Origin: a virus
Virus record (IMG/VR): IMGVR_UViG_3300007640_006547
Location: 1-64,000 of that record
Reading direction: 5' to 3' (one strand)
DNA length: 64,000 bases
How positions within the stretch are numbered: the stretch's first letter is position 1; every line of letters starts with the position of its first letter. Both the position numbers and the translations under genes were made by a program. Shown piece after piece: positions 1-64,000 of the stretch. Below the pieces are notes generated by a model, which was not told the DNA's origin, ran no database searches, and saw only the letters and a list, made by a program, of their open reading frames with translations.

Positions 1-344
1 TATGCACATTCGTGTTCTAGTGAAACAATACCCAATCTTAACTTTGGATTATGATAGTTCCATGCAAATTGATCTGCAACTACGCTTAGTTGACTAGGAT
101 ATACCAACATCATACTCCATGCAACTAAATGACCGGTGTCATCATAATATCCTAATATTTCATTATCTTCATAATCTTCTAAAAAGATGGGCATCACGCT
201 TTTAAATTTTTTATACCGACAATATCTAACATAAATGTTATTTAATTCTTCGAATGACCAATTCTTTAGAACTTTTACTTTATCGTTACCCAATAAAGAA
301 TAGTTTGTTTTGCTCAAATCAATCCTTGAGTAGTGATATTCCAT
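1..344 (-). CDS. Partial protein of unknown function, possibly GNAT/aminoacyl-transferase-like
   Basis: An open frame starts at an ATG at 344 (first residues MEYHYSRIDL) and runs off the left edge, giving 114 codons. It overlaps the end of the radical SAM gene next to it by 31 nt, as expected for the last visible gene of the minus-strand operon that begins at 4558. The visible part has a stretch reading ILGYYDDTGHLVAWSMM followed by AWNYHNPKLRLG. That pattern of an acidic turn, a strand, then 'NPKLRLG' reminds me of the acyl-CoA N-acyltransferase fold of aminoacyl-tRNA-protein transferases. This is a weak resemblance only. No clear Shine-Dalgarno precedes the ATG, so start and function are both uncertain. 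Confidence 0.6.
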   Translation of the reverse strand, partial: MEYHYSRIDLSKTNYSLLGNDKVKVLKNWSFEELNNIYVRYCRYKKFKSVMPIFLEDYEDNEILGYYDDTGHLVAWSMMLVYPSQLSVVADQFAWNYHNPKLRLGIVSLEHECA

Positions 345-1228
345 TTTTTTGTTAACCTTATATCTGCCACACAACTACAAGTATTTTTTGTGCAAATTAT
401 TCTTTGTAAATCTATGTTATAATCTTTCCAAACATTTCCATATTTGACTGTCCTACATGCCGCGCCGTATATACTGCCATCTTTATCTATATATAGGTAA
501 TTATCGCCTTGCTGACATTTCCAACCTTTATATTTATTTTTCCCGTCTCTAATATAAGCATATAAATCATCAATTACTTTTCCATTTTGTTTTAATTCTG
601 AATTGGAAAAATGACTATTTCTATAATCAATACTGTTTTCATTCCATGTCTGATATGTTCTAGACATAAGGAGTTTATCTTCTTCTGTGTAATTTATTGC
701 ATCATCATTTATAAACTTGAATGCAAAACTACAATTTTGTATATTATTTGATTCTATTTTATCGGCTAATTCTAAACATTTTTGTTTGTATGCAGGATTA
801 TACATAATAAACACATTTGTAATGTATTTTGAGGACAAAATTTTTGTAATATTCAAAAAATGATCTACATCAGCAAATTCGGCATGAAACGAAAGATAAA
901 TTCTATCCAAAGGGGCTTTGAAAGACTTCCAATACCTTAAAGTACGAGAACCATTTGAACTAAAACTAATATCTGCTATGTCCTTTAACGCTTCACAAAA
1001 AATCTCTAAGCTAGGCCATAGTGTTGGCTCTCCTCCCATAATATCAAACGCAATTTTTTCACCGTTACTGAAATCCTTTACTAAGTTTATGATCTTATCA
1101 GTTTGTTTAGATGAAGGCCACCTATATTTACTATCATGCAATTCAGGTGCACAATATGAACAGGCATAATTGCATACTGTTGTACATTCCCATGTAACGT
1201 GCTTATATGGATTTGCAAGCTCAATCAT
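314..1228 (-). CDS. Radical SAM protein with C-terminal twitch/SPASM-like domain
   Basis: The 304-residue protein has the radical SAM cluster CNYACSYC (Cys19, 23, 26), which binds the [4Fe-4S] that cleaves S-adenosylmethionine, followed by GGEPTLW. Its C-terminus has the pattern GWKCQQG, then a Cys after 'YGAA', then CTKNTCSC, a short twitch/SPASM-like site that probably binds an auxiliary Fe-S cluster. The start is placed at the ATG at 1228; a TTG one codon upstream is less likely. It overlaps the preceding small gene by 8 nt (ATGATTGA). It belongs to the same subgroup as the radical SAM genes at 10555, 11487, 17342 and 29266. The substrate is unknown; peptide or sugar modification is possible. 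Confidence 0.9.
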   Translation of the reverse strand: MIELANPYKHVTWECTTVCNYACSYCAPELHDSKYRWPSSKQTDKIINLVKDFSNGEKIAFDIMGGEPTLWPSLEIFCEALKDIADISFSSNGSRTLRYWKSFKAPLDRIYLSFHAEFADVDHFLNITKILSSKYITNVFIMYNPAYKQKCLELADKIESNNIQNCSFAFKFINDDAINYTEEDKLLMSRTYQTWNENSIDYRNSHFSNSELKQNGKVIDDLYAYIRDGKNKYKGWKCQQGDNYLYIDKDGSIYGAACRTVKYGNVWKDYNIDLQRIICTKNTCSCVADIRLTKKWNITTQGLI

Positions 1229-1445
1229 CAAGAACTAACCTAATGTTTTTTCCGGGTCCTGTTTTGCTAGGCAAGTCACCGTATTGGTCAATATACCAAT
1301 GTATAACAGCACAATACCAATTCCAACTGTTATGATGTGCTTCTTTGTTAAACATCCAAATATTGTTATTTGTTGCTTCCATTGTGCTTAATGCTCTTGC
1401 ACTTTCTAATTGTAACTGTCTTACTGAAAAATTACTTAAATCCAA
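1221..1445 (-). CDS. Small protein of unknown function
   Basis: This 74-residue frame sits between the methyltransferase-like gene and the radical SAM gene and overlaps both, so it is probably a real operon member. The only start that uses the full frame is TTG at 1445, directly after an in-frame TGA, with AAGG about 10 nt upstream. An internal ATG at 1382 would leave 53 residues. The centre is rich in Trp and His (NSWNWYCAVIHWYIDQYGDLP) and the tail is basic then acidic. I do not recognise a family. Because it precedes a radical SAM gene with coupled translation it could be a substrate or partner, but no leader-peptide signature is visible. Confidence 0.5.
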   Translation of the reverse strand: MDLSNFSVRQLQLESARALSTMEATNNNIWMFNKEAHHNSWNWYCAVIHWYIDQYGDLPSKTGPGKNIRLVLDD

Positions 1446-2346
1446 TTCTCATAAACCTTGTGTATTTTGGTAAATCTCTTTTACCATTATATAAAACTTT
1501 ACGCATAGTAGTCATTGCTTCAAACTCTTGCAAACTATTTACACAGTTTACATGATCATCTATATCAAAGTAATCATTATTTTGTAAAACTACTAATTTT
1601 CCATCTGGAATTTTAGCATACCAATCTGAGAAATTTTGTATATGTTCGCAGCTGGTGTTTATTATTGTATCTGGTTTATCAAGAATAGGCTTACTCATTC
1701 TATTATTAGCATTGCTCCAACTTTCCCACCAATGCTCATCATATGTTATATGCATGATATCTTTGGTAACTGATTTAAAACGCCAGTTGTCTACAAACCA
1801 TGGCTTGTTAAATGTTTCAGCAATGTCAACACAAGTTGGATCAATATCAAAACTTCGTATCTTGTCTACTTTCATACCACTTTCAAAAAGCATTGTAGCA
1901 AGTGTAGCATACCATCCAGCACACAAATACACTGTTCCTAAATCTACTTTTTGTTTTTTAAGTTCTTCAACTAACCATAATTTACTTTGTAATTGTCCTC
2001 TACTAAAACAATCGTCCCAAATTTCAGTTTCATTTACAAAAAAGTTTTTAAATGCTGCAATAAATTGTGTATCTACATATCTTTCAAGAATAGGCCACAG
2101 TTTCCACGTATTGTCTTCCAAGATAAGTTTTCTTAAATCATCATCATTGGCCAATCTAAAAATACTATGCAAATTATTTTCTAAAACTGCTTTACGTAAA
2201 TCATCTTTTGTGCCGTTAACATCATCCGGAAGCAATCTAAATATACTTGATAAATCTTTGTCTGTATATGCCCTACGTAAATCAGAAATTTTACTATTTG
2301 TTGGAAATAACAATTCAAATCTATCTAATAACTCAAATGTTTGCAT
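1432..2346 (-). CDS. Class I SAM-dependent methyltransferase-like protein
   Basis: The 304-residue protein has a glycine-containing loop in 'CAGWYATLATMLF' followed by 'IRSFDIDPTCVDIA', which fits motif I and the acidic end of strand beta2 in a Rossmann methyltransferase. Later it reads INTSCEHI and VVLQNNDY. The start is set at the ATG at 2346 because AGGAG lies about 10 nt upstream; an ATG 33 nt further upstream is open but has no such site. It overlaps the previous stop by 14 nt. A shorter paralogue at 19623 shares the block from 'GQ.QSK.WL.E' to the C-terminus. The first ~110 residues here are extra and show two to three copies of an 'LRKA.LE.N..SIFRL' helix repeat. Substrate unknown. Confidence 0.75.
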   Translation of the reverse strand: MQTFELLDRFELLFPTNSKISDLRRAYTDKDLSSIFRLLPDDVNGTKDDLRKAVLENNLHSIFRLANDDDLRKLILEDNTWKLWPILERYVDTQFIAAFKNFFVNETEIWDDCFSRGQLQSKLWLVEELKKQKVDLGTVYLCAGWYATLATMLFESGMKVDKIRSFDIDPTCVDIAETFNKPWFVDNWRFKSVTKDIMHITYDEHWWESWSNANNRMSKPILDKPDTIINTSCEHIQNFSDWYAKIPDGKLVVLQNNDYFDIDDHVNCVNSLQEFEAMTTMRKVLYNGKRDLPKYTRFMRIGFK

Positions 2347-4558
2347 TTTCAAACTGCTCCTGTAACCAATCAAAGTCATTGATCTTTTTCAATGCTTGTA
2401 AATCTCCTTGGTGCAACATACCATATGCAGCGCCTGCTTTTGCTCCTGCAATAGCATACTTACCATATTGTCTTTGTTCTCCAACACTGCACCAAATTTT
2501 CAAACGCTCATTTGTTTCATCGTCTTTTTGTCTGTCAATTACTTTACTAGATAATTTACAACACTCTCTAAATCCACTTTTAAAACTGTTGAATGCATCT
2601 GTATTAAATGCAGTGACATTACTAATATCATGCACTGCTTTAAACTTGCCACTAATACTAGTTGTCATATCAGGTTTGCTAATATCCATGTTTATGGTTA
2701 ATTCTTTTGGAAAAAGTTTTACACCGCCATACCCGTATACCATGTCATTAATTGGATTTTGACTACGCCATACATGAACTGTTTCTTTGTCCCAACGTGC
2801 AACTTGATAATCAAATTTAAAATCATCTACTATGATTGCATCACCGTCAACGATCCAAAACATATCAGTATCACATAATTTTGCTGCTTCAATGTGTGCT
2901 TGGTGGATGCCTTTTACTCCATGCACACGTTTACAGTTTGGAAAACGTTCTAATATACGATTATAATTTTCATCAGCATTAGGTTCTTGGTAACTAATAA
3001 AAACAATATCATAAGGCTTTGGTGTTGATATAACTATGTTTACTTCTTTTTTAGCAGCAATAAATTTGTATTCAAATTCTCTTTTGCTAAACTTTGCCTG
3101 TTTGCTACATAACACAATACCATCGTGATACTTGCCATTTAGATAAGCATGATTGATTGATCTATCGTAATGACGATCATGACTAAAATAGGTATCGAAT
3201 TGAAATCTACTAGTAGGATTTACATAATCAGGTATAATCCAAAACATTTCTGTTTTGCTGTTTTTCAATGCTTTCAAATAATCATCATAGGTTTTTGGTT
3301 TAAATATTTCATACTTACCTGGCCCGCTTGCTTCGATATCCCATTCCTTTGCATTGACTAAAAATCTATGTTCAACTTCACGCTGTGTTAGAGGACGATG
3401 CTTGCTGCAAAGGAACAATCCGTTATACAAATCTTCACCTTGCACCTTGTGTATAAATGCATGATTTTGTTTTCTATCATACTCGTTGTCGTGTGTGAAA
3501 TAAACATCAGGAATAGTTGACGAAATATTAGCACTACCCATCCAAAACATTTCAGTTGTACTACTTTCTAACGCCTCTAAGTATTCATCATAACTATCTA
3601 TATCAAAATAATCATATGCTTTAGGACCACTACCTACTACATCCCATTCCTTTGCATTAACTAAAAATCTATGTGTAATTTCTTTTTCATTAAGCGGAGC
3701 ATGTTTGCTACATAAGAACAAGCCATTACGTTTATCTCCGCAATGCAAAAAATTGTGATTTGTTTTTCGATCATATTCGTTATCATGCGGAAAATACAAA
3801 TCAGGAATATCTGCTTTAATATTAGCACTACTCATCCAAAACATTTCAGTTTTGCTATTAGCAAATGCATGTAAATAATCTTCATAATTATCAATTTCAA
3901 AAACATCATAGTTTGTCCGTGTGCTACCTACAATGTCATGTTCAATCCTATTTACTAGAAATCTATGTTCTATTTCACGCTTGCTTAATTTTGCACGTTT
4001 ACTACACAAAAATAAACCATTATATGCTTCAAATTCAGTTAAAAATGCATGATTTTGTGCTCGTAGCTGCGATTCATGATGTGTAATATAATAAGAATTA
4101 ACTAACTCTTTGTTGTGTTGTATATTTTTTGTGCTGATCCAAAACAAATCAGTTGCAGTATGTTCAAGAGCTTGTAAATATTGATTATAAGTGTCTACGT
4201 AAAATAAATCAAACGGTTTAGGTTTACTTGCAACAACATCTACTTTTTTTTGCTGCACAAAAAATCTATGCTCTAATTCTCTAGAGCTAAAATTTATATT
4301 TTTAGGAACTAAACATATTCCGTCATAAGTTTTATCATTTAAAAAAACATGTGTAATATCTTGGCTGTAATCATCAGGCACATAATCAAAGTTAAAATCT
4401 TTTTCAACTTCTATGTCATCAAAAACAATCCAAACAAATTTAGTCAAACTGATTTGCTGTGCTTTTTGCACAGTGTCGGCTTTTTTTGCTACGAAAACTC
4501 TTTGCTTGAGTTGGTTATATTGTTCTTGGTTGTTTCCTACAAACACAATGTCAAACAT
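2333..4558 (-). CDS. Five-repeat protein fused to a GT-A-like glycosyltransferase domain
   Basis: The 741-residue protein has two parts. Residues 1 to about 510 are five tandem units of ~100 residues, each with Y(D/E).F..-DxYxxYLxAL, then T(E/D)MFW, then 'YFxHDNEYDR..NHAF', then NGLFLCSK and 'REIEHRFLVN'. Residues ~511-741 form a glycosyltransferase-like domain starting YDIVFISYQEPNADE, with a DGD metal-binding type motif near residue 570. That domain is paralogous to the whole protein at 35252-36181. It is the first gene of a five-gene minus-strand operon. A near-perfect TTGACA/TATAAT promoter ends 5 nt before its ATG. The repeats could be degenerate glycosyltransferase or binding modules; donor and acceptor are unknown. 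Confidence 0.8.
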   Translation of the reverse strand: MFDIVFVGNNQEQYNQLKQRVFVAKKADTVQKAQQISLTKFVWIVFDDIEVEKDFNFDYVPDDYSQDITHVFLNDKTYDGICLVPKNINFSSRELEHRFFVQQKKVDVVASKPKPFDLFYVDTYNQYLQALEHTATDLFWISTKNIQHNKELVNSYYITHHESQLRAQNHAFLTEFEAYNGLFLCSKRAKLSKREIEHRFLVNRIEHDIVGSTRTNYDVFEIDNYEDYLHAFANSKTEMFWMSSANIKADIPDLYFPHDNEYDRKTNHNFLHCGDKRNGLFLCSKHAPLNEKEITHRFLVNAKEWDVVGSGPKAYDYFDIDSYDEYLEALESSTTEMFWMGSANISSTIPDVYFTHDNEYDRKQNHAFIHKVQGEDLYNGLFLCSKHRPLTQREVEHRFLVNAKEWDIEASGPGKYEIFKPKTYDDYLKALKNSKTEMFWIIPDYVNPTSRFQFDTYFSHDRHYDRSINHAYLNGKYHDGIVLCSKQAKFSKREFEYKFIAAKKEVNIVISTPKPYDIVFISYQEPNADENYNRILERFPNCKRVHGVKGIHQAHIEAAKLCDTDMFWIVDGDAIIVDDFKFDYQVARWDKETVHVWRSQNPINDMVYGYGGVKLFPKELTINMDISKPDMTTSISGKFKAVHDISNVTAFNTDAFNSFKSGFRECCKLSSKVIDRQKDDETNERLKIWCSVGEQRQYGKYAIAGAKAGAAYGMLHQGDLQALKKINDFDWLQEQFENANI

Positions 4559-4563
4559 ATCAT

Positions 4564-4592
4564 ATTATATATGTTCTAAATAACATTGTCAA
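4564..4592 (-). promoter_or_regulatory. Sigma70-type promoter of the 4558-1 operon
   Basis: Reading the minus strand, TTGACA (4592-4587), 17 nt, then TATAAT (4569-4564), both perfect consensus. Only 5 nt separate the -10 box from the ATG at 4558, so transcription would start at or beside the start codon and give a leaderless message. Confidence 0.7.
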
Positions 4593-4605
4593 GACCTAAT
4601 TGACC

Positions 4606-4613
4606 GATAAATA
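4606..4613 (+). promoter_or_regulatory. T4-late-type promoter box, GATAAATA
   Basis: Seven of eight positions match the T4 late consensus TATAAATA. It lies 18 nt before the ATG at 4632, with AGGAG in between, so this message would have a normal leader. This fits a structural gene expressed late. Confidence 0.55.
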
Positions 4614-4631
4614 TACTATAGGAGACATGCT

Positions 4632-6488
4632 ATGGAATTATATGAAGGTGGCCAATATCGCATTGATATTGTAGGAGGCGATAGCTCGCTGATTGTTGAT
4701 AGTAGTTCAGGAACAATTAGAGCAAATATTGAAAATCACAATGGCGAAATTGTTTTTGATTTAGATATTAGAAAATTTTATGGTTCATTTCAAGGAAATG
4801 TTTATGATATTGATAGTGATATAGCATACGATTCGTCTCTAAAAACATTTCATGGAACATTTGACGGAACATTAACCAATAAAGGCTATGTAGTGATTAA
4901 TCAGCATAGCTCTAACGTTCCATTAGCATCTGACATCTACGGTCCTGGCAATGTTCTTTCTTATGATAGATTACAAAACAAATTTTATGGGAACTTTACA
5001 GGTAACATTGTTGATTCCAACGGTAATGTTTTGCTTTCAACAGATTCAGACTTTCCAAAAATAATTGCTGATGTCCAAGGTAACGTTTTTGATAGCAGCG
5101 GTGTTGTAATATTAGATGTTGAAAACAATCGTTTGAATAACATTGCATACTCAGGAAGTATACAAAAGCAAATCACTCCAGGAAACTATGATTACGCATA
5201 CAATCAAGCTACAGATATTTTTAAAGGTAAGTTTTACGGAAATATAATTGACGAGTCTTCAAACATTCTAATAGATGTTGACACTCATAAAATTAATATT
5301 CCTTTATATAGCGATATTAGAAGTTTAATAAACGGCCAAGTTATATATGACGCAAATACCGAAACCTTTGCAGGAAATGTATCAGGCGATATTGTAGATG
5401 ACGGATACGATATAGTTTTGAACCCAAGTTTGAGAATGTTACAAGCTAGTGTATACGACGACCAAGGCAATATATTGTTAGATTTTGAAACCGGCGAGTT
5501 CCACGGATCTATAGTATCTCAATCTTCAACTACACTTGAAGGTAATATTGTAGACGGTGGCGATGTGATTTTTGCATTGCAAACCAGAACCTTTTTAGAA
5601 GATATATCTGGTAATTTTGTTGGCAGCTTTAAGGGTAATCTTTTAAACGGTGATGACAACTATGTTTTTGACTATTCAGCTAATCAGTTAAATGCAGAAA
5701 TTGTTAGTGCAACAACATTAAATGGACACCATGTAGGAACGCATTCAGGTAATTATACACATTCAGACGGTGTTTTATTTGATGCAACATTGAAACACTG
5801 GAGCGGTGTTAGTCTAAACGGTAATATTTTTGCAGATAATGGGTTAGAAGTTTTTGATCCTTCAGCAAATACATTATCTACAACTACTGTATATGCAGAT
5901 AATATCGTTGCTACAAGTTTAGATCTTGACACTATCGAAATAACATCGGAAGGTATAAGTGTAATTGTTGAAAGCGCATACAGTATCCCAGCATTAACCG
6001 GAAAATTTTACCGTGCTACACAGCCAAATATTCCCGACTGGTATCAACAAGGTTTTAGAGTAGAAGCTATTGGTGGTTCATGGTTAGACCCATTACCAAT
6101 TACAGCAGGAACAAAACTACCTGCCCTTGCATTTAATGCAGCAATTGCAATCAATCCTGATCCAGAAGATTCTACTTACGAAAACGATACCGAAATGCAA
6201 TTTGCCACTATTGCAGGCATTTATGCAAAAGTTCCTGATGATGCAACAATTAGCTTATCGGCAGGTGAGCATAGAGGTTGCCCAGGCGAATTAATCTTTG
6301 CTACACAATCACCAACCTATGGTAGCAATTACATGATATTTGATTCTAATGGACAACTTGCGGTATCATTAAAAGATTTTAAAGTTCATGGAGAAACAGG
6401 AGTAATACCTAGTAATACAAGCACACCTGATAGTTGGTTACAAGCAACTGTTAACGGCGAAACAAAGTTTATTCCACTTTATAGCTAA
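4632..6488 (+). CDS. Beta-repeat tail-fibre-like virion protein
   Basis: The 618-residue protein is built mostly of short beta repeats of the form F.G.F.GN(I/V).D..GN.(L/V)LD, at least ten copies over residues ~30-400, typical of trimeric phage fibres. The last ~150 residues (from 'ALTGKFYRATQPNIPDW') form a distinct C-terminal domain ending NGETKFIPLYS, a type seen at the ends of T4-like cyanophage structural proteins. AGGAG lies just before the ATG and a late-type box upstream. Unlike the other fibre genes it is far from the tail block and sits within the enzyme region, so it may be an adhesin and a candidate target of the nearby modifying enzymes (inference). Confidence 0.75.
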   Translation: MELYEGGQYRIDIVGGDSSLIVDSSSGTIRANIENHNGEIVFDLDIRKFYGSFQGNVYDIDSDIAYDSSLKTFHGTFDGTLTNKGYVVINQHSSNVPLASDIYGPGNVLSYDRLQNKFYGNFTGNIVDSNGNVLLSTDSDFPKIIADVQGNVFDSSGVVILDVENNRLNNIAYSGSIQKQITPGNYDYAYNQATDIFKGKFYGNIIDESSNILIDVDTHKINIPLYSDIRSLINGQVIYDANTETFAGNVSGDIVDDGYDIVLNPSLRMLQASVYDDQGNILLDFETGEFHGSIVSQSSTTLEGNIVDGGDVIFALQTRTFLEDISGNFVGSFKGNLLNGDDNYVFDYSANQLNAEIVSATTLNGHHVGTHSGNYTHSDGVLFDATLKHWSGVSLNGNIFADNGLEVFDPSANTLSTTTVYADNIVATSLDLDTIEITSEGISVIVESAYSIPALTGKFYRATQPNIPDWYQQGFRVEAIGGSWLDPLPITAGTKLPALAFNAAIAINPDPEDSTYENDTEMQFATIAGIYAKVPDDATISLSAGEHRGCPGELIFATQSPTYGSNYMIFDSNGQLAVSLKDFKVHGETGVIPSNTSTPDSWLQATVNGETKFIPLYS

Positions 6489-7156
6489 TGTTTGAATACT
6501 ATTACAACACAGTGCCAGGCAAAGGCCTGTGTAGAAATAATCTTGTATATACAAGCAAGATAGACAGACAAAACAATCTGTTTAGTGTTCATTACACAGT
6601 AGATCAAAACTATCACAAAAATCAATGTTTACCTCAAAGTGTGCTGAACGAAAAATGGCGTAGAGAATTTAAGTATACACTAGAAGCACCTCATACACTA
6701 GATGTAAAAGAACTAGACAGTATTAAACGTAGAATAATTTTTAACATACAAGGCGACGACTTTTGGCAACTTGCTAATTGTGATTGGCGTAATTTTGATA
6801 AAGTATTGCCAGACTGGCAAGAACAAATGCTCACTATACTACAGGACTATAGAAATAAAGGCATTTGGAAATACAGTTTACATCCAAGCAGTTTTTTTAT
6901 CATAGATGATCAGCTTAGAACTATAAATCATTTTTTTTGTTACAGTGATGACGAACCAGAAGTAAGTATAGAAAGTGTGCTAGATCATATTAGCAAAGAT
7001 AGACAAGCAAAACTTTTTGAATATTTAAATTACAACGGAATAGATCCAAGCAAAACCTTTTCTTTTAAGTTTTATGGAGGTGTCGTGTTAGATAACTTTA
7101 ATAACGATTACCCTAAAGAATTTATTGAGTTAGCAAAGAAAATTTATATGGCATAA
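6488..7156 (+). CDS. Conserved-looking protein of unknown function
   Basis: The 222-residue protein starts at an ATG that overlaps the previous stop in TAATG, so it is translated together with the fibre gene. The middle reads 'YSLHPSSFFIIDDQLRTINHF', which loosely resembles the catalytic-loop to DFG region of a degenerate kinase fold, but the usual Asp residues are not in place and I do not assign it. It has no signal peptide or membrane segment. Coupling to the fibre gene suggests a chaperone or modifying partner, by position only. Its 3' end overlaps the convergent gene at 7122 by 35 bp. Confidence 0.65.
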   Translation: MFEYYYNTVPGKGLCRNNLVYTSKIDRQNNLFSVHYTVDQNYHKNQCLPQSVLNEKWRREFKYTLEAPHTLDVKELDSIKRRIIFNIQGDDFWQLANCDWRNFDKVLPDWQEQMLTILQDYRNKGIWKYSLHPSSFFIIDDQLRTINHFFCYSDDEPEVSIESVLDHISKDRQAKLFEYLNYNGIDPSKTFSFKFYGGVVLDNFNNDYPKEFIELAKKIYMA

Positions 7157-7778
7157 CTTGACGTAATTCATTTATCCAAAAATCATTTGTTATAAACTTT
7201 ACACCTGTAGTAGTAATACAAAATTTATTCATTGCTCCGCGTCTGTTGATTTCGTTTAATAACGGTGAAATATATTTGTCAAATACAAATCTTGGATTTT
7301 CTCCGGCACCAATAATTTCTACTGGTTTGTTTACCCAAGTCGATCTTTTAAGTAAACATCTAACTACCAATTGATATCTTGGAAATTGGCCAAAATTAGC
7401 AGCACTGTGATTACGTCCAGCATCCATTAGGTAGTATTTGCCGTCTGATTCTAAAGGATACATTTTGTTATTGTTTAGGTCAAATAATGCTGCTTGATCT
7501 CCTGATATATTCAAATGATATCTGTTGTCAATATCACTGTGAGCAAAATAACAAGTTCCAGACTCTTGACGTATAATTCTTGCTTCGCCTATGTTTTGTA
7601 AAGGTTGTAACAAACGTTCAAATACTGTGCCGCTATATTCAGGCAATATTTCCCATGGATCATAGAAAAAATCTCCTTTAGGTTTGTTTAAAACAGTTTT
7701 ACCTGTCATTTCTTGGCATAGCGCATTGGCTTCTAAAAGTGTAGCAGGAGTTGTTGTAAATTCAGTGTTAGTTAGCAT
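7122..7778 (-). CDS. Aspartyl/asparaginyl beta-hydroxylase-like 2OG oxygenase
   Basis: In this 218-residue protein, 'HSDIDNRYHLNIS' (His near 78), then 'DAGRNHSAANFG' (His near 124) and 'PRYQLVVR' match the layout of the cupin-like Asp/Asn beta-hydroxylase family: iron-binding His residues, an 'N-His-S..N' strand and an Arg for 2-oxoglutarate. The usual HxD is written here as HSD. The family hydroxylates Asp or Asn side chains, or small molecules. It is a single-gene transcription unit with TTAAATA 4 nt before its ATG. Two other oxygenase-like genes lie nearby (7805 and 14474). Confidence 0.65.
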   Translation of the reverse strand: MLTNTEFTTTPATLLEANALCQEMTGKTVLNKPKGDFFYDPWEILPEYSGTVFERLLQPLQNIGEARIIRQESGTCYFAHSDIDNRYHLNISGDQAALFDLNNNKMYPLESDGKYYLMDAGRNHSAANFGQFPRYQLVVRCLLKRSTWVNKPVEIIGAGENPRFVFDKYISPLLNEINRRGAMNKFCITTTGVKFITNDFWINELRQVMPYKFSLLTQ

Positions 7779-7782
7779 AAAG

Positions 7783-7790
7783 TATTTAAT
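7783..7790 (-). promoter_or_regulatory. Late-type box, ATTAAATA
   Basis: On the minus strand a TAAATA core ends exactly 4 nt before the ATG at 7778. The same spacing occurs at 14435, 14474, 22278 and 25421. Confidence 0.45.
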
Positions 7791-7804
7791 GAATAAGTAT
7801 TTGT

Positions 7805-8611
7805 ATGATACGTGGTTTCGAAAACTTACCCTACATCGACTTGGATCCTTTTTTAGACATAGAAGGATTTAAAAATTTAAATGCAGAAATCTGTAGAGGC
7901 ATGGCTCAAGCAAGACCATTCGCCAAAGAAGGCACATGGATGCCAGCAGGGTTTGACTTAAAAGACATGAGCTATATTGGCAATTGGAAGCCTGTATACA
8001 AAGCATTTGAAGAATACCAAGCACTAGAAGCAGATAATCCTATACGCATAGAAGGCGATAAGATTTTTCCTACAGACTTTACAAATTATGCCGAACGTAA
8101 TCAATTTGTTAGATATTTGAAAAGTGCCATGGGCGCACATGATCCGTATACTTACTATGTGCTACAAGAAGAAGGCACTAATATGAAAGACAGAGGTGCT
8201 GAACAAAGAGCAGCAACAGAAGAAAGTGATTACTTTCCAGGTGTTATGCGTTGGATAGCACAACTACAAGAAAAATCAATTGTAGAACACGTAGGTAGAG
8301 TTATGTTTTTTGTAAGTGAAGCAAGTAGTAGACCTTTTGAACATAGAGATTTAGATCCAGAAGTCAAAGACTATACTGATCACAACATCGAGTTTATTCA
8401 TATACGTCCAAACACCAAGCGTGGCTTTTATATTTGGGATCCAGAGCACAAACGCAAGCATTATGTAAATTCACATGCTTGTTTTTTCAATGATCAAGAC
8501 TGGCACGGTGGTGAATTTTCTATGGAACAAGAATATGGACTACGTATTGACTGTAAATTTACTCAAGAATTCAAAGAACGCATAGGAATAGGACACTTGA
8601 CACATTACTAA
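7805..8611 (+). CDS. 2OG-Fe(II) oxygenase-like protein
   Basis: The 268-residue protein has 'FEHRDLD' with an HxD pair at His180/Asp182, a second His in 'DQDWHGGEF' (His234) and an Arg 13 residues later in 'YGLRID' (Arg247). This order, HxD...H...R, is that of non-haem iron 2-oxoglutarate oxygenases, including the Asp/Asn hydroxylase group. The first ~120 residues are a separate helical region. It starts the plus-strand run that continues with the PP-loop gene and four radical SAM genes. Upstream is only 26 bp shared with the divergent gene, with a weak AATAAGTA box. The assignment rests on motif order alone. Confidence 0.6.
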   Translation: MIRGFENLPYIDLDPFLDIEGFKNLNAEICRGMAQARPFAKEGTWMPAGFDLKDMSYIGNWKPVYKAFEEYQALEADNPIRIEGDKIFPTDFTNYAERNQFVRYLKSAMGAHDPYTYYVLQEEGTNMKDRGAEQRAATEESDYFPGVMRWIAQLQEKSIVEHVGRVMFFVSEASSRPFEHRDLDPEVKDYTDHNIEFIHIRPNTKRGFYIWDPEHKRKHYVNSHACFFNDQDWHGGEFSMEQEYGLRIDCKFTQEFKERIGIGHLTHY

Positions 8612-8624
8612 AATGTGTTATAAT
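8597..8624 (+). promoter_or_regulatory. Sigma70-type promoter before the PP-loop gene
   Basis: TTGACA (8597-8602), 16 nt, TATAAT (8619-8624), both perfect. The -10 box ends 5 nt before the ATG at 8630, the same gap as at 4558, again implying a leaderless transcript. The -35 box lies inside the last codons of the upstream gene. Confidence 0.65.
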
Positions 8625-8629
8625 TTAGT

Positions 8630-9325
8630 ATGGTAATCGACGGAGTTTACATCCCCCTTAAAAGAAATTGGAATAGAATTGGCATCAGTCTAAGTGGCGG
8701 TGCTGACAGTGCTTTGCTGGCTTATTTTGTGTTGAGTAATACAAACGCTGATATCTACTTCACTACACAAGTGCGTATGTGGAAAACACGCCCTTGGCAA
8801 CGTTGGGTTGCTAAAGATGTGGTTCATTGGTTCCGTGAAAAGTTTCATAATCGCATTGAACATATAGAGGGCTTTATACCACCAGAGATGGAAGAGCCAA
8901 ACACAACCTATATCACAGACGAGTATGGACAAAGCAAGCCTGGTAACAGGATTATACTACGAGCTCACAATGAATACATTGCACACCTACACAAACTTGA
9001 CGCATGGTATGCTGCTGTGACACTTAATCCAGATGAAAAGTTTGAAGGTGCTCCCGAGGACAGAGAATATGCTAGATTGCCTGCCGAAACAAAACATATG
9101 GGTGTAACAGTGTGTCATCCTTTTAGTATGGTTCGTAAAAATTGGATTATAAAACAGTATGTTGATTATGAAATCGGCGAACTGTTGGAAATAACACGTA
9201 GTTGTGAAGGAGAATTTGAAGGGCTAGACTATACAACATACAAACATTATCAACATGTGCCATACTGTAACGAATGTTTTTGGTGTAAAGAACGTGAATG
9301 GGGTATAGCAAATGCATCCAAGTAA
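8630..9325 (+). CDS. PP-loop ATPase, QueC-like
   Basis: The 231-residue protein has the PP-loop SGGADS at residues 22-27, which binds ATP pyrophosphate in N-type ATP pyrophosphatases. Near the C-terminus Cys192 and the cluster CNECFWC (Cys213, 216, 219) reproduce the four-Cys zinc site of QueC (7-cyano-7-deazaguanine synthase). Length also fits QueC. However, no QueD, QueE or GTP cyclohydrolase partner is recognised nearby. It is followed, with a 14-nt overlap, by a twitch radical SAM protein, so it may instead activate a carboxylate in a different pathway. It has its own strong promoter. Confidence 0.75.
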   Translation: MVIDGVYIPLKRNWNRIGISLSGGADSALLAYFVLSNTNADIYFTTQVRMWKTRPWQRWVAKDVVHWFREKFHNRIEHIEGFIPPEMEEPNTTYITDEYGQSKPGNRIILRAHNEYIAHLHKLDAWYAAVTLNPDEKFEGAPEDREYARLPAETKHMGVTVCHPFSMVRKNWIIKQYVDYEIGELLEITRSCEGEFEGLDYTTYKHYQHVPYCNECFWCKEREWGIANASK

Positions 9326-10571
9326 AACTTTTTGTTTACACCCTTTTACAGGTCTTGCTACTAGAGAAGACGGTGCAATCAAAGTATGCTGTCGTAGTCA
9401 ACCAATTGGCTGGATACAAGATGAAACATTGGAAAGTGCATGGAATAACAAAAACATGCTTAGAGTGCGTGAGCAAGTATTAAATAATGAAATACCAGCC
9501 GAATGTGTTCCTTGTTTTGATTTAGAAGCACAAGGTGTAGAAAGTTTAAGGCAAAGACACATACGTGATAGTTTTCCTGATGCACGTATAAACCTGTATC
9601 CTGATGCATTAGACAAACTCAATGATGACTATACCATGCCGTTTGAGTTTCCTACTATTGAGATAAAAATTAACAACTTGTGCAATCTCAAGTGTAGAAT
9701 GTGCAATCCATTAGACAGCACACAGTGGAAAGACTGGGAACAAGTAGAACAGTTTTATGAGGAAGAAGGCAACTACCTAGTGGATGCTGTGCGCAAACTA
9801 GGATTAACACGAGCACCATACATTGGCTTGTTTGAAGACAGTGTAGAGTTTTGGAGCAATCTTGAAAAATTGCTTCCATATTTCCGCAGAATTGAGTTTG
9901 CTGGTGGCGAACCACTGATGGATCCTAGTCACTATCGCATTTTAGATATGTTAGCACCATACGGCGAAAACATTGAAATAAAGTATGCTACAAACGGCAC
10001 AGTGACTGGTATAAAGGGCGGAAGGACCATACACGACTATTGGCCTAAGTTTAAAAACGTGGTCGTAAATGTAAGCATAGACGGGCTACACGATGTGTAT
10101 GAATACATTAGAGGCAATGGTAAGTTTGAAGAAGTGGAAGAAAATGTCAAAATCTTTAAGAGCTTTCCCAATGTTAAATATGTTGTAGGTGCTTGCACTG
10201 TCCAAGCAGGTAATGTTTTACAATTGCCACAGATTATCGATTATTTTTTAAACACAATGGGCATTGTGTTTTACTCGCACAGAGTAAACTATCCAAATGT
10301 TTTAAGTGCTCAGTGTTTACCAAACACATACAAGCAAAAAGTTGTAAAAGAATTAATTAAAATTAAAGAAGATGTAAAAAATTATCCTATTATGAGTATA
10401 AACGATAAGATACTACCTATTACATTACGACAAATTGATGATAACATTAACTTTCTATTAGCCAAGGACTTGTCTCACAAATGGCCACAAACTGTAGAGT
10501 TCAATCGTAGATTAGACAAAAGCCGTAATCAAACAAATTTTGAAGACTTAATTAATGATTACGCAAATTAA
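9312..10571 (+). CDS. Radical SAM protein with N-terminal twitch domain
   Basis: The 419-residue protein opens with a Cys-rich domain (FCLHPF at 8, VCCRS near 27, then 'CVPCFD' near 68), the layout of N-terminal-twitch radical SAM proteins. The radical SAM site CNLKCRMC is near residue 124, followed by GGEPLMDP. It lacks a second C-terminal Cys cluster. Its ATG overlaps the PP-loop gene stop by 14 nt, so the two are probably co-translated and act in the same pathway. The same type occurs at 18247, 30227, 31503, 32720 and 33867. Substrate unknown. Confidence 0.9.
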   Translation: MHPSKTFCLHPFTGLATREDGAIKVCCRSQPIGWIQDETLESAWNNKNMLRVREQVLNNEIPAECVPCFDLEAQGVESLRQRHIRDSFPDARINLYPDALDKLNDDYTMPFEFPTIEIKINNLCNLKCRMCNPLDSTQWKDWEQVEQFYEEEGNYLVDAVRKLGLTRAPYIGLFEDSVEFWSNLEKLLPYFRRIEFAGGEPLMDPSHYRILDMLAPYGENIEIKYATNGTVTGIKGGRTIHDYWPKFKNVVVNVSIDGLHDVYEYIRGNGKFEEVEENVKIFKSFPNVKYVVGACTVQAGNVLQLPQIIDYFLNTMGIVFYSHRVNYPNVLSAQCLPNTYKQKVVKELIKIKEDVKNYPIMSINDKILPITLRQIDDNINFLLAKDLSHKWPQTVEFNRRLDKSRNQTNFEDLINDYAN

Positions 10572-11499
10572 AAATAATATCAATGACGATACACTAATGA
10601 TAGATATGAGTATTGGTAATATTTGTAATTATCAATGCTGGTATTGTTTTGAAGGAGCACACGAAGGTAATTATAAATGGTTTGATTACGATCTATTAAT
10701 TAAGAATACAGACAGACTGCTCAAATGGTATATGAGTCAAGGTAAAACTAAATTCGATATTCATTTTGTAGGCGGTGAACCTACACACTGGCCAAAGTTA
10801 CTAGATTATATAAAATATTTAAAAGATAATTACACTTGTTTGATAAGCATGACTAGCAATGGTAGTAAAAAATTAGACTTATGGAATAATTTTGCCAAAT
10901 ATTTTGACAAAATACATCTAAGTTATCATCATCAACAAGCCAATCTACAGTCATTTATTAACGTTGCTGATTTACTATATAAAAATAAAGTTATTGTAAG
11001 TGCTAGTGTAATGATGGATCCGTTAGCTTGGGACAAATGTATATCAGCAGTTAAACAAATGAAAAAAAGCAAATATCGCTGGACTATTAGATATACAGAA
11101 ATTCTAAGTCATGAAAAATATACAGAAAAACAAAAAATTATTTTAAAAAAACATAAAGCTCGTAGTGCTAATCCTTTTTGGTTTTTTATTAATAACAAAT
11201 ACAAATCAACTAAAATATATGTAGACGAAAAACGTGTGCCAGACAATTATATTTTAGTAAATAAACTTAATACTTTCAAAGGTTGGAAATGTAATTTAGG
11301 ATTAGACTGGATACATATTAGCCCAAATGGTGAATTAAGTGGAACATGTGGACAACATTTATTTGGCAAAGATAAAAATTATAATTTTAGACAAAAAACA
11401 TTTTATAAAAAATTTAATCCCACATTACAACCTGTTATTTGCACTCAATGCGAGTGTAAATGTATGCCGGAGACTAATATTAGTAAATGTTTAGTGTAG
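10555..11499 (+). CDS. Radical SAM protein with C-terminal twitch domain
   Basis: The 314-residue protein has CNYQCWYC (Cys24, 28, 31), GGEPTHW, and a C-terminal GWKCNLG plus 'SGTCGQ' and 'CTQCECKC', the compact auxiliary cluster site of this group. The start ATG overlaps the preceding stop by 17 nt. It is more lysine-rich than its neighbours. It is closest in layout to the proteins at 314 and 17342. Confidence 0.9.
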   Translation: MITQIKNNINDDTLMIDMSIGNICNYQCWYCFEGAHEGNYKWFDYDLLIKNTDRLLKWYMSQGKTKFDIHFVGGEPTHWPKLLDYIKYLKDNYTCLISMTSNGSKKLDLWNNFAKYFDKIHLSYHHQQANLQSFINVADLLYKNKVIVSASVMMDPLAWDKCISAVKQMKKSKYRWTIRYTEILSHEKYTEKQKIILKKHKARSANPFWFFINNKYKSTKIYVDEKRVPDNYILVNKLNTFKGWKCNLGLDWIHISPNGELSGTCGQHLFGKDKNYNFRQKTFYKKFNPTLQPVICTQCECKCMPETNISKCLV

Positions 11500-12383
11500 A
11501 AAACAGATGGCCGCATTACAGAGATAGTGTAAAAGTAGAATGGAATTTAGGAAAACGTTGCAACCTAGATTGTTCCTACTGTCCTCCTGAAATACATGAC
11601 CAGCACAGTCCACATACAAACATAGGCAAACTTTTTGAAACTGTAGATAGATTATCCGAAATTGAAAATGTTAGGATAAGTTTTACAGGAGGCGAACCTT
11701 GTGTGCATCCACAATTTGAACAATTGATAGAATATGCTAGACCAAAGATCAAATGGCTTAGTGTAACTACTAACGGAACAAGGAAGTCAGACTTCTATTT
11801 AAATTTACGTGTAAATTATATCGTTTTTAGTTTACATCTTGAAGATGTTGATTGGAGTGTAAGACTTGATAACATAATTTATCTTGCCGGAACATTAGGA
11901 GGCACGAAATTTCCAAAAGATTATCATGTAATGTTAATGGCTCATCAAGATTATATGCCTGAAGTAAAATTAGCCACAAGATGGTTAACTGAACACAATA
12001 TTCCATTTAGTATTAGACGTATACGTTGGACTGAAAAACATGACTGGTTTGACGATATGCGTTATGATTTAAAAGATTTAGAATGGATTAAAAGCACAGA
12101 AACAACTGCGAAACCAAATACACTTGTTGATAGCAAAGAACTAATGCATACAAATGATATATTAAAAAATAAATTAAATATGTTTAAAGGATGGCAATGC
12201 AGAGCAGGAATAGAAAGTTTAATGATCAACTGGGACGGTGAAGTGCATAGAGCAACCTGTAGAGTTGGTGGCAGTCTGGGAAATATATACGAAGGAACAT
12301 TTGTTAGGCCAGATCAGCATGTTATTTGCACCAGAAATTGGTGCACTTGTGCAGCAGATGTAAATATTACAAAATGGAAGTAG
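11487..12383 (+). CDS. Radical SAM protein with C-terminal twitch domain
   Basis: The 298-residue protein has CNLDCSYC (Cys25, 29, 32) followed by GGEPCVHP. The C-terminus has GWQCRAG, 'RATCRVGG', then CTRNWCTCAAD, almost the same ending as the protein at 314 (CTKNTCSCVAD), so these two are likely close relatives. The start overlaps the previous stop by 13 nt. The start of the next gene lies inside its last codons. Confidence 0.9.
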   Translation: MFSVENRWPHYRDSVKVEWNLGKRCNLDCSYCPPEIHDQHSPHTNIGKLFETVDRLSEIENVRISFTGGEPCVHPQFEQLIEYARPKIKWLSVTTNGTRKSDFYLNLRVNYIVFSLHLEDVDWSVRLDNIIYLAGTLGGTKFPKDYHVMLMAHQDYMPEVKLATRWLTEHNIPFSIRRIRWTEKHDWFDDMRYDLKDLEWIKSTETTAKPNTLVDSKELMHTNDILKNKLNMFKGWQCRAGIESLMINWDGEVHRATCRVGGSLGNIYEGTFVRPDQHVICTRNWCTCAADVNITKWK

Positions 12384-13435
12384 ATGCAATCAAACTAACA
12401 AACCCCGAACCAATGATGGTTACTTGGGACATCGGCAGAAGGTGTAATTTTGATTGCACTTATTGTGAAAGCACACGACACAATACATACAGTCCTCCTA
12501 CTAGTTGGCAAAATTTATGTTCTACATTAGATTTTATAAAACAATACACAAGATTATACAATCAACCCAATGCTAACATTGGCTTTACTGGAGGTGAGCC
12601 AACTGTAAATCCACGCTTCTGGGACTTTGTAGAAAAAATAAACAACGAAACCGAGTTTCAAGTTGGTATGACCAGTAACGGAACATGGCCAGAAAAGCAT
12701 ATTGACTTTATAAAAAATAACTTTGTGGGTATAACACTGAGTTACCATGCCGAAGCTAATCTTTTTAGCAAAGAACGCACTATTAATAATGCTATACTTG
12801 TAAAACAAGCAGGAATGTGGCTTACTGTGAATGTAATGATGCACACCGACCACTGGGATGAGTGTGTAGAAGTTCACGAAAAACTTAAATCACACGGAAT
12901 AGACAGCAAGCCTACTATGATCGGCGATGGTAATCTAGGTGTCACAGATTGGTTTTTGGACACAGAAGGTGTTCAGCGTAGGACAAGCCATCCATATAAC
13001 AAACAACAACAAGAATGGTATTTACAAGAAAAAGGATTGCCAACAGATATAGTGGAAAAAATCACCGAAGGCTATGAATTGCCTAGAGGATGCTGTGGTG
13101 CTAGAAGTATAGAAGGTAGTTGTAATGGCTGTTGGCAGAATGTAGAAGCAGTGAACACCAACTTCAAAGGCTGGTATTGTGCTGTTAATCGTTATTTTCT
13201 ACACATTGATCAACACACAGAAAAAGTATATCACCATCAAACCTGTCAAACCAGTTTCAGTGGCAGGAAAGGTCCAATAGGCAGGCTAGGTAATCCTGAT
13301 GGTATACTAAACTATGCTTATGAAAACAGAAATAGGATCATACGCTGCCCACACAATAGATGTGGTTGCGGTATGTGTGTGCCCAAAGCTAAGTCACTTG
13401 ATGTTTTTCAACAAATTGTTGGCTCGGGTTTGTAG
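12374..13435 (+). CDS. Radical SAM protein with extended Cys-rich C-terminus
   Basis: The start is placed at the ATG at 12374, overlapping the previous stop by 10 nt; a longer TTG-started frame from 12326 is unlikely. The 353-residue protein has CNFDCTYC (Cys24, 28, 31) and GGEPTVNP. The C-terminal third has 'GCCGARSIEGSCNGC', then GWYCAVN, 'HHQTCQ', a conserved 'GPIGRLGNPD' and finally 'CPHNRCGCGMCVPKA'. This many Cys residues could hold two auxiliary Fe-S clusters. The same ending occurs in the protein at 16300. Its 3' end overlaps the convergent gene by 47 bp. Confidence 0.88.
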   Translation: MEVDAIKLTNPEPMMVTWDIGRRCNFDCTYCESTRHNTYSPPTSWQNLCSTLDFIKQYTRLYNQPNANIGFTGGEPTVNPRFWDFVEKINNETEFQVGMTSNGTWPEKHIDFIKNNFVGITLSYHAEANLFSKERTINNAILVKQAGMWLTVNVMMHTDHWDECVEVHEKLKSHGIDSKPTMIGDGNLGVTDWFLDTEGVQRRTSHPYNKQQQEWYLQEKGLPTDIVEKITEGYELPRGCCGARSIEGSCNGCWQNVEAVNTNFKGWYCAVNRYFLHIDQHTEKVYHHQTCQTSFSGRKGPIGRLGNPDGILNYAYENRNRIIRCPHNRCGCGMCVPKAKSLDVFQQIVGSGL

Positions 13436-14435
13436 TTAGATTGCCACAGGTTCTAGCACAGGTATACAGTTTATGTGTGGTCCAATAGCGTTTCCACACT
13501 GATGTATATCCGGGCTTGCTGATAACTTGTTTGATGCTTTGTTTGTGTAAATTTGTGTTGCCCATGTCTGCTATCAAAAACTCATATTGACTTTTGATTT
13601 TTTGTTTTGCTTCATACAGCGGATCTTGTCGTATATGATAGTTGTAGGGTATACTGGCTAAAAAGCAGCAAGGCATTAAATCTAAGTGTGCGTCTATGTA
13701 AACTTCACGTTGCTTTTTTGCCCAACAGTCTATTACACTTGCTGATACTAGTTCGGGTATTTGTTTAGGATCAATAGGTTCTGTAGGTGTGTGTGGTTCC
13801 AGTGTGTCTATAACATGTCCTAGATTGTTTTTTACATCAAAGCTGTTTTCAAAAGCAAATCTACTGCTGTCTTTCACAGTGAAATATTTGAATCCATAAT
13901 ATTTTGCAACTTCCTGTGCTGCAATTACTTGATCAGCATTGTGCTTGAATCTTATCATGCTCCATTCTGCGGTGCCGCCAGCATTGATAAATGCTCTAGC
14001 ATTGTTTATAATTTTGTTGAAGTCGGTGTTGATTCTATATTTGCTGTGGGTATCAGCTAATCCGTCTATGGCAAAAACAACTTTGTGTTCTGCGGGCAAA
14101 TGTTTAGGCAATTCTTTCCACCAACGTTCATTTCGCAAACTACCATTGGTGTGTATATCAACATATATGCCGTCATCTTTTATCCAGTCTAACATTTTAA
14201 CCAAATGAAAGTTTAGCAACGGATCACCAAAGTTTCCACAAAATGTGATTTTTTCAATTTGGCTCTTGACTTCTTGCTCAAAAACCTGTATAAAGTCATT
14301 AACAGTCCAGTCTGCTTCACGTAGCAAAGGATTTTCAATGCCACCATGATAATTCCTGCTACACATAGGACATTGTGCTTGGCAACGATTTGATATTTCT
14401 ATGTGGACGCTTTTGAGATCTGTAAAACTAAACAC
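13389..14435 (-). CDS. Radical SAM/SPASM-like protein
   Basis: The 348-residue protein has CQAQCPMC (Cys18, 22, 25). In place of the usual GGEP it has FCGNFGDPLL, the variant seen in many SPASM-type radical SAM proteins. Later Cys residues are 'IDCWAK', 'LMPCCFL' and 'YTCARTCGN', which would form the auxiliary cluster site. The only workable start is GTG at 14435, because the next Met lies after the cluster. A perfect TATAAATA ends 4 nt before this GTG. It is a single-gene unit and differs from the other 13 radical SAM proteins in the window. Confidence 0.85.
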   Translation of the reverse strand: MFSFTDLKSVHIEISNRCQAQCPMCSRNYHGGIENPLLREADWTVNDFIQVFEQEVKSQIEKITFCGNFGDPLLNFHLVKMLDWIKDDGIYVDIHTNGSLRNERWWKELPKHLPAEHKVVFAIDGLADTHSKYRINTDFNKIINNARAFINAGGTAEWSMIRFKHNADQVIAAQEVAKYYGFKYFTVKDSSRFAFENSFDVKNNLGHVIDTLEPHTPTEPIDPKQIPELVSASVIDCWAKKQREVYIDAHLDLMPCCFLASIPYNYHIRQDPLYEAKQKIKSQYEFLIADMGNTNLHKQSIKQVISKPGYTSVWKRYWTTHKLYTCARTCGNLTTNPSQQFVEKHQVT

Positions 14436-14439
14436 TTTT

Positions 14440-14447
14440 TATTTATA
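14440..14447 (-). promoter_or_regulatory. T4-late promoter box, TATAAATA
   Basis: A perfect T4 late consensus on the minus strand, 4 nt before the GTG at 14435. The message would start at or inside the start codon. Confidence 0.6.
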
Positions 14448-14461
14448 TGCGCACTTAATGA

Positions 14462-14469
14462 ACTAAATA
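14462..14469 (+). promoter_or_regulatory. Late-type box, ACTAAATA
   Basis: The TAAATA core ends 4 nt before the ATG at 14474. The first two positions differ from the T4 consensus. Its value comes from sharing the same spacing as four other genes. Confidence 0.4.
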
Positions 14470-14473
14470 CCAT

Positions 14474-15223
14474 ATGGATCATATAGAATTTTATCAGCAG
14501 CACAAAGATGCCGCAACAGAATTACATCCACTTCCAGATTATGATTTAGAAGATCAAGCACGTTGGATTATTTCAGGACATGGCTATCAATATCTAGAAC
14601 TAGACTGGATGTTTCCTACTGCTCAATGGCAGAAAGAAAGCAATTTAGCTGAACCTCATTATGTAGCACATAGAGATGAAGCCACAGGAGAAGGCACACA
14701 CAACGGATGGAGTAGTTGTGTGCTACACGGTATAGGCATAGACAAAACCAATGTGTATCAAACATATGGATATGAAACAGAGCCTAAATATTCATGGACT
14801 GAACTAGGTGTTAAATGTAAAAGCATACGTATGTTTTTTGAGAGTGTGTTTCCAGCAGAACGCTTTGCTAGAATACGCTTTATGCGATTAGCACCCGGTG
14901 GTTGGATATCACCGCACAATGACTTTTCACCCATGGTAACTTCAGAAAATCTTTTTGATTTTCCTATTCCTGTTAACATTGCTGTGGATCATCCTGACGA
15001 TTGTCACATGACCTTAAAGGATGCTGGTGTAGTTCCTTTTGAGTCTGGCAAGATGTGTTTGGTAAACATATTCCGTGATCACAGTGTAGTAAACTTTAGT
15101 GACCGTCCAAGAATACACATTATAGCACACTGCTATTTGGGCAATCGTAAGAAAGAATACTGTCAACTAATTGTAGATAGTTATCGTAAACAACATGAAC
15201 GTATATCCAAGCAAATTCACTGA
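14474..15223 (+). CDS. Aspartyl/asparaginyl beta-hydroxylase-like 2OG oxygenase
   Basis: The 249-residue protein reads 'RFMRLAPGGWISPHNDF', with the iron ligands His148 and Asp150, then 'PVNIAVDHPDDCHM', then 'NIFRDHSVVNFSDRPRIH' with His203 and following Arg residues. This is the complete HxD...H...R layout of the Asp/Asn beta-hydroxylase family and the clearest of the three oxygenases in the window. Family members hydroxylate Asp/Asn in peptides or small molecules. The next gene starts within its last 29 nt, so the two are likely coupled. Confidence 0.75.
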   Translation: MDHIEFYQQHKDAATELHPLPDYDLEDQARWIISGHGYQYLELDWMFPTAQWQKESNLAEPHYVAHRDEATGEGTHNGWSSCVLHGIGIDKTNVYQTYGYETEPKYSWTELGVKCKSIRMFFESVFPAERFARIRFMRLAPGGWISPHNDFSPMVTSENLFDFPIPVNIAVDHPDDCHMTLKDAGVVPFESGKMCLVNIFRDHSVVNFSDRPRIHIIAHCYLGNRKKEYCQLIVDSYRKQHERISKQIH

Positions 15224-16352
15224 TCGTAAAACCTGTGTATGTATTGTCAACGATGTTGCTGAATACACAGTGGACCGAGAACTGGTTGTAAACCGTGCTG
15301 ACTACACAATCAGCAACTTAACTGGCCAGGGCTATACTGTTTTTGAACATACCAATGTAGACAAACTGCTACAACGTGCCTGTGGCAAATACGATCATGC
15401 TGTTGTTATCAGTGCTGGCACAGAATTTATCAACGGCACACAGTTTTTTGACACCCATCCTGAAGAATATGATTTGCTGTGTCACATACTGGACGGTGGA
15501 GATGCTTACTATGGCATACACCCACAGTGTTTCAGCATCAACTTACAAACATATGTTGACCTAGGCTGTCCTAAGTTTGGAAAATCACAGTTCTTTACTG
15601 ATTACCAAGCACTTGAACCAATGCGTAGTCATGATAGCATACATGACGACTACCTACCAACATGGGTAGGCTCTGGAAAAATCATTGTAAACTACAAACA
15701 CAAACAAGCAGGTTGGAATCTAATCAAAACACTGCTGGACAACCATCGCACCATAGAAGCGTATAGCAAAGATCAACGTGAGGGCAAGTTTTATCAATAC
15801 AGGTCAGGAGAAACTTCTAGCTATATCTATCAAAAATACAACTACTGTTTGACCACACATGTTCACACACAAGCAACAGGCAAGCCCAACTATCCAAGAG
15901 TGTATGACACACCTGTTATGCGTCTTGTAGCACCTGCTAATCCTGCTGCTGCGGAACAACGTGGACCTGCTGCTGAACACATTTACTATGATTACAATTT
16001 GGCAGCATTAGAAGCAGCAGGCGGCGGCATACACATTGATCCTGTGAACACACCTGATGACTTTGTAGCACACATACCCAAAGACAATCCTCAAGGCACA
16101 GTGATTGACATGAGCAATGTTTTTTGCTATGAAGGCACTGCTGCTATGTATAGTTTACGCTATAGAGTAGAGCAAGAAAATAAATTGATACTTGCTTTAC
16201 AAAAAGAACTAGGTGATGCTACTGTGATATTTGATCAACGGGCAGCAGAGGGTATACAACCTTGGCAACCAGAAACAGGGCTTGTGAAAGATCTTACCCT
16301 TACTGATTTTGACGGTTTAGATCTGCCATCATGGCATCAAACTGTGATTTAG
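15195..16352 (+). CDS. Protein of unknown function, possibly glycosyltransferase-related
   Basis: The 385-residue protein starts at the ATG at 15195 inside the end of the oxygenase gene. The first ~170 residues ('DHAVVISAGTEFINGTQFF', then 'DLLCHILDGGDAYYGIHPQCFSIN') could be the donor half of a GT-A-like fold, as in other phage proteins of this kind, but there is no clear DxD. An Ala-rich stretch lies around residues 235-275. The C-terminal ~100 residues look like a separate domain. I do not assign a function. The 3' end overlaps the convergent radical SAM gene by 53 bp. Confidence 0.6.
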   Translation: MNVYPSKFTDRKTCVCIVNDVAEYTVDRELVVNRADYTISNLTGQGYTVFEHTNVDKLLQRACGKYDHAVVISAGTEFINGTQFFDTHPEEYDLLCHILDGGDAYYGIHPQCFSINLQTYVDLGCPKFGKSQFFTDYQALEPMRSHDSIHDDYLPTWVGSGKIIVNYKHKQAGWNLIKTLLDNHRTIEAYSKDQREGKFYQYRSGETSSYIYQKYNYCLTTHVHTQATGKPNYPRVYDTPVMRLVAPANPAAAEQRGPAAEHIYYDYNLAALEAAGGGIHIDPVNTPDDFVAHIPKDNPQGTVIDMSNVFCYEGTAAMYSLRYRVEQENKLILALQKELGDATVIFDQRAAEGIQPWQPETGLVKDLTLTDFDGLDLPSWHQTVI

Positions 16353-17349
16353 TTCGTGCTTTAGGCGCACATATACCACACCAACAACTTGACTTTTTAC
16401 AAACTATGCCGCGATTGTGTGCTGATGTGAGCATAGCATCTGGGTTGTTCAAGTTGCCAATAGGTCCTACACTGCTTGAATAATTCATCCTACAGTCTTT
16501 GTTGGTAAACACTTCGCCTGTGTTTTGTCTAATATACAAAAAGTGATCTGCTACACTACAATGCCAATTTTTAAATCTGTTGTCTACACGTTTGGTATCA
16601 CAGCCACTGGCGCACAGTGTTTTGCCACCGCAGCAGGCTCTTCCTTCAGCACTGAGGTTAAGTCCTTTTACCAGCGCATGAGAAATTTTGTCTTTGATCG
16701 AAATCTTACGTCCCAGTAAATATTCTGCTTGTTCAGCAGAGTAGTTCCAACGCATGTCTAACCAATGATGATCAATCTGTCTTGGCAGATGTGGTATGTG
16801 ATAGGCCTTACACCATTCAATCATTTGAACACAGTCCGCCCAGTGTCTTGGATCCATCATGATGTTTACACAAAAGTTTTTGTCTTTGCCTTTACAATAC
16901 ATGATGTTTTGTCTAACCATGTCTTTTTGTTTTTGGGTAGCACTGGCATGATAACTTATTGTGTAGTAGTCCACAAACTCAGATACTCTGGTCCACTGTT
17001 TTACGCCAACTACAGCATTGGTTATAAATGCTATGCCCATATACCAATCGTATTTTTGTCTTTTGAAGTTTATCCATTTCAGTATATCAACTATGTGTGG
17101 ATGGAATAAACTTTCACCGCCTTGTATGTTTAAGTTGGCTTGCCTGGCTGACTCAGGACGCTCGGACATTTTGAGATCAACATAGCGAAATATAAAATCC
17201 ACAGTCTCATTACACTCTCCTAAACTAGGATGTTCTGTGTTGTTGTCATGGCCATCGCCACAATACGCACAATCAAGATTACATTTCAGTGTGCTTTCCC
17301 AAGCAACTTGGAATATTCTGTCGTCTTTTGGTATTAGTGTATCAAACAT
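16300..17349 (-). CDS. Radical SAM protein with extended Cys-rich C-terminus
   Basis: The 349-residue protein has CNLDCAYC (Cys23, 27, 30) and GGESLFHP, with Ser for the usual Pro. The C-terminus has 'CCGGKTLCASGC', 'NWHCSVA', 'NKDCRMN', 'GPIGNLNNPD' and 'CKKSSCWCGICAPKA'. It matches the protein at 12374 motif by motif, so the two form one subfamily with room for two extra Fe-S clusters. It is the last gene of the 22209-16300 operon and overlaps the previous stop by 8 nt (ATGTTTGA). Confidence 0.88.
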   Translation of the reverse strand: MFDTLIPKDDRIFQVAWESTLKCNLDCAYCGDGHDNNTEHPSLGECNETVDFIFRYVDLKMSERPESARQANLNIQGGESLFHPHIVDILKWINFKRQKYDWYMGIAFITNAVVGVKQWTRVSEFVDYYTISYHASATQKQKDMVRQNIMYCKGKDKNFCVNIMMDPRHWADCVQMIEWCKAYHIPHLPRQIDHHWLDMRWNYSAEQAEYLLGRKISIKDKISHALVKGLNLSAEGRACCGGKTLCASGCDTKRVDNRFKNWHCSVADHFLYIRQNTGEVFTNKDCRMNYSSSVGPIGNLNNPDAMLTSAHNRGIVCKKSSCWCGICAPKARTKSQFDAMMADLNRQNQ

Positions 17350-18250
17350 GTGCTCTCCACTTGGTGGTTATTGTTTCGCCGCTACATGGACATGTGTATT
17401 TACTACATTTTACAGGTTTGATTTCAATATCGGGTAAATCATAGATGTTGTAGCCAAGATCAGTTCCGCAATTGCCGCCGACATTGCCCTGCCTATCTAT
17501 TTTTACCGTATCAACACCTAAATTACACTGCCAACCCTCAAAGTGATTTAGATCATTAACCATAAAGTAGTTGTCATCTGTGTGTGCTACTCCGTCTATG
17601 TTGAATTCAGTCCTTGGTTTGCGTTGGACTTCTTGATACCAATCCATATCAGGATATTGCTTGATTGGATCACGCACATACTCGAGTTGTTCCTCGTTAT
17701 AGCGATGTTTGCCATCATACAAAACAGTTTTAGCAAGCACTGGAAACAGCTTTATACCGCCCGTTACAGCGTCTACAAGCGTCTTACAGCGTTCAAAGTG
17801 TTCAGGATCCATCAACACGTCAATATTTGTTTCTACACGGTAATCGTATAACAATTCGGCAACACTGAGACAATGAGAAGGATTTCCCGATTCATGATGT
17901 AGACTGATATGGACCACATCAAAACAATGCCAGTGTCTTCTCCACCAACTGAGACTTTGACTGGCATTGGTGCTCAAGCATATTTTTATATCATGTGCCA
18001 TTTTAAGTGTATTACACAACCTCGGTAGGTGTTTCCACAGTGTAGGCTCACCACCAATCAAATACAGTCTAGTGGGTCTGTCATGTTGCTTGATATATTT
18101 CAGCAGTGCTGTTTCTAATCTACCTACGTCAGGCCAGCGCACTGTGCCTTCATTGGCACCAGGAAAACAATAGCTACACCGGTAATTACAAGTGTTGCCC
18201 AAGTCTAATTCAATGACAAAGTCAGTATCGTGATTTTCAATATGCTTCAT
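17342..18250 (-). CDS. Radical SAM protein with C-terminal twitch domain
   Basis: The 302-residue protein has CNYRCSYC (Cys21, 25, 28), 'FPGANEG' directly after, GGEPTLW, and a C-terminal GWQCNLG, 'GGNCGTD' and 'CSKYTCPCSGE'. The 'F.GA.EG' after the cluster is also found in the protein at 10555, so these are likely the same subtype. Start ATG overlaps the previous stop as ATGA. Confidence 0.9.
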   Translation of the reverse strand: MKHIENHDTDFVIELDLGNTCNYRCSYCFPGANEGTVRWPDVGRLETALLKYIKQHDRPTRLYLIGGEPTLWKHLPRLCNTLKMAHDIKICLSTNASQSLSWWRRHWHCFDVVHISLHHESGNPSHCLSVAELLYDYRVETNIDVLMDPEHFERCKTLVDAVTGGIKLFPVLAKTVLYDGKHRYNEEQLEYVRDPIKQYPDMDWYQEVQRKPRTEFNIDGVAHTDDNYFMVNDLNHFEGWQCNLGVDTVKIDRQGNVGGNCGTDLGYNIYDLPDIEIKPVKCSKYTCPCSGETITTKWRAHV

Positions 18251-19626
18251 AACAAATGTGCTAATTCAGGAAACACTGTTTTAGCATCAACTCCTCTGAT
18301 AGCATCTAGTTTGTTTACATATTCTTTGAACCCTGGCAGCACGTGGCTCTTGTCGTCTGCGTCCATGTGATTCAATATTGCTTCCCAGCGTCTCCAACCA
18401 TAAGGATTGTGTTCCCAAAAGGTAGAGTCCGTTGTCCAATTATCTCGCAGATAGTTTTTAAATTTACCAAACAATTCACGTATTTCTGCTTTGTCCTCTT
18501 TGGGCAATATTTGTATACTCAAAAACGTTGGTATGTATAGTAGGTGCATGTTCACTAAGCCGCCGCCTGCTTTTACACCTCGGATTTCTTCTGTGTTGAC
18601 TTTTTTAAAATCCTGTGATATTTTCCAATGTATAAAATCTGGCAAATGTTTTATGTTGAAAATTTGTATAGCAGTAGCAATACTTGGGCGTATGTTGTCT
18701 GGTGTATTATCCAAAATGTGTAAATTGCGTTCTACTGTATCCCAGTCAGTAGGATAACGTATGTAGTTGTTGCGTGGTCCAGCAGCGTCCATGCTAACAC
18801 CTACTTTTACTATTTCAAAATGACTCCACAACTCAATTAAATCTTTATCGACCAATATGCCATTTGTATTGTAGCGTAGACGTATGCGTTTGTTGTATCC
18901 TTGTCTAACAATTTCTTCAATGAACTTTTTGTGTTCAGCAATCATTAGTGGTTCGCCGCCAGCAAAGTATACTTCACGTAGATTGGGTATTTGTTTGTAT
19001 AAGTCGTCCCAGAATATTTCTTGTTCATGCCACTTGTTGTTGAAAGCAGCTTTATCCCACTGCATCTGTCTTTTGACTTCTGGATCTTCTAGCTGTGGCT
19101 CTAATACTTTCCAGTCCTTTACCCACTTGCTACTATCATGTGGCGAACACATTACACACTTGATATTACAAGTATGCCCAAGACGTAGGTCTAAATATTG
19201 TAGTTCTTCTTTGTAGTATCCATTTTTGTGTGTTTCGTTTAATAAATCTTGTATATCAAGACCACGTTCCATCCACGTTCCTGTTTCCCACACACGTTTG
19301 CTTACTACACCTTTTGATTCTTCAGCAAAACATTTACTACAACTTGCAGGTATTTTTCCGTCCATCATAGTGCGTCTAACACTACGCATGTATTCGCTGT
19401 TCCATGCTTCCATAGGAGATGTTGTTGCAAAGTTTATATGCTGTCCGCTATCGTCTTTTACAATACCCACTGTATGATCCGTGCCTGCTCCGCTGGCATT
19501 AGCACTACAGCACAAACGCATATCTCCATTAGGTCGTGTTGCCATGTGTATCCAAGGCAAAGCGCAAAATGTTTCTGTTGCTTCTGCTTTTAGTCTATTG
19601 TTGAATAAATCTAAAAAATCTTTCAT
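18247..19626 (-). CDS. Radical SAM protein with N-terminal twitch domain
   Basis: At 459 residues this is among the longest of the set. The N-terminal domain has 'FCALPWIHMATRPNGDMRLCCSA' (a line split by the two Cys sites) and 'CSKCFAEE'. The radical SAM site CNIKCVMC is near residue 152 and GGEPLM follows. The N-terminal pattern FC.LPW.H..... PNGD...CC is that of N-twitch radical SAM proteins and recurs at 30227 and 31503. The start overlaps the methyltransferase-like stop as ATGA. Confidence 0.9.
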   Translation of the reverse strand: MKDFLDLFNNRLKAEATETFCALPWIHMATRPNGDMRLCCSANASGAGTDHTVGIVKDDSGQHINFATTSPMEAWNSEYMRSVRRTMMDGKIPASCSKCFAEESKGVVSKRVWETGTWMERGLDIQDLLNETHKNGYYKEELQYLDLRLGHTCNIKCVMCSPHDSSKWVKDWKVLEPQLEDPEVKRQMQWDKAAFNNKWHEQEIFWDDLYKQIPNLREVYFAGGEPLMIAEHKKFIEEIVRQGYNKRIRLRYNTNGILVDKDLIELWSHFEIVKVGVSMDAAGPRNNYIRYPTDWDTVERNLHILDNTPDNIRPSIATAIQIFNIKHLPDFIHWKISQDFKKVNTEEIRGVKAGGGLVNMHLLYIPTFLSIQILPKEDKAEIRELFGKFKNYLRDNWTTDSTFWEHNPYGWRRWEAILNHMDADDKSHVLPGFKEYVNKLDAIRGVDAKTVFPELAHLL

Positions 19627-20228
19627 TTACGTCCGATCAATAGGTATCTATCATATAATGGCAAGTTGAGTGTATCTTTATACATTATATCTCCTAGCTC
19701 ACTTGCTTTAACAAATTCGTGTAGGCTATCATAGCACCTAACATGATCTGACACTTCTTTATAATTATTGTTTTGTAACACAAGCAAACTATTATCAGGC
19801 ACATTACTCAACCAACGGTTGTATTGTTCTTGGGTAATATGCTCTGTGCTTGTGTTAATAACTACGTCAGGCTCATACTCATATTTATATTTGCACATGT
19901 CTGCGGTAATTGCTGTAAACTTGCCTATCATTTCTTGACGTTTACACATCATGTTTGCTGTTTCTTCGCAGCTAGGATCAATATCAATGCTGCGTATATC
20001 ATTAATGTCAAGTCTACTATTGAACAGTAAACTACTTAACACTCCATTCCAGCCGCCGTGGATAACTATGTCCAAAGGTTTTATGGGTGCATAACCAGTT
20101 AGTTTTTCAATAAGCCAAACTTTGCTTTGTATTTGACCTTTCCAAAAACTTTCAAGCACTCCAAAATGATTTTCACTGTTACGCACAGCGTCCATCCAAA
20201 ATGCCACATCGTCCAAGTTTACCAGCAT
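19623..20228 (-). CDS. Short methyltransferase-like paralogue
   Basis: The 201-residue protein has 'HGGWNGVLSSLLF' and 'IRSIDIDPSCEETA', the nucleotide-binding loop and strand beta2 acidic end of a class I methyltransferase fold, then INTSTEHI and LLVLQNNNY. It matches the C-terminal two thirds of the protein at 1432 almost throughout and lacks that protein's N-terminal helix repeats. The start overlaps the previous stop by 10 nt. It lies between a glycosyltransferase-like gene and three radical SAM genes, which suggests O- or N-methylation in the same pathway (inference). Confidence 0.72.
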   Translation of the reverse strand: MLVNLDDVAFWMDAVRNSENHFGVLESFWKGQIQSKVWLIEKLTGYAPIKPLDIVIHGGWNGVLSSLLFNSRLDINDIRSIDIDPSCEETANMMCKRQEMIGKFTAITADMCKYKYEYEPDVVINTSTEHITQEQYNRWLSNVPDNSLLVLQNNNYKEVSDHVRCYDSLHEFVKASELGDIMYKDTLNLPLYDRYLLIGRK

Positions 20229-21319
20229 GTTTTAACCATTTCTTTTCTTATTTTTTGGAAGTGTTTAAAATTGTGTTTACGTATTTCTAATGTAACGCTG
20301 TTTAGTTCTTCCACACTATGCTTATTAATTATATTATACAATGTTTCTATAGCTTTGTAAAGTCTTTTATCTTCAGGCAACTCGTCATAACTTTCGTCCC
20401 ATATGCTATCAAAAGTTTTAAAGCCAAGCTCACGTAAATATCTTAAACTATATTGAGGTCCAACCATTATAAATGCTTGTTTACAAACAATTGGTTTCCA
20501 TATTTTTTCACTAAAAAATATATGATGATGTAAATTGTGTTCTTTGCCATAATGTGTTTCGGTAACTACATTTATCAAACATTCGTTGTAAATCATATTA
20601 TTGTAATCATGAGGTCTACTTCCACGAGAAAAATCTTCTGTATCAAAATTCAATGGTAATTTTGTTTTTGTAATTTCTTTTTGATTATTCAGTATAAAAC
20701 TTATTTCTTGTGTATAATTTTGATTATAAGACATAACATTTTGTTCATATGGCATACGATTGTTAAGAGTTTCGTATTGTGTATCTAAACACGTGACTAT
20801 GCCTTTATCTAATAAATCAAAATAATCTATTAGTGTCACCGTTTGTAGTCTGTGAGGGTGAGGACGATTATTAAGACAACAAAAGTATGTTGGTTTTAGA
20901 TATTTTATTTTATGTAAACGATAATCTATTAAATTATCATACACTCTATGATACCATTCTGGATAATAAAACGTTTTAAAATTTCCAGAAAGCGGCCATT
21001 TAGCATATTCTTTTTCTGCATCTAAAAGAGAAGTTGCGAAAAACACTTTTCCTTGTAAATTATTTTTTACAACAAAACTATCAATTTTACTAAATCTTCT
21101 GTAGGCAAATCCTTCTAAAATATCATGTAGTATCAAAAATACATTTGGTTTGTGCAGTTCTTTTATGTAGTCCAGTTCTTCTCTGCGTCTAAAATGTTCA
21201 ATAAAAAAATATTTTCCGTTGCCTTGCCATTCTTCATAGGGGAGATATTGCAAACCAAAAGGGTTTGTATACCTTGTATGTTTTTTATTTGAATAAGCTA
21301 GGTCAGTATCGATTTCCAA
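20219..21319 (-). CDS. Fucosyltransferase-like glycosyltransferase family protein
   Basis: The 366-residue protein has 'YFCCLNNRPHPHRL' near the middle and a C-terminal block 'FFSEKIWKPIVCKQAF', 'GPQYSLRYLRELGFKTF', 'DESYDELPEDKRL'. The SEK..KPI...F pattern is like the nucleotide-sugar site of fucosyltransferase-type GT-B enzymes and recurs at 23639 and 27232. The only start that spans the frame is TTG at 21319, with AAAGGA about 10 nt upstream, overlapping the epimerase stop by 22 nt. Sugar donor unknown. Confidence 0.7.
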   Translation of the reverse strand: MEIDTDLAYSNKKHTRYTNPFGLQYLPYEEWQGNGKYFFIEHFRRREELDYIKELHKPNVFLILHDILEGFAYRRFSKIDSFVVKNNLQGKVFFATSLLDAEKEYAKWPLSGNFKTFYYPEWYHRVYDNLIDYRLHKIKYLKPTYFCCLNNRPHPHRLQTVTLIDYFDLLDKGIVTCLDTQYETLNNRMPYEQNVMSYNQNYTQEISFILNNQKEITKTKLPLNFDTEDFSRGSRPHDYNNMIYNECLINVVTETHYGKEHNLHHHIFFSEKIWKPIVCKQAFIMVGPQYSLRYLRELGFKTFDSIWDESYDELPEDKRLYKAIETLYNIINKHSVEELNSVTLEIRKHNFKHFQKIRKEMVKTCW

Positions 21320-22209
21320 TGGTGGATGGTCCTTTCAATACCTTCTTCATAAGATACTTTAGGCGTCCACCCTGTTTTACTTGTAAGCAAGTTGTGATTA
21401 CTGTTGAGCCACCAAATCTCACCATGACGTGGATCTTTTGTATCCCAATTTATTTTTCCTGTCCAATTCAATTGTTCAGCAATGTAATCTGCACAGTGTC
21501 TAATTTTACGAGGATCATCTGGTCCAATTGTATAGAAGTTTCCTTTACATGCATCTCTGTTTTCAATGACTGCCATCCATGCATCTAACAAATCACTAAT
21601 GTAAATAAAGTTTCTATATGGTTCTGCGTATCCTAAATTACAAGTATCACCTTTGATCATTTGAGCAATAATTTGTTCTGTCACAAAAAAATCATTGTCC
21701 TTACGTCCATAACTGTTTGTTTGTCTAAAACTTGCCCAAGGCAAACCGTATGCTCTACCAGCATATTCTAAATATTTTTCACAACCATACTTAGCAACAG
21801 CATAAGGAGCATTTGGATTAGGCTGAGTATATTCATCAAAAGCAACGCTTTCTTTATAAGTTCCGGTCTTTTCTACTTCATCTGAAATAGGTTGCCAGCC
21901 ATAAACTTCCATTGTGCTTGCAAATACAAAATAAGGTAACGTGCTAAGTTGTCTACATGCTTCGATAAGATTAACTGTGCCAACATAATTTACTTCACTA
22001 AAACTTACTTGTTCATAAAAACTTTTTTGCACTTCAGTTCTAGCAGCAAGGTGAACTACAATGTCAGGATTCACTGACTTTACTTCTTGTTGTATTCCTG
22101 TGTGATGTGTTAAATCTGTTTTAAGCTCATGGACTTCTCCAATTGCTTGTAATCTTGGCAACAAGTGTTGTCCGATAAATCCGCTAGATCCAGTTAGTAA
22201 TATTTTCAT
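21298..22209 (-). CDS. NAD-dependent epimerase/dehydratase (extended SDR)
   Basis: The 303-residue protein starts MKILLTGSSGFIG, with the Rossmann GxxGFIG at residues 7-13, 'HLAARTEVQ', a Thr/Ser 'FASTMEVYG' and the catalytic YAVAK near residue 136. These are marks of the extended SDR family that epimerises or dehydrates nucleotide sugars. The start is moved from an upstream ATG to the ATG at 22209, which has AAGGAG 6 nt before it. It leads the six-gene minus operon that includes a glycosyltransferase, a methyltransferase and three radical SAM proteins. Substrate (UDP-, GDP- or dTDP-sugar) cannot be told. Confidence 0.88.
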   Translation of the reverse strand: MKILLTGSSGFIGQHLLPRLQAIGEVHELKTDLTHHTGIQQEVKSVNPDIVVHLAARTEVQKSFYEQVSFSEVNYVGTVNLIEACRQLSTLPYFVFASTMEVYGWQPISDEVEKTGTYKESVAFDEYTQPNPNAPYAVAKYGCEKYLEYAGRAYGLPWASFRQTNSYGRKDNDFFVTEQIIAQMIKGDTCNLGYAEPYRNFIYISDLLDAWMAVIENRDACKGNFYTIGPDDPRKIRHCADYIAEQLNWTGKINWDTKDPRHGEIWWLNSNHNLLTSKTGWTPKVSYEEGIERTIHHWKSILT

Positions 22210-22225
22210 GTAAAACTCCTTACTA

Positions 22226-22233
22226 TATTTACA
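22226..22233 (-). promoter_or_regulatory. T4-late-type box, TGTAAATA
   Basis: Seven of eight match to TATAAATA on the minus strand, 16 nt before the ATG at 22209 with AAGGAG between. This is a leadered arrangement, unlike the box facing the other way at 22266. Confidence 0.5.
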
Positions 22234-22265
22234 ATCCATTAAGTATATGTTTATTAGATCTGGTG

Positions 22266-22273
22266 GTTAAATA
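22266..22273 (+). promoter_or_regulatory. Late-type box, GTTAAATA
   Basis: The TAAATA core ends 4 nt before the ATG at 22278, the recurrent leaderless spacing. Confidence 0.4.
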
Positions 22274-22277
22274 CATT

Positions 22278-22865
22278 ATGTTCGATATTGTAGATGAGTT
22301 TGAAAGACAAATAGCAGATTTTTTTGGTGCTCCGTATGCTGTAAGCACCGACTGCTGCACTCATGCTATTGAATTAGTTTTGCGTTATAAACAAATAAAA
22401 CATGTTACGGTTCCAAAACAAACATATTTAAGTGTGCCAATGGCAGCTAAAAAAATAGGAGCAACTGTATCTTGGGCTAACTGTAGATGGGAAGAATATT
22501 ATAACTTACACAGCAACATATATGATGCTGCTGTTTTATGGAGACGAAACAGTTATATAAAAGATAGTTACATGTGTTTGAGTTTTCAATACCGGAAGCA
22601 TCTTAGTTTAGGCAGAGGTGGCATGATTTTGTTAAGCAGCAAAGAAGAAAAAGATGATTTAATAAAATTAGGATATGACGGTAGACACAGAAATGCTCCT
22701 TGGGCAGAACAAGATATTAACAGTATGGGTTACCATTATTACATGACGCCAGAAACAGCACAATTAGGTTTAGACAAACTGCCAGATGCTATTAGGTCTA
22801 CTCCAAAATTGTGGACATGGAAAGATTATCCTAATATATATGATCAGGTAGCTCATATGATTTGA
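22278..22865 (+). CDS. Minimal DegT/DnrJ/EryC1-type aminotransferase
   Basis: The 195-residue protein keeps the N-terminal 'FGAPYAVSTDCCTHAIEL' typical of PLP sugar aminotransferases, and 'SFQYRKHLSLGRGGMIL', where Lys107 is the expected PLP-binding lysine and the Gly-rich turn follows. Normal members have about 370 residues; this one stops soon after the large domain and lacks the small C-terminal domain. No frameshift remnant follows, because the next 3' sequence belongs to a convergent gene overlapping by 35 bp. I use the ATG at 22278 rather than an upstream GTG. It may transaminate the keto-sugar made by the SDR across the divergent junction (inference). Confidence 0.75.
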   Translation: MFDIVDEFERQIADFFGAPYAVSTDCCTHAIELVLRYKQIKHVTVPKQTYLSVPMAAKKIGATVSWANCRWEEYYNLHSNIYDAAVLWRRNSYIKDSYMCLSFQYRKHLSLGRGGMILLSSKEEKDDLIKLGYDGRHRNAPWAEQDINSMGYHYYMTPETAQLGLDKLPDAIRSTPKLWTWKDYPNIYDQVAHMI

Positions 22866-23646
22866 ATAATCTGTGAATAGGTTGGTATTTGTCGTTTTTA
22901 CGTAGCTCTCTGCACAAATAATCTTGCAATATATGCGAATCCTTAATACGATTTGTTTGAACATATATCTCAATATCATGTTGCAATTGGTCTATTAATT
23001 TATGTGTAGATTTAGTTAATGTCCAGCCTAAGTCTTTGTAAACATTTTCAACTAATAAATTTTTATGACTAGCAATATCTGGATGAATATCTTCTACAAC
23101 CTTAAAACATAATTTCAAATCGTCAAATTCTCTAACTGTAATATTAGGTAGCTTTTTGTCATATAAATTTTTTAAGCCTTTTGCAATTTTTAGATCTTGT
23201 TGAGAATAATCTATACCAGATAATCCGTGTTCTGCAAGTATTGGATCAAATGCATGGGCTTGCCATAATATGTTTTCTTTAAAAGATTTATTTACTGATA
23301 AAATAGAGGTATAGTTTCTTACAATATCGTTAGTTACACTCCAATTACGTTGATGCCAAAGCCTACGTTCTTTTGGTGCATGAAACACACTTCCATAATT
23401 TTCCCAATGAGTATTTGTTATCCAGTCAAATCTTTCAAAACCAGACCATAGTATTACAATTTTATCATGTTCTGTAAAATTAAATTTAGCATCTGCTTCA
23501 AACACCCTACTTGCAATACCAACATTACCCAAGCCAGCAATTGCAAAATTATAAAAGTCTACACCTTTATCAAATGCCATAATATCTGCCCATGTAGGCC
23601 AGCCATACCTTGTAAAACTACAACCAAAAGCAAATAATCTATCCAT
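22831..23646 (-). CDS. SGNH-hydrolase-like protein
   Basis: The 271-residue protein begins MDRLFAFGCSFT, with the block I nucleophile Ser10, then 'NFAIAGLGNVGIASR', whose Gly and Asn fit blocks II and III, and 'DIHPDIASH' for the Asp-x-x-His block. SGNH/GDSL enzymes remove or move acyl groups on sugars and lipids. It is a paralogue of the protein at 24694, with the glycosyltransferase-like gene at 23639 between them. The start overlaps the previous stop by 8 nt. Confidence 0.72.
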   Translation of the reverse strand: MDRLFAFGCSFTRYGWPTWADIMAFDKGVDFYNFAIAGLGNVGIASRVFEADAKFNFTEHDKIVILWSGFERFDWITNTHWENYGSVFHAPKERRLWHQRNWSVTNDIVRNYTSILSVNKSFKENILWQAHAFDPILAEHGLSGIDYSQQDLKIAKGLKNLYDKKLPNITVREFDDLKLCFKVVEDIHPDIASHKNLLVENVYKDLGWTLTKSTHKLIDQLQHDIEIYVQTNRIKDSHILQDYLCRELRKNDKYQPIHRLFKSYELPDHIY

Positions 23647-24697
23647 TTTGAATAATCCATTTGTTTATACGTTTTGAATCAAAAAATATTTTATCTTTAT
23701 AATGATTATTAAAATGTTCATTATTAGTAGTAGAAAAATTTTTATATACTTCTGGAGGAAATATATTTTCAGTTGATTTAATCATTTCAATTAAATGTTG
23801 AAAATTATGTTTTATTTTATATTCGCAAGCATCATATATGCGTGAATAATTATGATCCTTGTATTTTGCTACCTGTTGCCACACTGCATCTGCACGGGCT
23901 TCATCGTCTTCTATACTGTCAAAACTATAATCAAAAAGATTATCATATAAATCAAATCCTAATTCAACAAGTGCTTTATGATAGTTAGGCACACTAAATG
24001 TAATAAAAGGACGTTGATGTAAGATTGGCACAAAAGTTTTTTCTGTCATAAACAAACATTCTGTGTTGCTTTCACAAACTACACTCAATGCACTATCACT
24101 AAATTGCTCTGGAGGGTATAGTATTTCGCCGTCCCTTCCTTTCCAATCTAATCTTTTAGCAATCATATAATCAGTAAAATATTTCCATTGGTGTTCTTGT
24201 GAAATATTGTTTGTTGACCAAGAAATGTGACCATAATTTTCACATTTGTTTTTATACAACATATCCATAAAAATACATCGATGAGGATGCCCTCTATTGT
24301 TTAAACTTGTAAACAATTTTTTTGGTTTATTAACTTTATGTAATTTCCAATTTCGATCTATATGAGAATGTAAAACTGCGTTTGCAAAGTAATGCATAAA
24401 TTGCACTAAGTTTTTACCTTGTGTAATGTAATGTCTATGATTTAATTTACCTAAGTATGCTGGTCTAAACAAATAAACATTTACATTATTTTCATTTGCA
24501 AATGCAAGAAATTCTTTCCAAGAGTTTTTATCATTAAAAATGTAAATAATTTCATATTCTTCAAATCCTATCAAATATAAAGTTTTACATTCAGGACGTT
24601 GCATTTCTTTTTTTAACTCGTCAGCCATTTGGACACTCACACTATGAGCCCATACAAACCACCAAATACATCCATTATTATCAATTGGGAAATTCAT
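23639..24697 (-). CDS. Fucosyltransferase-like glycosyltransferase family protein
   Basis: The 352-residue protein has 'FTSLNNRGHPHRCIFM' near residue 130, and 'LFMTEKTFVPILHQRPFI', 'YHKALVELGFDLYD', 'DYSFDSIEDDEARAD' in the C-terminal half. The same pattern occurs at 20219 and 27232. The TEK..KPI-type site and trailing helices fit a GT-B enzyme of fucosyltransferase type. It sits between two SGNH-like genes and overlaps the upstream stop as ATGA. Confidence 0.68.
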   Translation of the reverse strand: MNFPIDNNGCIWWFVWAHSVSVQMADELKKEMQRPECKTLYLIGFEEYEIIYIFNDKNSWKEFLAFANENNVNVYLFRPAYLGKLNHRHYITQGKNLVQFMHYFANAVLHSHIDRNWKLHKVNKPKKLFTSLNNRGHPHRCIFMDMLYKNKCENYGHISWSTNNISQEHQWKYFTDYMIAKRLDWKGRDGEILYPPEQFSDSALSVVCESNTECLFMTEKTFVPILHQRPFITFSVPNYHKALVELGFDLYDNLFDYSFDSIEDDEARADAVWQQVAKYKDHNYSRIYDACEYKIKHNFQHLIEMIKSTENIFPPEVYKNFSTTNNEHFNNHYKDKIFFDSKRINKWIIQNG

Positions 24698-25401
24698 TTC
24701 ATAAACTCTCTTGGATTAAAATCAAATACATCTTCTATTTTTTTACCATCTTGTATTTGTTTTTGCAAATTTTGCCAATAATTTTTATTTTCATTGGATA
24801 CTTCAACGCCTATAATATTTTCAACTATATCTAAATGATCTATAATATCAGGATGTGAATCATCTAAAACACCAAAAGATTTACTGCCTTTTTCTGCTTG
24901 AAAATATTTCATTTCTGGTAATGTAGCAGCAAATTTATTATACAAATTATTTACAACAGGTCCAGCTATTTCAGTATCTTCCCAAGAAGACTTAAATGCA
25001 CTTGCTTGAAATTTTATTAAATCTTTATATGTGCCATTTACTTGATTTATAGCAGTGACATTTTTTACAATATCGTGTTCCCAATTCCAAAAATACTTGT
25101 GATACTTATTCCAAATACGTTCACCTATATTACTAAAAACATTGCCGTATTGTGCAAATCCTTCGCCAAGTATTCTATCCTCTCGATTCCAACTGGTCCA
25201 TAATATCATAATTTCATCGTCTTCTGTAAATTTATGTTTTACATCAGCTTCCATAATTCTATAGCTAATACCAACATTACCTATACCTGCTAAACCATAA
25301 TTGTAAACTTGTGTGTCAGTTAATTCTCTATCTAAAATTTCAGGCCAACAAGGCCAATAGTAATGAGTAAAACTGCAACCAAATGTGAATAATCTGCGCA
25401 T
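24694..25401 (-). CDS. SGNH-hydrolase-like protein
   Basis: The 235-residue protein begins MRRLFTFGCSFT with nucleophile Ser10, then 'YGLAGIGNVGISYR' and 'LDDSHPDIIDH' for the catalytic Asp/His. It is clearly paralogous to the protein at 22831, including the 'KF.ED.(E/K)I.ILW(T/S)' strand. First gene of a three-gene minus operon. Its TATAAATA box lies inside the start of the divergent amidinotransferase gene. Confidence 0.72.
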   Translation of the reverse strand: MRRLFTFGCSFTHYYWPCWPEILDRELTDTQVYNYGLAGIGNVGISYRIMEADVKHKFTEDDEIMILWTSWNREDRILGEGFAQYGNVFSNIGERIWNKYHKYFWNWEHDIVKNVTAINQVNGTYKDLIKFQASAFKSSWEDTEIAGPVVNNLYNKFAATLPEMKYFQAEKGSKSFGVLDDSHPDIIDHLDIVENIIGVEVSNENKNYWQNLQKQIQDGKKIEDVFDFNPREFMK

Positions 25402-25408
25402 ATATTGC

Positions 25409-25416
25409 CTTAAATA
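25409..25416 (+). promoter_or_regulatory. Late-type box, CTTAAATA
   Basis: The TAAATA core ends 4 nt before the ATG at 25421, in a 19-bp divergent gap. Confidence 0.4.
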
Positions 25417-25420
25417 CTGT

Positions 25421-26422
25421 ATGAATATTTATAGTGTAAACGAATGGGATCCATTGAAAAAGGTTTGTGTTGGAGTCGCTGACTATTGCCGCATTCCTGA
25501 GATGGACGAAAGTCTACGTGTAATTAATTACGCAGACAGGCAGGATGTAAGTGATGTAAAGGCTGGTCTATATCCTGATCAAGTTGTAGAAGAATCAAAC
25601 GAAGATCTTGAAACTTTTGTAAAGTTTTTAGAAGGCGAAGGTGTCGAAGTTGTCAGACCTAAGCGCACACCAGAAGTTGAATACTATAACTACTGCCCAC
25701 GTGATACTGTATTTGTTCATGGCAACAGAGCTTTTGCTGCTCCAATGGCCCTCGCAGCAAGAGAAACAGAATGGCGACATCTACTGCCTGGTGTTGCTCC
25801 TATTGAAATAGGACACAGCATAGACAGAACAGGATTGTATGACGAATCCTGTGTCGGAGATCCAGATCGCCTTGCCCTCACTGAAGTAGCACCATGCTTT
25901 GACGCTGCTAACGCAATTAGAGCCAACGACGATATTTTGTATTTGGTAAGCAATAGTGGCAACAAAGCAGGTGCTGCTTATTTAAGCACATGGATAAACA
26001 AACCTGAAAATAGTTTTTCTGAGCCAGGCAACATACGTGTTCATCGCCTTGAAGATGTTTACAGTTATATGCACATTGACAGCACCATTGCTTTCTTACG
26101 TGAAGGACTATTACTTGCTAATCCAAGTAGAATTAAAAGCATGGACGTTTTGCCTGCACCATTCAACACCTGGGATGTAATTTGGGCACCAGATCCTGTT
26201 GATGCTGGACACTATCCTGGACTGTGTAATAGCAGTATATGGACTTGGAATGTAAACTTGTTTAGTGTGAACCCTAATCTTGTTGTGTTAGAAGAACATC
26301 AAGAACCAACACGTAAAGCATTAGAAGCACATGGTATTGAATGTGCTATGCTACCGCTGCGTCATGCTAGAACACTAGGTGGGTGTTTTCATTGTTGCAC
26401 ATTAGATCTTGTTAGAGGCTAA
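25421..26422 (+). CDS. Glycine-amidinotransferase-like enzyme
   Basis: The 333-residue protein keeps the whole catalytic set of the amidinotransferase family: Asp161 in 'CFDAANAI', His218 in 'YMHIDST' and Cys325 in 'GGCFHCCTLD'. Enzymes of this type move an amidino group from arginine to an amine, as in creatine or streptomycin-type inosamine synthesis. Length is near normal. I use the ATG at 25421; an upstream GTG is unlikely. It forms a single-gene unit. In this setting the acceptor could be an amino-sugar or a peptide amine (inference). Confidence 0.88.
   Translation: MNIYSVNEWDPLKKVCVGVADYCRIPEMDESLRVINYADRQDVSDVKAGLYPDQVVEESNEDLETFVKFLEGEGVEVVRPKRTPEVEYYNYCPRDTVFVHGNRAFAAPMALAARETEWRHLLPGVAPIEIGHSIDRTGLYDESCVGDPDRLALTEVAPCFDAANAIRANDDILYLVSNSGNKAGAAYLSTWINKPENSFSEPGNIRVHRLEDVYSYMHIDSTIAFLREGLLLANPSRIKSMDVLPAPFNTWDVIWAPDPVDAGHYPGLCNSSIWTWNVNLFSVNPNLVVLEEHQEPTRKALEAHGIECAMLPLRHARTLGGCFHCCTLDLVRG
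25426..25433 (-). promoter_or_regulatory. T4-late promoter box, TATAAATA
   Basis: A perfect match on the minus strand, located within codons 2-5 of the plus-strand amidinotransferase gene and 24 nt before the ATG at 25401. An AAGG lies between. The two divergent promoters are therefore interleaved. Confidence 0.55.
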
Positions 26423-27178
26423 TAATTGATCCACAGTTTGTCTGTGAAATTCAACTCCGTCATGCATACAATCTCTAGCCTCCATGCTTCCTGACGTAGG
26501 ATTAATATATTGCATATCAACACTTAATAAAAAATCTAGTTCTCCTTCCCAAGTAAAGTTTACAACAGGAACTCCTAAACTTTGCCATACTAGATTGAAG
26601 CTTTCAATACTTGCAAACACAGATTTTTTAAGTTCTCCTATGTCTTGAATGTATCTTTTGCCCCACCATTTTCCGTCAATTGATCTTGTTCCACTCATAT
26701 CTTTCCAACGAATACTGCCATCATCATCTTCAAATCCAAATTGTTTTCTTGTAATCTGTGGCCACTGTGCTACTACTAATTTTGGCAAGGGTAAATTATT
26801 TAACTTCCATAAAAGACTGTTAAAATGTAGAACTTCAGGACTACTAGCTTGTTTTCCTATATTGACTAAATCAAGTTGCAACTCATTTGCTAACATACTA
26901 CACCATATATCTTCAGTGTTTAACCCAACACCCTCTGTATAACTACATCCAGTTGCAAGTAGAAAAGGTTTTGAAATATCATTTATTTCTTGCGTTCGAT
27001 AACCTAGGCTGTTAAAATTATATTGAATTGTTTCTTTATGATATTTCCAGTCTTTTGGCATTTTTTTACAATTCTTTTTATATTCGTCTTGATCGTCGGT
27101 TGAGAAAAAATACATGCTTTTACCGTTTGTTTCTCGATCAACTAGCAAAGGACTATTTTTTTGAAAATAGAGGGCCAT
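26402..27178 (-). CDS. SGNH-hydrolase-like protein
   Basis: The 258-residue protein has about 70 extra N-terminal residues, then 'LLATGCSYTEGVGL' with the nucleophile Ser near 79, 'LVNIGKQASSPE' for block II, and 'CMHDGVEFH' at the C-terminus as the catalytic Asp/His region. It is a more distant relative of the 22831/24694 pair. GGAG lies before the ATG. Single-gene unit, 3' end overlapping the amidinotransferase by 21 bp. Confidence 0.68.
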   Translation of the reverse strand: MALYFQKNSPLLVDRETNGKSMYFFSTDDQDEYKKNCKKMPKDWKYHKETIQYNFNSLGYRTQEINDISKPFLLATGCSYTEGVGLNTEDIWCSMLANELQLDLVNIGKQASSPEVLHFNSLLWKLNNLPLPKLVVAQWPQITRKQFGFEDDDGSIRWKDMSGTRSIDGKWWGKRYIQDIGELKKSVFASIESFNLVWQSLGVPVVNFTWEGELDFLLSVDMQYINPTSGSMEARDCMHDGVEFHRQTVDQLLASNKI

Positions 27179-27192
27179 AAAAATTACTCCAA

Positions 27193-27200
27193 ATAAATAA
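27193..27200 (+). promoter_or_regulatory. T4-late-type box, AATAAATA
   Basis: Seven of eight match, 31 nt before the GTG at 27232, with CGGAG between. Half of a facing promoter pair in the 53-bp divergent gap. Confidence 0.5.
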
Positions 27201-27208
27201 CTACGTAT

Positions 27209-27216
27209 ATTTAAAA
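27209..27216 (-). promoter_or_regulatory. T4-late-type box, TTTAAATA
   Basis: Seven of eight match on the minus strand, 30 nt before the ATG at 27178, with TTGGAG between. Its leader crosses the plus-strand box. Confidence 0.5.
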
Positions 27217-27231
27217 AACATCGGAGTCATA

Positions 27232-28584
27232 GTGTCATATAACTGGTTTAATTGTCTTTACTTTAGCCCAAGAAATAAATGCCTACCTGAGCTAATAATG
27301 CAAGACGGTAATAGAGCACCGTTGCGACAAATAAGCAAAATAGAAATGCTGATGGATATTACCAAAGAAAGTTTTGTTGGTAAATTTAAAGAACCATTAA
27401 TAATCTACAATGGCACTCATAATATTCCTAATCTAGATAAACTTTTTATAAGTGATACACACACCAACATTTTGAAAACTCAGCGTGTGCATTTTTTCTT
27501 TATGGAAGTGCTTACACACTATATTCCTAATCCTTGGGGAAAACTAGAACCTCATATTCTTAAAATTGACAACGAGCCTGAAAAATTAAACAAAATTAGA
27601 TGCTACGAACTTGATACATTAAATCAATGGGCTAAAGAAAATGACATAGATTTGTATGTATACTGCACTGATCATAAAAGTTGGGAATATTATCAAAAAA
27701 TATATCCCTATATAAAATTAAGAAGCATGGATTTATTTGTAAGTTGGTATAGTAGTAGATTTCAATTACAAGAAGAATATAACAGAAGTGGCATGCTTCC
27801 AGGTGATATCTATCCAGTTATAGAATATAAAAAAATTAGAAAGAAGTTTTTTAGTGGGTCATGGAGATATGATCCAAGTAGACATTTTATAACAGCATTT
27901 CTTGCAAGCGAAGGATTGACAAAAGATAACGAGATTAGTTTTTATCATAAATCAAGCAACGAAGACATGATTGCAAATATGTGGTTTGATTGGGAAAAGT
28001 TTGCAAATAAACATCCTGCTATGAGTCAATCACTATTAAAAGGAAATGAATTATTGCAACCACAACTTCCTTTGAGTTTTGAAGTTAAAAATCCTATATC
28101 TTGCGATTTAAAACAAGGCGATCCTGATTACAATACGCCAGGTATGTATAACAGACGTAGAACACAAGATCCATATAAAACCTACGAACGTGTGTTTTGC
28201 GCAATCATAAACGAAAGTAGAGTTACTCAACCTTGGCCAAATGTCAGCGAAAAGACACTCAATGCAATGAAAAGTTTTAGACCATTTGTTTTAGTAGCAG
28301 CACCACACACATTAAAATATTTGAAAGAAATGGGATACAAAACATTCAGTGACTTTTGGCCTGAAGATTATGATGATATCCAATGCACAAGCGACAGATT
28401 GGTAGAAGTTTGTAATACTATAAAATATATAGATTCATTTAGTATAGAAGATTGTAGGAAAATTTACAAAAAATTGATACCAAGGTTGATGCACAATTAT
28501 AATGTTTTGCAAAAGAATTATAAATGGTTTGATGAATACAATTTAAAATTAGATTCCCAAAGTTCATTAGCCCAGTATGTATGA
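27232..28584 (+). CDS. Fucosyltransferase-like glycosyltransferase family protein
   Basis: The 450-residue protein is the longest of three related glycosyltransferase-like proteins. The C-terminal half has 'VFCAIINESRV', 'NVSEKTLNAMKSFRPFV', 'PHTLKYLKEMGYKTF' and 'PEDYDDIQCTSDRLVE', matching the proteins at 20219 and 23639. The N-terminal ~200 residues are different and may choose the acceptor. The start is GTG at 27232 with CGGAG 5 nt upstream. Its 3' end overlaps the convergent SGNH-like gene by 67 bp, the largest such overlap here. Confidence 0.68.
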   Translation: MSYNWFNCLYFSPRNKCLPELIMQDGNRAPLRQISKIEMLMDITKESFVGKFKEPLIIYNGTHNIPNLDKLFISDTHTNILKTQRVHFFFMEVLTHYIPNPWGKLEPHILKIDNEPEKLNKIRCYELDTLNQWAKENDIDLYVYCTDHKSWEYYQKIYPYIKLRSMDLFVSWYSSRFQLQEEYNRSGMLPGDIYPVIEYKKIRKKFFSGSWRYDPSRHFITAFLASEGLTKDNEISFYHKSSNEDMIANMWFDWEKFANKHPAMSQSLLKGNELLQPQLPLSFEVKNPISCDLKQGDPDYNTPGMYNRRRTQDPYKTYERVFCAIINESRVTQPWPNVSEKTLNAMKSFRPFVLVAAPHTLKYLKEMGYKTFSDFWPEDYDDIQCTSDRLVEVCNTIKYIDSFSIEDCRKIYKKLIPRLMHNYNVLQKNYKWFDEYNLKLDSQSSLAQYV

Positions 28585-29273
28585 GCAGGCAATCTATGAT
28601 GCCAATACATTTGTCCTTCAACACTGTGTCCTTGGTTTAGACAATTTTCAAAAAAGCTGTAATTTTCATCATCCCAATATAAAAAATTTTCTTTGTCAAT
28701 TTTATCAGCATAATATTTGTATCTTTTAGAATTTTCACATGCTTGAAAACTATTCCTAAATGTATAACTTAAATTATTTGCTTTGAAAAAACTTTGTAAT
28801 TCAATTATATTCATATACCTGTTTACTTGCCATTGCACAGGATTAATAAAAAGATGTTTACTTAATGAATCTAAGTTTTTACGTATAGAAACTGGAGCCC
28901 AATCAGGATAATGTTGAGGATGCAAATGTAATACATTTTTATCAGGTGTATAAGGAATAAACTTGTTTGTGTCACTGTGCTCATCCAAATGATCATAAAA
29001 ATATTCAGTGCGTTCAGCACCTGTCCAATTAATAAAAAAATGTGTGGTTTTTGCTTGTTTAGGATTATCTAATATCCAAAGTAATGTTGTTCTTTTGATA
29101 TAATCATTGCTGCCGCCAGGCATGGCAATATTTGTATATTTCCAATTAAGTTTTTTTGCTATTTGTGCAGAATAACAATTTTCTCTGTTATAGTTGCCTT
29201 CGCCTATACCACTGCCTTCAATTTCACTTCCAGCTGTATGACTGCACCCGTTAATAAACAAATGATCAATCAT
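28518..29273 (-). CDS. SGNH-hydrolase-like protein
   Basis: The 251-residue protein begins with 'FINGCSHTAGSEIE' (nucleophile Ser11), has 'NIAMPGGSNDYIKRTT' for the Gly and Asn blocks, and ends with 'GHSVEGQMYWHHRLPAHTYWANEL', whose His and Trp-Ala spacing fits block V. This form is common in phage genomes. It is the last gene of the long operon from 38750 and starts within the radical SAM stop (8-nt overlap). Confidence 0.72.
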   Translation of the reverse strand: MIDHLFINGCSHTAGSEIEGSGIGEGNYNRENCYSAQIAKKLNWKYTNIAMPGGSNDYIKRTTLLWILDNPKQAKTTHFFINWTGAERTEYFYDHLDEHSDTNKFIPYTPDKNVLHLHPQHYPDWAPVSIRKNLDSLSKHLFINPVQWQVNRYMNIIELQSFFKANNLSYTFRNSFQACENSKRYKYYADKIDKENFLYWDDENYSFFENCLNQGHSVEGQMYWHHRLPAHTYWANELWESNFKLYSSNHL

Positions 29274-30234
29274 TAATAGGTTCCTTTGGAATAATTATAT
29301 CAGTTCCACAATGACAATGTTGTTTACTACATATAACTGGTTGCAAATCAAATGTCAAGTCTTTATCTAATATATTTCCGTGATTATTACCTACGCCACA
29401 ACTCGCACTACTGATATCACCACGTGGATTGATAAAAAGTGCATCATCTACAAAACATTTCCACCCAGCAAAAAAGTTTTGTCGGGCAGCAATAATTTTA
29501 TTGCTGTTTACAGGTTCTATTCCTGTGTCGTAATGTGCATTGCTAATTGCTTTGTTTTGTCTGTGAGGTTTCGAAATAGTTTGCACACTTTCAAATTGTG
29601 CTTTTTCTAAAAACTCTACTTTTGCAGGATCTTTGTATTCCCACGGGCCTGCATTTACACTCATTTCATCAAACAGTGGAGTCCATTCTAAGTTATAGTT
29701 TGGCACTTCTTTGCGCACCCGTTCTCCAAACTCTTTTACTTCCCAAAAGCGTTCTTCGTGCATTAGCATCTTTGTGCAAAGATAATCAACCTTGTCGCAT
29801 AAAAATTTTGCATTTTCAATATAACGATCTTTTTTGCTAAACTCTACATGAAAACTTGCAACAATGTCATCAAACAAATGATAATGCTGTTCCCAATAAC
29901 GTAAAGGCCTTGATAGGTTTGTGTTTACAGCAACAGTAAGACTATCACCTAATTCTTCTTTCAAGTATTCAGTAAGTGGAATAAAGTTTTCCCAATGAGT
30001 AGGTTCTCCTCCGCTGTAAAATATTTTAAAATACTTATAGCCTCGGTCTTGATATTGTTGAAATATATTTCTTACATTTTCTTTGTAAGTATCAAGAGCT
30101 CCATTGTTGCGATTATCACCTGCCCAGTTTCCTGGATTACAATAACTGCACTGGAAGTTACAAAAGTTATTCACTTGCCACGTAATGGTAGCATAAGGTT
30201 CTGACATTGGTGTGATTTTTAGTAAATTAGACAT
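29266..30234 (-). CDS. Radical SAM protein with C-terminal twitch domain
   Basis: The 322-residue protein has CNFQCSYC (Cys25, 29, 32), then 'NPGNWAGD', GGEPTHW, and a C-terminal GWKCFVD, 'SSASCGVG', 'CSKQHCHCGTD'. It is the fifth of the compact C-terminal type and the only one in this operon; the four genes upstream are N-terminal-twitch types. The start overlaps by 8 nt. Confidence 0.9.
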   Translation of the reverse strand: MSNLLKITPMSEPYATITWQVNNFCNFQCSYCNPGNWAGDNRNNGALDTYKENVRNIFQQYQDRGYKYFKIFYSGGEPTHWENFIPLTEYLKEELGDSLTVAVNTNLSRPLRYWEQHYHLFDDIVASFHVEFSKKDRYIENAKFLCDKVDYLCTKMLMHEERFWEVKEFGERVRKEVPNYNLEWTPLFDEMSVNAGPWEYKDPAKVEFLEKAQFESVQTISKPHRQNKAISNAHYDTGIEPVNSNKIIAARQNFFAGWKCFVDDALFINPRGDISSASCGVGNNHGNILDKDLTFDLQPVICSKQHCHCGTDIIIPKEPIND

Positions 30235-31510
30235 ATGCTCTTAGCCACTCCAACTCTGGAAATGTTGCCCAAAAATCTTCTTTGCGATGTTGATCTAATC
30301 CGTGATTTTTTTCAAAGAATTGCTTTAGTTTTACAGTATCAAGTTTGCCAGTGTTCATAAACTGTATAACACTATCAATTTTTCCTAATACATCTTTTAC
30401 AACATCAGGCTTTGTAGCAATACGATCTTTGATTTTATCATATGCCCATGCTTTGTAATCAATATACTTGCTGCGTAATTCTATTTTAAAATCATTGGGT
30501 ATACTATCAAGTCTCATAAAGTCAGGATCTGTAAGCATGTTTAATCTACAATTTTCAATGTCTACTAATCCACGTTCTACCCAATTCATATGAAAGTCAG
30601 GCCAATTCCACACGTTATACAAACTTATAGTAGGAGTAAGTTCAAAGTGTATGTTAGGCAATGCTTCAAGCATTTCTTGTCTATTACGCTCTACAGTTTC
30701 CCAATGTGTTCCATGACGCATAAATTCTGCTCTTGCACCCATTGCATCTAAACTTGCACTAACTTGAATATCAGGAAATTCTCTCCAATAATCAATAATA
30801 CTTTTTTGCTTGAATCTTAAATTACTGAAGTTTGTGGTATAGCGTAATCTTACATCTGTTTTGCCAGTTTCAATCCAATGATCTAAAATCTTATAGTGTT
30901 CGTTTGTAATCAGTGGCTCACCACCTGCCCAGTATACTTCTTCAACATCAGGCAAGTATTGCTGCAATTCATCCCAAAAGTTTTTGTGCTTTGCAACATT
31001 AACAATAATGCTGCCGTTGTTTTTGAGTATGTTTGCAACTTCGTGTTTGCCATATAGTTCACCGTGTTCTTGTGCATGTAAACTGCTTAACTCAGGCCCG
31101 CATGTCCTACACTTCATATTGCAAATATTGCTGAAACGTATGTCCATGTATGCCATGCGCATTTCGTCAATGCTGCCATCAGCATTTGTTTTTTCTACCA
31201 AATCAAAATGCTTATCACCAAACCATTGATTGTGATTTTTGCGCAATGTCCAAATGTAAGTGCTGTCTTCAAGTTCGTAGCAACGTCTACAGCAATCCAG
31301 TTTCTCACCTTTTAACATAGCAAGACGTAGTTCTCGATACTTGTCGCTGTTCCATACTTCTGCAATAGTGTTTTCTTTTACATTGCCAAAAGGTTGATCA
31401 CTGTCTGCAATACAGCAAGGCATAGCTCTACCATCAGGCCAGGCGTGCATGTGTATCCAAGGCAGGATACAGAACGCTTTATTCTTTTTTAATAGATGTT
31501 CTTTATCCAT
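30227..31510 (-). CDS. Radical SAM protein with N-terminal twitch domain
   Basis: The 427-residue protein opens with 'FCILPWIHMHAWPDGRAMPCC', 'W..DKYRELRL' and 'CCRRCYELE'. The radical SAM site CNMKCRTC is near residue 129, followed by 'CGPELSS', GGEPLI and 'WREFPDIQVSASLDAMG'. It is closely related in layout to the next gene upstream (31503), which shares the CRTCG.E(L/F)SS block, suggesting a recent duplication. Confidence 0.9.
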   Translation of the reverse strand: MDKEHLLKKNKAFCILPWIHMHAWPDGRAMPCCIADSDQPFGNVKENTIAEVWNSDKYRELRLAMLKGEKLDCCRRCYELEDSTYIWTLRKNHNQWFGDKHFDLVEKTNADGSIDEMRMAYMDIRFSNICNMKCRTCGPELSSLHAQEHGELYGKHEVANILKNNGSIIVNVAKHKNFWDELQQYLPDVEEVYWAGGEPLITNEHYKILDHWIETGKTDVRLRYTTNFSNLRFKQKSIIDYWREFPDIQVSASLDAMGARAEFMRHGTHWETVERNRQEMLEALPNIHFELTPTISLYNVWNWPDFHMNWVERGLVDIENCRLNMLTDPDFMRLDSIPNDFKIELRSKYIDYKAWAYDKIKDRIATKPDVVKDVLGKIDSVIQFMNTGKLDTVKLKQFFEKNHGLDQHRKEDFWATFPELEWLRAYV

Positions 31511-32723
31511 TCATTAATCCTGCAAGTTCTGGAAATACTTCAACAAAATTCTCATTGCGAATTTTATCACGTCTACTAGTATTATGTATAAACTCTTTGC
31601 CGTGTTCATCCCAAGTATGAGCACTGGTTGCAAAACGCATTGCATTTTCTACATGCTGCACACACCAATATTCGTCTTTGATTTGATTGATTAGTTTTAA
31701 CAATCCCAGTGTGCCTTTTTCTTTTTCTTCTGGTGGCAAATTTTGCGCACTGTAAAAACTTGGATTTAACAAATGATAAATGCTGATGTAATCGTGTTTG
31801 CGGAGTAAATCTTGATCAATCATGTATGTAAAGAAATCACCCAGTGTGACATAATTCAAGTTGCTTAATACACAGTTGAATTGATAATCAATAAAGTCTA
31901 CATCTCTAATTTTGCGTAGATTGTTTTCTACTGTAAACCATTTAGTGCCATTGCGTATGTATTCGGCTTTTTTGCCATAATGGTCCAAACTTGCACTGAC
32001 TTCTACACCTTTGAAATTGCTCCACATATCAAGTATATCATACTTTTTGTATTTAAAGTTGCTCATATTTGTGTTGTAGCGTAATGTTATATCTTTACAG
32101 CTACCATTAGCAATCATTTCTTCAAGTATTGTGTAGTGTTCATCTGTGATCAATGGCTCGCCACCTGCAAAGTATGCAAGTTCAATATTGGGTATTTGTT
32201 CAAGAACTTGATCCAACAACTTGCCGCTTTCGTCAGCATGTTGCACTACACGAAATCCAGGAGGTGGAGCATCATGTTCTTTGTGTTCTTGCCCCCATTT
32301 GCTGGAAAATTCGCTGCCGCAGGTTCTGCATTTGAAATTGCAAATGTTGCTAAAACGTATGTCATAATAAGCCATTGTAAATTTATCAAGGCTACCGTCT
32401 TCGTTTGTAAAAGGCACTAAATCATCGTATTTGTCAGCAAACTTTTCAATGCTGTATTTTCTAAAACTGTATGGTGAACTTTCTTCATGCTTGTAGCAAA
32501 ATTCACAGGCTTCGTTTTTCCTGCCAGCAAGCATATCCAAACGTAATTTTTTCATACGTTCAGTGTTAAATGCTTGCTCCAATGTGGTATCTTTTACATT
32601 AGCAAAAGGTTCAACATAGTCACTGCTACAACAAGGATATACATCTCCTTTTGGCGTCACGTTTAAGTGTAGCCAAGGAAACATACAAAAAGTTTTACTG
32701 CTTTTTAGATGATCATCTTTCAT
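31503..32723 (-). CDS. Radical SAM protein with N-terminal twitch domain
   Basis: The 406-residue protein has 'FCMFPWLHLNVTPKGDVYPCC', 'CEFCYKHEE', radical SAM site CNFKCRTC near residue 128, 'CGSEFSSKWGQEH', GGEPLI and 'GVEVSASLDHYG'. It pairs with the protein at 30227. The start overlaps the previous stop as ATGA. Confidence 0.9.
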   Translation of the reverse strand: MKDDHLKSSKTFCMFPWLHLNVTPKGDVYPCCSSDYVEPFANVKDTTLEQAFNTERMKKLRLDMLAGRKNEACEFCYKHEESSPYSFRKYSIEKFADKYDDLVPFTNEDGSLDKFTMAYYDIRFSNICNFKCRTCGSEFSSKWGQEHKEHDAPPPGFRVVQHADESGKLLDQVLEQIPNIELAYFAGGEPLITDEHYTILEEMIANGSCKDITLRYNTNMSNFKYKKYDILDMWSNFKGVEVSASLDHYGKKAEYIRNGTKWFTVENNLRKIRDVDFIDYQFNCVLSNLNYVTLGDFFTYMIDQDLLRKHDYISIYHLLNPSFYSAQNLPPEEKEKGTLGLLKLINQIKDEYWCVQHVENAMRFATSAHTWDEHGKEFIHNTSRRDKIRNENFVEVFPELAGLMNG

Positions 32724-33880
32724 ACAGAATCTAATACCTTTACTAATTCTGGATGCAAATATGTTTTATAAGATTGTTGCCTATTTTTATCAAACTGCAT
32801 GGTTTCTATTTTTAATTCACGTATTTTATCTACACTATACTTATTATTATGAATACATGATGCAAGGTAATTATTGAAGCTTTGTGTTTGATACCCTAGT
32901 CCATTTATCAAAACCCTGCCATACAATAATAAATTATTAGGCAGCCAACAGACATCAATTGCTCGTTCAATTGGAAATACATTTGTAATTACAATGTCTT
33001 CAAAGTTATATTTTTCTGCCCACTTTACAGTATTTCTAATATCAAGAAAGTTGTATACTGTTGCTACAAAATTGATTTGCGCAGAATAATTGTCAATCTT
33101 GTTAAAAAAGTTTTTGACATTATTTTCTAGTATTTCAAACGAGAAAGGATATCTTGTATATTCATATACTTTACCAACACCGTCTATGCTAAAGGTTGCA
33201 TTTATTTTTTTAAATTTATTCAATCTGTATACATTTGCATTTGAAAATTTTGTTGCATTTGTATGCATCTCCAAAGTTATATTTTCAGCATATCCGTTGT
33301 CAATACAATAATCAAGCAATTCTAAAAACTGGTTTGATAGCAATGGCTCTCCGCCGCTTACTCTAATATTAGTTATGTCTTTTAACACAGGATATAATAT
33401 TCTAATATCATGAGGTTCAATATCAGGTATACTGCTCCACCAATATTTGTATCCATTTTTTTCAAAAAGCTCTGCATCTTTATTGAGTTGATTACTCAAC
33501 GCAGGGTGGCACATTCTACAACGTAAATTACATTTATTGCCTAAATGGATGTCAAGCCATTCTAATCTGTTATCAACTGTTGTGTCCAACATAAGTCTTG
33601 GACTATTGCCCATAGTTTTTTCTGCATTATAACAACCTTGGCATGCTTGAGGATATTTTCCTTCCAACATTTCTGTTCGGATATTTTGCAACTGAGGTAG
33701 ATTGAATAATTCTTCTACATTATTGTGTATGTTTTTGTTTGTTTGTAGAGGATCAGGATCAACAGGACTTGCTATATTACAGCATGGATTTACACATTGT
33801 ATACCGTCTTGATTCCAATGACTGATTGCAAGTTGCTTAAATGGATAATAACAATAAGAATTATCTTTAGAAGGTTTCAT
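32720..33880 (-). CDS. Radical SAM protein with N-terminal twitch domain
   Basis: The 386-residue protein opens with 'YCYYPFKQLAIS', 'CVNPCCN' and 'CQGCYNAEK', then the radical SAM site CNLRCRMC near residue 115, 'CHPALSNQ', GGEPLL and 'NATFSIDGVG'. I use the ATG at 33880, preceded by AAGGAAG, rather than a TTG at 33901. It overlaps the upstream gene by 14 nt. Confidence 0.9.
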   Translation of the reverse strand: MKPSKDNSYCYYPFKQLAISHWNQDGIQCVNPCCNIASPVDPDPLQTNKNIHNNVEELFNLPQLQNIRTEMLEGKYPQACQGCYNAEKTMGNSPRLMLDTTVDNRLEWLDIHLGNKCNLRCRMCHPALSNQLNKDAELFEKNGYKYWWSSIPDIEPHDIRILYPVLKDITNIRVSGGEPLLSNQFLELLDYCIDNGYAENITLEMHTNATKFSNANVYRLNKFKKINATFSIDGVGKVYEYTRYPFSFEILENNVKNFFNKIDNYSAQINFVATVYNFLDIRNTVKWAEKYNFEDIVITNVFPIERAIDVCWLPNNLLLYGRVLINGLGYQTQSFNNYLASCIHNNKYSVDKIRELKIETMQFDKNRQQSYKTYLHPELVKVLDSV

Positions 33881-35252
33881 TGGCTTCCTTACATAATGCA
33901 AAGAAGTCGCTCATTTCAGGAAATGTTTTTTCAAAATCTGTATCACGTCTACGATCATGTTCTTTGAAGAAGTTCCAAAAGTCTTTGCGACCTTCTCTAA
34001 TTTTGTTTACATCGTATCTAGTTGTTTTCATGTAATCAACAACACGTCTAAATTTTTCATATTCCATTTCACTAAAATGTTCTTTACTACCTTCTTTTAC
34101 ATTGTCTTTGATAAATTGTAAATGGCTTTCCATATAAGGTATATAAGTTTCTTTAGGCAAAATGTTTATATCATATTGCAGTGGCTCTTTTAAATAAGGT
34201 GTATCAAAATGTATACGTTGCCAACGTCCGCTGTTTACATCATTATACATACGCCTTTGTTCTAATATTTTTTCAAGCAATGTTTGGAATGTTGTGACAC
34301 TGAACAAACTAAATGTAATCATGTATGTCACAGGTGCAGTTGTATTACGCATAAAGTAATCAAAATTGCGCTCAAACACTTTTAAGTCCAATCCATCACG
34401 TATATACTCTGCACGTTCGTTCCATGTATCTAAACTTGTAAACAACTTAAAACTTTTTACTTTATTTTGTGTAAGCAAACTGTTTACACTATCTGTAAAT
34501 TTTTCCAGTTGTTTTTCTTTGCCGCCAAAATTACTGTTTACATTTAATTCAAGATGTGGCTTTGGATCTTTTTCAAGTTCATCAAACATCCTATACATGC
34601 TTTTTTGCATAGTAGGTTCGCCGCCGGTGATACGTAAAATGTTCAATGTTTTGCTAACTTCAGGCCACCATTTCCACCAAGCACGTAAATAAGGGTTTGA
34701 ATCTTCTTCATAGATACGGAACCAGTCAATATCACATCTATGATTCTTACTTTGTGAATACGGCCCGTGTTGTCTTATTTCATTGTAGTATCTGCTGCTT
34801 GCTTTTGGATGACAATATCCGCAACGGAAATTACATTCATTACCAAATGAAATTTCAATATATTCAGGATTTACATTAAAGTCCCACTTGTTAAACTTTA
34901 CCTCTTTTAATCTATCTTCGTTATAAATGCTGCCACTGCGAATATGCCTATCACTGATATAATCATCTCCCATGTTTTCAACATTCCAACAATACTGACA
35001 ACCAGCACATTGTTTGCCTTCTAACATTTCCTTACGTTCTTGTTTTTTATGTTGTGTATTATGCAATGCACTAGGATTTGTTAACAACTCGTCAATATCA
35101 ATTTTGTGAGGTGCTGGATGATAACAACTATGTGTTTCACCTGTTTGCAAGTAGATAGTTGTATGATACCATTTTGCAAAACAAAAAGTCGGCGAAAAAT
35201 GCCGCTTTGTGATATCATTGATATATTTTACTCTGTCTGTTTGATTTGACAT
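33867..35252 (-). CDS. Radical SAM protein with N-terminal twitch domain
   Basis: The 461-residue protein is the longest radical SAM protein in the window. It opens with 'FCFAKWYHTTIYLQTGETHSC', 'CAGCQYCWNVE', then the radical SAM site CNFRCGYC near residue 139, 'CHPKASSRY', GGEPTMQ and 'FKLFTSLDTWN'. The N-terminal Cys set is altered: a single Cys replaces the CC pair of its relatives. The start overlaps the stop of the glycosyltransferase gene as TAATG. Confidence 0.9.
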   Translation of the reverse strand: MSNQTDRVKYINDITKRHFSPTFCFAKWYHTTIYLQTGETHSCYHPAPHKIDIDELLTNPSALHNTQHKKQERKEMLEGKQCAGCQYCWNVENMGDDYISDRHIRSGSIYNEDRLKEVKFNKWDFNVNPEYIEISFGNECNFRCGYCHPKASSRYYNEIRQHGPYSQSKNHRCDIDWFRIYEEDSNPYLRAWWKWWPEVSKTLNILRITGGEPTMQKSMYRMFDELEKDPKPHLELNVNSNFGGKEKQLEKFTDSVNSLLTQNKVKSFKLFTSLDTWNERAEYIRDGLDLKVFERNFDYFMRNTTAPVTYMITFSLFSVTTFQTLLEKILEQRRMYNDVNSGRWQRIHFDTPYLKEPLQYDINILPKETYIPYMESHLQFIKDNVKEGSKEHFSEMEYEKFRRVVDYMKTTRYDVNKIREGRKDFWNFFKEHDRRRDTDFEKTFPEMSDFFALCKEANETF

Positions 35253-36181
35253 TATCGTCCTTTACGTGGTATCCTTGAAGGATTCATATACACAGTTTTA
35301 AAAAATAAACTTTGATTTCCATCAAGTGGTTCAGCAGCAATAGGCAAATCAAGTTCTTCAATTAGCTTGTAGCCAAGATCAATTGTATTTTCTTCCATTT
35401 GATCTTCATCAATATTTTTGCTATCCCAATATTCATTTAACCATTTAAAATCACGCACATTTACAAAGTCCCAGTCGGTACACATTGTTTTATATAACCC
35501 TTCTCTAGCACCGTATATAGCCCAACGTCCGTTTTCTACATCCGCACCAACCATTAGCCAAATATACAAACGATGCAAGTTCTTCCAATGATTTTTTTGA
35601 AACGCTTCTACAGTAGGTTTCATGCCTCTGTCCAATGCCATTTTAACACCTTCACGGAAACCAGCACGCCATGCTTGATGTGGTGTAGCATTATTCATGA
35701 TTTCACTATGACATTGATTTATTTGTATGTATTCTAGGTCCCAACAAAAATCTACCTGGGCGTGTGGGTTGTTAGGATCTGCATTTTCATGCGTTTTCAT
35801 GTTGAGAACTTTTTGTTTAGGCCAACATTTAATTCCGCCGTTGCCATACATAAGTCCGTTAATTGTGTTTTTAGCACTCCAACTTACAACACAATTTTCA
35901 AATGCAACTTCTCTGTTCCAGTGTGCATCTTCGTGATTATCTAAGTCAAACTCTCTACCAAGGAAGTCTGCGTTTACAATGTTATCACCGTCAATAGTAA
36001 TAAATCTATCAGTTTCGCTTAGTTTAGCACATGCTTTGTGTGCTGCATCACTGCCTTCTACTCCATGCACACGTTTTGCCCACGGCACTTTACTACACAA
36101 GTCTGCATAGTTTTTTTCTGCATTTGGCTCATCATAACTTAGATATATGATATCATAATCTAAAATTCTAAATTTACTCAT
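35252..36181 (-). CDS. GT-A-like glycosyltransferase
   Basis: The 309-residue protein has 'YDIIYLSYDEPNAEKNY', 'RVHGVEGSDAAHKACA' and 'FITIDGDNIV', with the DGD near residues 64-66 as the likely metal and nucleotide-sugar site, and later 'NGLMYGNGGIKCWPK'. The C-terminal domain of the protein at 2333 aligns along its whole length (YDIVFISYQEPNADE; RVHGVKG; DGDAI; YGYGGVKLFPK). It overlaps the previous stop as ATGA in a long operon with GT8-like and radical SAM genes. Confidence 0.75.
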   Translation of the reverse strand: MSKFRILDYDIIYLSYDEPNAEKNYADLCSKVPWAKRVHGVEGSDAAHKACAKLSETDRFITIDGDNIVNADFLGREFDLDNHEDAHWNREVAFENCVVSWSAKNTINGLMYGNGGIKCWPKQKVLNMKTHENADPNNPHAQVDFCWDLEYIQINQCHSEIMNNATPHQAWRAGFREGVKMALDRGMKPTVEAFQKNHWKNLHRLYIWLMVGADVENGRWAIYGAREGLYKTMCTDWDFVNVRDFKWLNEYWDSKNIDEDQMEENTIDLGYKLIEELDLPIAAEPLDGNQSLFFKTVYMNPSRIPRKGR

Positions 36182-36750
36182 TTTGCAACCTCATACGAAT
36201 ACTTCTCAAATCTTTTTATAGTATATACACTAACTGCCGAAGAGTCAAGTTCTAAATCGGAGGCAAAATTGATTTCTATTTTTCCATTTTTTAAATCATC
36301 TATTGCACAATAAATGTATTGATATAGCACATGAGGATCGTGTGCTTTTGTAATACTAAATCCCATATCAGCTCTAAAGCTAAGTTTATTAGATAAAAGA
36401 TTATCTTGTATTGCTTTGTCTAATTCTATAATCCACTTTTTTTCTTTTTTGTTATGAATAATAACAACGTCTGGTCTGTCTTGGATATTTACTGGAATTT
36501 GATATATCTGGTCATTAATATCAAACTGGTATTCATCTTCGATATATCTATGAGATAATTTATGTTGTTTAGTCACAGTGTCAAACAACACAACATAATT
36601 ACTTACAACTTCTTTTCCAGTAACTAAATCATAAACGTCATCAATTTCAACAATAATATAATTACCTAACTCTTTATAATTGTTTTTGATACTGGTAATA
36701 TTACCGTCGTCATCAAAATATACATAACGCTTTTTGTTTACTTCTAACAT
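36178..36750 (-). CDS. Protein of unknown function
   Basis: The 190-residue protein is rich in charged residues and beta-like strands ('YVYFDDDGNITSIKN', 'IIVEIDDVYDLVTGKE', 'DVVIIHNKKEKKWIIELD'). I see no catalytic motif, signal peptide or membrane segment. It lies between two glycosyltransferase genes and overlaps both (TAATG upstream, ATGA downstream). It may be a small structural or assembly protein rather than an enzyme. Confidence 0.65.
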   Translation of the reverse strand: MLEVNKKRYVYFDDDGNITSIKNNYKELGNYIIVEIDDVYDLVTGKEVVSNYVVLFDTVTKQHKLSHRYIEDEYQFDINDQIYQIPVNIQDRPDVVIIHNKKEKKWIIELDKAIQDNLLSNKLSFRADMGFSITKAHDPHVLYQYIYCAIDDLKNGKIEINFASDLELDSSAVSVYTIKRFEKYSYEVAK

Positions 36751-37589
36751 TATATTCCTAATTTATTTTCATATGTGCTTATTATATGATCATTGCAGAA
36801 GTTGTCTTCGGTGTAATGAAATATGCCACTTTGTGTATAATTGCCTATTGCTAGTTTGCAATCATTATCAACATACACGCCTAATTGTTTTTGCCAACTG
36901 TCTACCCATAATTTATCCCAATTTTGGTTATGTAATTTCATGTGTGTAAAAGTTGGATAACTGGTTTTTAAAGTAATTTGATCTTCGCATTGTAAAATTT
37001 TTGCTGCAATTGCACTGCTTACATCTACACTAGGCCATTTTTGGAAATATTTTCCTCCAGCATATTGTCCATAAAACAATTCCCAATTGTGCATAATTGT
37101 TTCAACCCATTTGAAAAATTCATGTGCTTGATCTGATTTTTTGAACCAATGAAACCCAGCATATAAATTAGGCAAATGATGATTTCTAAATGCTTTTCTA
37201 TAGTATGTATTATCTGCTACTTCGCCTCTATATGTCAATACACGATCGACATAATATACATTTTTTGTTTTTAATAAATCATACCAATGGGAAATGTCAG
37301 ACAAAACCAACATGTCAGTATCAATTACTGCTGTTTCATCAAATGGTGTAGCATGATATATTTTCCAACGATTTTCAACTTTCCAAGTAGAATTTTCTGC
37401 TTCGTCTTTCCAAGGTATATCTACAATGTGATCATATAAAACTTTATATTTGTCGTCAACTACATCATTTGTTATAAGAGCAATTTTACATGTAGGATTG
37501 GTTAGTTTTAGACTCATTGCAGCAACATTTGCCTGTTGAACATAATTAACATCACTGTTCTGTGCAAATAAAGTAAAATTAAAGCTCAT
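36750..37589 (-). CDS. GT8-like glycosyltransferase
   Basis: The 279-residue protein has 'VNYVQQANVAAMSLKL' near the N-terminus, 'CKIALITNDVVDD' and 'AVIDTDMLVLSDI' with a DTD near residue 90, a metal-binding motif of retaining GT-A enzymes like family 8. 'HMKLHNQNW' follows later. It is a paralogue of the next gene upstream. Start placed at the ATG at 37589; a TTG one codon upstream is less likely. Confidence 0.72.
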   Translation of the reverse strand: MSFNFTLFAQNSDVNYVQQANVAAMSLKLTNPTCKIALITNDVVDDKYKVLYDHIVDIPWKDEAENSTWKVENRWKIYHATPFDETAVIDTDMLVLSDISHWYDLLKTKNVYYVDRVLTYRGEVADNTYYRKAFRNHHLPNLYAGFHWFKKSDQAHEFFKWVETIMHNWELFYGQYAGGKYFQKWPSVDVSSAIAAKILQCEDQITLKTSYPTFTHMKLHNQNWDKLWVDSWQKQLGVYVDNDCKLAIGNYTQSGIFHYTEDNFCNDHIISTYENKLGI

Positions 37590-38409
37590 CAATCAACCTA
37601 TTCAAACTAAATTTATTCATAATATGAACATTGCAACCTTCAACTATTGCAGGAAAATAATCTATACTATCTTTTTTTTGCAATAAAAATTTTACTTTAT
37701 CGTTTTTGATATCTAAGCAAATATCTTTATCTACGGTATAATATTTCTTACCCGGTAATTGTTTTACAAAATTGCCTGACATATGGCCATTCATTATGTG
37801 TATTGCAATGCTAAATGCAAAATCGTTCCTAAACGTATTTGCTGTGATTCTATATAAATTTTTGTAATGATACCAATATTCTTTAATGTGTGATACAAGA
37901 TTAAAAAATAATTCTGTTTGTTTACTTTTTCTAAAATATATTACTGTTGCCCAATAAAAATCAATGCCATTTGCAGATATATGTTTAAATTCCCTCACAT
38001 CTCTCCATCCTGATAATTCAGTAGAATTTTTATATAACATAATATCATTTGATTGTTCAAAACAATATTTCAAACAATCATTACACAAGATGTAATCAGT
38101 ATCCATTAAAATAGTTTCATCATATGGAGATAGTTCATATGCCCGGTGTCTATCTAAATTTTTCCATTGTAATTTATACTCTTTATATACACCATCTCTG
38201 TATGTTTTATAATTGTTATTCTCGCTTGATATTTCAATTACATTATCAAACTCATGCTTATAGTTTGCTTCTAAATACGAAGCATTATCTGTGACAAGAG
38301 ATACTGGAATATTTAAATACTGTTTAATTCTTGCAGCACAAAATATTGCTTGTTTTATGTAATCTACTTGTGTGTTATTACATGCAATTAATAGAGCACC
38401 CTTGCTCAT
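37579..38409 (-). CDS. GT8-like glycosyltransferase
   Basis: The 276-residue protein has 'VDYIKQAIFCAARIK', 'PVSLVTDNASYLE' and 'ETILMDTDYILCND' with a DTD near residue 103. The order and spacing match the paralogue at 36750, so the pair arose by duplication and may add two sugars in turn. The start overlaps the previous stop as ATGA. Confidence 0.72.
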   Translation of the reverse strand: MSKGALLIACNNTQVDYIKQAIFCAARIKQYLNIPVSLVTDNASYLEANYKHEFDNVIEISSENNNYKTYRDGVYKEYKLQWKNLDRHRAYELSPYDETILMDTDYILCNDCLKYCFEQSNDIMLYKNSTELSGWRDVREFKHISANGIDFYWATVIYFRKSKQTELFFNLVSHIKEYWYHYKNLYRITANTFRNDFAFSIAIHIMNGHMSGNFVKQLPGKKYYTVDKDICLDIKNDKVKFLLQKKDSIDYFPAIVEGCNVHIMNKFSLNRLIDEL

Positions 38410-38750
38410 GTGTCAAAAATACCTTCAACTGATCTATTTGTTTTTAGCTTATCATATTCTACATAGTATTTGTTGCTTGCTCTAAAATATGTGTCCGATA
38501 CGCCTTGTACAAACTCTTGTAAATTTACATTAATAGGAATATCATTGCTGTCAACAATAACTGTATCTTCTTGTCCTGCGGATATCATACTATAGCAAAA
38601 CGTTATAAGTTCTTTTGTAGAAATAAATGTGCCTCCGCCATAGTAATATAGTAAATCTTCTTGATATTTTTCTTTCAAGATACGTTTTTGATTGTCAAGC
38701 GTAATCATATAATTACTAAAATCAAGAGCTTTTTTTAATCTGTCATCCAT
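38406..38750 (-). CDS. Small conserved T4-like phage protein of unknown function
   Basis: The 114-residue protein (MDDRLKKALDFSNYM...) has an N-terminal helix, 'GGTFISTKELITFC' and 'TVIVDSNDIPINV' strands and a C-terminal helix. I recall similar small proteins in T4-like marine phages, but without a known role. It is the first gene of the eleven-gene operon to 28518, with GGAGG before its ATG and a sigma70-type promoter directly upstream. Confidence 0.7.
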   Translation of the reverse strand: MDDRLKKALDFSNYMITLDNQKRILKEKYQEDLLYYYGGGTFISTKELITFCYSMISAGQEDTVIVDSNDIPINVNLQEFVQGVSDTYFRASNKYYVEYDKLKTNRSVEGIFDT

Positions 38751-38767
38751 GGTATACCTCCATTATT

Positions 38768-38796
38768 AGTATACACAGAAAAAGACGATTTGTCAA
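38768..38796 (-). promoter_or_regulatory. Sigma70-type promoter of the 38750-28518 operon
   Basis: On the minus strand TTGACA (38796-38791), 17 nt, TATACT (38773-38768), one mismatch in the -10. It starts just after the stop of the structural gene at 38800 and leaves about 10 nt of leader with GGAGG. It separates the structural block from the glycosyltransferase and radical SAM operon. Confidence 0.65.
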
Positions 38797-38799
38797 CTA

Positions 38800-39849
38800 T
38801 TACAACAATCCAGAACCTGAATAATCGCCTAAATTGTTTTGAGTTGTTCCTGATGCATTTGTAACAATTCCACCTTTGGTAACTCCGGTTAGGTCGACTG
38901 CTACTTGAGTTACAGAATTATAGGTAAAACTACTGTCTGGACTGTAACTTGCACATGCACTGTCTAGTGTGCCATTTACTTCTTCATCAATTGGAGTTCC
39001 TGTTCCTGGACCAGCAAGATCTCCTGTTCCAGTGTCTCCATCAAAAAATCTTATACGAAATCTATAAGCACTGGTGCTTACTACTTTACCATAGATTCTA
39101 TAGTTGTTATCTGAATAAACACCACTTCCTGACTTTGAAAACATCTGTTGATAAGTGCCTGTTAAATTAGTAAGTCCTATACCGCTTGATGTTCCTGAGG
39201 TTGCGCTGACATCGTATTTGTCAATGTAAACAGTGCCCATTGCAGATAAAAGAGCAGCCCAATCTAATGATTTTGCGCCTGTGCCGCTGCTTAAACTGGC
39301 TGTAAAATGTAATCTACCGTTTGCATCTTGCCAAGCCAACTTTGCAGCCTCTGTTGCCCAATCAACATCAACAACATGATAGATATCATTATTACTAGCG
39401 GCTGCGCCCCAATTAGTTGTTCTTTGGGCAGTAGCAGTTGATTCTAAACTAAAACTACTAGAATCATAACTTAAATGACTTGCTGGATAATTTGATACTG
39501 CTACATTCAGAGCTTCAAAATCATTAAATCCCATTAATGTGCCATTTGATACTGCACTAAACGCACCTGTAGATTGATTGTAATCTTGAGACGTGTCAGC
39601 GCCAATTGTTTGTCCAACAGCAGGCACTGCTAAATTTGCTTCAACTGCACCAGTTTGGTGCACCCAACATGATTGTAAATCAAGATATAGTTCTTCTAAT
39701 TGGTCTGCTTCGACTTGATCAACTGAAGCTGCAACATCTGCCGAACGAGATGTTTGTGCCCACTTAGTAACATACAAATCATCAATAATGTTTCTTCGGC
39801 TATTATAGTCATCAGCGTTGACTCTATCTCCTACATTTACATTTGCCAT
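38800..39849 (-). CDS. Virion structural protein (paralogue of the 39850 product)
   Basis: The 349-residue protein is Ser/Thr/Gly-rich and beta-like, with no enzyme motif. It shares with its neighbour at 39850 an opening 'VGD.(V/I)...(D/R)YN' helix, a 'DLQ(S/K)..VHQ' block near residue 60, a 'W...F..G..' central block and 'YRDGDPNDPGDG/ FFDGDTGTGDL' then 'EEVNGT'. These features fit tail-fibre or neck-appendage proteins of T4-like cyanophages. ATG directly follows the TAA of the previous gene. Confidence 0.75.
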   Translation of the reverse strand: MANVNVGDRVNADDYNSRRNIIDDLYVTKWAQTSRSADVAASVDQVEADQLEELYLDLQSCWVHQTGAVEANLAVPAVGQTIGADTSQDYNQSTGAFSAVSNGTLMGFNDFEALNVAVSNYPASHLSYDSSSFSLESTATAQRTTNWGAAASNNDIYHVVDVDWATEAAKLAWQDANGRLHFTASLSSGTGAKSLDWAALLSAMGTVYIDKYDVSATSGTSSGIGLTNLTGTYQQMFSKSGSGVYSDNNYRIYGKVVSTSAYRFRIRFFDGDTGTGDLAGPGTGTPIDEEVNGTLDSACASYSPDSSFTYNSVTQVAVDLTGVTKGGIVTNASGTTQNNLGDYSGSGLL

Positions 39850-40767
39850 TTATTCACCTAATGTTTGTGTATTTGCATACGCAGGACTATCTACTTCAAC
39901 ATAACTACCTGTTGCACGTTGTTGCTCAACAATACTTCTAAATGTTCCACTTACTGCTTCATCAATTCCGGCTGTGCCGTCGCCTGGATCATTTGGATCA
40001 CCATCTCTGTAAATAACTTTAAAACTTAACTGATTTCCGGCAGAATTAAGTTTGGCCTGATATGTGATATTATTGTTTTCATAAGTTCCTGCGCCTGGTT
40101 CATAATACCATATATTAACATAATCTGCACCAGCTGTCAAGTCATATGCACCACGATTATAATCAGTTCCAGAGCTTGCTGTGGTATCAGTGTAAGCAAA
40201 TTTTACAACGCCTACGGTTGTAACCATGGCAACCCAACTGGTATATTTTGCTCCAGAACCACCACTTAATGCTGCTCTAGTTCTTACTTCGCCGCCACTG
40301 TTAAAAAATGCTCGTAAATGGTTGTTGTTGTTAAAACTTACAGTCCATTCATGAATAATTGTAGAAACCGAAGGATGTCCCCATTGTGAAGTTCTTGTAA
40401 CAGCAAGTTTAGATTCAGGTGCTGTCATTTGATTTATATTATAACTTAAAGCATTTTGCTCAATGTCAACTGATACGGTTTCGTATTCTACATATACAGC
40501 ATCAGTAATATCGTCTTGGCTTACTACATCGGTTAGTGTTGGAAAACTATTATTTTGGTGAACATAAGATTTTTGTAAATCAGTTTTTAAACTTTGCATA
40601 TGAGCAGAGTTAACAACGGTTGGATTGTTATTTACGTTAGTAGGTAAGCTACTACTTGCAACTGATTGTCCATATCCAAATGTTCCGCTTCCTGTGCCTA
40701 AAACTTTTGCAGCTCGTGCTTGCATCTGATTGTATCGTGCAACAGAAATAATGTCGCCAACTGCCAT
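39850..40767 (-). CDS. Virion structural protein
   Basis: The 305-residue protein starts MAVGDIISVARYNQMQ and contains 'DLQKSYVHQNN', 'GGSGAKYTSWVAMV' and 'IYRDGDPNDPGDG'. It is a paralogue of the protein at 38800. A perfect TATAAATA lies 25 nt before its ATG, with TAGGAG between, so both genes are probably expressed late. Confidence 0.75.
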   Translation of the reverse strand: MAVGDIISVARYNQMQARAAKVLGTGSGTFGYGQSVASSSLPTNVNNNPTVVNSAHMQSLKTDLQKSYVHQNNSFPTLTDVVSQDDITDAVYVEYETVSVDIEQNALSYNINQMTAPESKLAVTRTSQWGHPSVSTIIHEWTVSFNNNNHLRAFFNSGGEVRTRAALSGGSGAKYTSWVAMVTTVGVVKFAYTDTTASSGTDYNRGAYDLTAGADYVNIWYYEPGAGTYENNNITYQAKLNSAGNQLSFKVIYRDGDPNDPGDGTAGIDEAVSGTFRSIVEQQRATGSYVEVDSPAYANTQTLGE

Positions 40768-40792
40768 TGCTTACTCCTAAAATATATGCTAG

Positions 40793-40800
40793 TATTTATA
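40793..40800 (-). promoter_or_regulatory. T4-late promoter box, TATAAATA
   Basis: A perfect late consensus on the minus strand overlapping the stop codon of the fibre gene at 40796, driving 40767 and 39849. This is the clearest sign that the phage uses T4-type late transcription. Confidence 0.65.
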
Positions 40801-42292
40801 CTTTTAGGACACACTCAACTAACTTGACTGAGATATCTTCGTTGGATTCAAGTGCTACGCCTACTAATGCACTAGTAGCAACCGTTTTACATATTCCATT
40901 ATCCCAGGCATAGACTGCTTGACCTTTCTTTACAGGACCTTCAACTTTAACCGGAACTCGTCCTTTTAGTGCAATGTATTGCCCATCTGCTTCGCTATTC
41001 ATCATAATCGCTGGATCAGTTGATACAACACCGATGCAAATATCACTAGCTTTAGCAGGTCCTACTTCACAGCAATCGTCGGCTATTACTGCTACTGCCG
41101 TTCCTGGTTCTAGTTCTGTATCACCAGTTGTGTATTTTTCTGCAAGGTCAGCATAACGAGCTTGAGTTGCTGTGCCTGTAAAAATATTTGCTGTGATATT
41201 TCCGCTTCCGTCTCTAGCAGCGATTGAGTTATTTGCGGCACTTGTTGATGCTGCACGGTAAACTCCTGACACTTCTAAAGTATTTGCTTGTGTAGCTGTT
41301 CCAACAAAATTGTTTGAATAAATGTTGTTTAATGGACTTCCTGATAAACCAATTGATAATCCGGTTAGTGCTGGATAAATTGCTAGATTGGTAATATGCC
41401 AGACAGTCGTATCATCAGATTTAGCAATAAGTAATTCATCTCTATGTAACTGCAATCTTGGTGTTTCTAAATCTGCGCCAATTTTTACAGTCAAATCAGT
41501 ATCATTACCAACGGTAAAACCATTGTCGCCAAAGTTTACGGTGCTAGAAGTAAAATCAATAGTTGGTCCTGATTGAAGGAAATCGCTTGGGCTATATACT
41601 GCTGAACCGTCTGTTAATTTAAAGGCTGTTTGTGCCGATCCATAATAAAGATTTACATTACCTCTACTATCTGTAGTAGATACACCATTTGATCCAACGC
41701 CTCTTAGGTTATACCCAGCTTTTAATGTTGCAAAATCGCTTGCTACCCAATTCGTTACATCTGGTTGACTTAATGCAGGCACAAAATCTACTTCGCTAAT
41801 TATAGCAACAATATAATCTTCAACATATGCAGCAGTAACATTATGATCGACTGCTCCAGTATCAGCTAATATAATGTTTTTCATTTCTGTAGTGCTGCCA
41901 GCTGTTGCTTGCGGGCCAATTAAGTTCCATTCATTGTTAGAATTTTTTCCGTATAACTGGTTAGTTGTGCTGTTCCACCACAAATCGCCTTCGGCTAAAC
42001 CTGTTGGCTGTGTAGCACTTACTTCGGCACCTGCAACTGATTTATACGCTGTGCCATCATATACTCTAATTTTTTCACTAGTTGCATCATACCAAATTTG
42101 ACCTGTGATAGATTTTGTTGGAGCAACAGTTCCTTGGAAATTTTCTAATAAAAACACAAAGTTTTCATTTTGTTGTTCTCCATATCCAGCAAAGTTTTTT
42201 CCAATAAGTTTTAGTTCGGTTGTTGTATCAACTGTGCCGTCTTCAACTGTAACTAATTGTGATCCGTTAAAACTATTAATTATATAAGCCAT
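40796..42292 (-). CDS. Tail-fibre-like protein with peptidase-G2-like C-terminal domain
   Basis: The 498-residue protein has the shared fibre N-terminus (residues 1-~150: 'LIGKNFAGYGEQQNENFVFLL', 'GQIWYDA', 'KIRVYDG', 'GDLWWNS'). The C-terminal ~125 residues, from 'YADLAEKYTTGDTELEPGTAV' (line split by domain start) to 'ALKGRVPVKVEGPVKKGQAVY', resemble the intramolecular-chaperone autoproteolytic domain known as peptidase G2. The middle is beta-rich. It is the first of three tandem fibre paralogues in map order. Confidence 0.78.
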   Translation of the reverse strand: MAYIINSFNGSQLVTVEDGTVDTTTELKLIGKNFAGYGEQQNENFVFLLENFQGTVAPTKSITGQIWYDATSEKIRVYDGTAYKSVAGAEVSATQPTGLAEGDLWWNSTTNQLYGKNSNNEWNLIGPQATAGSTTEMKNIILADTGAVDHNVTAAYVEDYIVAIISEVDFVPALSQPDVTNWVASDFATLKAGYNLRGVGSNGVSTTDSRGNVNLYYGSAQTAFKLTDGSAVYSPSDFLQSGPTIDFTSSTVNFGDNGFTVGNDTDLTVKIGADLETPRLQLHRDELLIAKSDDTTVWHITNLAIYPALTGLSIGLSGSPLNNIYSNNFVGTATQANTLEVSGVYRAASTSAANNSIAARDGSGNITANIFTGTATQARYADLAEKYTTGDTELEPGTAVAVIADDCCEVGPAKASDICIGVVSTDPAIMMNSEADGQYIALKGRVPVKVEGPVKKGQAVYAWDNGICKTVATSALVGVALESNEDISVKLVECVLKV

Positions 42293-42319
42293 TTAATCTA
42301 CCCTATGATGCGTTAGTAG

Positions 42320-42327
42320 TATTTACC
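42320..42327 (-). promoter_or_regulatory. Late-type box, GGTAAATA
   Basis: The TAAATA core is kept on the minus strand, 27 nt before the ATG at 42292 in a 34-bp gap between fibre genes. Weaker than the box at 40793. Confidence 0.35.
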
Positions 42328-44165
42328 TAAACACTGCTGACCAAGTCTTCTTGCCAAACCCATGCTCCTGCTACTACTTCAAATCTTTTCAATGTTCTTG
42401 TTACCGTTAATGTAACATTATCTGTAATATCACCAAAACTAAAATCAGCAACAACAGATTGGTTTTGAACACCGGCACTGTCAACAGCAACAAAACTTTT
42501 TGACACACCATCTGTTCCATTATATGTGTATGTTCCTGCATAAGATGTGCAATGAACTCGTGCGCTTACTCCATTATTTTTTTGTGCTGACGGTGATATA
42601 TCGTTTAACAAATCTGCTAATTGAGAATTTGTTAAACCAGTTGAATCAACACTTACCGCTACATCAAGTGTTTTTGATACATCATCTACATACTGTTTAT
42701 TAGCTACATCATTAGCTGTTGCTGGAGTTGCAACATTTCTAATTTTTGTTGTTCCAATCATGATAATATCGCCATTGATATTAGCATTTAAATCATTATT
42801 AACCGTTAAAGTGTTTCCATTCAAACTTATATCGTCAACATTTAATGCAGTAAGTGTTCCAATACTTGTAAGTCCGTTAGCTGTTGTTACACTACTATGA
42901 AGTTCGTTTATAGTTAGAACATTTGTTCCGTTAATTCTATATCCATACCCATCAGCAACATCAATATTAACATTTGATCTCCAAGCATTTGTCGCATTTT
43001 TCCAAACCCATTCTTTGTCAATACCGGTTGATTTTAAAACAACACCGCCGTCGTCAACTGTTGCATCATCTCCTAAACTACTATCTTCAGTTATACCAAG
43101 TTCTATTTGTTTATCTTCTACACGTAGTGTTGCTACTTCTAATGCAGTTTGTGTGCCTTCTACAACCATATTACCTGTGACTCGTAAATCACCGGTAATA
43201 TCAAGTGTATAAGAAGGTGTTGCATCAAAAATTCCAACTCTATTATTTGAAGCGTCAATTGTAATTGCATCCACTGCTAAACCACTGTTTGTGACTTGAA
43301 CTTTAATATTTGCATCTTCTCTTAAAGCACCTAATATAATATCTCTATCTGCTGAAGTTGTGTCTGTGCTAATACTAAATCTACTTACATCACCTACTAA
43401 TACACCTCTATCATTGTTTACATGTAAATGTTGGTTTGTAGTTTGATAAGATGCAATTGGTAGAGCAGGCGATACTTGTAAAAAACTACTTGGTGCAAAA
43501 ACGTTACTTCCAGATATTAAATTTTCAGAATTTGTTGCCGTGCCATTCCATTTAAAATTGCTATATGTAGGATTTATATTCACGCCTTGTTTAAATATGA
43601 ATGGAGATGTGAAACCTGTAAGTAATGCTACATTAGAATCAATAGTAGCTGCTGTGAGATCTTCTGCACAAACAATAGCCACAGTTTTATTTCCAACACT
43701 CCATCTTCCTACAGTTTTTGTAACACCAAAACTATCAATCAAACTAATTGCATCATATTCAGTTTTTGTTTGGCTTCTTGTGTAACTAGGACCAACTAGA
43801 TAGTCAGCTGCTCCGTCACTAAAATAAAGTTGCTTATTGACAGCATCAATCCACAAATCACCAGCCACCAAGGTTGGTTTGATCGCACTGTAAGTTGTTG
43901 TATCAGTTCCTCTAAACTGTTCGCCATCCCAAACTTTTAGTCTACCTTCGCTTGTATCATACCATAGCTGTCCTCTTAATGGATTTGCAGGAGCACTAGT
44001 TGCAGCAAAATTTTCAATAATTTTTACGAAATTTTCGTTAAATGCTTCGCCATACCCTGTATAATTTCTTCCCACAAGGGTCACATCAGTTGATGTAGAA
44101 TCTATGGCACCATCAATCAAATCTACTAGTAGAGTTCCGTCGGTTTTGTTAATTTTATAGCTCAT
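42327..44165 (-). CDS. Tail-fibre-like protein
   Basis: The 612-residue protein has the shared N-terminus ('LVGRNYTGYGEAFNENFVKII', 'GQLWYDT', 'RLKVWDG', 'GDLWIDAVNKQLY'). The middle has 'DRDIILGALREDANIKVQV', 'IDASNNRVGIFDATPSY' and 'LDITGDLRVTGNMVVEG', a fibre shaft pattern common in phages. The C-terminus ('VTRTLKRFEVVAGAWVWQED') differs from both neighbours. Start overlaps the previous stop as TAATG. Confidence 0.8.
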   Translation of the reverse strand: MSYKINKTDGTLLVDLIDGAIDSTSTDVTLVGRNYTGYGEAFNENFVKIIENFAATSAPANPLRGQLWYDTSEGRLKVWDGEQFRGTDTTTYSAIKPTLVAGDLWIDAVNKQLYFSDGAADYLVGPSYTRSQTKTEYDAISLIDSFGVTKTVGRWSVGNKTVAIVCAEDLTAATIDSNVALLTGFTSPFIFKQGVNINPTYSNFKWNGTATNSENLISGSNVFAPSSFLQVSPALPIASYQTTNQHLHVNNDRGVLVGDVSRFSISTDTTSADRDIILGALREDANIKVQVTNSGLAVDAITIDASNNRVGIFDATPSYTLDITGDLRVTGNMVVEGTQTALEVATLRVEDKQIELGITEDSSLGDDATVDDGGVVLKSTGIDKEWVWKNATNAWRSNVNIDVADGYGYRINGTNVLTINELHSSVTTANGLTSIGTLTALNVDDISLNGNTLTVNNDLNANINGDIIMIGTTKIRNVATPATANDVANKQYVDDVSKTLDVAVSVDSTGLTNSQLADLLNDISPSAQKNNGVSARVHCTSYAGTYTYNGTDGVSKSFVAVDSAGVQNQSVVADFSFGDITDNVTLTVTRTLKRFEVVAGAWVWQEDLVSSV

Positions 44166-46228
44166 TAAGAACCTCCTGTGTAGATAATAAACTCAACTGT
44201 TGTATATGGACTGGTATGATAATATGGTGTATTTTGTATATCATTCATTGATCCTGTCCTATCAATTCCTGTGCCTGTTGTTGTTCCTGTAATATTTTGA
44301 GAACTTGCACCTGTATCTGTGCCACCTGTTACGTTTGTTACTCCATAGTATTGCTCGCCATTATCGCCTTGCATACTATGTGTGTGATCTGGTAATTGGG
44401 CTTGTGTGATATTGTGAGATTCGCTACCACCTGTTAAACCTACTGTATTAGCAGCAGCATCATTCAAAACCCTGTTTCCGCTTGTAGCTGCACCTAAGTG
44501 TCCTAGTAAATGTCTACCTCTAAAATCAGGTAAAACAAAAAAGTCTGGCGTGCTCGGTGTTCCGTATAAATTACCTATAATAGCATATAAAGGTTCATAA
44601 TCGCCGCCTCTAGCTAATTCTTGTCCGTGACATAACTCCCAACCAGTTGGTGCTATTGTTCCTGCATAGGGCATAATCATTCCCAACGCAAACACTGGAA
44701 TAGTGCTGACAATTTGTGCTTGCGTCATTTTGCGCAAACCTTCTGAATTATACACTAAAAATTGATCTGTTGGTGCCACTGCTACTGAAATTGCAGTTTG
44801 ATTTGTAAGGAAGTTTGGATCTATATTAAGTGTCCACTCTTTGGTTGTGCCGCCTACTTGTCCGTCAAATTGCACACTTCCTGTTGCAGTTACATCTCCG
44901 GCGCTGTTAAATTGGAATGTTGTAGGACTTGACAGTTTGCCTGCTGATTGAGCACTGCCGCTTACATTTCCTGTTACATTTCCTTCTAAATTTCCGTGAA
45001 AAGTATTTGCATATACATGTGCATATTTTAAATTAGGTAATCCAATACTATTAGCTAAATTTGTATAAGGTTGTATATTATTAGCATAAATTGAACCAGT
45101 GTTATTAGTATCATTTAGGTTGAAGTAAGCATCTCCGCCAACATTGATATCTTTAGAAATACCAACTCCGCCTGCGGTGTTAATTGCTCCGTCTGTTGTG
45201 TTACTACTATTCAACGTGCTAGTTGAAATAATCTTTGTTGCTTTTATATTTCCTGTTACATCAAGTGCTTCTTCAGGAGATGTGTTTAAAATTCCGTGTT
45301 TGCCGTCAGATGCAATATACAGAGATGTTTGATTTGCTCCGCTGTTATTTGTGTTAAAATTAATAGATCCGTCTGTAGCTTTGTTTCTGATTGTAATAGA
45401 CGATCCGGTCACGCTGGCTGTTAATATGCCATTTTCGCCAATGGTTAATCCAGCATTGCTAGAGATTCGTTGTTCTTTTGTAAATCTATTTATTACATCT
45501 AATCTCGCAATATCTCCGTAGACTAAACTGTTATTACCACTAGCATCAACTAATGCTTCGGCTTTTTCACTTGTGCCGTAATATTTTGCTTTTGCACCAC
45601 TAAATATTGATTCTGTTGGAATATTAACACCAGGCTTCATCACATAACCTGTAGGAAATCCTGTAACCTTGGCTTTTGGTGTAAATTCAACATAACTATA
45701 AACTGCAATAATATTATTGTTTACATAATTAATCAATACTGTGTGATTTGTATCAGTGCCAAGCAGTGTGCTTGTGCCAATGAGGGTTTCAATTTTTGCA
45801 CCTGTTGCAGTAGACTCACTATAATCTGGACCAATTAAAACCCAGCCACTACCACTGTAAATGTATGCTTGTAAATTTGCTGTATCTACCCAGATGTCGC
45901 CAAGTATACTTGCACTTGCTTCTGGTTGTGAGGCTGCTTTTTTGATGCCGCCTGCTGCTACCCATGCTGCACCATCGTATACTTTCAGCTGATCAACGCC
46001 TGCGGTTGTATCATACCAAAGTTGTCCTTCTACAGGACTACTAGGTGCAGTAGTATTTGCAAAATTTTCTAAAAGATGCAAAAAGTTTTCATTGATATAA
46101 GCACCATAACCAGACAGATTCTGCCCTACTAATTTTAAACTTGTATCTGTAGAATTTAGGCCATTTTCTTCAACTGTAAGAGAACCTTTATTAATTAAAT
46201 CTGTAAAGTTTATGGTATAGTCTGCCAT
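44165..46228 (-). CDS. Tail-fibre-like protein with phage tail collar domain
   Basis: The 687-residue protein has the shared N-terminus ('LVGQNLSGYGAYINENFLHLL', 'GQLWYDT', 'GDIWVDTANLQAY'). Residues ~510-570 are a phage tail collar domain: 'GMIMPYAGTIAPTGWELCHG', then 'YAIIGNLYGTPSTPDFFVLPD' in part, ending FRGRHLLG. The tip has 'LPDHTHSM' and 'PYYHTSPYTTVEFIIY', typical of collar-fibre tips. The short fibre of T4 (gp12) has the same collar, so this is the best candidate for a gp12-like receptor-binding role. Confidence 0.85.
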   Translation of the reverse strand: MADYTINFTDLINKGSLTVEENGLNSTDTSLKLVGQNLSGYGAYINENFLHLLENFANTTAPSSPVEGQLWYDTTAGVDQLKVYDGAAWVAAGGIKKAASQPEASASILGDIWVDTANLQAYIYSGSGWVLIGPDYSESTATGAKIETLIGTSTLLGTDTNHTVLINYVNNNIIAVYSYVEFTPKAKVTGFPTGYVMKPGVNIPTESIFSGAKAKYYGTSEKAEALVDASGNNSLVYGDIARLDVINRFTKEQRISSNAGLTIGENGILTASVTGSSITIRNKATDGSINFNTNNSGANQTSLYIASDGKHGILNTSPEEALDVTGNIKATKIISTSTLNSSNTTDGAINTAGGVGISKDINVGGDAYFNLNDTNNTGSIYANNIQPYTNLANSIGLPNLKYAHVYANTFHGNLEGNVTGNVSGSAQSAGKLSSPTTFQFNSAGDVTATGSVQFDGQVGGTTKEWTLNIDPNFLTNQTAISVAVAPTDQFLVYNSEGLRKMTQAQIVSTIPVFALGMIMPYAGTIAPTGWELCHGQELARGGDYEPLYAIIGNLYGTPSTPDFFVLPDFRGRHLLGHLGAATSGNRVLNDAAANTVGLTGGSESHNITQAQLPDHTHSMQGDNGEQYYGVTNVTGGTDTGASSQNITGTTTGTGIDRTGSMNDIQNTPYYHTSPYTTVEFIIYTGGS

Positions 46229-46230
46229 GA

Positions 46231-46839
46231 TTACCCCTCAATTCCGCTTAAACTTTGAATTCTTACAGTATAATCTACTTGTATCAAACGGTTTAAACTT
46301 TTTTGCACTGGATGGAATATAACATGTGTAATCAATCTTCCAGTTCCGCTTGCACTATAACTACGTAAACCTAATTCATCAAATACATATAAACTGTCAT
46401 TGCTGCCAGCAGTATCAAACGCATCTTGTCCTGAAGGTTCTCCGTAGTCTAACAAGCATCTAACTAATATATCAGTATAATTTGTCCCACTAACATGTCT
46501 AATTTCAGTTTTGTTTCTCGCTGGATCAGTGTTGTTAACACTGCGTTCATCAACTACTTTTGTAAATGTTTGATTATACAAACTGCTGTTTGTGCCTGTG
46601 CTGTTTGGTGTTAAGTATGTCACAATACCTGTTGGATCAACACTGGTTCCACCGTTGCCAAAACTCATTTCATAAACAAAGCCTTCGCCTTGGTTAGCAA
46701 GACTTTCTGCTAATGCAATACTCATATTTTCATAATGAATAGCATTGCGTTTGTTCACATAAATTTCGCCGCTATCAGGGTCAGAAATTTTTATGTGTCC
46801 TTCAACATGTATTCCATTTAGATCATTAAACTGTGTCAT
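46231..46839 (-). CDS. Virion structural protein, baseplate-associated
   Basis: The 202-residue protein ('VEGHIKISDPDSGEIYVNKRN', 'SLANQGEGFVYEMSFGNGG', 'LGLRSY') lies between the giant protein and the fibres, the place of gp8 in T4 order, but it is much shorter than T4 gp8 (334 residues). Similar small structural proteins occur here in T4-like cyanophages. AAGG is upstream and an AATAAATA box lies 18 nt before the ATG. Confidence 0.75.
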   Translation of the reverse strand: MTQFNDLNGIHVEGHIKISDPDSGEIYVNKRNAIHYENMSIALAESLANQGEGFVYEMSFGNGGTSVDPTGIVTYLTPNSTGTNSSLYNQTFTKVVDERSVNNTDPARNKTEIRHVSGTNYTDILVRCLLDYGEPSGQDAFDTAGSNDSLYVFDELGLRSYSASGTGRLITHVIFHPVQKSLNRLIQVDYTVRIQSLSGIEG

Positions 46840-46857
46840 CTTTTTTACCTTATACTG

Positions 46858-46865
46858 TATTTATT
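46858..46865 (-). promoter_or_regulatory. T4-late-type box, AATAAATA
   Basis: Seven of eight match on the minus strand, overlapping the end of the giant gene and 18 nt before the ATG at 46839. Confidence 0.5.
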
Positions 46866-49800
46866 TAGGTAGCTCAATTGTTGCTCCGCGAATAAATTTT
46901 GCTATTGGTGAAGAACTGGTTCTAAGTGTTTCATTTGGTTGAATCCATCTTCTTCCAGTTCTTTTCACTACTCTTATTTCTGTGTTTACAGCAGGAGTTG
47001 TAGTAAAGTTTATACGTTTTTCTCCTGATACATCTACTACTGTAAACTCTTGTGCTTTAACTTGATCGCCTTCGGTGCTGTCTTGTGCTATAGTGTTGTT
47101 GTAAACATTAACATCAACTTTACTTAACTTTTTACCACCAACAAACACCTCAATTTCGTTTATGTTATCAAATGTAAATCCAAGATCTACAATTTGACTC
47201 GAACCATCTGCAAAATCTCTATATACATCATATGTGTCTTGGTAGTCAATTGTTTCTCCTGGACCTTGACCAAATGCTCTATCGCCTGCTTTGTGCAAAC
47301 TCTTAACACCTGTTCCTAATGTTCCTCTGCGCAATTGAGATAATGTATTTCCTTGGACTGAAAAATATTCAATACGTTCGCCATCAATCCAAAGTATACC
47401 TGGCAGGTTTTTAAGTGTGTTTGGTTTCTGTATTCCAGTTGCATCATCAAGTAGAATAGAGTTGTCATATACTTGCAAATCTTTTGCTAATACGTAAGAG
47501 TTTTCTTGGTTTAACCGCTTGTAATGTGTTCTACCAAGCATGTCTCTAAATATTCTAAAACCAAAACGCTTACCTGATACTGCATTAGTCCAATGTAAAA
47601 CTTGTATTTTATCATTAGCAGCAGGAATTTCGTTTAATCTTACTGCATCAAGTTCTTCCATTACTTCGTAATCAATCAAAGGACGTAGTAATTTTTTATT
47701 TTTTACTACCCATACATATTGCGCTCCAGCTGCTTGACTATCAAGTTCGACAATACCACTTGTTAATAAATTACGTCTGGTATATTCAGAAGTAAATTCA
47801 TTTACTACAGTGTCAGTTAAAACGTCATAACTGTATCTTCTAAATTTGTTAACATCATGATTACTAAAATGCATTACTCTATAAGTTGTAAATGCCCCAT
47901 TGTATTTGTCTGGATCTATACTTATACTGTCGCTTTCTATAAATTCTATATTTGCAATTTTCATTTGCGTAGAATCGTTTGTTACCCAAAAATCTTCGTC
48001 TGCAACAAATTCATCTCTAATTTGTCTTGCCATTCCTTCAACAACAACTACGTTATTTGATACTGATTTTACAATCGGATTAAAAACAGTAGAAGAGGCT
48101 GTGCTAACTAATTTTAACGGCTGGCCTACTGTTACTAACGGCTCCATATTAATTGTTGTGCTACCATCTACCTCTGTAAATTCTATTTGTGTATCAATAA
48201 AGTAATAATCTGCATTATTGATTACATAGATATCTAGTTTTGTTCCTGCTGGTGCTATGGTATTTGACAATATTGTAATTCTTGCACTTGTTTGATCCCA
48301 TGTCCAATATTGTCTGTCAACTCTTACATCGTCTGCATATACTAAAATGTCACGACTATTAATTTGTGTCAAGTCTGAAAATGCCCAGCTATCTAAATCG
48401 TATACTCTATCAGTTGTTGTAGTATATCTGATACTGTAACCAGGATCTAATATTTCATCGTCACCAAAAACGATCAAATTATGACCTAAAGGTTTTACAT
48501 TAAATGGTGTAGGCGTATTGGTAAAGTTCCAATAATTTCCTAATGTTTGATTCCATGTTATATCTTGGTATACTAGGCTATAACTTACAATATTTGTATC
48601 ATACACAGCATATTGTATAATGTTATTTTCTCCAAGTCTCACACGACCGCCTGGAAATTCGATTGTAATTTTGTTTGCTGCTTCTGTTGTGCTATCGCTA
48701 ATGTTTAAGAAATAGTCGCTACCTTCTGTTGCAACACGGCCGTTCATAACAACAATTGCACTAGCATCACTGCTGAAGTCAGCTGCTGTTACAAATCTCC
48801 AATTTTCGCCAACTGGTTGATTTGCAATATCATAAGAGTTGAGTTGTATTGTTTTAGAATCAATTAAATTGTTACCGTTGGATCCAAATGTCATAACAGT
48901 AATACTATCGCCAGTTTCTATATTTTCATCGCTATCAATAAACACTGCATTTAAATCATAATCTGAATAAAATACATCTTCTCTTAAAACTTTTTGATTA
49001 ACCATTACAACAACATTTGTTTCTCCAAATGGTTTTTCAGGAAACTCAAACTCTCTTGTAGATCCATCATAGATATAATTAGCAACAGCAATGTTTGCTA
49101 ATCCGTTATTAGGTCTTGTATATACTTGTAAATCAAGTGTATCTGTAACTGTGCCAGGAACAAGTTCTTCAGGACCTTTGCTGTTGGTTGCTGAAAAGAA
49201 TTCATCGCCGTCTACTACAATTTCTCCACTTGGTATGCCTGTGGCAGTAGTTTTATCAAGAGCGCCGCCTGACAAACTGGTGTCAAAATTTGTGCTTACA
49301 GGAGATAGAGATCCGTCACTTTCTTCTTTTCTAATAATTACTTCATCACCATCTGTTGTAGTAAATATACCTTGTATATCTATTTCAATTTGCTCACCGT
49401 CGCCTACAATTGTAGCCATTACAGCATTTTTGTTGGCTGTAGCAGTGCTGCCATCATATGCAGGGTCGTCTAACCTTACACCGTTTAGATATATGTTGTA
49501 ATTTACTCCATTTTCTAGAGGTTTTGAAAGTGTGATTGTAGCAGTGCTACCATCTAATTTAATTACTTCGTCACTAAATGTGTTATCAAAAGTGTCCCAA
49601 GGCAAATCACTAAATCCGCCGGCGCCAAATCCTTGTTCATTACCAAAACCAAAACTATCGTATAATGCACCTTCGTATTCAACACCTTGCATTACTTGAC
49701 TTAATTCTTTGCCAGGCATACCTGTAGTAGGATTGTATTCATACAACACTCTGTCGGCAGCATGAAGCAGACTGGTTGCTTTTTTGTAATTTACAACAAT

Positions 49801-52800
49801 CACATCATCGATTGCAGGATCTTTTACAAAATTAATATACCCAAAATACCTATCATAACCTTTTGTAGTATCAAGATCATTGCCAACTTGATATTCGCTT
49901 TTCAACATCTCAACACCATTTACTGTGACACTAAATGTATCTGTCTTTACATTCATTGGCCACAACAATTGGAATTTTTGTTTTGCGCCTGTTCCTAAAA
50001 AGTTTTCTTTTTGGTCAATAGTCTCAAAATATTTTTTACCACTAACTCTGTCAAATTTTACAGTCATGTGTGTGCTTCTTACCAAAGGATTACCAATAAT
50101 TACACTTGCTTTTACTGGACTACCGTCTGGATCTTGATTGCCACTTACTGTTACAGTAGGAGCAGATAACACTCTGTTGCCTTTTTTAAGTATTTCAATT
50201 GATTTAACTTTGCCTTTAGCAATATATGCTCTCGCAGTTGCTCCACTATTTCCACTAATAGTAACATCTGGTGTATTGTTAAACCCACTGCCTCCGTCTA
50301 AAACTTCAATACTAACTATTTCGTATGTATTGTTATCTACCCAATTTTTGTATGGATACGTAAAATATTTTTGCCACAAATCTGTAACTTCATTGTTTGA
50401 AAATTTAGCAACACTAGGAGTAATATTTCCTCCAATGTAGCTAGGTGGTAAATCAAAGTCAGATATCAAACTATTGGTAGGTTCAATTTTTTCGTATGAA
50501 CTTATGTATTCTCTAACACTAGTTTTATAAGGCTTAACTTCGTTGATATAATCTTGATAATTTTCAAGATTGTCATTTTGATATGCAACTTTTTGTTCCA
50601 ATTCTCCAACATTATGTTTTGCTCTTAAGAAACTTGATTTAAATACCCAATCAACATTTTCCTGTTCAGATAGTGCATATCTTACACTTGCAAAAAATAG
50701 TTTATTGTATTCTACAGCCAATTCGCCAATAAAAATATCAGTTTTAATAGCATTTAATATATTTCTTAATTCATTAACTGGTTCTCTATCATAAAATGCT
50801 ATATCATATACACCAGCATCATAACCAGTAGTTTCTGTTGAATAATTATAAATTAAGCTAGACAATTGAATTGTGCCATTTTGTCTGCCTACAGTTTTGT
50901 AATTAATTGTATAATCTTCAGTGTCTTGGTTGTCTATTTTTTCTAACAGAAGCCAGCCGCCTGTTCCAATATTTTTTATTTTAACAACATCACCTATTGT
51001 ATTATCTAATCCGAATAATTCATAACTAGATTCTATTGTTTGGTTAATTATTGTGTTTATTGAATAACCAGTAGCGTAATAATCAGCATAATTCCAATAC
51101 TTGGTTGTATCAAAACTTTGGTTGTCTGTTCTATTCCATTCTCTAGAAGTAGGATTGTAAACATATATGCTCCAACGTCCGCCAATTGTTTCATCTGCGT
51201 TTACTAATACACTGAATTCTCTTACTTTTAAAATTGTGTTAGACGAATAATCAAAACCTTGTTCTTTAATTTCAACACTTGTAATTTGTCCATTACTGTT
51301 TATTGTTGCTTTAAATTCAGCATTTTTACCTGTGACATCATCAAATTCAATTTCAGGAGCAACTTTATATCCGTTGCCTGCATTATTAATAATTACGTCG
51401 GTGATTTTACCGTCAACAATCACAGGTGTTAAAACAGCTTGTGTCTTTTTTGCAGTTCCTACAAATTGTAAATCATTTACAGTATCAACTGCAACATCGT
51501 GTTTTCCTAAAGACAATAAAGGTGCTGGATCCACTAATAATAATTTGCTTATATTATAATTATCTACTATAATATTTTTCAAAAATACTGAGTTGACTCT
51601 ATCAACAAATTGTTTTACAGCTTCTATTCTATTTACAAACATACTCTGTCTTGGAATATTTAACAATCCGTATTTTTTAGCAACTTGTAAATTTTCATCT
51701 GGAACTGAGTTGCCTATGTTATCATATCCAATTAAACTATCAATCCATTTTTGTTCTATGTCTTTGCTTGGCATAGAAACATCTAAACCTTCTGTTAATA
51801 AATTATACTCGTAATGTATAGGCACATTCAAATCTACATCTTTTTCTTTTCTAAAATGTAGTATTGTATTTCGACCTTCAATTAAACTTGCAGTGTTATA
51901 CATTGCAAATTTGTTATTTTCTAGTATACTAATAAATCTATAACCTGTTGAGGCAGGATCTCTGATTAAGTTAGTTACCGATTCACAACTTAAAATACGC
52001 CCTGGAACATTAGGAACAATTTGCGTATTTCTTACCCAGTAAAAATATTTTGTTATAAATCTTTTTCTAATAGCATCATAAACTTGCTTGCTACTAAACA
52101 CTTCGCTACCGTATAGAGTAGTGCCAGTTACACCTCTTGCATAACCTTCAGTTGTGCCAGCTAAGTCGTCCCATTCACTTGGAAGTAAATCTGACGATAC
52201 CCATTCACAAACTTGTATTTGTGCGTTAGGCAATAATTTATGGAACACACCTGCTCTATAATTGCTGTTACCTTGATAAGGATCAAACCAACTTGCTTTG
52301 CTAATATCCCACCATAGTTTTCCAACATATCTATCTGTCCAGTTTGAATATGCATCTACTGTAACATCTTGTTCGCCTGTGCTAAAAGAATATACTGCTG
52401 GATCATACCAAGTTTTAAATGTAATTTCTTGTTCTGCTGGACCTGCAATTTTTCCTTGTCTTGGATCTATAACATCTAAACGTTGTATAATATCTTTTTT
52501 GTCATCGCTATACAAAAATACCTGTTGTAGTTCTTGTATTTTTGGTTTTGAAACTTGACTTGTTAAAATAGTCCAGCTATCTTTTCCTTTAGTAAAACTA
52601 AAATCAGCTAACAATCCTTGGTTAACACTATTTACATATTTAGAATTTCCTGTGGCTGGATTGTCTGCTTCAAGGGCAGTAATAGTTGGCATATTCAAAT
52701 ACAAATGATTTTGATTAAATTTAAAATCGTCAAGCACATGATTGGATGTATCTCTTTTATATGCTATATCTTCTCCGTAAACGTAGGTGTTGTTGATTAG

Positions 52801-55800
52801 TTGGAATACTACAATTCTGCCTGTATCTTGTATAGTTTTTGATATTCTTGTGTTACCATTGTCAAGTTTTAATTGATTGTTATCAAAACCTGTAACTTCA
52901 ACTAAATCACTGTTTTTACCACAAATTGCAAGTTTATTACCGCTAAAATCAACTGCACTTCCGAATGCTTCATTTTTATCTTTATAAGGACTTCTAACAT
53001 TTTGCGACAGAGTATACAAATCATCTGACTGCTGCTTATACAGGTATACTGTGCCAGCATCATTTGATATATCATCGTTGTATGGTGCTGCTACAGCAAT
53101 ACGATCACCGTCGTCATTGATAGCAAAGTCTACACCCCAGCTTTCTCTTTTTGTAGTATCTGCTTTTATTTCTTGTATATATTTCCATCTATCGACTGGT
53201 TTGTTATAAACACTAAGAGTTCTAACACTACTTACATCAGACTCAACAACAATTTTATCTCCATTGTCATTTACGTCAAATTTAATGCCAAAATTTGATT
53301 CGCCTGTATCAGAGTCACCGTCTAATTCTTGGTATCTATTAGGAATATATCCGGTGTGTTCTATATCTTGTGCTGCAATCCAACTATTTGTATCTGTAGG
53401 TAATTTATCATTAACAGGAGTTGTTAGAGGAATTCTTTCAACAAGTGCTTGATACAATGCACCTTGGTAGAAAACTATATCGTTTTCTCTATATTTTTCA
53501 TTTACATCAAACACACCTTTGTAGCTTCTATTTCTCGTCCACTTCCATTCGTCGTCAAATTCAAAGAAATAAACACGACCTACGTCAATACCAGGAGCAC
53601 TAACATACAATTGATGTATACCATTTATATTTTTTCTTAATTCTACTTGATAACCAAATTGTTCTTCTGCATTTGGATCAGGACTACACATAACTATGTC
53701 TAAGGTATACTCTCTTGTAGAATCATCAAACTTGTAAATATGAACAATACCTTGATTACTCAATCCTGATGAATTTCCTACACCAGCAGGAATATAATAT
53801 GCTGGTTCCCAATCATTACTGTCGCTATCAGAAATAGTGCTACTATCGCTATAACTGTCATGCCAGTTGCTTACAGCTTGTTTGGCTCTCCATAGTGTGC
53901 CTCTGTCAACTACTATATCGCCTTGGTCGTATGCTTCAGTTGGATCATAAGTGCCTTTAAATTGTGTTAACGCATTATCAGCTCGTGGTGCACCAACTGC
54001 AATAAATTTACTATCTGGTGAAATTGCAACACTTGCACCGTATCCAGAATTTATGTCAGCTTCTTGTTCTGGTTCAAAAATTGCTCCTGCAGAATATGTA
54101 AAACTTTCTGCATTTCTAATCAGTAAAGATACTTTGCCTATTCTTGTAGATGACGTGTCGGTGCTGTCACCTCTAACAAGTGTTGTGTTTCCAAAGTTAA
54201 TGTCATATGATTCCGCTACACGGTTAAGCTGTGAATCTAAATTTGCATATTCTTGTTGTAAACTAATTACACTGTTATTTTCGTATACACTGAAAATACC
54301 TTGTCCGTTATCGTCTACCCAAAGTCTGTCAGCTGCATCTTTTTGTATATCTTCAATATTTAAATTTAGTGTTTCAAAGTCAGCAAATCTTCTTGTTACA
54401 AATCTACTTAAACTTGCGCCGCCGGCTGCTGAAAAACTATCATCAGGATCTTCAAAAGAAATTTCAATTTCACTTGATCCTAAATCAAATGTAATGTCAC
54501 TGCCTAATACTTCTGTTACTTTGTAAAATCCTTTTAAATTTGGAATACTAGAAAATATTCCTATAATATCGTCAACAGCAATATCGTCAACTTGTTTATC
54601 GCAATTTATTTTTACACCAGAATTACTCGACGCAAGTGTTAAATTTGTAAATCCTAGTATTTCTAAATCACTTTGACTGTGCTTTAAAACTGTCCAAGAT
54701 TGTTTGTCAGTAGTTACCCAAATGTGTTTGCCAATTTCTAAGTTGTCAATATCTATATTCAAAATAGAATCTTTAGATGTTACAATAAATTCTACATCCT
54801 CTGACCTAACATATCCTGAATTTTTTGTAAATGTATCCGTATTAGATATTACACTTGTTAATGTATGATCGTAATCTTCTGGCGATTTGAAAACTTGATT
54901 TTTAGCAATTTCATAAACTAAGTCAGTTCTGCCAATTGTAATATTGTTATTAAGTTCAAATAACTGCGGTTCAATTCTGTATTTGCTTTCGTCAAGTTTG
55001 TATTCAATTTCTTGAATATTATCAATTGCTCCGTATTGTCCAGCTCTAATTGCCCATTCTTCATATAGCTCAACACTGTCTTTATTAGAAGAACCTAAAG
55101 CATCAAACAACTTGGTCATAGCATTATTTGTGCCTTTTTCTTGTATAAATCCTTGATAAAATTTATATTGGCTCACATTATCGGTAATAATATTTTCTAA
55201 ATATTGACGTTTTTGATAGCCAATTAAATGCTGTGCTAAACGTTGTTGTTCTGTGTCAAAATTATCTGTATCTAAATCATAAAAATCTGCAAACTGATTA
55301 ACTTTATAATCCCAGTTTGGATAAATTTGCGATACAGGTTTTTCAGATAGTCTACGCCATTTTGTATTGTCAAATGTTTGTTTAGAACTATGATTTCCAA
55401 ATGCACTATAATAAAATTCTTTGTATTTTACTACATCGCCTATACGATAATCTGTGTTTTCTCGCCAATCAACAATTTTTGCTTCATCATAAAAAAATCC
55501 TGGTATACTCAAACTACCAGTCCAATTATCTGTTCTATACCCTACAAGTTTGATACGTTCTTGTCTAAAGCCAGCTGCTTTATCAAAAATAACATCATTG
55601 AATACTGTTTGATTATCAATCAATACCACATGTTCTTTTTGCACTAATGGTAATTTAATTAAGAATATACCTTCCGGTGTGCCAACAGGATTAATTGTAA
55701 ATTTTGTATCTTTGTCTCTAAAAATATTTGTTAAACTACTGTCTATTGCATTGCCGTTTCCGTCTAATATAGATACATCGTAAAAATTATCATATACATT

Positions 55801-58800
55801 ATCAATAGTAAAATTGTTTTTTGAAAATGTAACTCTGTTAGCAGCAGGACTAATGGCTAATACTGTATCATTGTCCCAGTTTTGTGTGGTAAAGAATAAA
55901 AACTCTTTTATTAGTAGCAGCATGTCTTCTACTTGCCCACTTTCAGGATTAATGTTTTCAAAGTTCCAACCGTCGTCTTTTAAGTATGCTTCATACCCTA
56001 ACAGGAAGTCTACAACGTCTTGTTCTGTTTTGTAAATCTGTCCGTAAGGAACACTTGTAGCAGTTTTGTTGAATCTTCTTCTAATAACGCCGGTTTTACC
56101 TCCTTGAACAGGAAGCTCTGCTAACTTAGTAAAATTTTTATTTTCAAATTCATTAGAGCTTACATGAGAAACTTTTGCTCTATAAAATTCATTGTTGTAT
56201 TTTACAACTGTGCCAATTGTGTATGTATTAGACTCGCTCCAGTTTAAGAATTTTTCACTAATTCCTCCAACATTAATAGCACTATCACTTTGTGTTTCTA
56301 TATAAGGATAAATTGTAAATGAAGGATTTTGATTGTCATAACCTTCTATAATATATCCACTATCGCTCACTGTAATCAAAATGCCACTAAGTGTTGCAAC
56401 TTGTTGAACTGAAGAAGTATTTAAAAATATTTGATAATTTTCTTCTGGAACAAATACGCTGGTTTTATTCAACGGACTTCTGCTGTCAAGTAACAATTTC
56501 AATTTATTTTTTTCAGCAAAGCCGGCTAATTTTATGCTTAATTGATTGTCTAGCCTTTTTAAATCTGACTGATAAGAATCATAACTAGATGACACTGCCC
56601 ATTTCACATAATTTGCTATGTAATTTATTAAACCAGCAGTAAAATGTTGTTTTGATTCATTGCCAGTGAGTGTGGGAAAAATTATATCTTTTGTTGTAAT
56701 AGCTTGTCCAGTTTCATTGTAAACAAAATTGCCTGCCATATCTTTGATAATTCTACTTCTATCAAAACCTAATCCAAAAACTTCACATGGCTTACTTACA
56801 ATCCAAGCCTTTAGTATAGCAAATCTATAATCACTGCTATTTCTAAATGCACTTTCGGTTGGTCCTTGATCTCCGTAAACAAAAGGCTCGCTTGTAGAAG
56901 GTAGATAAAATCCTTGTGCTATTCCGCTATCCAAAGGTGAACGTAAATTTCCATTTTCGTCAGTAGGAATAATAGACAATAAATTTGGACGTTTATACTT
57001 GTCTAATGTCTTTACAGATTTGCCAGGTTCTTTTACAAAACCGTCACGTAAATCTTGCCATAGCACTGTATTACTTAGAGTGTATGGCGCAGGACCATAA
57101 ACATCTTGCCACCATGTAGGCTCAATTGAAAAACCTAGCATTTCCCAAGGATGTGTATGCGGACGGTCTGTATCATAGAACTGTTTAAAGATTGCACGCC
57201 ACCCACCTGGTAATCTATTGCCATCTGCATCTGACATGCTTCTATAATTAAATGTAAAACTATTTTCGCCGCTCCAATTTGTATTTTCAGTATAATTTGG
57301 ATTTCCAGCTGTGCTTAACCATGAACTAAAATCTTCAAGAATAAGGCTATCAATTGTTTCTCTACTAACACCTGTCTTTCTATTAAATCCACCTATAAAA
57401 TCATGAATATCTAAATATTCAGTGTTATAAGATGTTTTAATATTGTTGTAAATTCTTTTTTCAAGATCTAATAATAGTTCATCTCTATAATCATCAAATC
57501 TTACAGTATAACTTCCATCATGTCCAACAATAACATCAACATTTCCATTAGCACCTGTAATTGTTTGGAACTCTGGTTTGTATAACGGATACAAACCTAA
57601 TTTAGTTGGTGTAGGTGGAACATAGCACCCGTTTGTGTTTTCATATTCATATACAACTATGTCTTGTCCTATTGTTGGATTATAGTATTTTATAAATCCA
57701 TTTTCAAAATCGTAATCTACACCTTGATATTTTTGTTCGCCGTTAACATAAACTAAAACTGCTTTGTTGCTGAGAGTTTTCAAATCAAAGTTTGTAAAAC
57801 TTGTAGGCAAATATGCTGTTTCGTCATATTCTATTTCATGAATCGTTTCTGTAGTTGCATTCATCGGAATCATATCAGATGCAAAAAACGGCATACTTGA
57901 TGTTTTGTCTTTGTTCAAAGTATTCATTATCAAGTCAACATGTTTTTTGGTATCTCCATGAAATCCAGTTTGGTTTGCTGTAAAAAGAAAGCTACTTTTA
58001 AATCTGCTGTATTCTTTCATAGCAAATTGAATAGATTTAATTATGTTTGCATCCTTATCTACCAAATGATATGCTGCTAAATTTACAGGTCCGCTGTGTT
58101 TCATAAACTGCGTTCCGTATTGAGTAATGTTTGATAAATCTCTTAGGTTTGTATTTCCAGGTATACTACCTTGTGCTACTGGATGATAATTTTCAACAAT
58201 ACTGTTAACATGTTTGTTTACTTCACCGAGTGTAAATGTTGTAAGATTTTCATTTTGTGGATTGCTTTCCAAATTCTTTGGTATTTCATAATATCCATTA
58301 ACGTTTTTGTTTGCAGAACTATAACATTTTAAAACTACAATACTTTCACTATCTAAATTATTAAAAAATCTTACTTGTTTGTATTTTACAGTGTTATCTA
58401 ATGTGTAATCAACACCTTCAATTTTCTTTTTGTTGTTGACAAAAACTCTAACCACTAGATCATCGAGTAAATGACTATTATCAAATACATCTACAGGAAA
58501 ATTATTTAATTGTCCGTTATATTGTCTAATAACAGGTTGTCTTGATTTAAAATATGTTTTTTCCCAGACGCTTTTCCATTTATAACTGCCGTCTTGGTTA
58601 AAGATTTTGAAGAAACCACTTGAAGTATTTTTTTCTACAATATTTTGAGAACTGTCTTGATAGGTAAATTTATCGGTGTGATAATTAAAATCAAAAACAA
58701 TATCACCAAAATTGTTAATACTTTGGTATTTCAACGGAAATCCAAGTTCTACATCGTTAGAGCCGCTTCCTTTTGCATAAGAAAAAAGTTTTGTCCCTAT

Positions 58801-60612
58801 AAAACTTGTTCCTACATACTGTGTAGTATCGCCATAACTATATGCATTTGAATCAAATAAATCAAAATGAGGTTGTTGATTTACAGATGTTTTTTCTTGA
58901 GCTTTATTCCATTTGTTATTTGCATAATGGAACATCTTTCCAGCATTAACATTACCTTGAGAAACTAATACAGTATCGCCTTCGTTTGGAATAGTATCTG
59001 CTTCTTCAATTAAAGTTATTTGTCTATTTTTTATTGTGCCTGTTCCAAAGTTAATAAATTTTACTTTATAAATTTTTCCTGCAACAAGTATGTCTTTGTC
59101 AGCTGTGAACAATAATCTCATGCCATCTGTGACTTCAACACCATCAATAATGTATCCACCTTTTCCTTCAATAGTGCTAAAAACATCAGTTGTAAACGTA
59201 TCTATTAGATCAACATTATCTTTTGCAACAGCACCATGATTATATAATTTTAAACCAGATGTATACTCAATAATTGGACGCTTGGCTCTAGCTTCCTCGT
59301 CAATTTCTACAGGTAACCCTGCTTGGTTATAACTTTCTACAATAACATCCCTATGGAACCATCTGTTATATCTTGACCACGGGTTTTTATCTGGACTACC
59401 TCTGTTGATTGTGATATAATCTTTTTGTGCAACAAAAGCAGCAGCATCTTCATAAGGATATTCGTCAAAGCCAAATTCCTCGCCATCAAATGGAACATTT
59501 TTTACTGTTGTAAAAGGAACTGGAATTTCTAATTCTGTTTCTGGTATCAATCTAATAGAAGACCCAACTCCTTCAACAAAATAATTTCCTGTTGCATATT
59601 TTTTTGGAGTTACCTCGCCTACAAAAAAGATACGCTGACCATTTGATAAATTTCCACCAATTGGAGATTGATATGATTTTTTACCTATAATTTCATCTTC
59701 TACATTAATTTGAGAATTTTCATTTATGTTATAAAAGTTAAGCAATCCATTCATATTTGCATTGTTTTTACTTGCATAATATAAAAGTGGTGGAACTGTA
59801 TCGTCTGGAGTAAATTCAATACGGCCGTTTTCAATCCATACATCGTCTGTTTCAATGTATGCACCGTCTTGATTTCTTTTGTATCTTTTGATATTTGTAT
59901 TGTAAATTGTGCTGATATTTTCTGCATCAATTTCTAAAAGAGGATCATTATCTTGATATGCAATATTTGTTACAAAAGAAATAGGTTCACCTGGAGTGTT
60001 AATATCAAATTTATAAGTTTGACCTTTATATAATTTTAATGTTGGATTTTTTGTTATTCCATCTGGAGAAAAAACATAGCTTTGTGTTTGATCGTCGGTT
60101 CCCAACTCAACATTGTAAACACTGGTTATACCTCGTTGAGATCCACTAACAGCAACCGGAATTGGACCAAGTGGCAGCCAATAATATTCTCTAAAATTTG
60201 TAAACTTATCAAAATCAATGTGCGGATTCCAACTATAACTTGTTTGTGAATTTAGCACACTGTGATTGTTCACACTACCTTTATATGTTTTTATAACACC
60301 TAATAGATCTGTATATGAAGAATAAAAATTAACATTACCTAAATCATCTTTACTTACAATACTAGATTCAAACTGATAGTTTTCTCTATCTGTAGATACA
60401 TCAGGTAAAAAAGTATCTGTAACCTTTGCTGTAGGAGAATTTCTTCTTCCTACATATGCATCTAATTTTTCGATTACACCTTCAGAAATCATTGAATCAA
60501 TGGTTGACTGAACAAACTTATTGTTTGTATCTGTTCTAAAATACCTTGGTAACAAGTTTTTAGCTGATCTGTCTGAATCGCCAATTGGCAATGGATAATC
60601 AATACTTTCCAT
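46861..60612 (-). CDS. Giant baseplate/tail protein in the gp7 position
   Basis: This single frame encodes 4583 residues. The N-terminus ('SDRSAKNLLPRYFRTDTN', 'TDRENYQFE', 'WNPHIDFDKFTNFREYYWLP') is of a type I know from very large T4-like cyanophage baseplate proteins next to gp6, where T4 has gp7. T4 gp7 has only 1032 residues. Visible modules: four carbohydrate-binding (CBM5/12-like) units near residues 1460, 1725, 2225 and 2370 ('Y..GD.V.Y...FY.A...'); FG-GAP-like beta-propeller blades over about 2190-2600 ('VAISPDSKFIAVGAPR', 'NDDGDRIAVAAPYND'); and paired 'G.GY...P.(V/I)' units near 3065 and 3435. Start ATG overlaps the gp6 stop as TAATG. The role beyond baseplate is inferred. Confidence 0.85.
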   Translation of the reverse strand: MESIDYPLPIGDSDRSAKNLLPRYFRTDTNNKFVQSTIDSMISEGVIEKLDAYVGRRNSPTAKVTDTFLPDVSTDRENYQFESSIVSKDDLGNVNFYSSYTDLLGVIKTYKGSVNNHSVLNSQTSYSWNPHIDFDKFTNFREYYWLPLGPIPVAVSGSQRGITSVYNVELGTDDQTQSYVFSPDGITKNPTLKLYKGQTYKFDINTPGEPISFVTNIAYQDNDPLLEIDAENISTIYNTNIKRYKRNQDGAYIETDDVWIENGRIEFTPDDTVPPLLYYASKNNANMNGLLNFYNINENSQINVEDEIIGKKSYQSPIGGNLSNGQRIFFVGEVTPKKYATGNYFVEGVGSSIRLIPETELEIPVPFTTVKNVPFDGEEFGFDEYPYEDAAAFVAQKDYITINRGSPDKNPWSRYNRWFHRDVIVESYNQAGLPVEIDEEARAKRPIIEYTSGLKLYNHGAVAKDNVDLIDTFTTDVFSTIEGKGGYIIDGVEVTDGMRLLFTADKDILVAGKIYKVKFINFGTGTIKNRQITLIEEADTIPNEGDTVLVSQGNVNAGKMFHYANNKWNKAQEKTSVNQQPHFDLFDSNAYSYGDTTQYVGTSFIGTKLFSYAKGSGSNDVELGFPLKYQSINNFGDIVFDFNYHTDKFTYQDSSQNIVEKNTSSGFFKIFNQDGSYKWKSVWEKTYFKSRQPVIRQYNGQLNNFPVDVFDNSHLLDDLVVRVFVNNKKKIEGVDYTLDNTVKYKQVRFFNNLDSESIVVLKCYSSANKNVNGYYEIPKNLESNPQNENLTTFTLGEVNKHVNSIVENYHPVAQGSIPGNTNLRDLSNITQYGTQFMKHSGPVNLAAYHLVDKDANIIKSIQFAMKEYSRFKSSFLFTANQTGFHGDTKKHVDLIMNTLNKDKTSSMPFFASDMIPMNATTETIHEIEYDETAYLPTSFTNFDLKTLSNKAVLVYVNGEQKYQGVDYDFENGFIKYYNPTIGQDIVVYEYENTNGCYVPPTPTKLGLYPLYKPEFQTITGANGNVDVIVGHDGSYTVRFDDYRDELLLDLEKRIYNNIKTSYNTEYLDIHDFIGGFNRKTGVSRETIDSLILEDFSSWLSTAGNPNYTENTNWSGENSFTFNYRSMSDADGNRLPGGWRAIFKQFYDTDRPHTHPWEMLGFSIEPTWWQDVYGPAPYTLSNTVLWQDLRDGFVKEPGKSVKTLDKYKRPNLLSIIPTDENGNLRSPLDSGIAQGFYLPSTSEPFVYGDQGPTESAFRNSSDYRFAILKAWIVSKPCEVFGLGFDRSRIIKDMAGNFVYNETGQAITTKDIIFPTLTGNESKQHFTAGLINYIANYVKWAVSSSYDSYQSDLKRLDNQLSIKLAGFAEKNKLKLLLDSRSPLNKTSVFVPEENYQIFLNTSSVQQVATLSGILITVSDSGYIIEGYDNQNPSFTIYPYIETQSDSAINVGGISEKFLNWSESNTYTIGTVVKYNNEFYRAKVSHVSSNEFENKNFTKLAELPVQGGKTGVIRRRFNKTATSVPYGQIYKTEQDVVDFLLGYEAYLKDDGWNFENINPESGQVEDMLLLIKEFLFFTTQNWDNDTVLAISPAANRVTFSKNNFTIDNVYDNFYDVSILDGNGNAIDSSLTNIFRDKDTKFTINPVGTPEGIFLIKLPLVQKEHVVLIDNQTVFNDVIFDKAAGFRQERIKLVGYRTDNWTGSLSIPGFFYDEAKIVDWRENTDYRIGDVVKYKEFYYSAFGNHSSKQTFDNTKWRRLSEKPVSQIYPNWDYKVNQFADFYDLDTDNFDTEQQRLAQHLIGYQKRQYLENIITDNVSQYKFYQGFIQEKGTNNAMTKLFDALGSSNKDSVELYEEWAIRAGQYGAIDNIQEIEYKLDESKYRIEPQLFELNNNITIGRTDLVYEIAKNQVFKSPEDYDHTLTSVISNTDTFTKNSGYVRSEDVEFIVTSKDSILNIDIDNLEIGKHIWVTTDKQSWTVLKHSQSDLEILGFTNLTLASSNSGVKINCDKQVDDIAVDDIIGIFSSIPNLKGFYKVTEVLGSDITFDLGSSEIEISFEDPDDSFSAAGGASLSRFVTRRFADFETLNLNIEDIQKDAADRLWVDDNGQGIFSVYENNSVISLQQEYANLDSQLNRVAESYDINFGNTTLVRGDSTDTSSTRIGKVSLLIRNAESFTYSAGAIFEPEQEADINSGYGASVAISPDSKFIAVGAPRADNALTQFKGTYDPTEAYDQGDIVVDRGTLWRAKQAVSNWHDSYSDSSTISDSDSNDWEPAYYIPAGVGNSSGLSNQGIVHIYKFDDSTREYTLDIVMCSPDPNAEEQFGYQVELRKNINGIHQLYVSAPGIDVGRVYFFEFDDEWKWTRNRSYKGVFDVNEKYRENDIVFYQGALYQALVERIPLTTPVNDKLPTDTNSWIAAQDIEHTGYIPNRYQELDGDSDTGESNFGIKFDVNDNGDKIVVESDVSSVRTLSVYNKPVDRWKYIQEIKADTTKRESWGVDFAINDDGDRIAVAAPYNDDISNDAGTVYLYKQQSDDLYTLSQNVRSPYKDKNEAFGSAVDFSGNKLAICGKNSDLVEVTGFDNNQLKLDNGNTRISKTIQDTGRIVVFQLINNTYVYGEDIAYKRDTSNHVLDDFKFNQNHLYLNMPTITALEADNPATGNSKYVNSVNQGLLADFSFTKGKDSWTILTSQVSKPKIQELQQVFLYSDDKKDIIQRLDVIDPRQGKIAGPAEQEITFKTWYDPAVYSFSTGEQDVTVDAYSNWTDRYVGKLWWDISKASWFDPYQGNSNYRAGVFHKLLPNAQIQVCEWVSSDLLPSEWDDLAGTTEGYARGVTGTTLYGSEVFSSKQVYDAIRKRFITKYFYWVRNTQIVPNVPGRILSCESVTNLIRDPASTGYRFISILENNKFAMYNTASLIEGRNTILHFRKEKDVDLNVPIHYEYNLLTEGLDVSMPSKDIEQKWIDSLIGYDNIGNSVPDENLQVAKKYGLLNIPRQSMFVNRIEAVKQFVDRVNSVFLKNIIVDNYNISKLLLVDPAPLLSLGKHDVAVDTVNDLQFVGTAKKTQAVLTPVIVDGKITDVIINNAGNGYKVAPEIEFDDVTGKNAEFKATINSNGQITSVEIKEQGFDYSSNTILKVREFSVLVNADETIGGRWSIYVYNPTSREWNRTDNQSFDTTKYWNYADYYATGYSINTIINQTIESSYELFGLDNTIGDVVKIKNIGTGGWLLLEKIDNQDTEDYTINYKTVGRQNGTIQLSSLIYNYSTETTGYDAGVYDIAFYDREPVNELRNILNAIKTDIFIGELAVEYNKLFFASVRYALSEQENVDWVFKSSFLRAKHNVGELEQKVAYQNDNLENYQDYINEVKPYKTSVREYISSYEKIEPTNSLISDFDLPPSYIGGNITPSVAKFSNNEVTDLWQKYFTYPYKNWVDNNTYEIVSIEVLDGGSGFNNTPDVTISGNSGATARAYIAKGKVKSIEILKKGNRVLSAPTVTVSGNQDPDGSPVKASVIIGNPLVRSTHMTVKFDRVSGKKYFETIDQKENFLGTGAKQKFQLLWPMNVKTDTFSVTVNGVEMLKSEYQVGNDLDTTKGYDRYFGYINFVKDPAIDDVIVVNYKKATSLLHAADRVLYEYNPTTGMPGKELSQVMQGVEYEGALYDSFGFGNEQGFGAGGFSDLPWDTFDNTFSDEVIKLDGSTATITLSKPLENGVNYNIYLNGVRLDDPAYDGSTATANKNAVMATIVGDGEQIEIDIQGIFTTTDGDEVIIRKEESDGSLSPVSTNFDTSLSGGALDKTTATGIPSGEIVVDGDEFFSATNSKGPEELVPGTVTDTLDLQVYTRPNNGLANIAVANYIYDGSTREFEFPEKPFGETNVVVMVNQKVLREDVFYSDYDLNAVFIDSDENIETGDSITVMTFGSNGNNLIDSKTIQLNSYDIANQPVGENWRFVTAADFSSDASAIVVMNGRVATEGSDYFLNISDSTTEAANKITIEFPGGRVRLGENNIIQYAVYDTNIVSYSLVYQDITWNQTLGNYWNFTNTPTPFNVKPLGHNLIVFGDDEILDPGYSIRYTTTTDRVYDLDSWAFSDLTQINSRDILVYADDVRVDRQYWTWDQTSARITILSNTIAPAGTKLDIYVINNADYYFIDTQIEFTEVDGSTTINMEPLVTVGQPLKLVSTASSTVFNPIVKSVSNNVVVVEGMARQIRDEFVADEDFWVTNDSTQMKIANIEFIESDSISIDPDKYNGAFTTYRVMHFSNHDVNKFRRYSYDVLTDTVVNEFTSEYTRRNLLTSGIVELDSQAAGAQYVWVVKNKKLLRPLIDYEVMEELDAVRLNEIPAANDKIQVLHWTNAVSGKRFGFRIFRDMLGRTHYKRLNQENSYVLAKDLQVYDNSILLDDATGIQKPNTLKNLPGILWIDGERIEYFSVQGNTLSQLRRGTLGTGVKSLHKAGDRAFGQGPGETIDYQDTYDVYRDFADGSSQIVDLGFTFDNINEIEVFVGGKKLSKVDVNVYNNTIAQDSTEGDQVKAQEFTVVDVSGEKRINFTTTPAVNTEIRVVKRTGRRWIQPNETLRTSSSPIAKFIRGATIELPK

Positions 60613-63600
60613 TAGTAACTGCTTCCTCCGCTATTAGAACTACTACTTGTTGTAGTCACAACTGTTTCTGATGAACTAGATACCGCTTGACTTGTATCGT
60701 TAACAGATGTTACAATTGCTCCACTTGCTTTTAGGCGTTCTGCTGTAATTGCTGTAATTATTTCAACATTATCTACTGTTGCACCACTTATAAATATTTC
60801 ATCATTTTCAGACTTTACTTCAAATAAACTTCCAAAGCTATCTGTAGCACTGTTTGGAACTAAAACAATACTGTGTAAATCAGGTGCTAACGACTGCATA
60901 ATATATGCACTAAGCTCACTCCAGTAAAATGTTTCTCCAAAATTCCAATTTTCTAAAGCAAAAAATTCTTCTATTGCTTCGATAATTTTACTTTTTACAT
61001 CTTGATCGTTAACTACTCTGTCTGTGTTTTTTACAACTTTTAAAGTTGCTTGCAGACTTGGAGTTGCTTTTGAACCAAACAAAACTTTAAACTTTACTGG
61101 ATGATAAACAATTTCATCACTTATACTTTTTATTTTGTTTATTTCGCCGCCATAAGTTCTAAATAACTGATCACTACTCATTGGTAATGGCTCGGCAGCA
61201 AATGCTCCAGCAAGATACTGTCTATAACTTGTATCATATTGTTTTGTTAACAAATATGTATCCATTATATTGCTACTACTTGGATCAATTCTATTGTTTT
61301 CATCGCTTGCATGTAAATATTGAAATTTCAATCCTGCTCTACCCAAGTAACCTTTATAGTTAAAAATCAATTGTCTTGTTCTTGCTGTGCTGTTGACCTT
61401 GTAAAAAACGTTTGTTGAAGACACATAAAAAATAGGATCTCCTGGTGTTGTAACTGTTGCTTCTACTTCACTTGTTACTACTCTAATGTTTTCTGCGGCT
61501 GCATCTACATAATAGTAAAACTCATTATCGTTTGTAGATTTTTTAACAAAAACATATTTAGATTGTGACGAATTATTGTTAGCAGTGATATCTTCAAATA
61601 TTTGAGGATTGTCTACTACACCGTCGTCGTCATTATCAAAAAATACAACTTCAACTTTTTTACTGTTTACGTATCCAATACCGTCTCTGTATTCAGCACT
61701 TACTGCCCAATCATAATCGACTGTGAACGGTGTTAATTGACCTGTGCTGGCAAGATTCTTGTTAATATTTAAAATGCTTATTTTGTCTCTTACAATTTCA
61801 CTTGTTTTACTATCGTAAATCTTTTTAGTAGAATCATAAAAGAATCTTACTTCCTTGTCGCTTTCAAACACATATCGTAATGTCCTCGATGTGATTGTGT
61901 ATTCAACTCCGTTGGTTTCAAATAAAACAAGCCAACTTCTATCTAAATTTTGCTGTGTAATGTCACCAGTTAACCCACTACTCCATTCTTGAGTAGTATT
62001 AACATTTTCTTGTGTCACTACTGCCCAACGTCTTGTGCTTGTGTTGTATCTTAGCGCAACAGTTCTGTATGCAAATATTTGATCTACTAAAACACTTTTT
62101 ACATCATCAATTAAATCTCTAACAAACTTTGGTTTGATTTTATTTAAAATTGCTCCTGTAGGAATAATATCATTAAATGTAATACCACCTAGACCTGATG
62201 CAGACAGTTCATTACCGCCGTTATTCACAGCAACTACTTTTACCCATTTGTAACTACTAGATCCTGCGTGATCTGCTGCTCCTAACATCAATGTTCCATC
62301 AGGCATAAAATGCTGGCCTGTTGGCGCAGTAAATTTGACCAACGCTCCTGGTTCTAAATATCTAAATACACCTTCTGTAAAGCTGGAAACAGTATACTTG
62401 AATGCTGATGTATCGCTTGCATTTGAACTATCAACAATAAATCCAGTGCTTCTATTTGTATCCTTTGTAGTTTGTTGCCAAACTACGCTTAAATCACTAT
62501 AATCTTGATCTGTAAACTTATCATAATAATAATTGCGCAAATTGTTATCTTCGAGTAGATTAGTAACAGTGTTGTTTATTACACCTTCAATATCAGTTTT
62601 TGTAACAAAACTAAAATTTGTTTTTTCTGTTTTATAATCTTTGTAAATAACTCCGTCGGTTCCAAACATATTTGTAGTGCTGTATTTTCCTGTGCTATCT
62701 CTTAAATCATAATATCTATTAATACCACTGCTGGTTCTGTTTACTGCTTTTGCTTTGATAATATCTTGACTTACACCCAACGGACCTAGGTTATAATCCT
62801 CACCTGTGATTAATCTGTTTTGAGTGTAGTATGTGCTAGGTGCATTGTCACGTATACTATCTGTTGATTCTGTGCTTGCGCCATTGGTAACTGGTTGCTT
62901 TAGGCTGCAAACTATTGATAAAGTTTCGTTGCGTCCAATACCAGAAGTATATGGAATACTGACTTTGATATTTTGTATATTATTTGCAAAAATAGTATAA
63001 TCTAAATTTGCACTTGTTCTATAGTAAGCTCTAAAATTGCCTTTAGGTAAATTACCAAAAACACCATCGCTAAAAATTAAACTAATTCTATCATTTGTTC
63101 TAGTTAACACACTGAAAATATTTTTTATATTTTTTGCAATGCTATTATAAATTACATTATTACCTTCAACAGCATCAACTTTTGTCCAAGCAGTTTCCTC
63201 AACTCCTTGTGAATTTAAACTGTATAACCATACGTCACTGTTGTTTACATTTGTTGCATCTATTTCTACATTTTGATTAGGTGTGGGTAAACTTACCGAA
63301 AAGTCACCTCGTTGTAGTGTTCCTTGTCTAAAGTGTAGGAAAAATCCTGTGTTAGAACTACCTGCGCCTTGGCCGTTGTCTCTATATAACAAACTGAATT
63401 TGTTTCCTGTCAACGGCGCTTCTTCAATTATTTCACCATTGTCGATATCAGCACCAACAACTTCAAAATCTAAATTTGTGCCGTTAATAACTTTGTTAAA
63501 ACTGAACACTGGAAATGCAGATTGTAAATTATTAAGTTTATATTTTTCTGTTGGAATACCATTGACAATGTCAGACTTACGAGGAGAACCAAACTGATTT

Positions 63601-64000
63601 TGATCAAGCATTGCTGCATTCATAATTTTAATAAATTGTTCATACCAATTACTATTTGTTTGATCATTCCATTTTACAGACTTACCCGAAATGTTGGTTC
63701 CTGTTGTGTCAACAATATTTTCTGTTGTCGTCACGCTGTCTATTTTGAGTAATCCGTTGGCAGTTTGATTTCTTGTTACATTATAACTAATAAGTCTTGC
63801 TAATCTTAAAACACTTTCTCTACGCTCTGCTAATTCAATAAAATTTTCTCTAGCATTTAGATCAACCCTAAAGCTAATATTTTGGCCAAGGAATGCAATT
63901 AAATCAATCAAAGATAGGTATTCAGAACTTTCAATATAATCATTAAAATCTTCTGGATAATTTTGTCTAATATAATTGATCATTGTTCTACGTAGATTGT
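60612..64000 (-). CDS. Baseplate wedge protein gp6-like (partial at the window edge)
   Basis: An ATG at 63983 gives 1123 residues, but the frame stays open to the window edge ('NLRRT' before that Met) so the true start is probably outside. The sequence 'DFNDYIESSEYLSLIDLIAFLG' followed by 'VDLNARENFIELAERRESVLRLARLISY' (quoted in parts) matches my memory of gp6 proteins of T4-like cyanophages. The C-terminus has the gp6-type 'WNFGETFYWSELSAYIMQ' and ends in a Ser/Thr-rich tail. gp6 joins wedges into the baseplate ring. The following gene, overlapping as TAATG, is in the gp7 position. Confidence 0.85.
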   Translation of the reverse strand, partial: NLRRTMINYIRQNYPEDFNDYIESSEYLSLIDLIAFLGQNISFRVDLNARENFIELAERRESVLRLARLISYNVTRNQTANGLLKIDSVTTTENIVDTTGTNISGKSVKWNDQTNSNWYEQFIKIMNAAMLDQNQFGSPRKSDIVNGIPTEKYKLNNLQSAFPVFSFNKVINGTNLDFEVVGADIDNGEIIEEAPLTGNKFSLLYRDNGQGAGSSNTGFFLHFRQGTLQRGDFSVSLPTPNQNVEIDATNVNNSDVWLYSLNSQGVEETAWTKVDAVEGNNVIYNSIAKNIKNIFSVLTRTNDRISLIFSDGVFGNLPKGNFRAYYRTSANLDYTIFANNIQNIKVSIPYTSGIGRNETLSIVCSLKQPVTNGASTESTDSIRDNAPSTYYTQNRLITGEDYNLGPLGVSQDIIKAKAVNRTSSGINRYYDLRDSTGKYSTTNMFGTDGVIYKDYKTEKTNFSFVTKTDIEGVINNTVTNLLEDNNLRNYYYDKFTDQDYSDLSVVWQQTTKDTNRSTGFIVDSSNASDTSAFKYTVSSFTEGVFRYLEPGALVKFTAPTGQHFMPDGTLMLGAADHAGSSSYKWVKVVAVNNGGNELSASGLGGITFNDIIPTGAILNKIKPKFVRDLIDDVKSVLVDQIFAYRTVALRYNTSTRRWAVVTQENVNTTQEWSSGLTGDITQQNLDRSWLVLFETNGVEYTITSRTLRYVFESDKEVRFFYDSTKKIYDSKTSEIVRDKISILNINKNLASTGQLTPFTVDYDWAVSAEYRDGIGYVNSKKVEVVFFDNDDDGVVDNPQIFEDITANNNSSQSKYVFVKKSTNDNEFYYYVDAAAENIRVVTSEVEATVTTPGDPIFYVSSTNVFYKVNSTARTRQLIFNYKGYLGRAGLKFQYLHASDENNRIDPSSSNIMDTYLLTKQYDTSYRQYLAGAFAAEPLPMSSDQLFRTYGGEINKIKSISDEIVYHPVKFKVLFGSKATPSLQATLKVVKNTDRVVNDQDVKSKIIEAIEEFFALENWNFGETFYWSELSAYIMQSLAPDLHSIVLVPNSATDSFGSLFEVKSENDEIFISGATVDNVEIITAITAERLKASGAIVTSVNDTSQAVSSSSETVVTTTSSSSNSGGSSY

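Follow-up and report, generated by a model that had tools for sequence, protein, structure and literature searches.

The window analysed here is a stretch of 64,000 nucleotides from an IMG/VR virus record of 76,109 bases (IMGVR_UViG_3300007640_006547), and its most prominent element is a single open frame on the minus strand (46861..60612) that begins with ATG and comprises 4583 codons. The initial annotation had described a protein of this length, and the frame is indeed uninterrupted and found whole in other contigs: three of them (L085, L086, and L088) carry 4589-codon stop-to-stop frames of the giant protein with a best-segment identity of 100%, and a fourth (L087) carries an intact matching frame with a best-segment identity of 92%. 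As the frame is intact in these contigs, an assembly accident is unlikely. Nothing but size would speak for a misassembly or for missed stops that fuse several genes, lengths of 3323–6436 aa are usual in this family, and we regard the probability of such an artefact as negligible; the intact copies led us to reject it. The features of the locus are the following:

46861..60612, minus strand: giant virion protein in the gp7 position, 4583 aa (match to phrog_10938, 1064 bits)
60612..63983, minus strand: gp6-like wedge subunit, 1162 aa, start at record base 64100 (phrog_10646, E 9e-287; phrog_219, E 3e-24)
46231..46839, minus strand: conserved 202-aa neighbour (phrog_11259; tblastn matches in the PA5oct, 121Q, and SCTP-2 regions)
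54913..60612, minus strand: conserved scaffold part 1, residues ~1–1900 (occupancy mostly 0.9–1.0, with a dip to 0.73 at 201–250)
49063..52515, minus strand: conserved scaffold part 2, residues ~2700–3850 (occupancy mostly 0.93–1.0)
56104..56244, minus strand: CBM5/12-like unit 1, residues 1457–1503, in the scaffold (Pfam E 1.5e-7; partly self-built family HMM E 7.6e-20)
55330..55470, minus strand: CBM5/12-like unit 2, residues 1715–1761, in the scaffold (Pfam E 1.7e-4; partly self-built family HMM E 3e-21)
55042..55155, minus strand: KGT core motif, residues 1820–1857, the sole stretch with a match to a broad gp7-core profile (hhalign E 0.0014; score above those of all 50 shuffled controls)
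52696..54273, minus strand: predicted integrin-alpha/FG-GAP-type beta-propeller, residues 2114–2639 (AlphaFold2; Foldseek E 7e-11; VIA Z 31.0)
53788..53952, minus strand: CBM5/12-like unit 3, residues ~2221–2275, inside the propeller (Pfam E 3.5e-3; strand pattern of the model)
53368..53511, minus strand: CBM5/12-like unit 4, residues ~2368–2415, inside the propeller (Pfam E 1.3e-4; strand pattern of the model)
51223..51420, minus strand: paired beta unit A, residues ~3065–3130 (GNGYKVAPEIEF at 3079)
50128..50325, minus strand: paired beta unit B, residues ~3430–3495 (GSGFNNTPDVTI at 3441)

The gene upstream of the giant matches the T4 gp6 profiles phrog_10646 and phrog_219 and extends beyond the window, with its start 100 bases outside. 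In transcription order, the locus starts with a late sigma factor, encoded on the opposite strand, which is followed by a phrog_12050 structural protein, a wedge protein of 99 aa, another structural protein, a hub/lysozyme of the gp5 type, a lysozyme, a wedge protein of 146 aa, the gp6-like subunit, and the giant. PHROGs label the 99-aa and 146-aa proteins merely "baseplate wedge subunit", and we take them to be gp53 and gp25 by comparison with phage CBB, in which the genes follow each other in this way as gp53 (CBB_242), gp5 (CBB_240), gp25 (CBB_238), gp6 (CBB_237), and the structural protein CBB_236 (PMC5259590). The order in T4 is 53, 5, 6, 7, 8. With homologues of gp6, gp25, and gp53 thus located, gp7 would be the remaining core part of the wedge. 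Downstream of the giant lie the conserved 202-aa gene and then fibre-like genes, one of which codes for a protein (44165-46228) whose residues 516–572 form a Phage Tail Collar domain; this protein and those at 42327-44165 and 40796-42292 have N-terminal PHROG matches in common, which suggests a paralogous fibre set. No counterpart of T4 gp8 or gp10 was identified in this analysis, so that the giant may combine several functions, which tells against a simple gp7 equivalent. The window also codes for at least seven radical-SAM proteins, as judged by PHROG matches (9312-11499, 18247-19626, 29266-32723, and 33867-35252). In two of these (30227-31510 and 31503-32723), a SPASM domain lies N-terminally, ahead of the radical-SAM domain, which is the reverse of the usual order.

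The giant is one of a family of phage proteins that is conserved in the gp7 slot and whose members are components of the virion. Named homologues are PA5oct gp355 (YP_010678859.1, 3857 aa), 121Q gp582 (AIT14472.1, 3323 aa), and SCTP-2 gp140 (ASV44155.1, 3807 aa), which are 27–34% identical to the giant and alignable along most of the length. The genes of PA5oct gp355 and 121Q gp582 immediately follow a gp6-like gene, and such a gene is present at 85 of 89 homologue loci. In SCTP-2, the gene before the giant encodes a 3096-aa "beta-propeller repeat protein" (gp141, contig L004 782-10072, phrog_8401), and the gp6-like protein of the window had no tblastn match in the SCTP-2 region. PA5oct gp355 is annotated with ESI-MS/MS evidence. 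Virion proteomes also contain phAPEC6 gp245 (381.88 kDa, 17 peptides; PMC7247149) and CBB_236 (21 peptides; PMC5259590), whose genes adjoin that of a wedge protein, and their size and place suggest that both are orthologues of the giant.

The family is large. The C-terminal 2999 residues of the giant match 57 of 50,697 phage records, at least 591 relatives were found among the 598 pattern matches listed for viral contigs, and environmental contigs coding for a homologue number in the hundreds. Scans of viral contigs with the PA5oct and SCTP-2 proteins as queries gave no match. In a library of viral models, the best matches were other proteins of uncultured phages (E 1.1e-71, 31% identity). The initial annotation had pointed out that the protein is more than four times as long as T4 gp7, which is accurate (4583 versus 1032 aa, or 4.4-fold), and this size is ordinary within the family, as 30 of the 43 complete homologues, which range from 3323 to 6436 aa, are longer. 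The longest one that we met is encoded at 5616-24947 of contig L058. Giant gp7-slot proteins are already known from P-SSM2 (gp7) and ACG-2014d; that the giant is unique by its size was rejected, since it is exceeded by P-SSM2 gp7 and by many homologues. A CBM match in the family has likewise been annotated before, as one GenBank record names a homologue "chitin-binding type-3 domain-containing protein". Our literature search (gp7 propellers, CBM5 baseplates, and jumbo-phage integrin propellers) found no description of the family's modules, and some may exist.

Is the giant the equivalent of gp7? Gene order speaks clearly for the assignment to the gp7 position, and a core motif lends it weak support. 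The motif was detected with a broad gp7-core profile of 106 sequences, comprising marine and cyanophage gp7-like loci, P-SSM2, ACG-2014d, pf16, nACB2, and a T4 subset. The KGT region scored 27.3 over 37 columns against this profile, whereas the maximum of 50 shuffled controls was 21.3, and it was the best of nine segments of the giant; the overlapping segment 1500–1960 also stands out (E 0.0044), and segment 1200–1740 too exceeded all 50 controls, with a poor E of 0.071. T4-type gp7 alone (71 sequences) gave nothing significant in nine windows with hhalign, and against 15 narrow window pairs the best E of 0.038 was not significant. PDB sequence searches with the giant and its 121Q and PA5oct homologues had no match at E values up to 1. 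A model of the 121Q core (residues 1265–2464) had a moderate pLDDT of 67.9, and its best Foldseek E was 0.13, with none at or below 0.001, and every VIA Z was below 8; gp7 was absent from its matches, which excludes nothing. In the AlphaFold2 model of residues 1440–2639 of the giant, the KGT region ahead of the propeller is helical, with low confidence for this region. The KGT match may be read as a hint of homology to gp7 in a short motif, and it is this match, together with gene position, that suggests homology to T4 gp7.

The hint from the motif, the gene position, and the lack of any other gp7 candidate make the gp7/BW3 role the best reading, and we consider it probable that the giant takes the place of gp7 as the baseplate-wedge protein BW3 in a jumbo myovirus of the PA5oct/RaK2 type. 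It could also be a protein of the baseplate periphery or fibre network, whether similar to gp8/gp10 or a fusion, that just happens to come after gp6 and is not BW3. The very large size and the absent fold match to gp7 would suit such a protein, and function cannot be read from gene order alone; however, the adjacency to gp6 is kept across diverse phages, the KGT core matches the gp7-core profile, and no second gp7 candidate was present among the genes examined, which makes a purely peripheral protein unlikely. For BW3, heterotrimers of the form (BW2)2-BW3 with receptor-binding proteins on BW3 are described in the Milano paper, which states that such proteins also attach to BW3 in T4, A511, and the R-pyocin (PMC10811340). 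If the giant is BW3, its core at about 1740–1930 with the KGT motif would join two gp6-like subunits per wedge, as T4 gp7 does, the scaffold parts 1–1900 and 2700–3850 would form the large baseplate periphery, and the integrin-like propeller and its pair of CBM-fold units would be a dispensable module set inserted into the scaffold at about 1950–2700.

In the alignment of the 43 complete homologues, from which the occupancies above were taken, residues 1950–2700 and 4150–4250 are variable. The propeller sits in the most variable stretch of the giant; CBM-like units 1 and 2 are as conserved as the scaffold around them, with few gaps in the homologues displayed. Self-BLAST gave no internal repeats in the giant. 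The initial annotation had placed the modules in the middle of the protein (~1460–2600), which applies to the CBM-like units and the propeller; the paired beta units are present as claimed but lie outside this section. They are marked by the motif GxG[YF]..P.[VI], which occurs at residue 3079 and again at 3441, against an expectation of 0.01 in shuffled sequence.

FG-GAP-like blades had been proposed, and both a Pfam match of the whole protein to FG-GAP_2 (E 2.3e-6, above the cut-off) and structure prediction bear this out. An AlphaFold2 model of residues 1440–2639 (57 sequences, pLDDT 74.5) contains a full beta-propeller from residue 2114 on, for which the best Foldseek match was integrin alphaM (E 7.2e-11), and the VIA comparison gave a Z of 31.0 with an rmsd of 4.0 over 349 aligned residues. 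The model stops at residue 2639, and the domain may continue. Inspection of the sequence showed only partly acidic loops, compared with the Ca-binding DxDxDG loops of such blades. Two of the CBM-like units, 3 and 4, are carried by the predicted propeller.

The four postulated CBM5/12-like units all match CBM_5_12 when searched as isolated pieces, one strongly and three weakly, with unit 1 above and units 2, 3, and 4 below the Pfam cut-off; the whole giant matches CBM_5_12 in three stretches with an E of 1.3e-9. A family HMM detected at least two units in 40 of the 43 complete proteins, one in two (PA5oct and SCTP-2), and none in 121Q, a count that is partly circular, as the HMM was built from units 1 and 2 and misses units 3 and 4 of the window. 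Compared with solved CBM12 chains, the profile of units 1 and 2 matches Vibrio deacetylases (1.1e-8) and ChiA1 (1ed7; 1.6e-5) over the first ~34 of its 47 positions. Folds other than CBM or propeller would have spoken against the initial annotation; the predicted propeller is clear, and the CBM-like units match solved CBM12 chains by sequence profile.

The initial annotation went further and suggested that parts of the baseplate bind host glycans directly. For such binding by the CBM-like units and the propeller speak the recurrence of the modules (CBM_5_12 in 32 of 32 and FG-GAP_2 in 26 of 32 members in a Pfam scan that included the window), the profile matches to PDB CBMs of a chitin-oligosaccharide deacetylase and a chitinase, the location of the propeller in the most variable part, as might be expected of a receptor-facing module, and the retention of an aromatic residue (Phe) at the site. 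However, the CBM profile is matched over its N-terminal two-thirds only, and no Pfam CBM_5_12 match of the four units extends beyond position 31 of the 44 in the profile. Where the Vibrio deacetylase CBM12 has a Trp, this residue is replaced by Phe in 79 of the 81 aligned proteins for unit 1 and in 78 of the 81 for unit 2. This Trp is presumably the ligand or binding-loop residue, W687 of ChiA1. Detectable units are absent from 121Q and single in PA5oct and SCTP-2, with no known link to the host, and units 1 and 2 are conserved like scaffold. Furthermore, the profile of units 1 and 2 also matches residues 29–67 of the Milano tail spike gp124 (E 0.0032), which belong to the tail-binding module of the spike (PMC10811340). 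Direct binding of host glycans by the baseplate is thus unsupported, and we regard it as doubtful.

Judging from the sequences, the CBM fold is right and the classical site changed. The CBM-like units are at least as likely to serve structure or docking as to bind sugars, and glycan binding by them is possible. Most likely, the CBM-fold units and the propeller serve protein docking, to tail fibres or neighbouring wedges, or a weak surface contact, with no demonstrated lectin function. A bolder idea, to which we assign a low probability, is that the wedge protein in this branch of jumbo phages bears an exchangeable integrin-like adhesion head, a propeller with CBM-fold units in its loops that differ from phage to phage; recognition of the host surface, and perhaps the triggering of contraction, would then involve the body of the baseplate as well as the fibres. 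The variable propeller/CBM module is in any case the part to examine for host contact: should it attach to the host surface, the baseplate would bear an adhesion head, and if it does not, CBM-fold domains would serve as building parts of the virion.

In comparison with known systems, the closest named relatives differ in length and modules: PA5oct gp355, 121Q gp582, and SCTP-2 gp140 are shorter (3323–3857 versus 4583 aa), the 121Q protein is without CBM units and propeller, unlike the giant, and the PA5oct and SCTP-2 homologues have one detectable CBM unit each. The CBM5/12 domains of ChiA1 and the Vibrio deacetylase resemble the giant's units in the N-terminal two-thirds of the domain (profile E 1.6e-5 to 1.1e-8), whereas the C-terminal part is unmatched and the Trp of the C-terminal loop is Phe in units 1 and 2. 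The likeness to the integrin alpha-subunit is a predicted one of the propeller fold (Z 31) at 10–16% identity, and the giant is a phage protein with CBM-like inserts, so that function is not implied. With T4 gp7/BW3 (phrog_964; 1032 aa), the giant has gene order and a short putative KGT core motif in common, and no significant full profile or fold match was found. End-to-end homology to the cyanophage gp7 proteins was not shown, and the family-HMM matches listed for ACG-2014d were mostly repeat segments. The 5195-aa gp7 of P-SSM2 (contig L172 2506-18093) nevertheless occupies the same slot, is of giant size, and has a KG core motif and a weak CBM_5_12 match (E 0.0063), and the "structural protein" in the gp7 slot of ACG-2014d (contig L175 from 2730, a CDS of 20,454 bases) has a KG core motif and GxGY paired beta units, with eight motifs in the portion examined. 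Both cyanophage proteins have module types in common with the giants of jumbo phages. The unnamed giant "structural proteins" of PA5oct, the 121Q/RaK2 group, and SCTP-2 are thereby tied to one slot of the baseplate, together with the giant cyanophage gp7.
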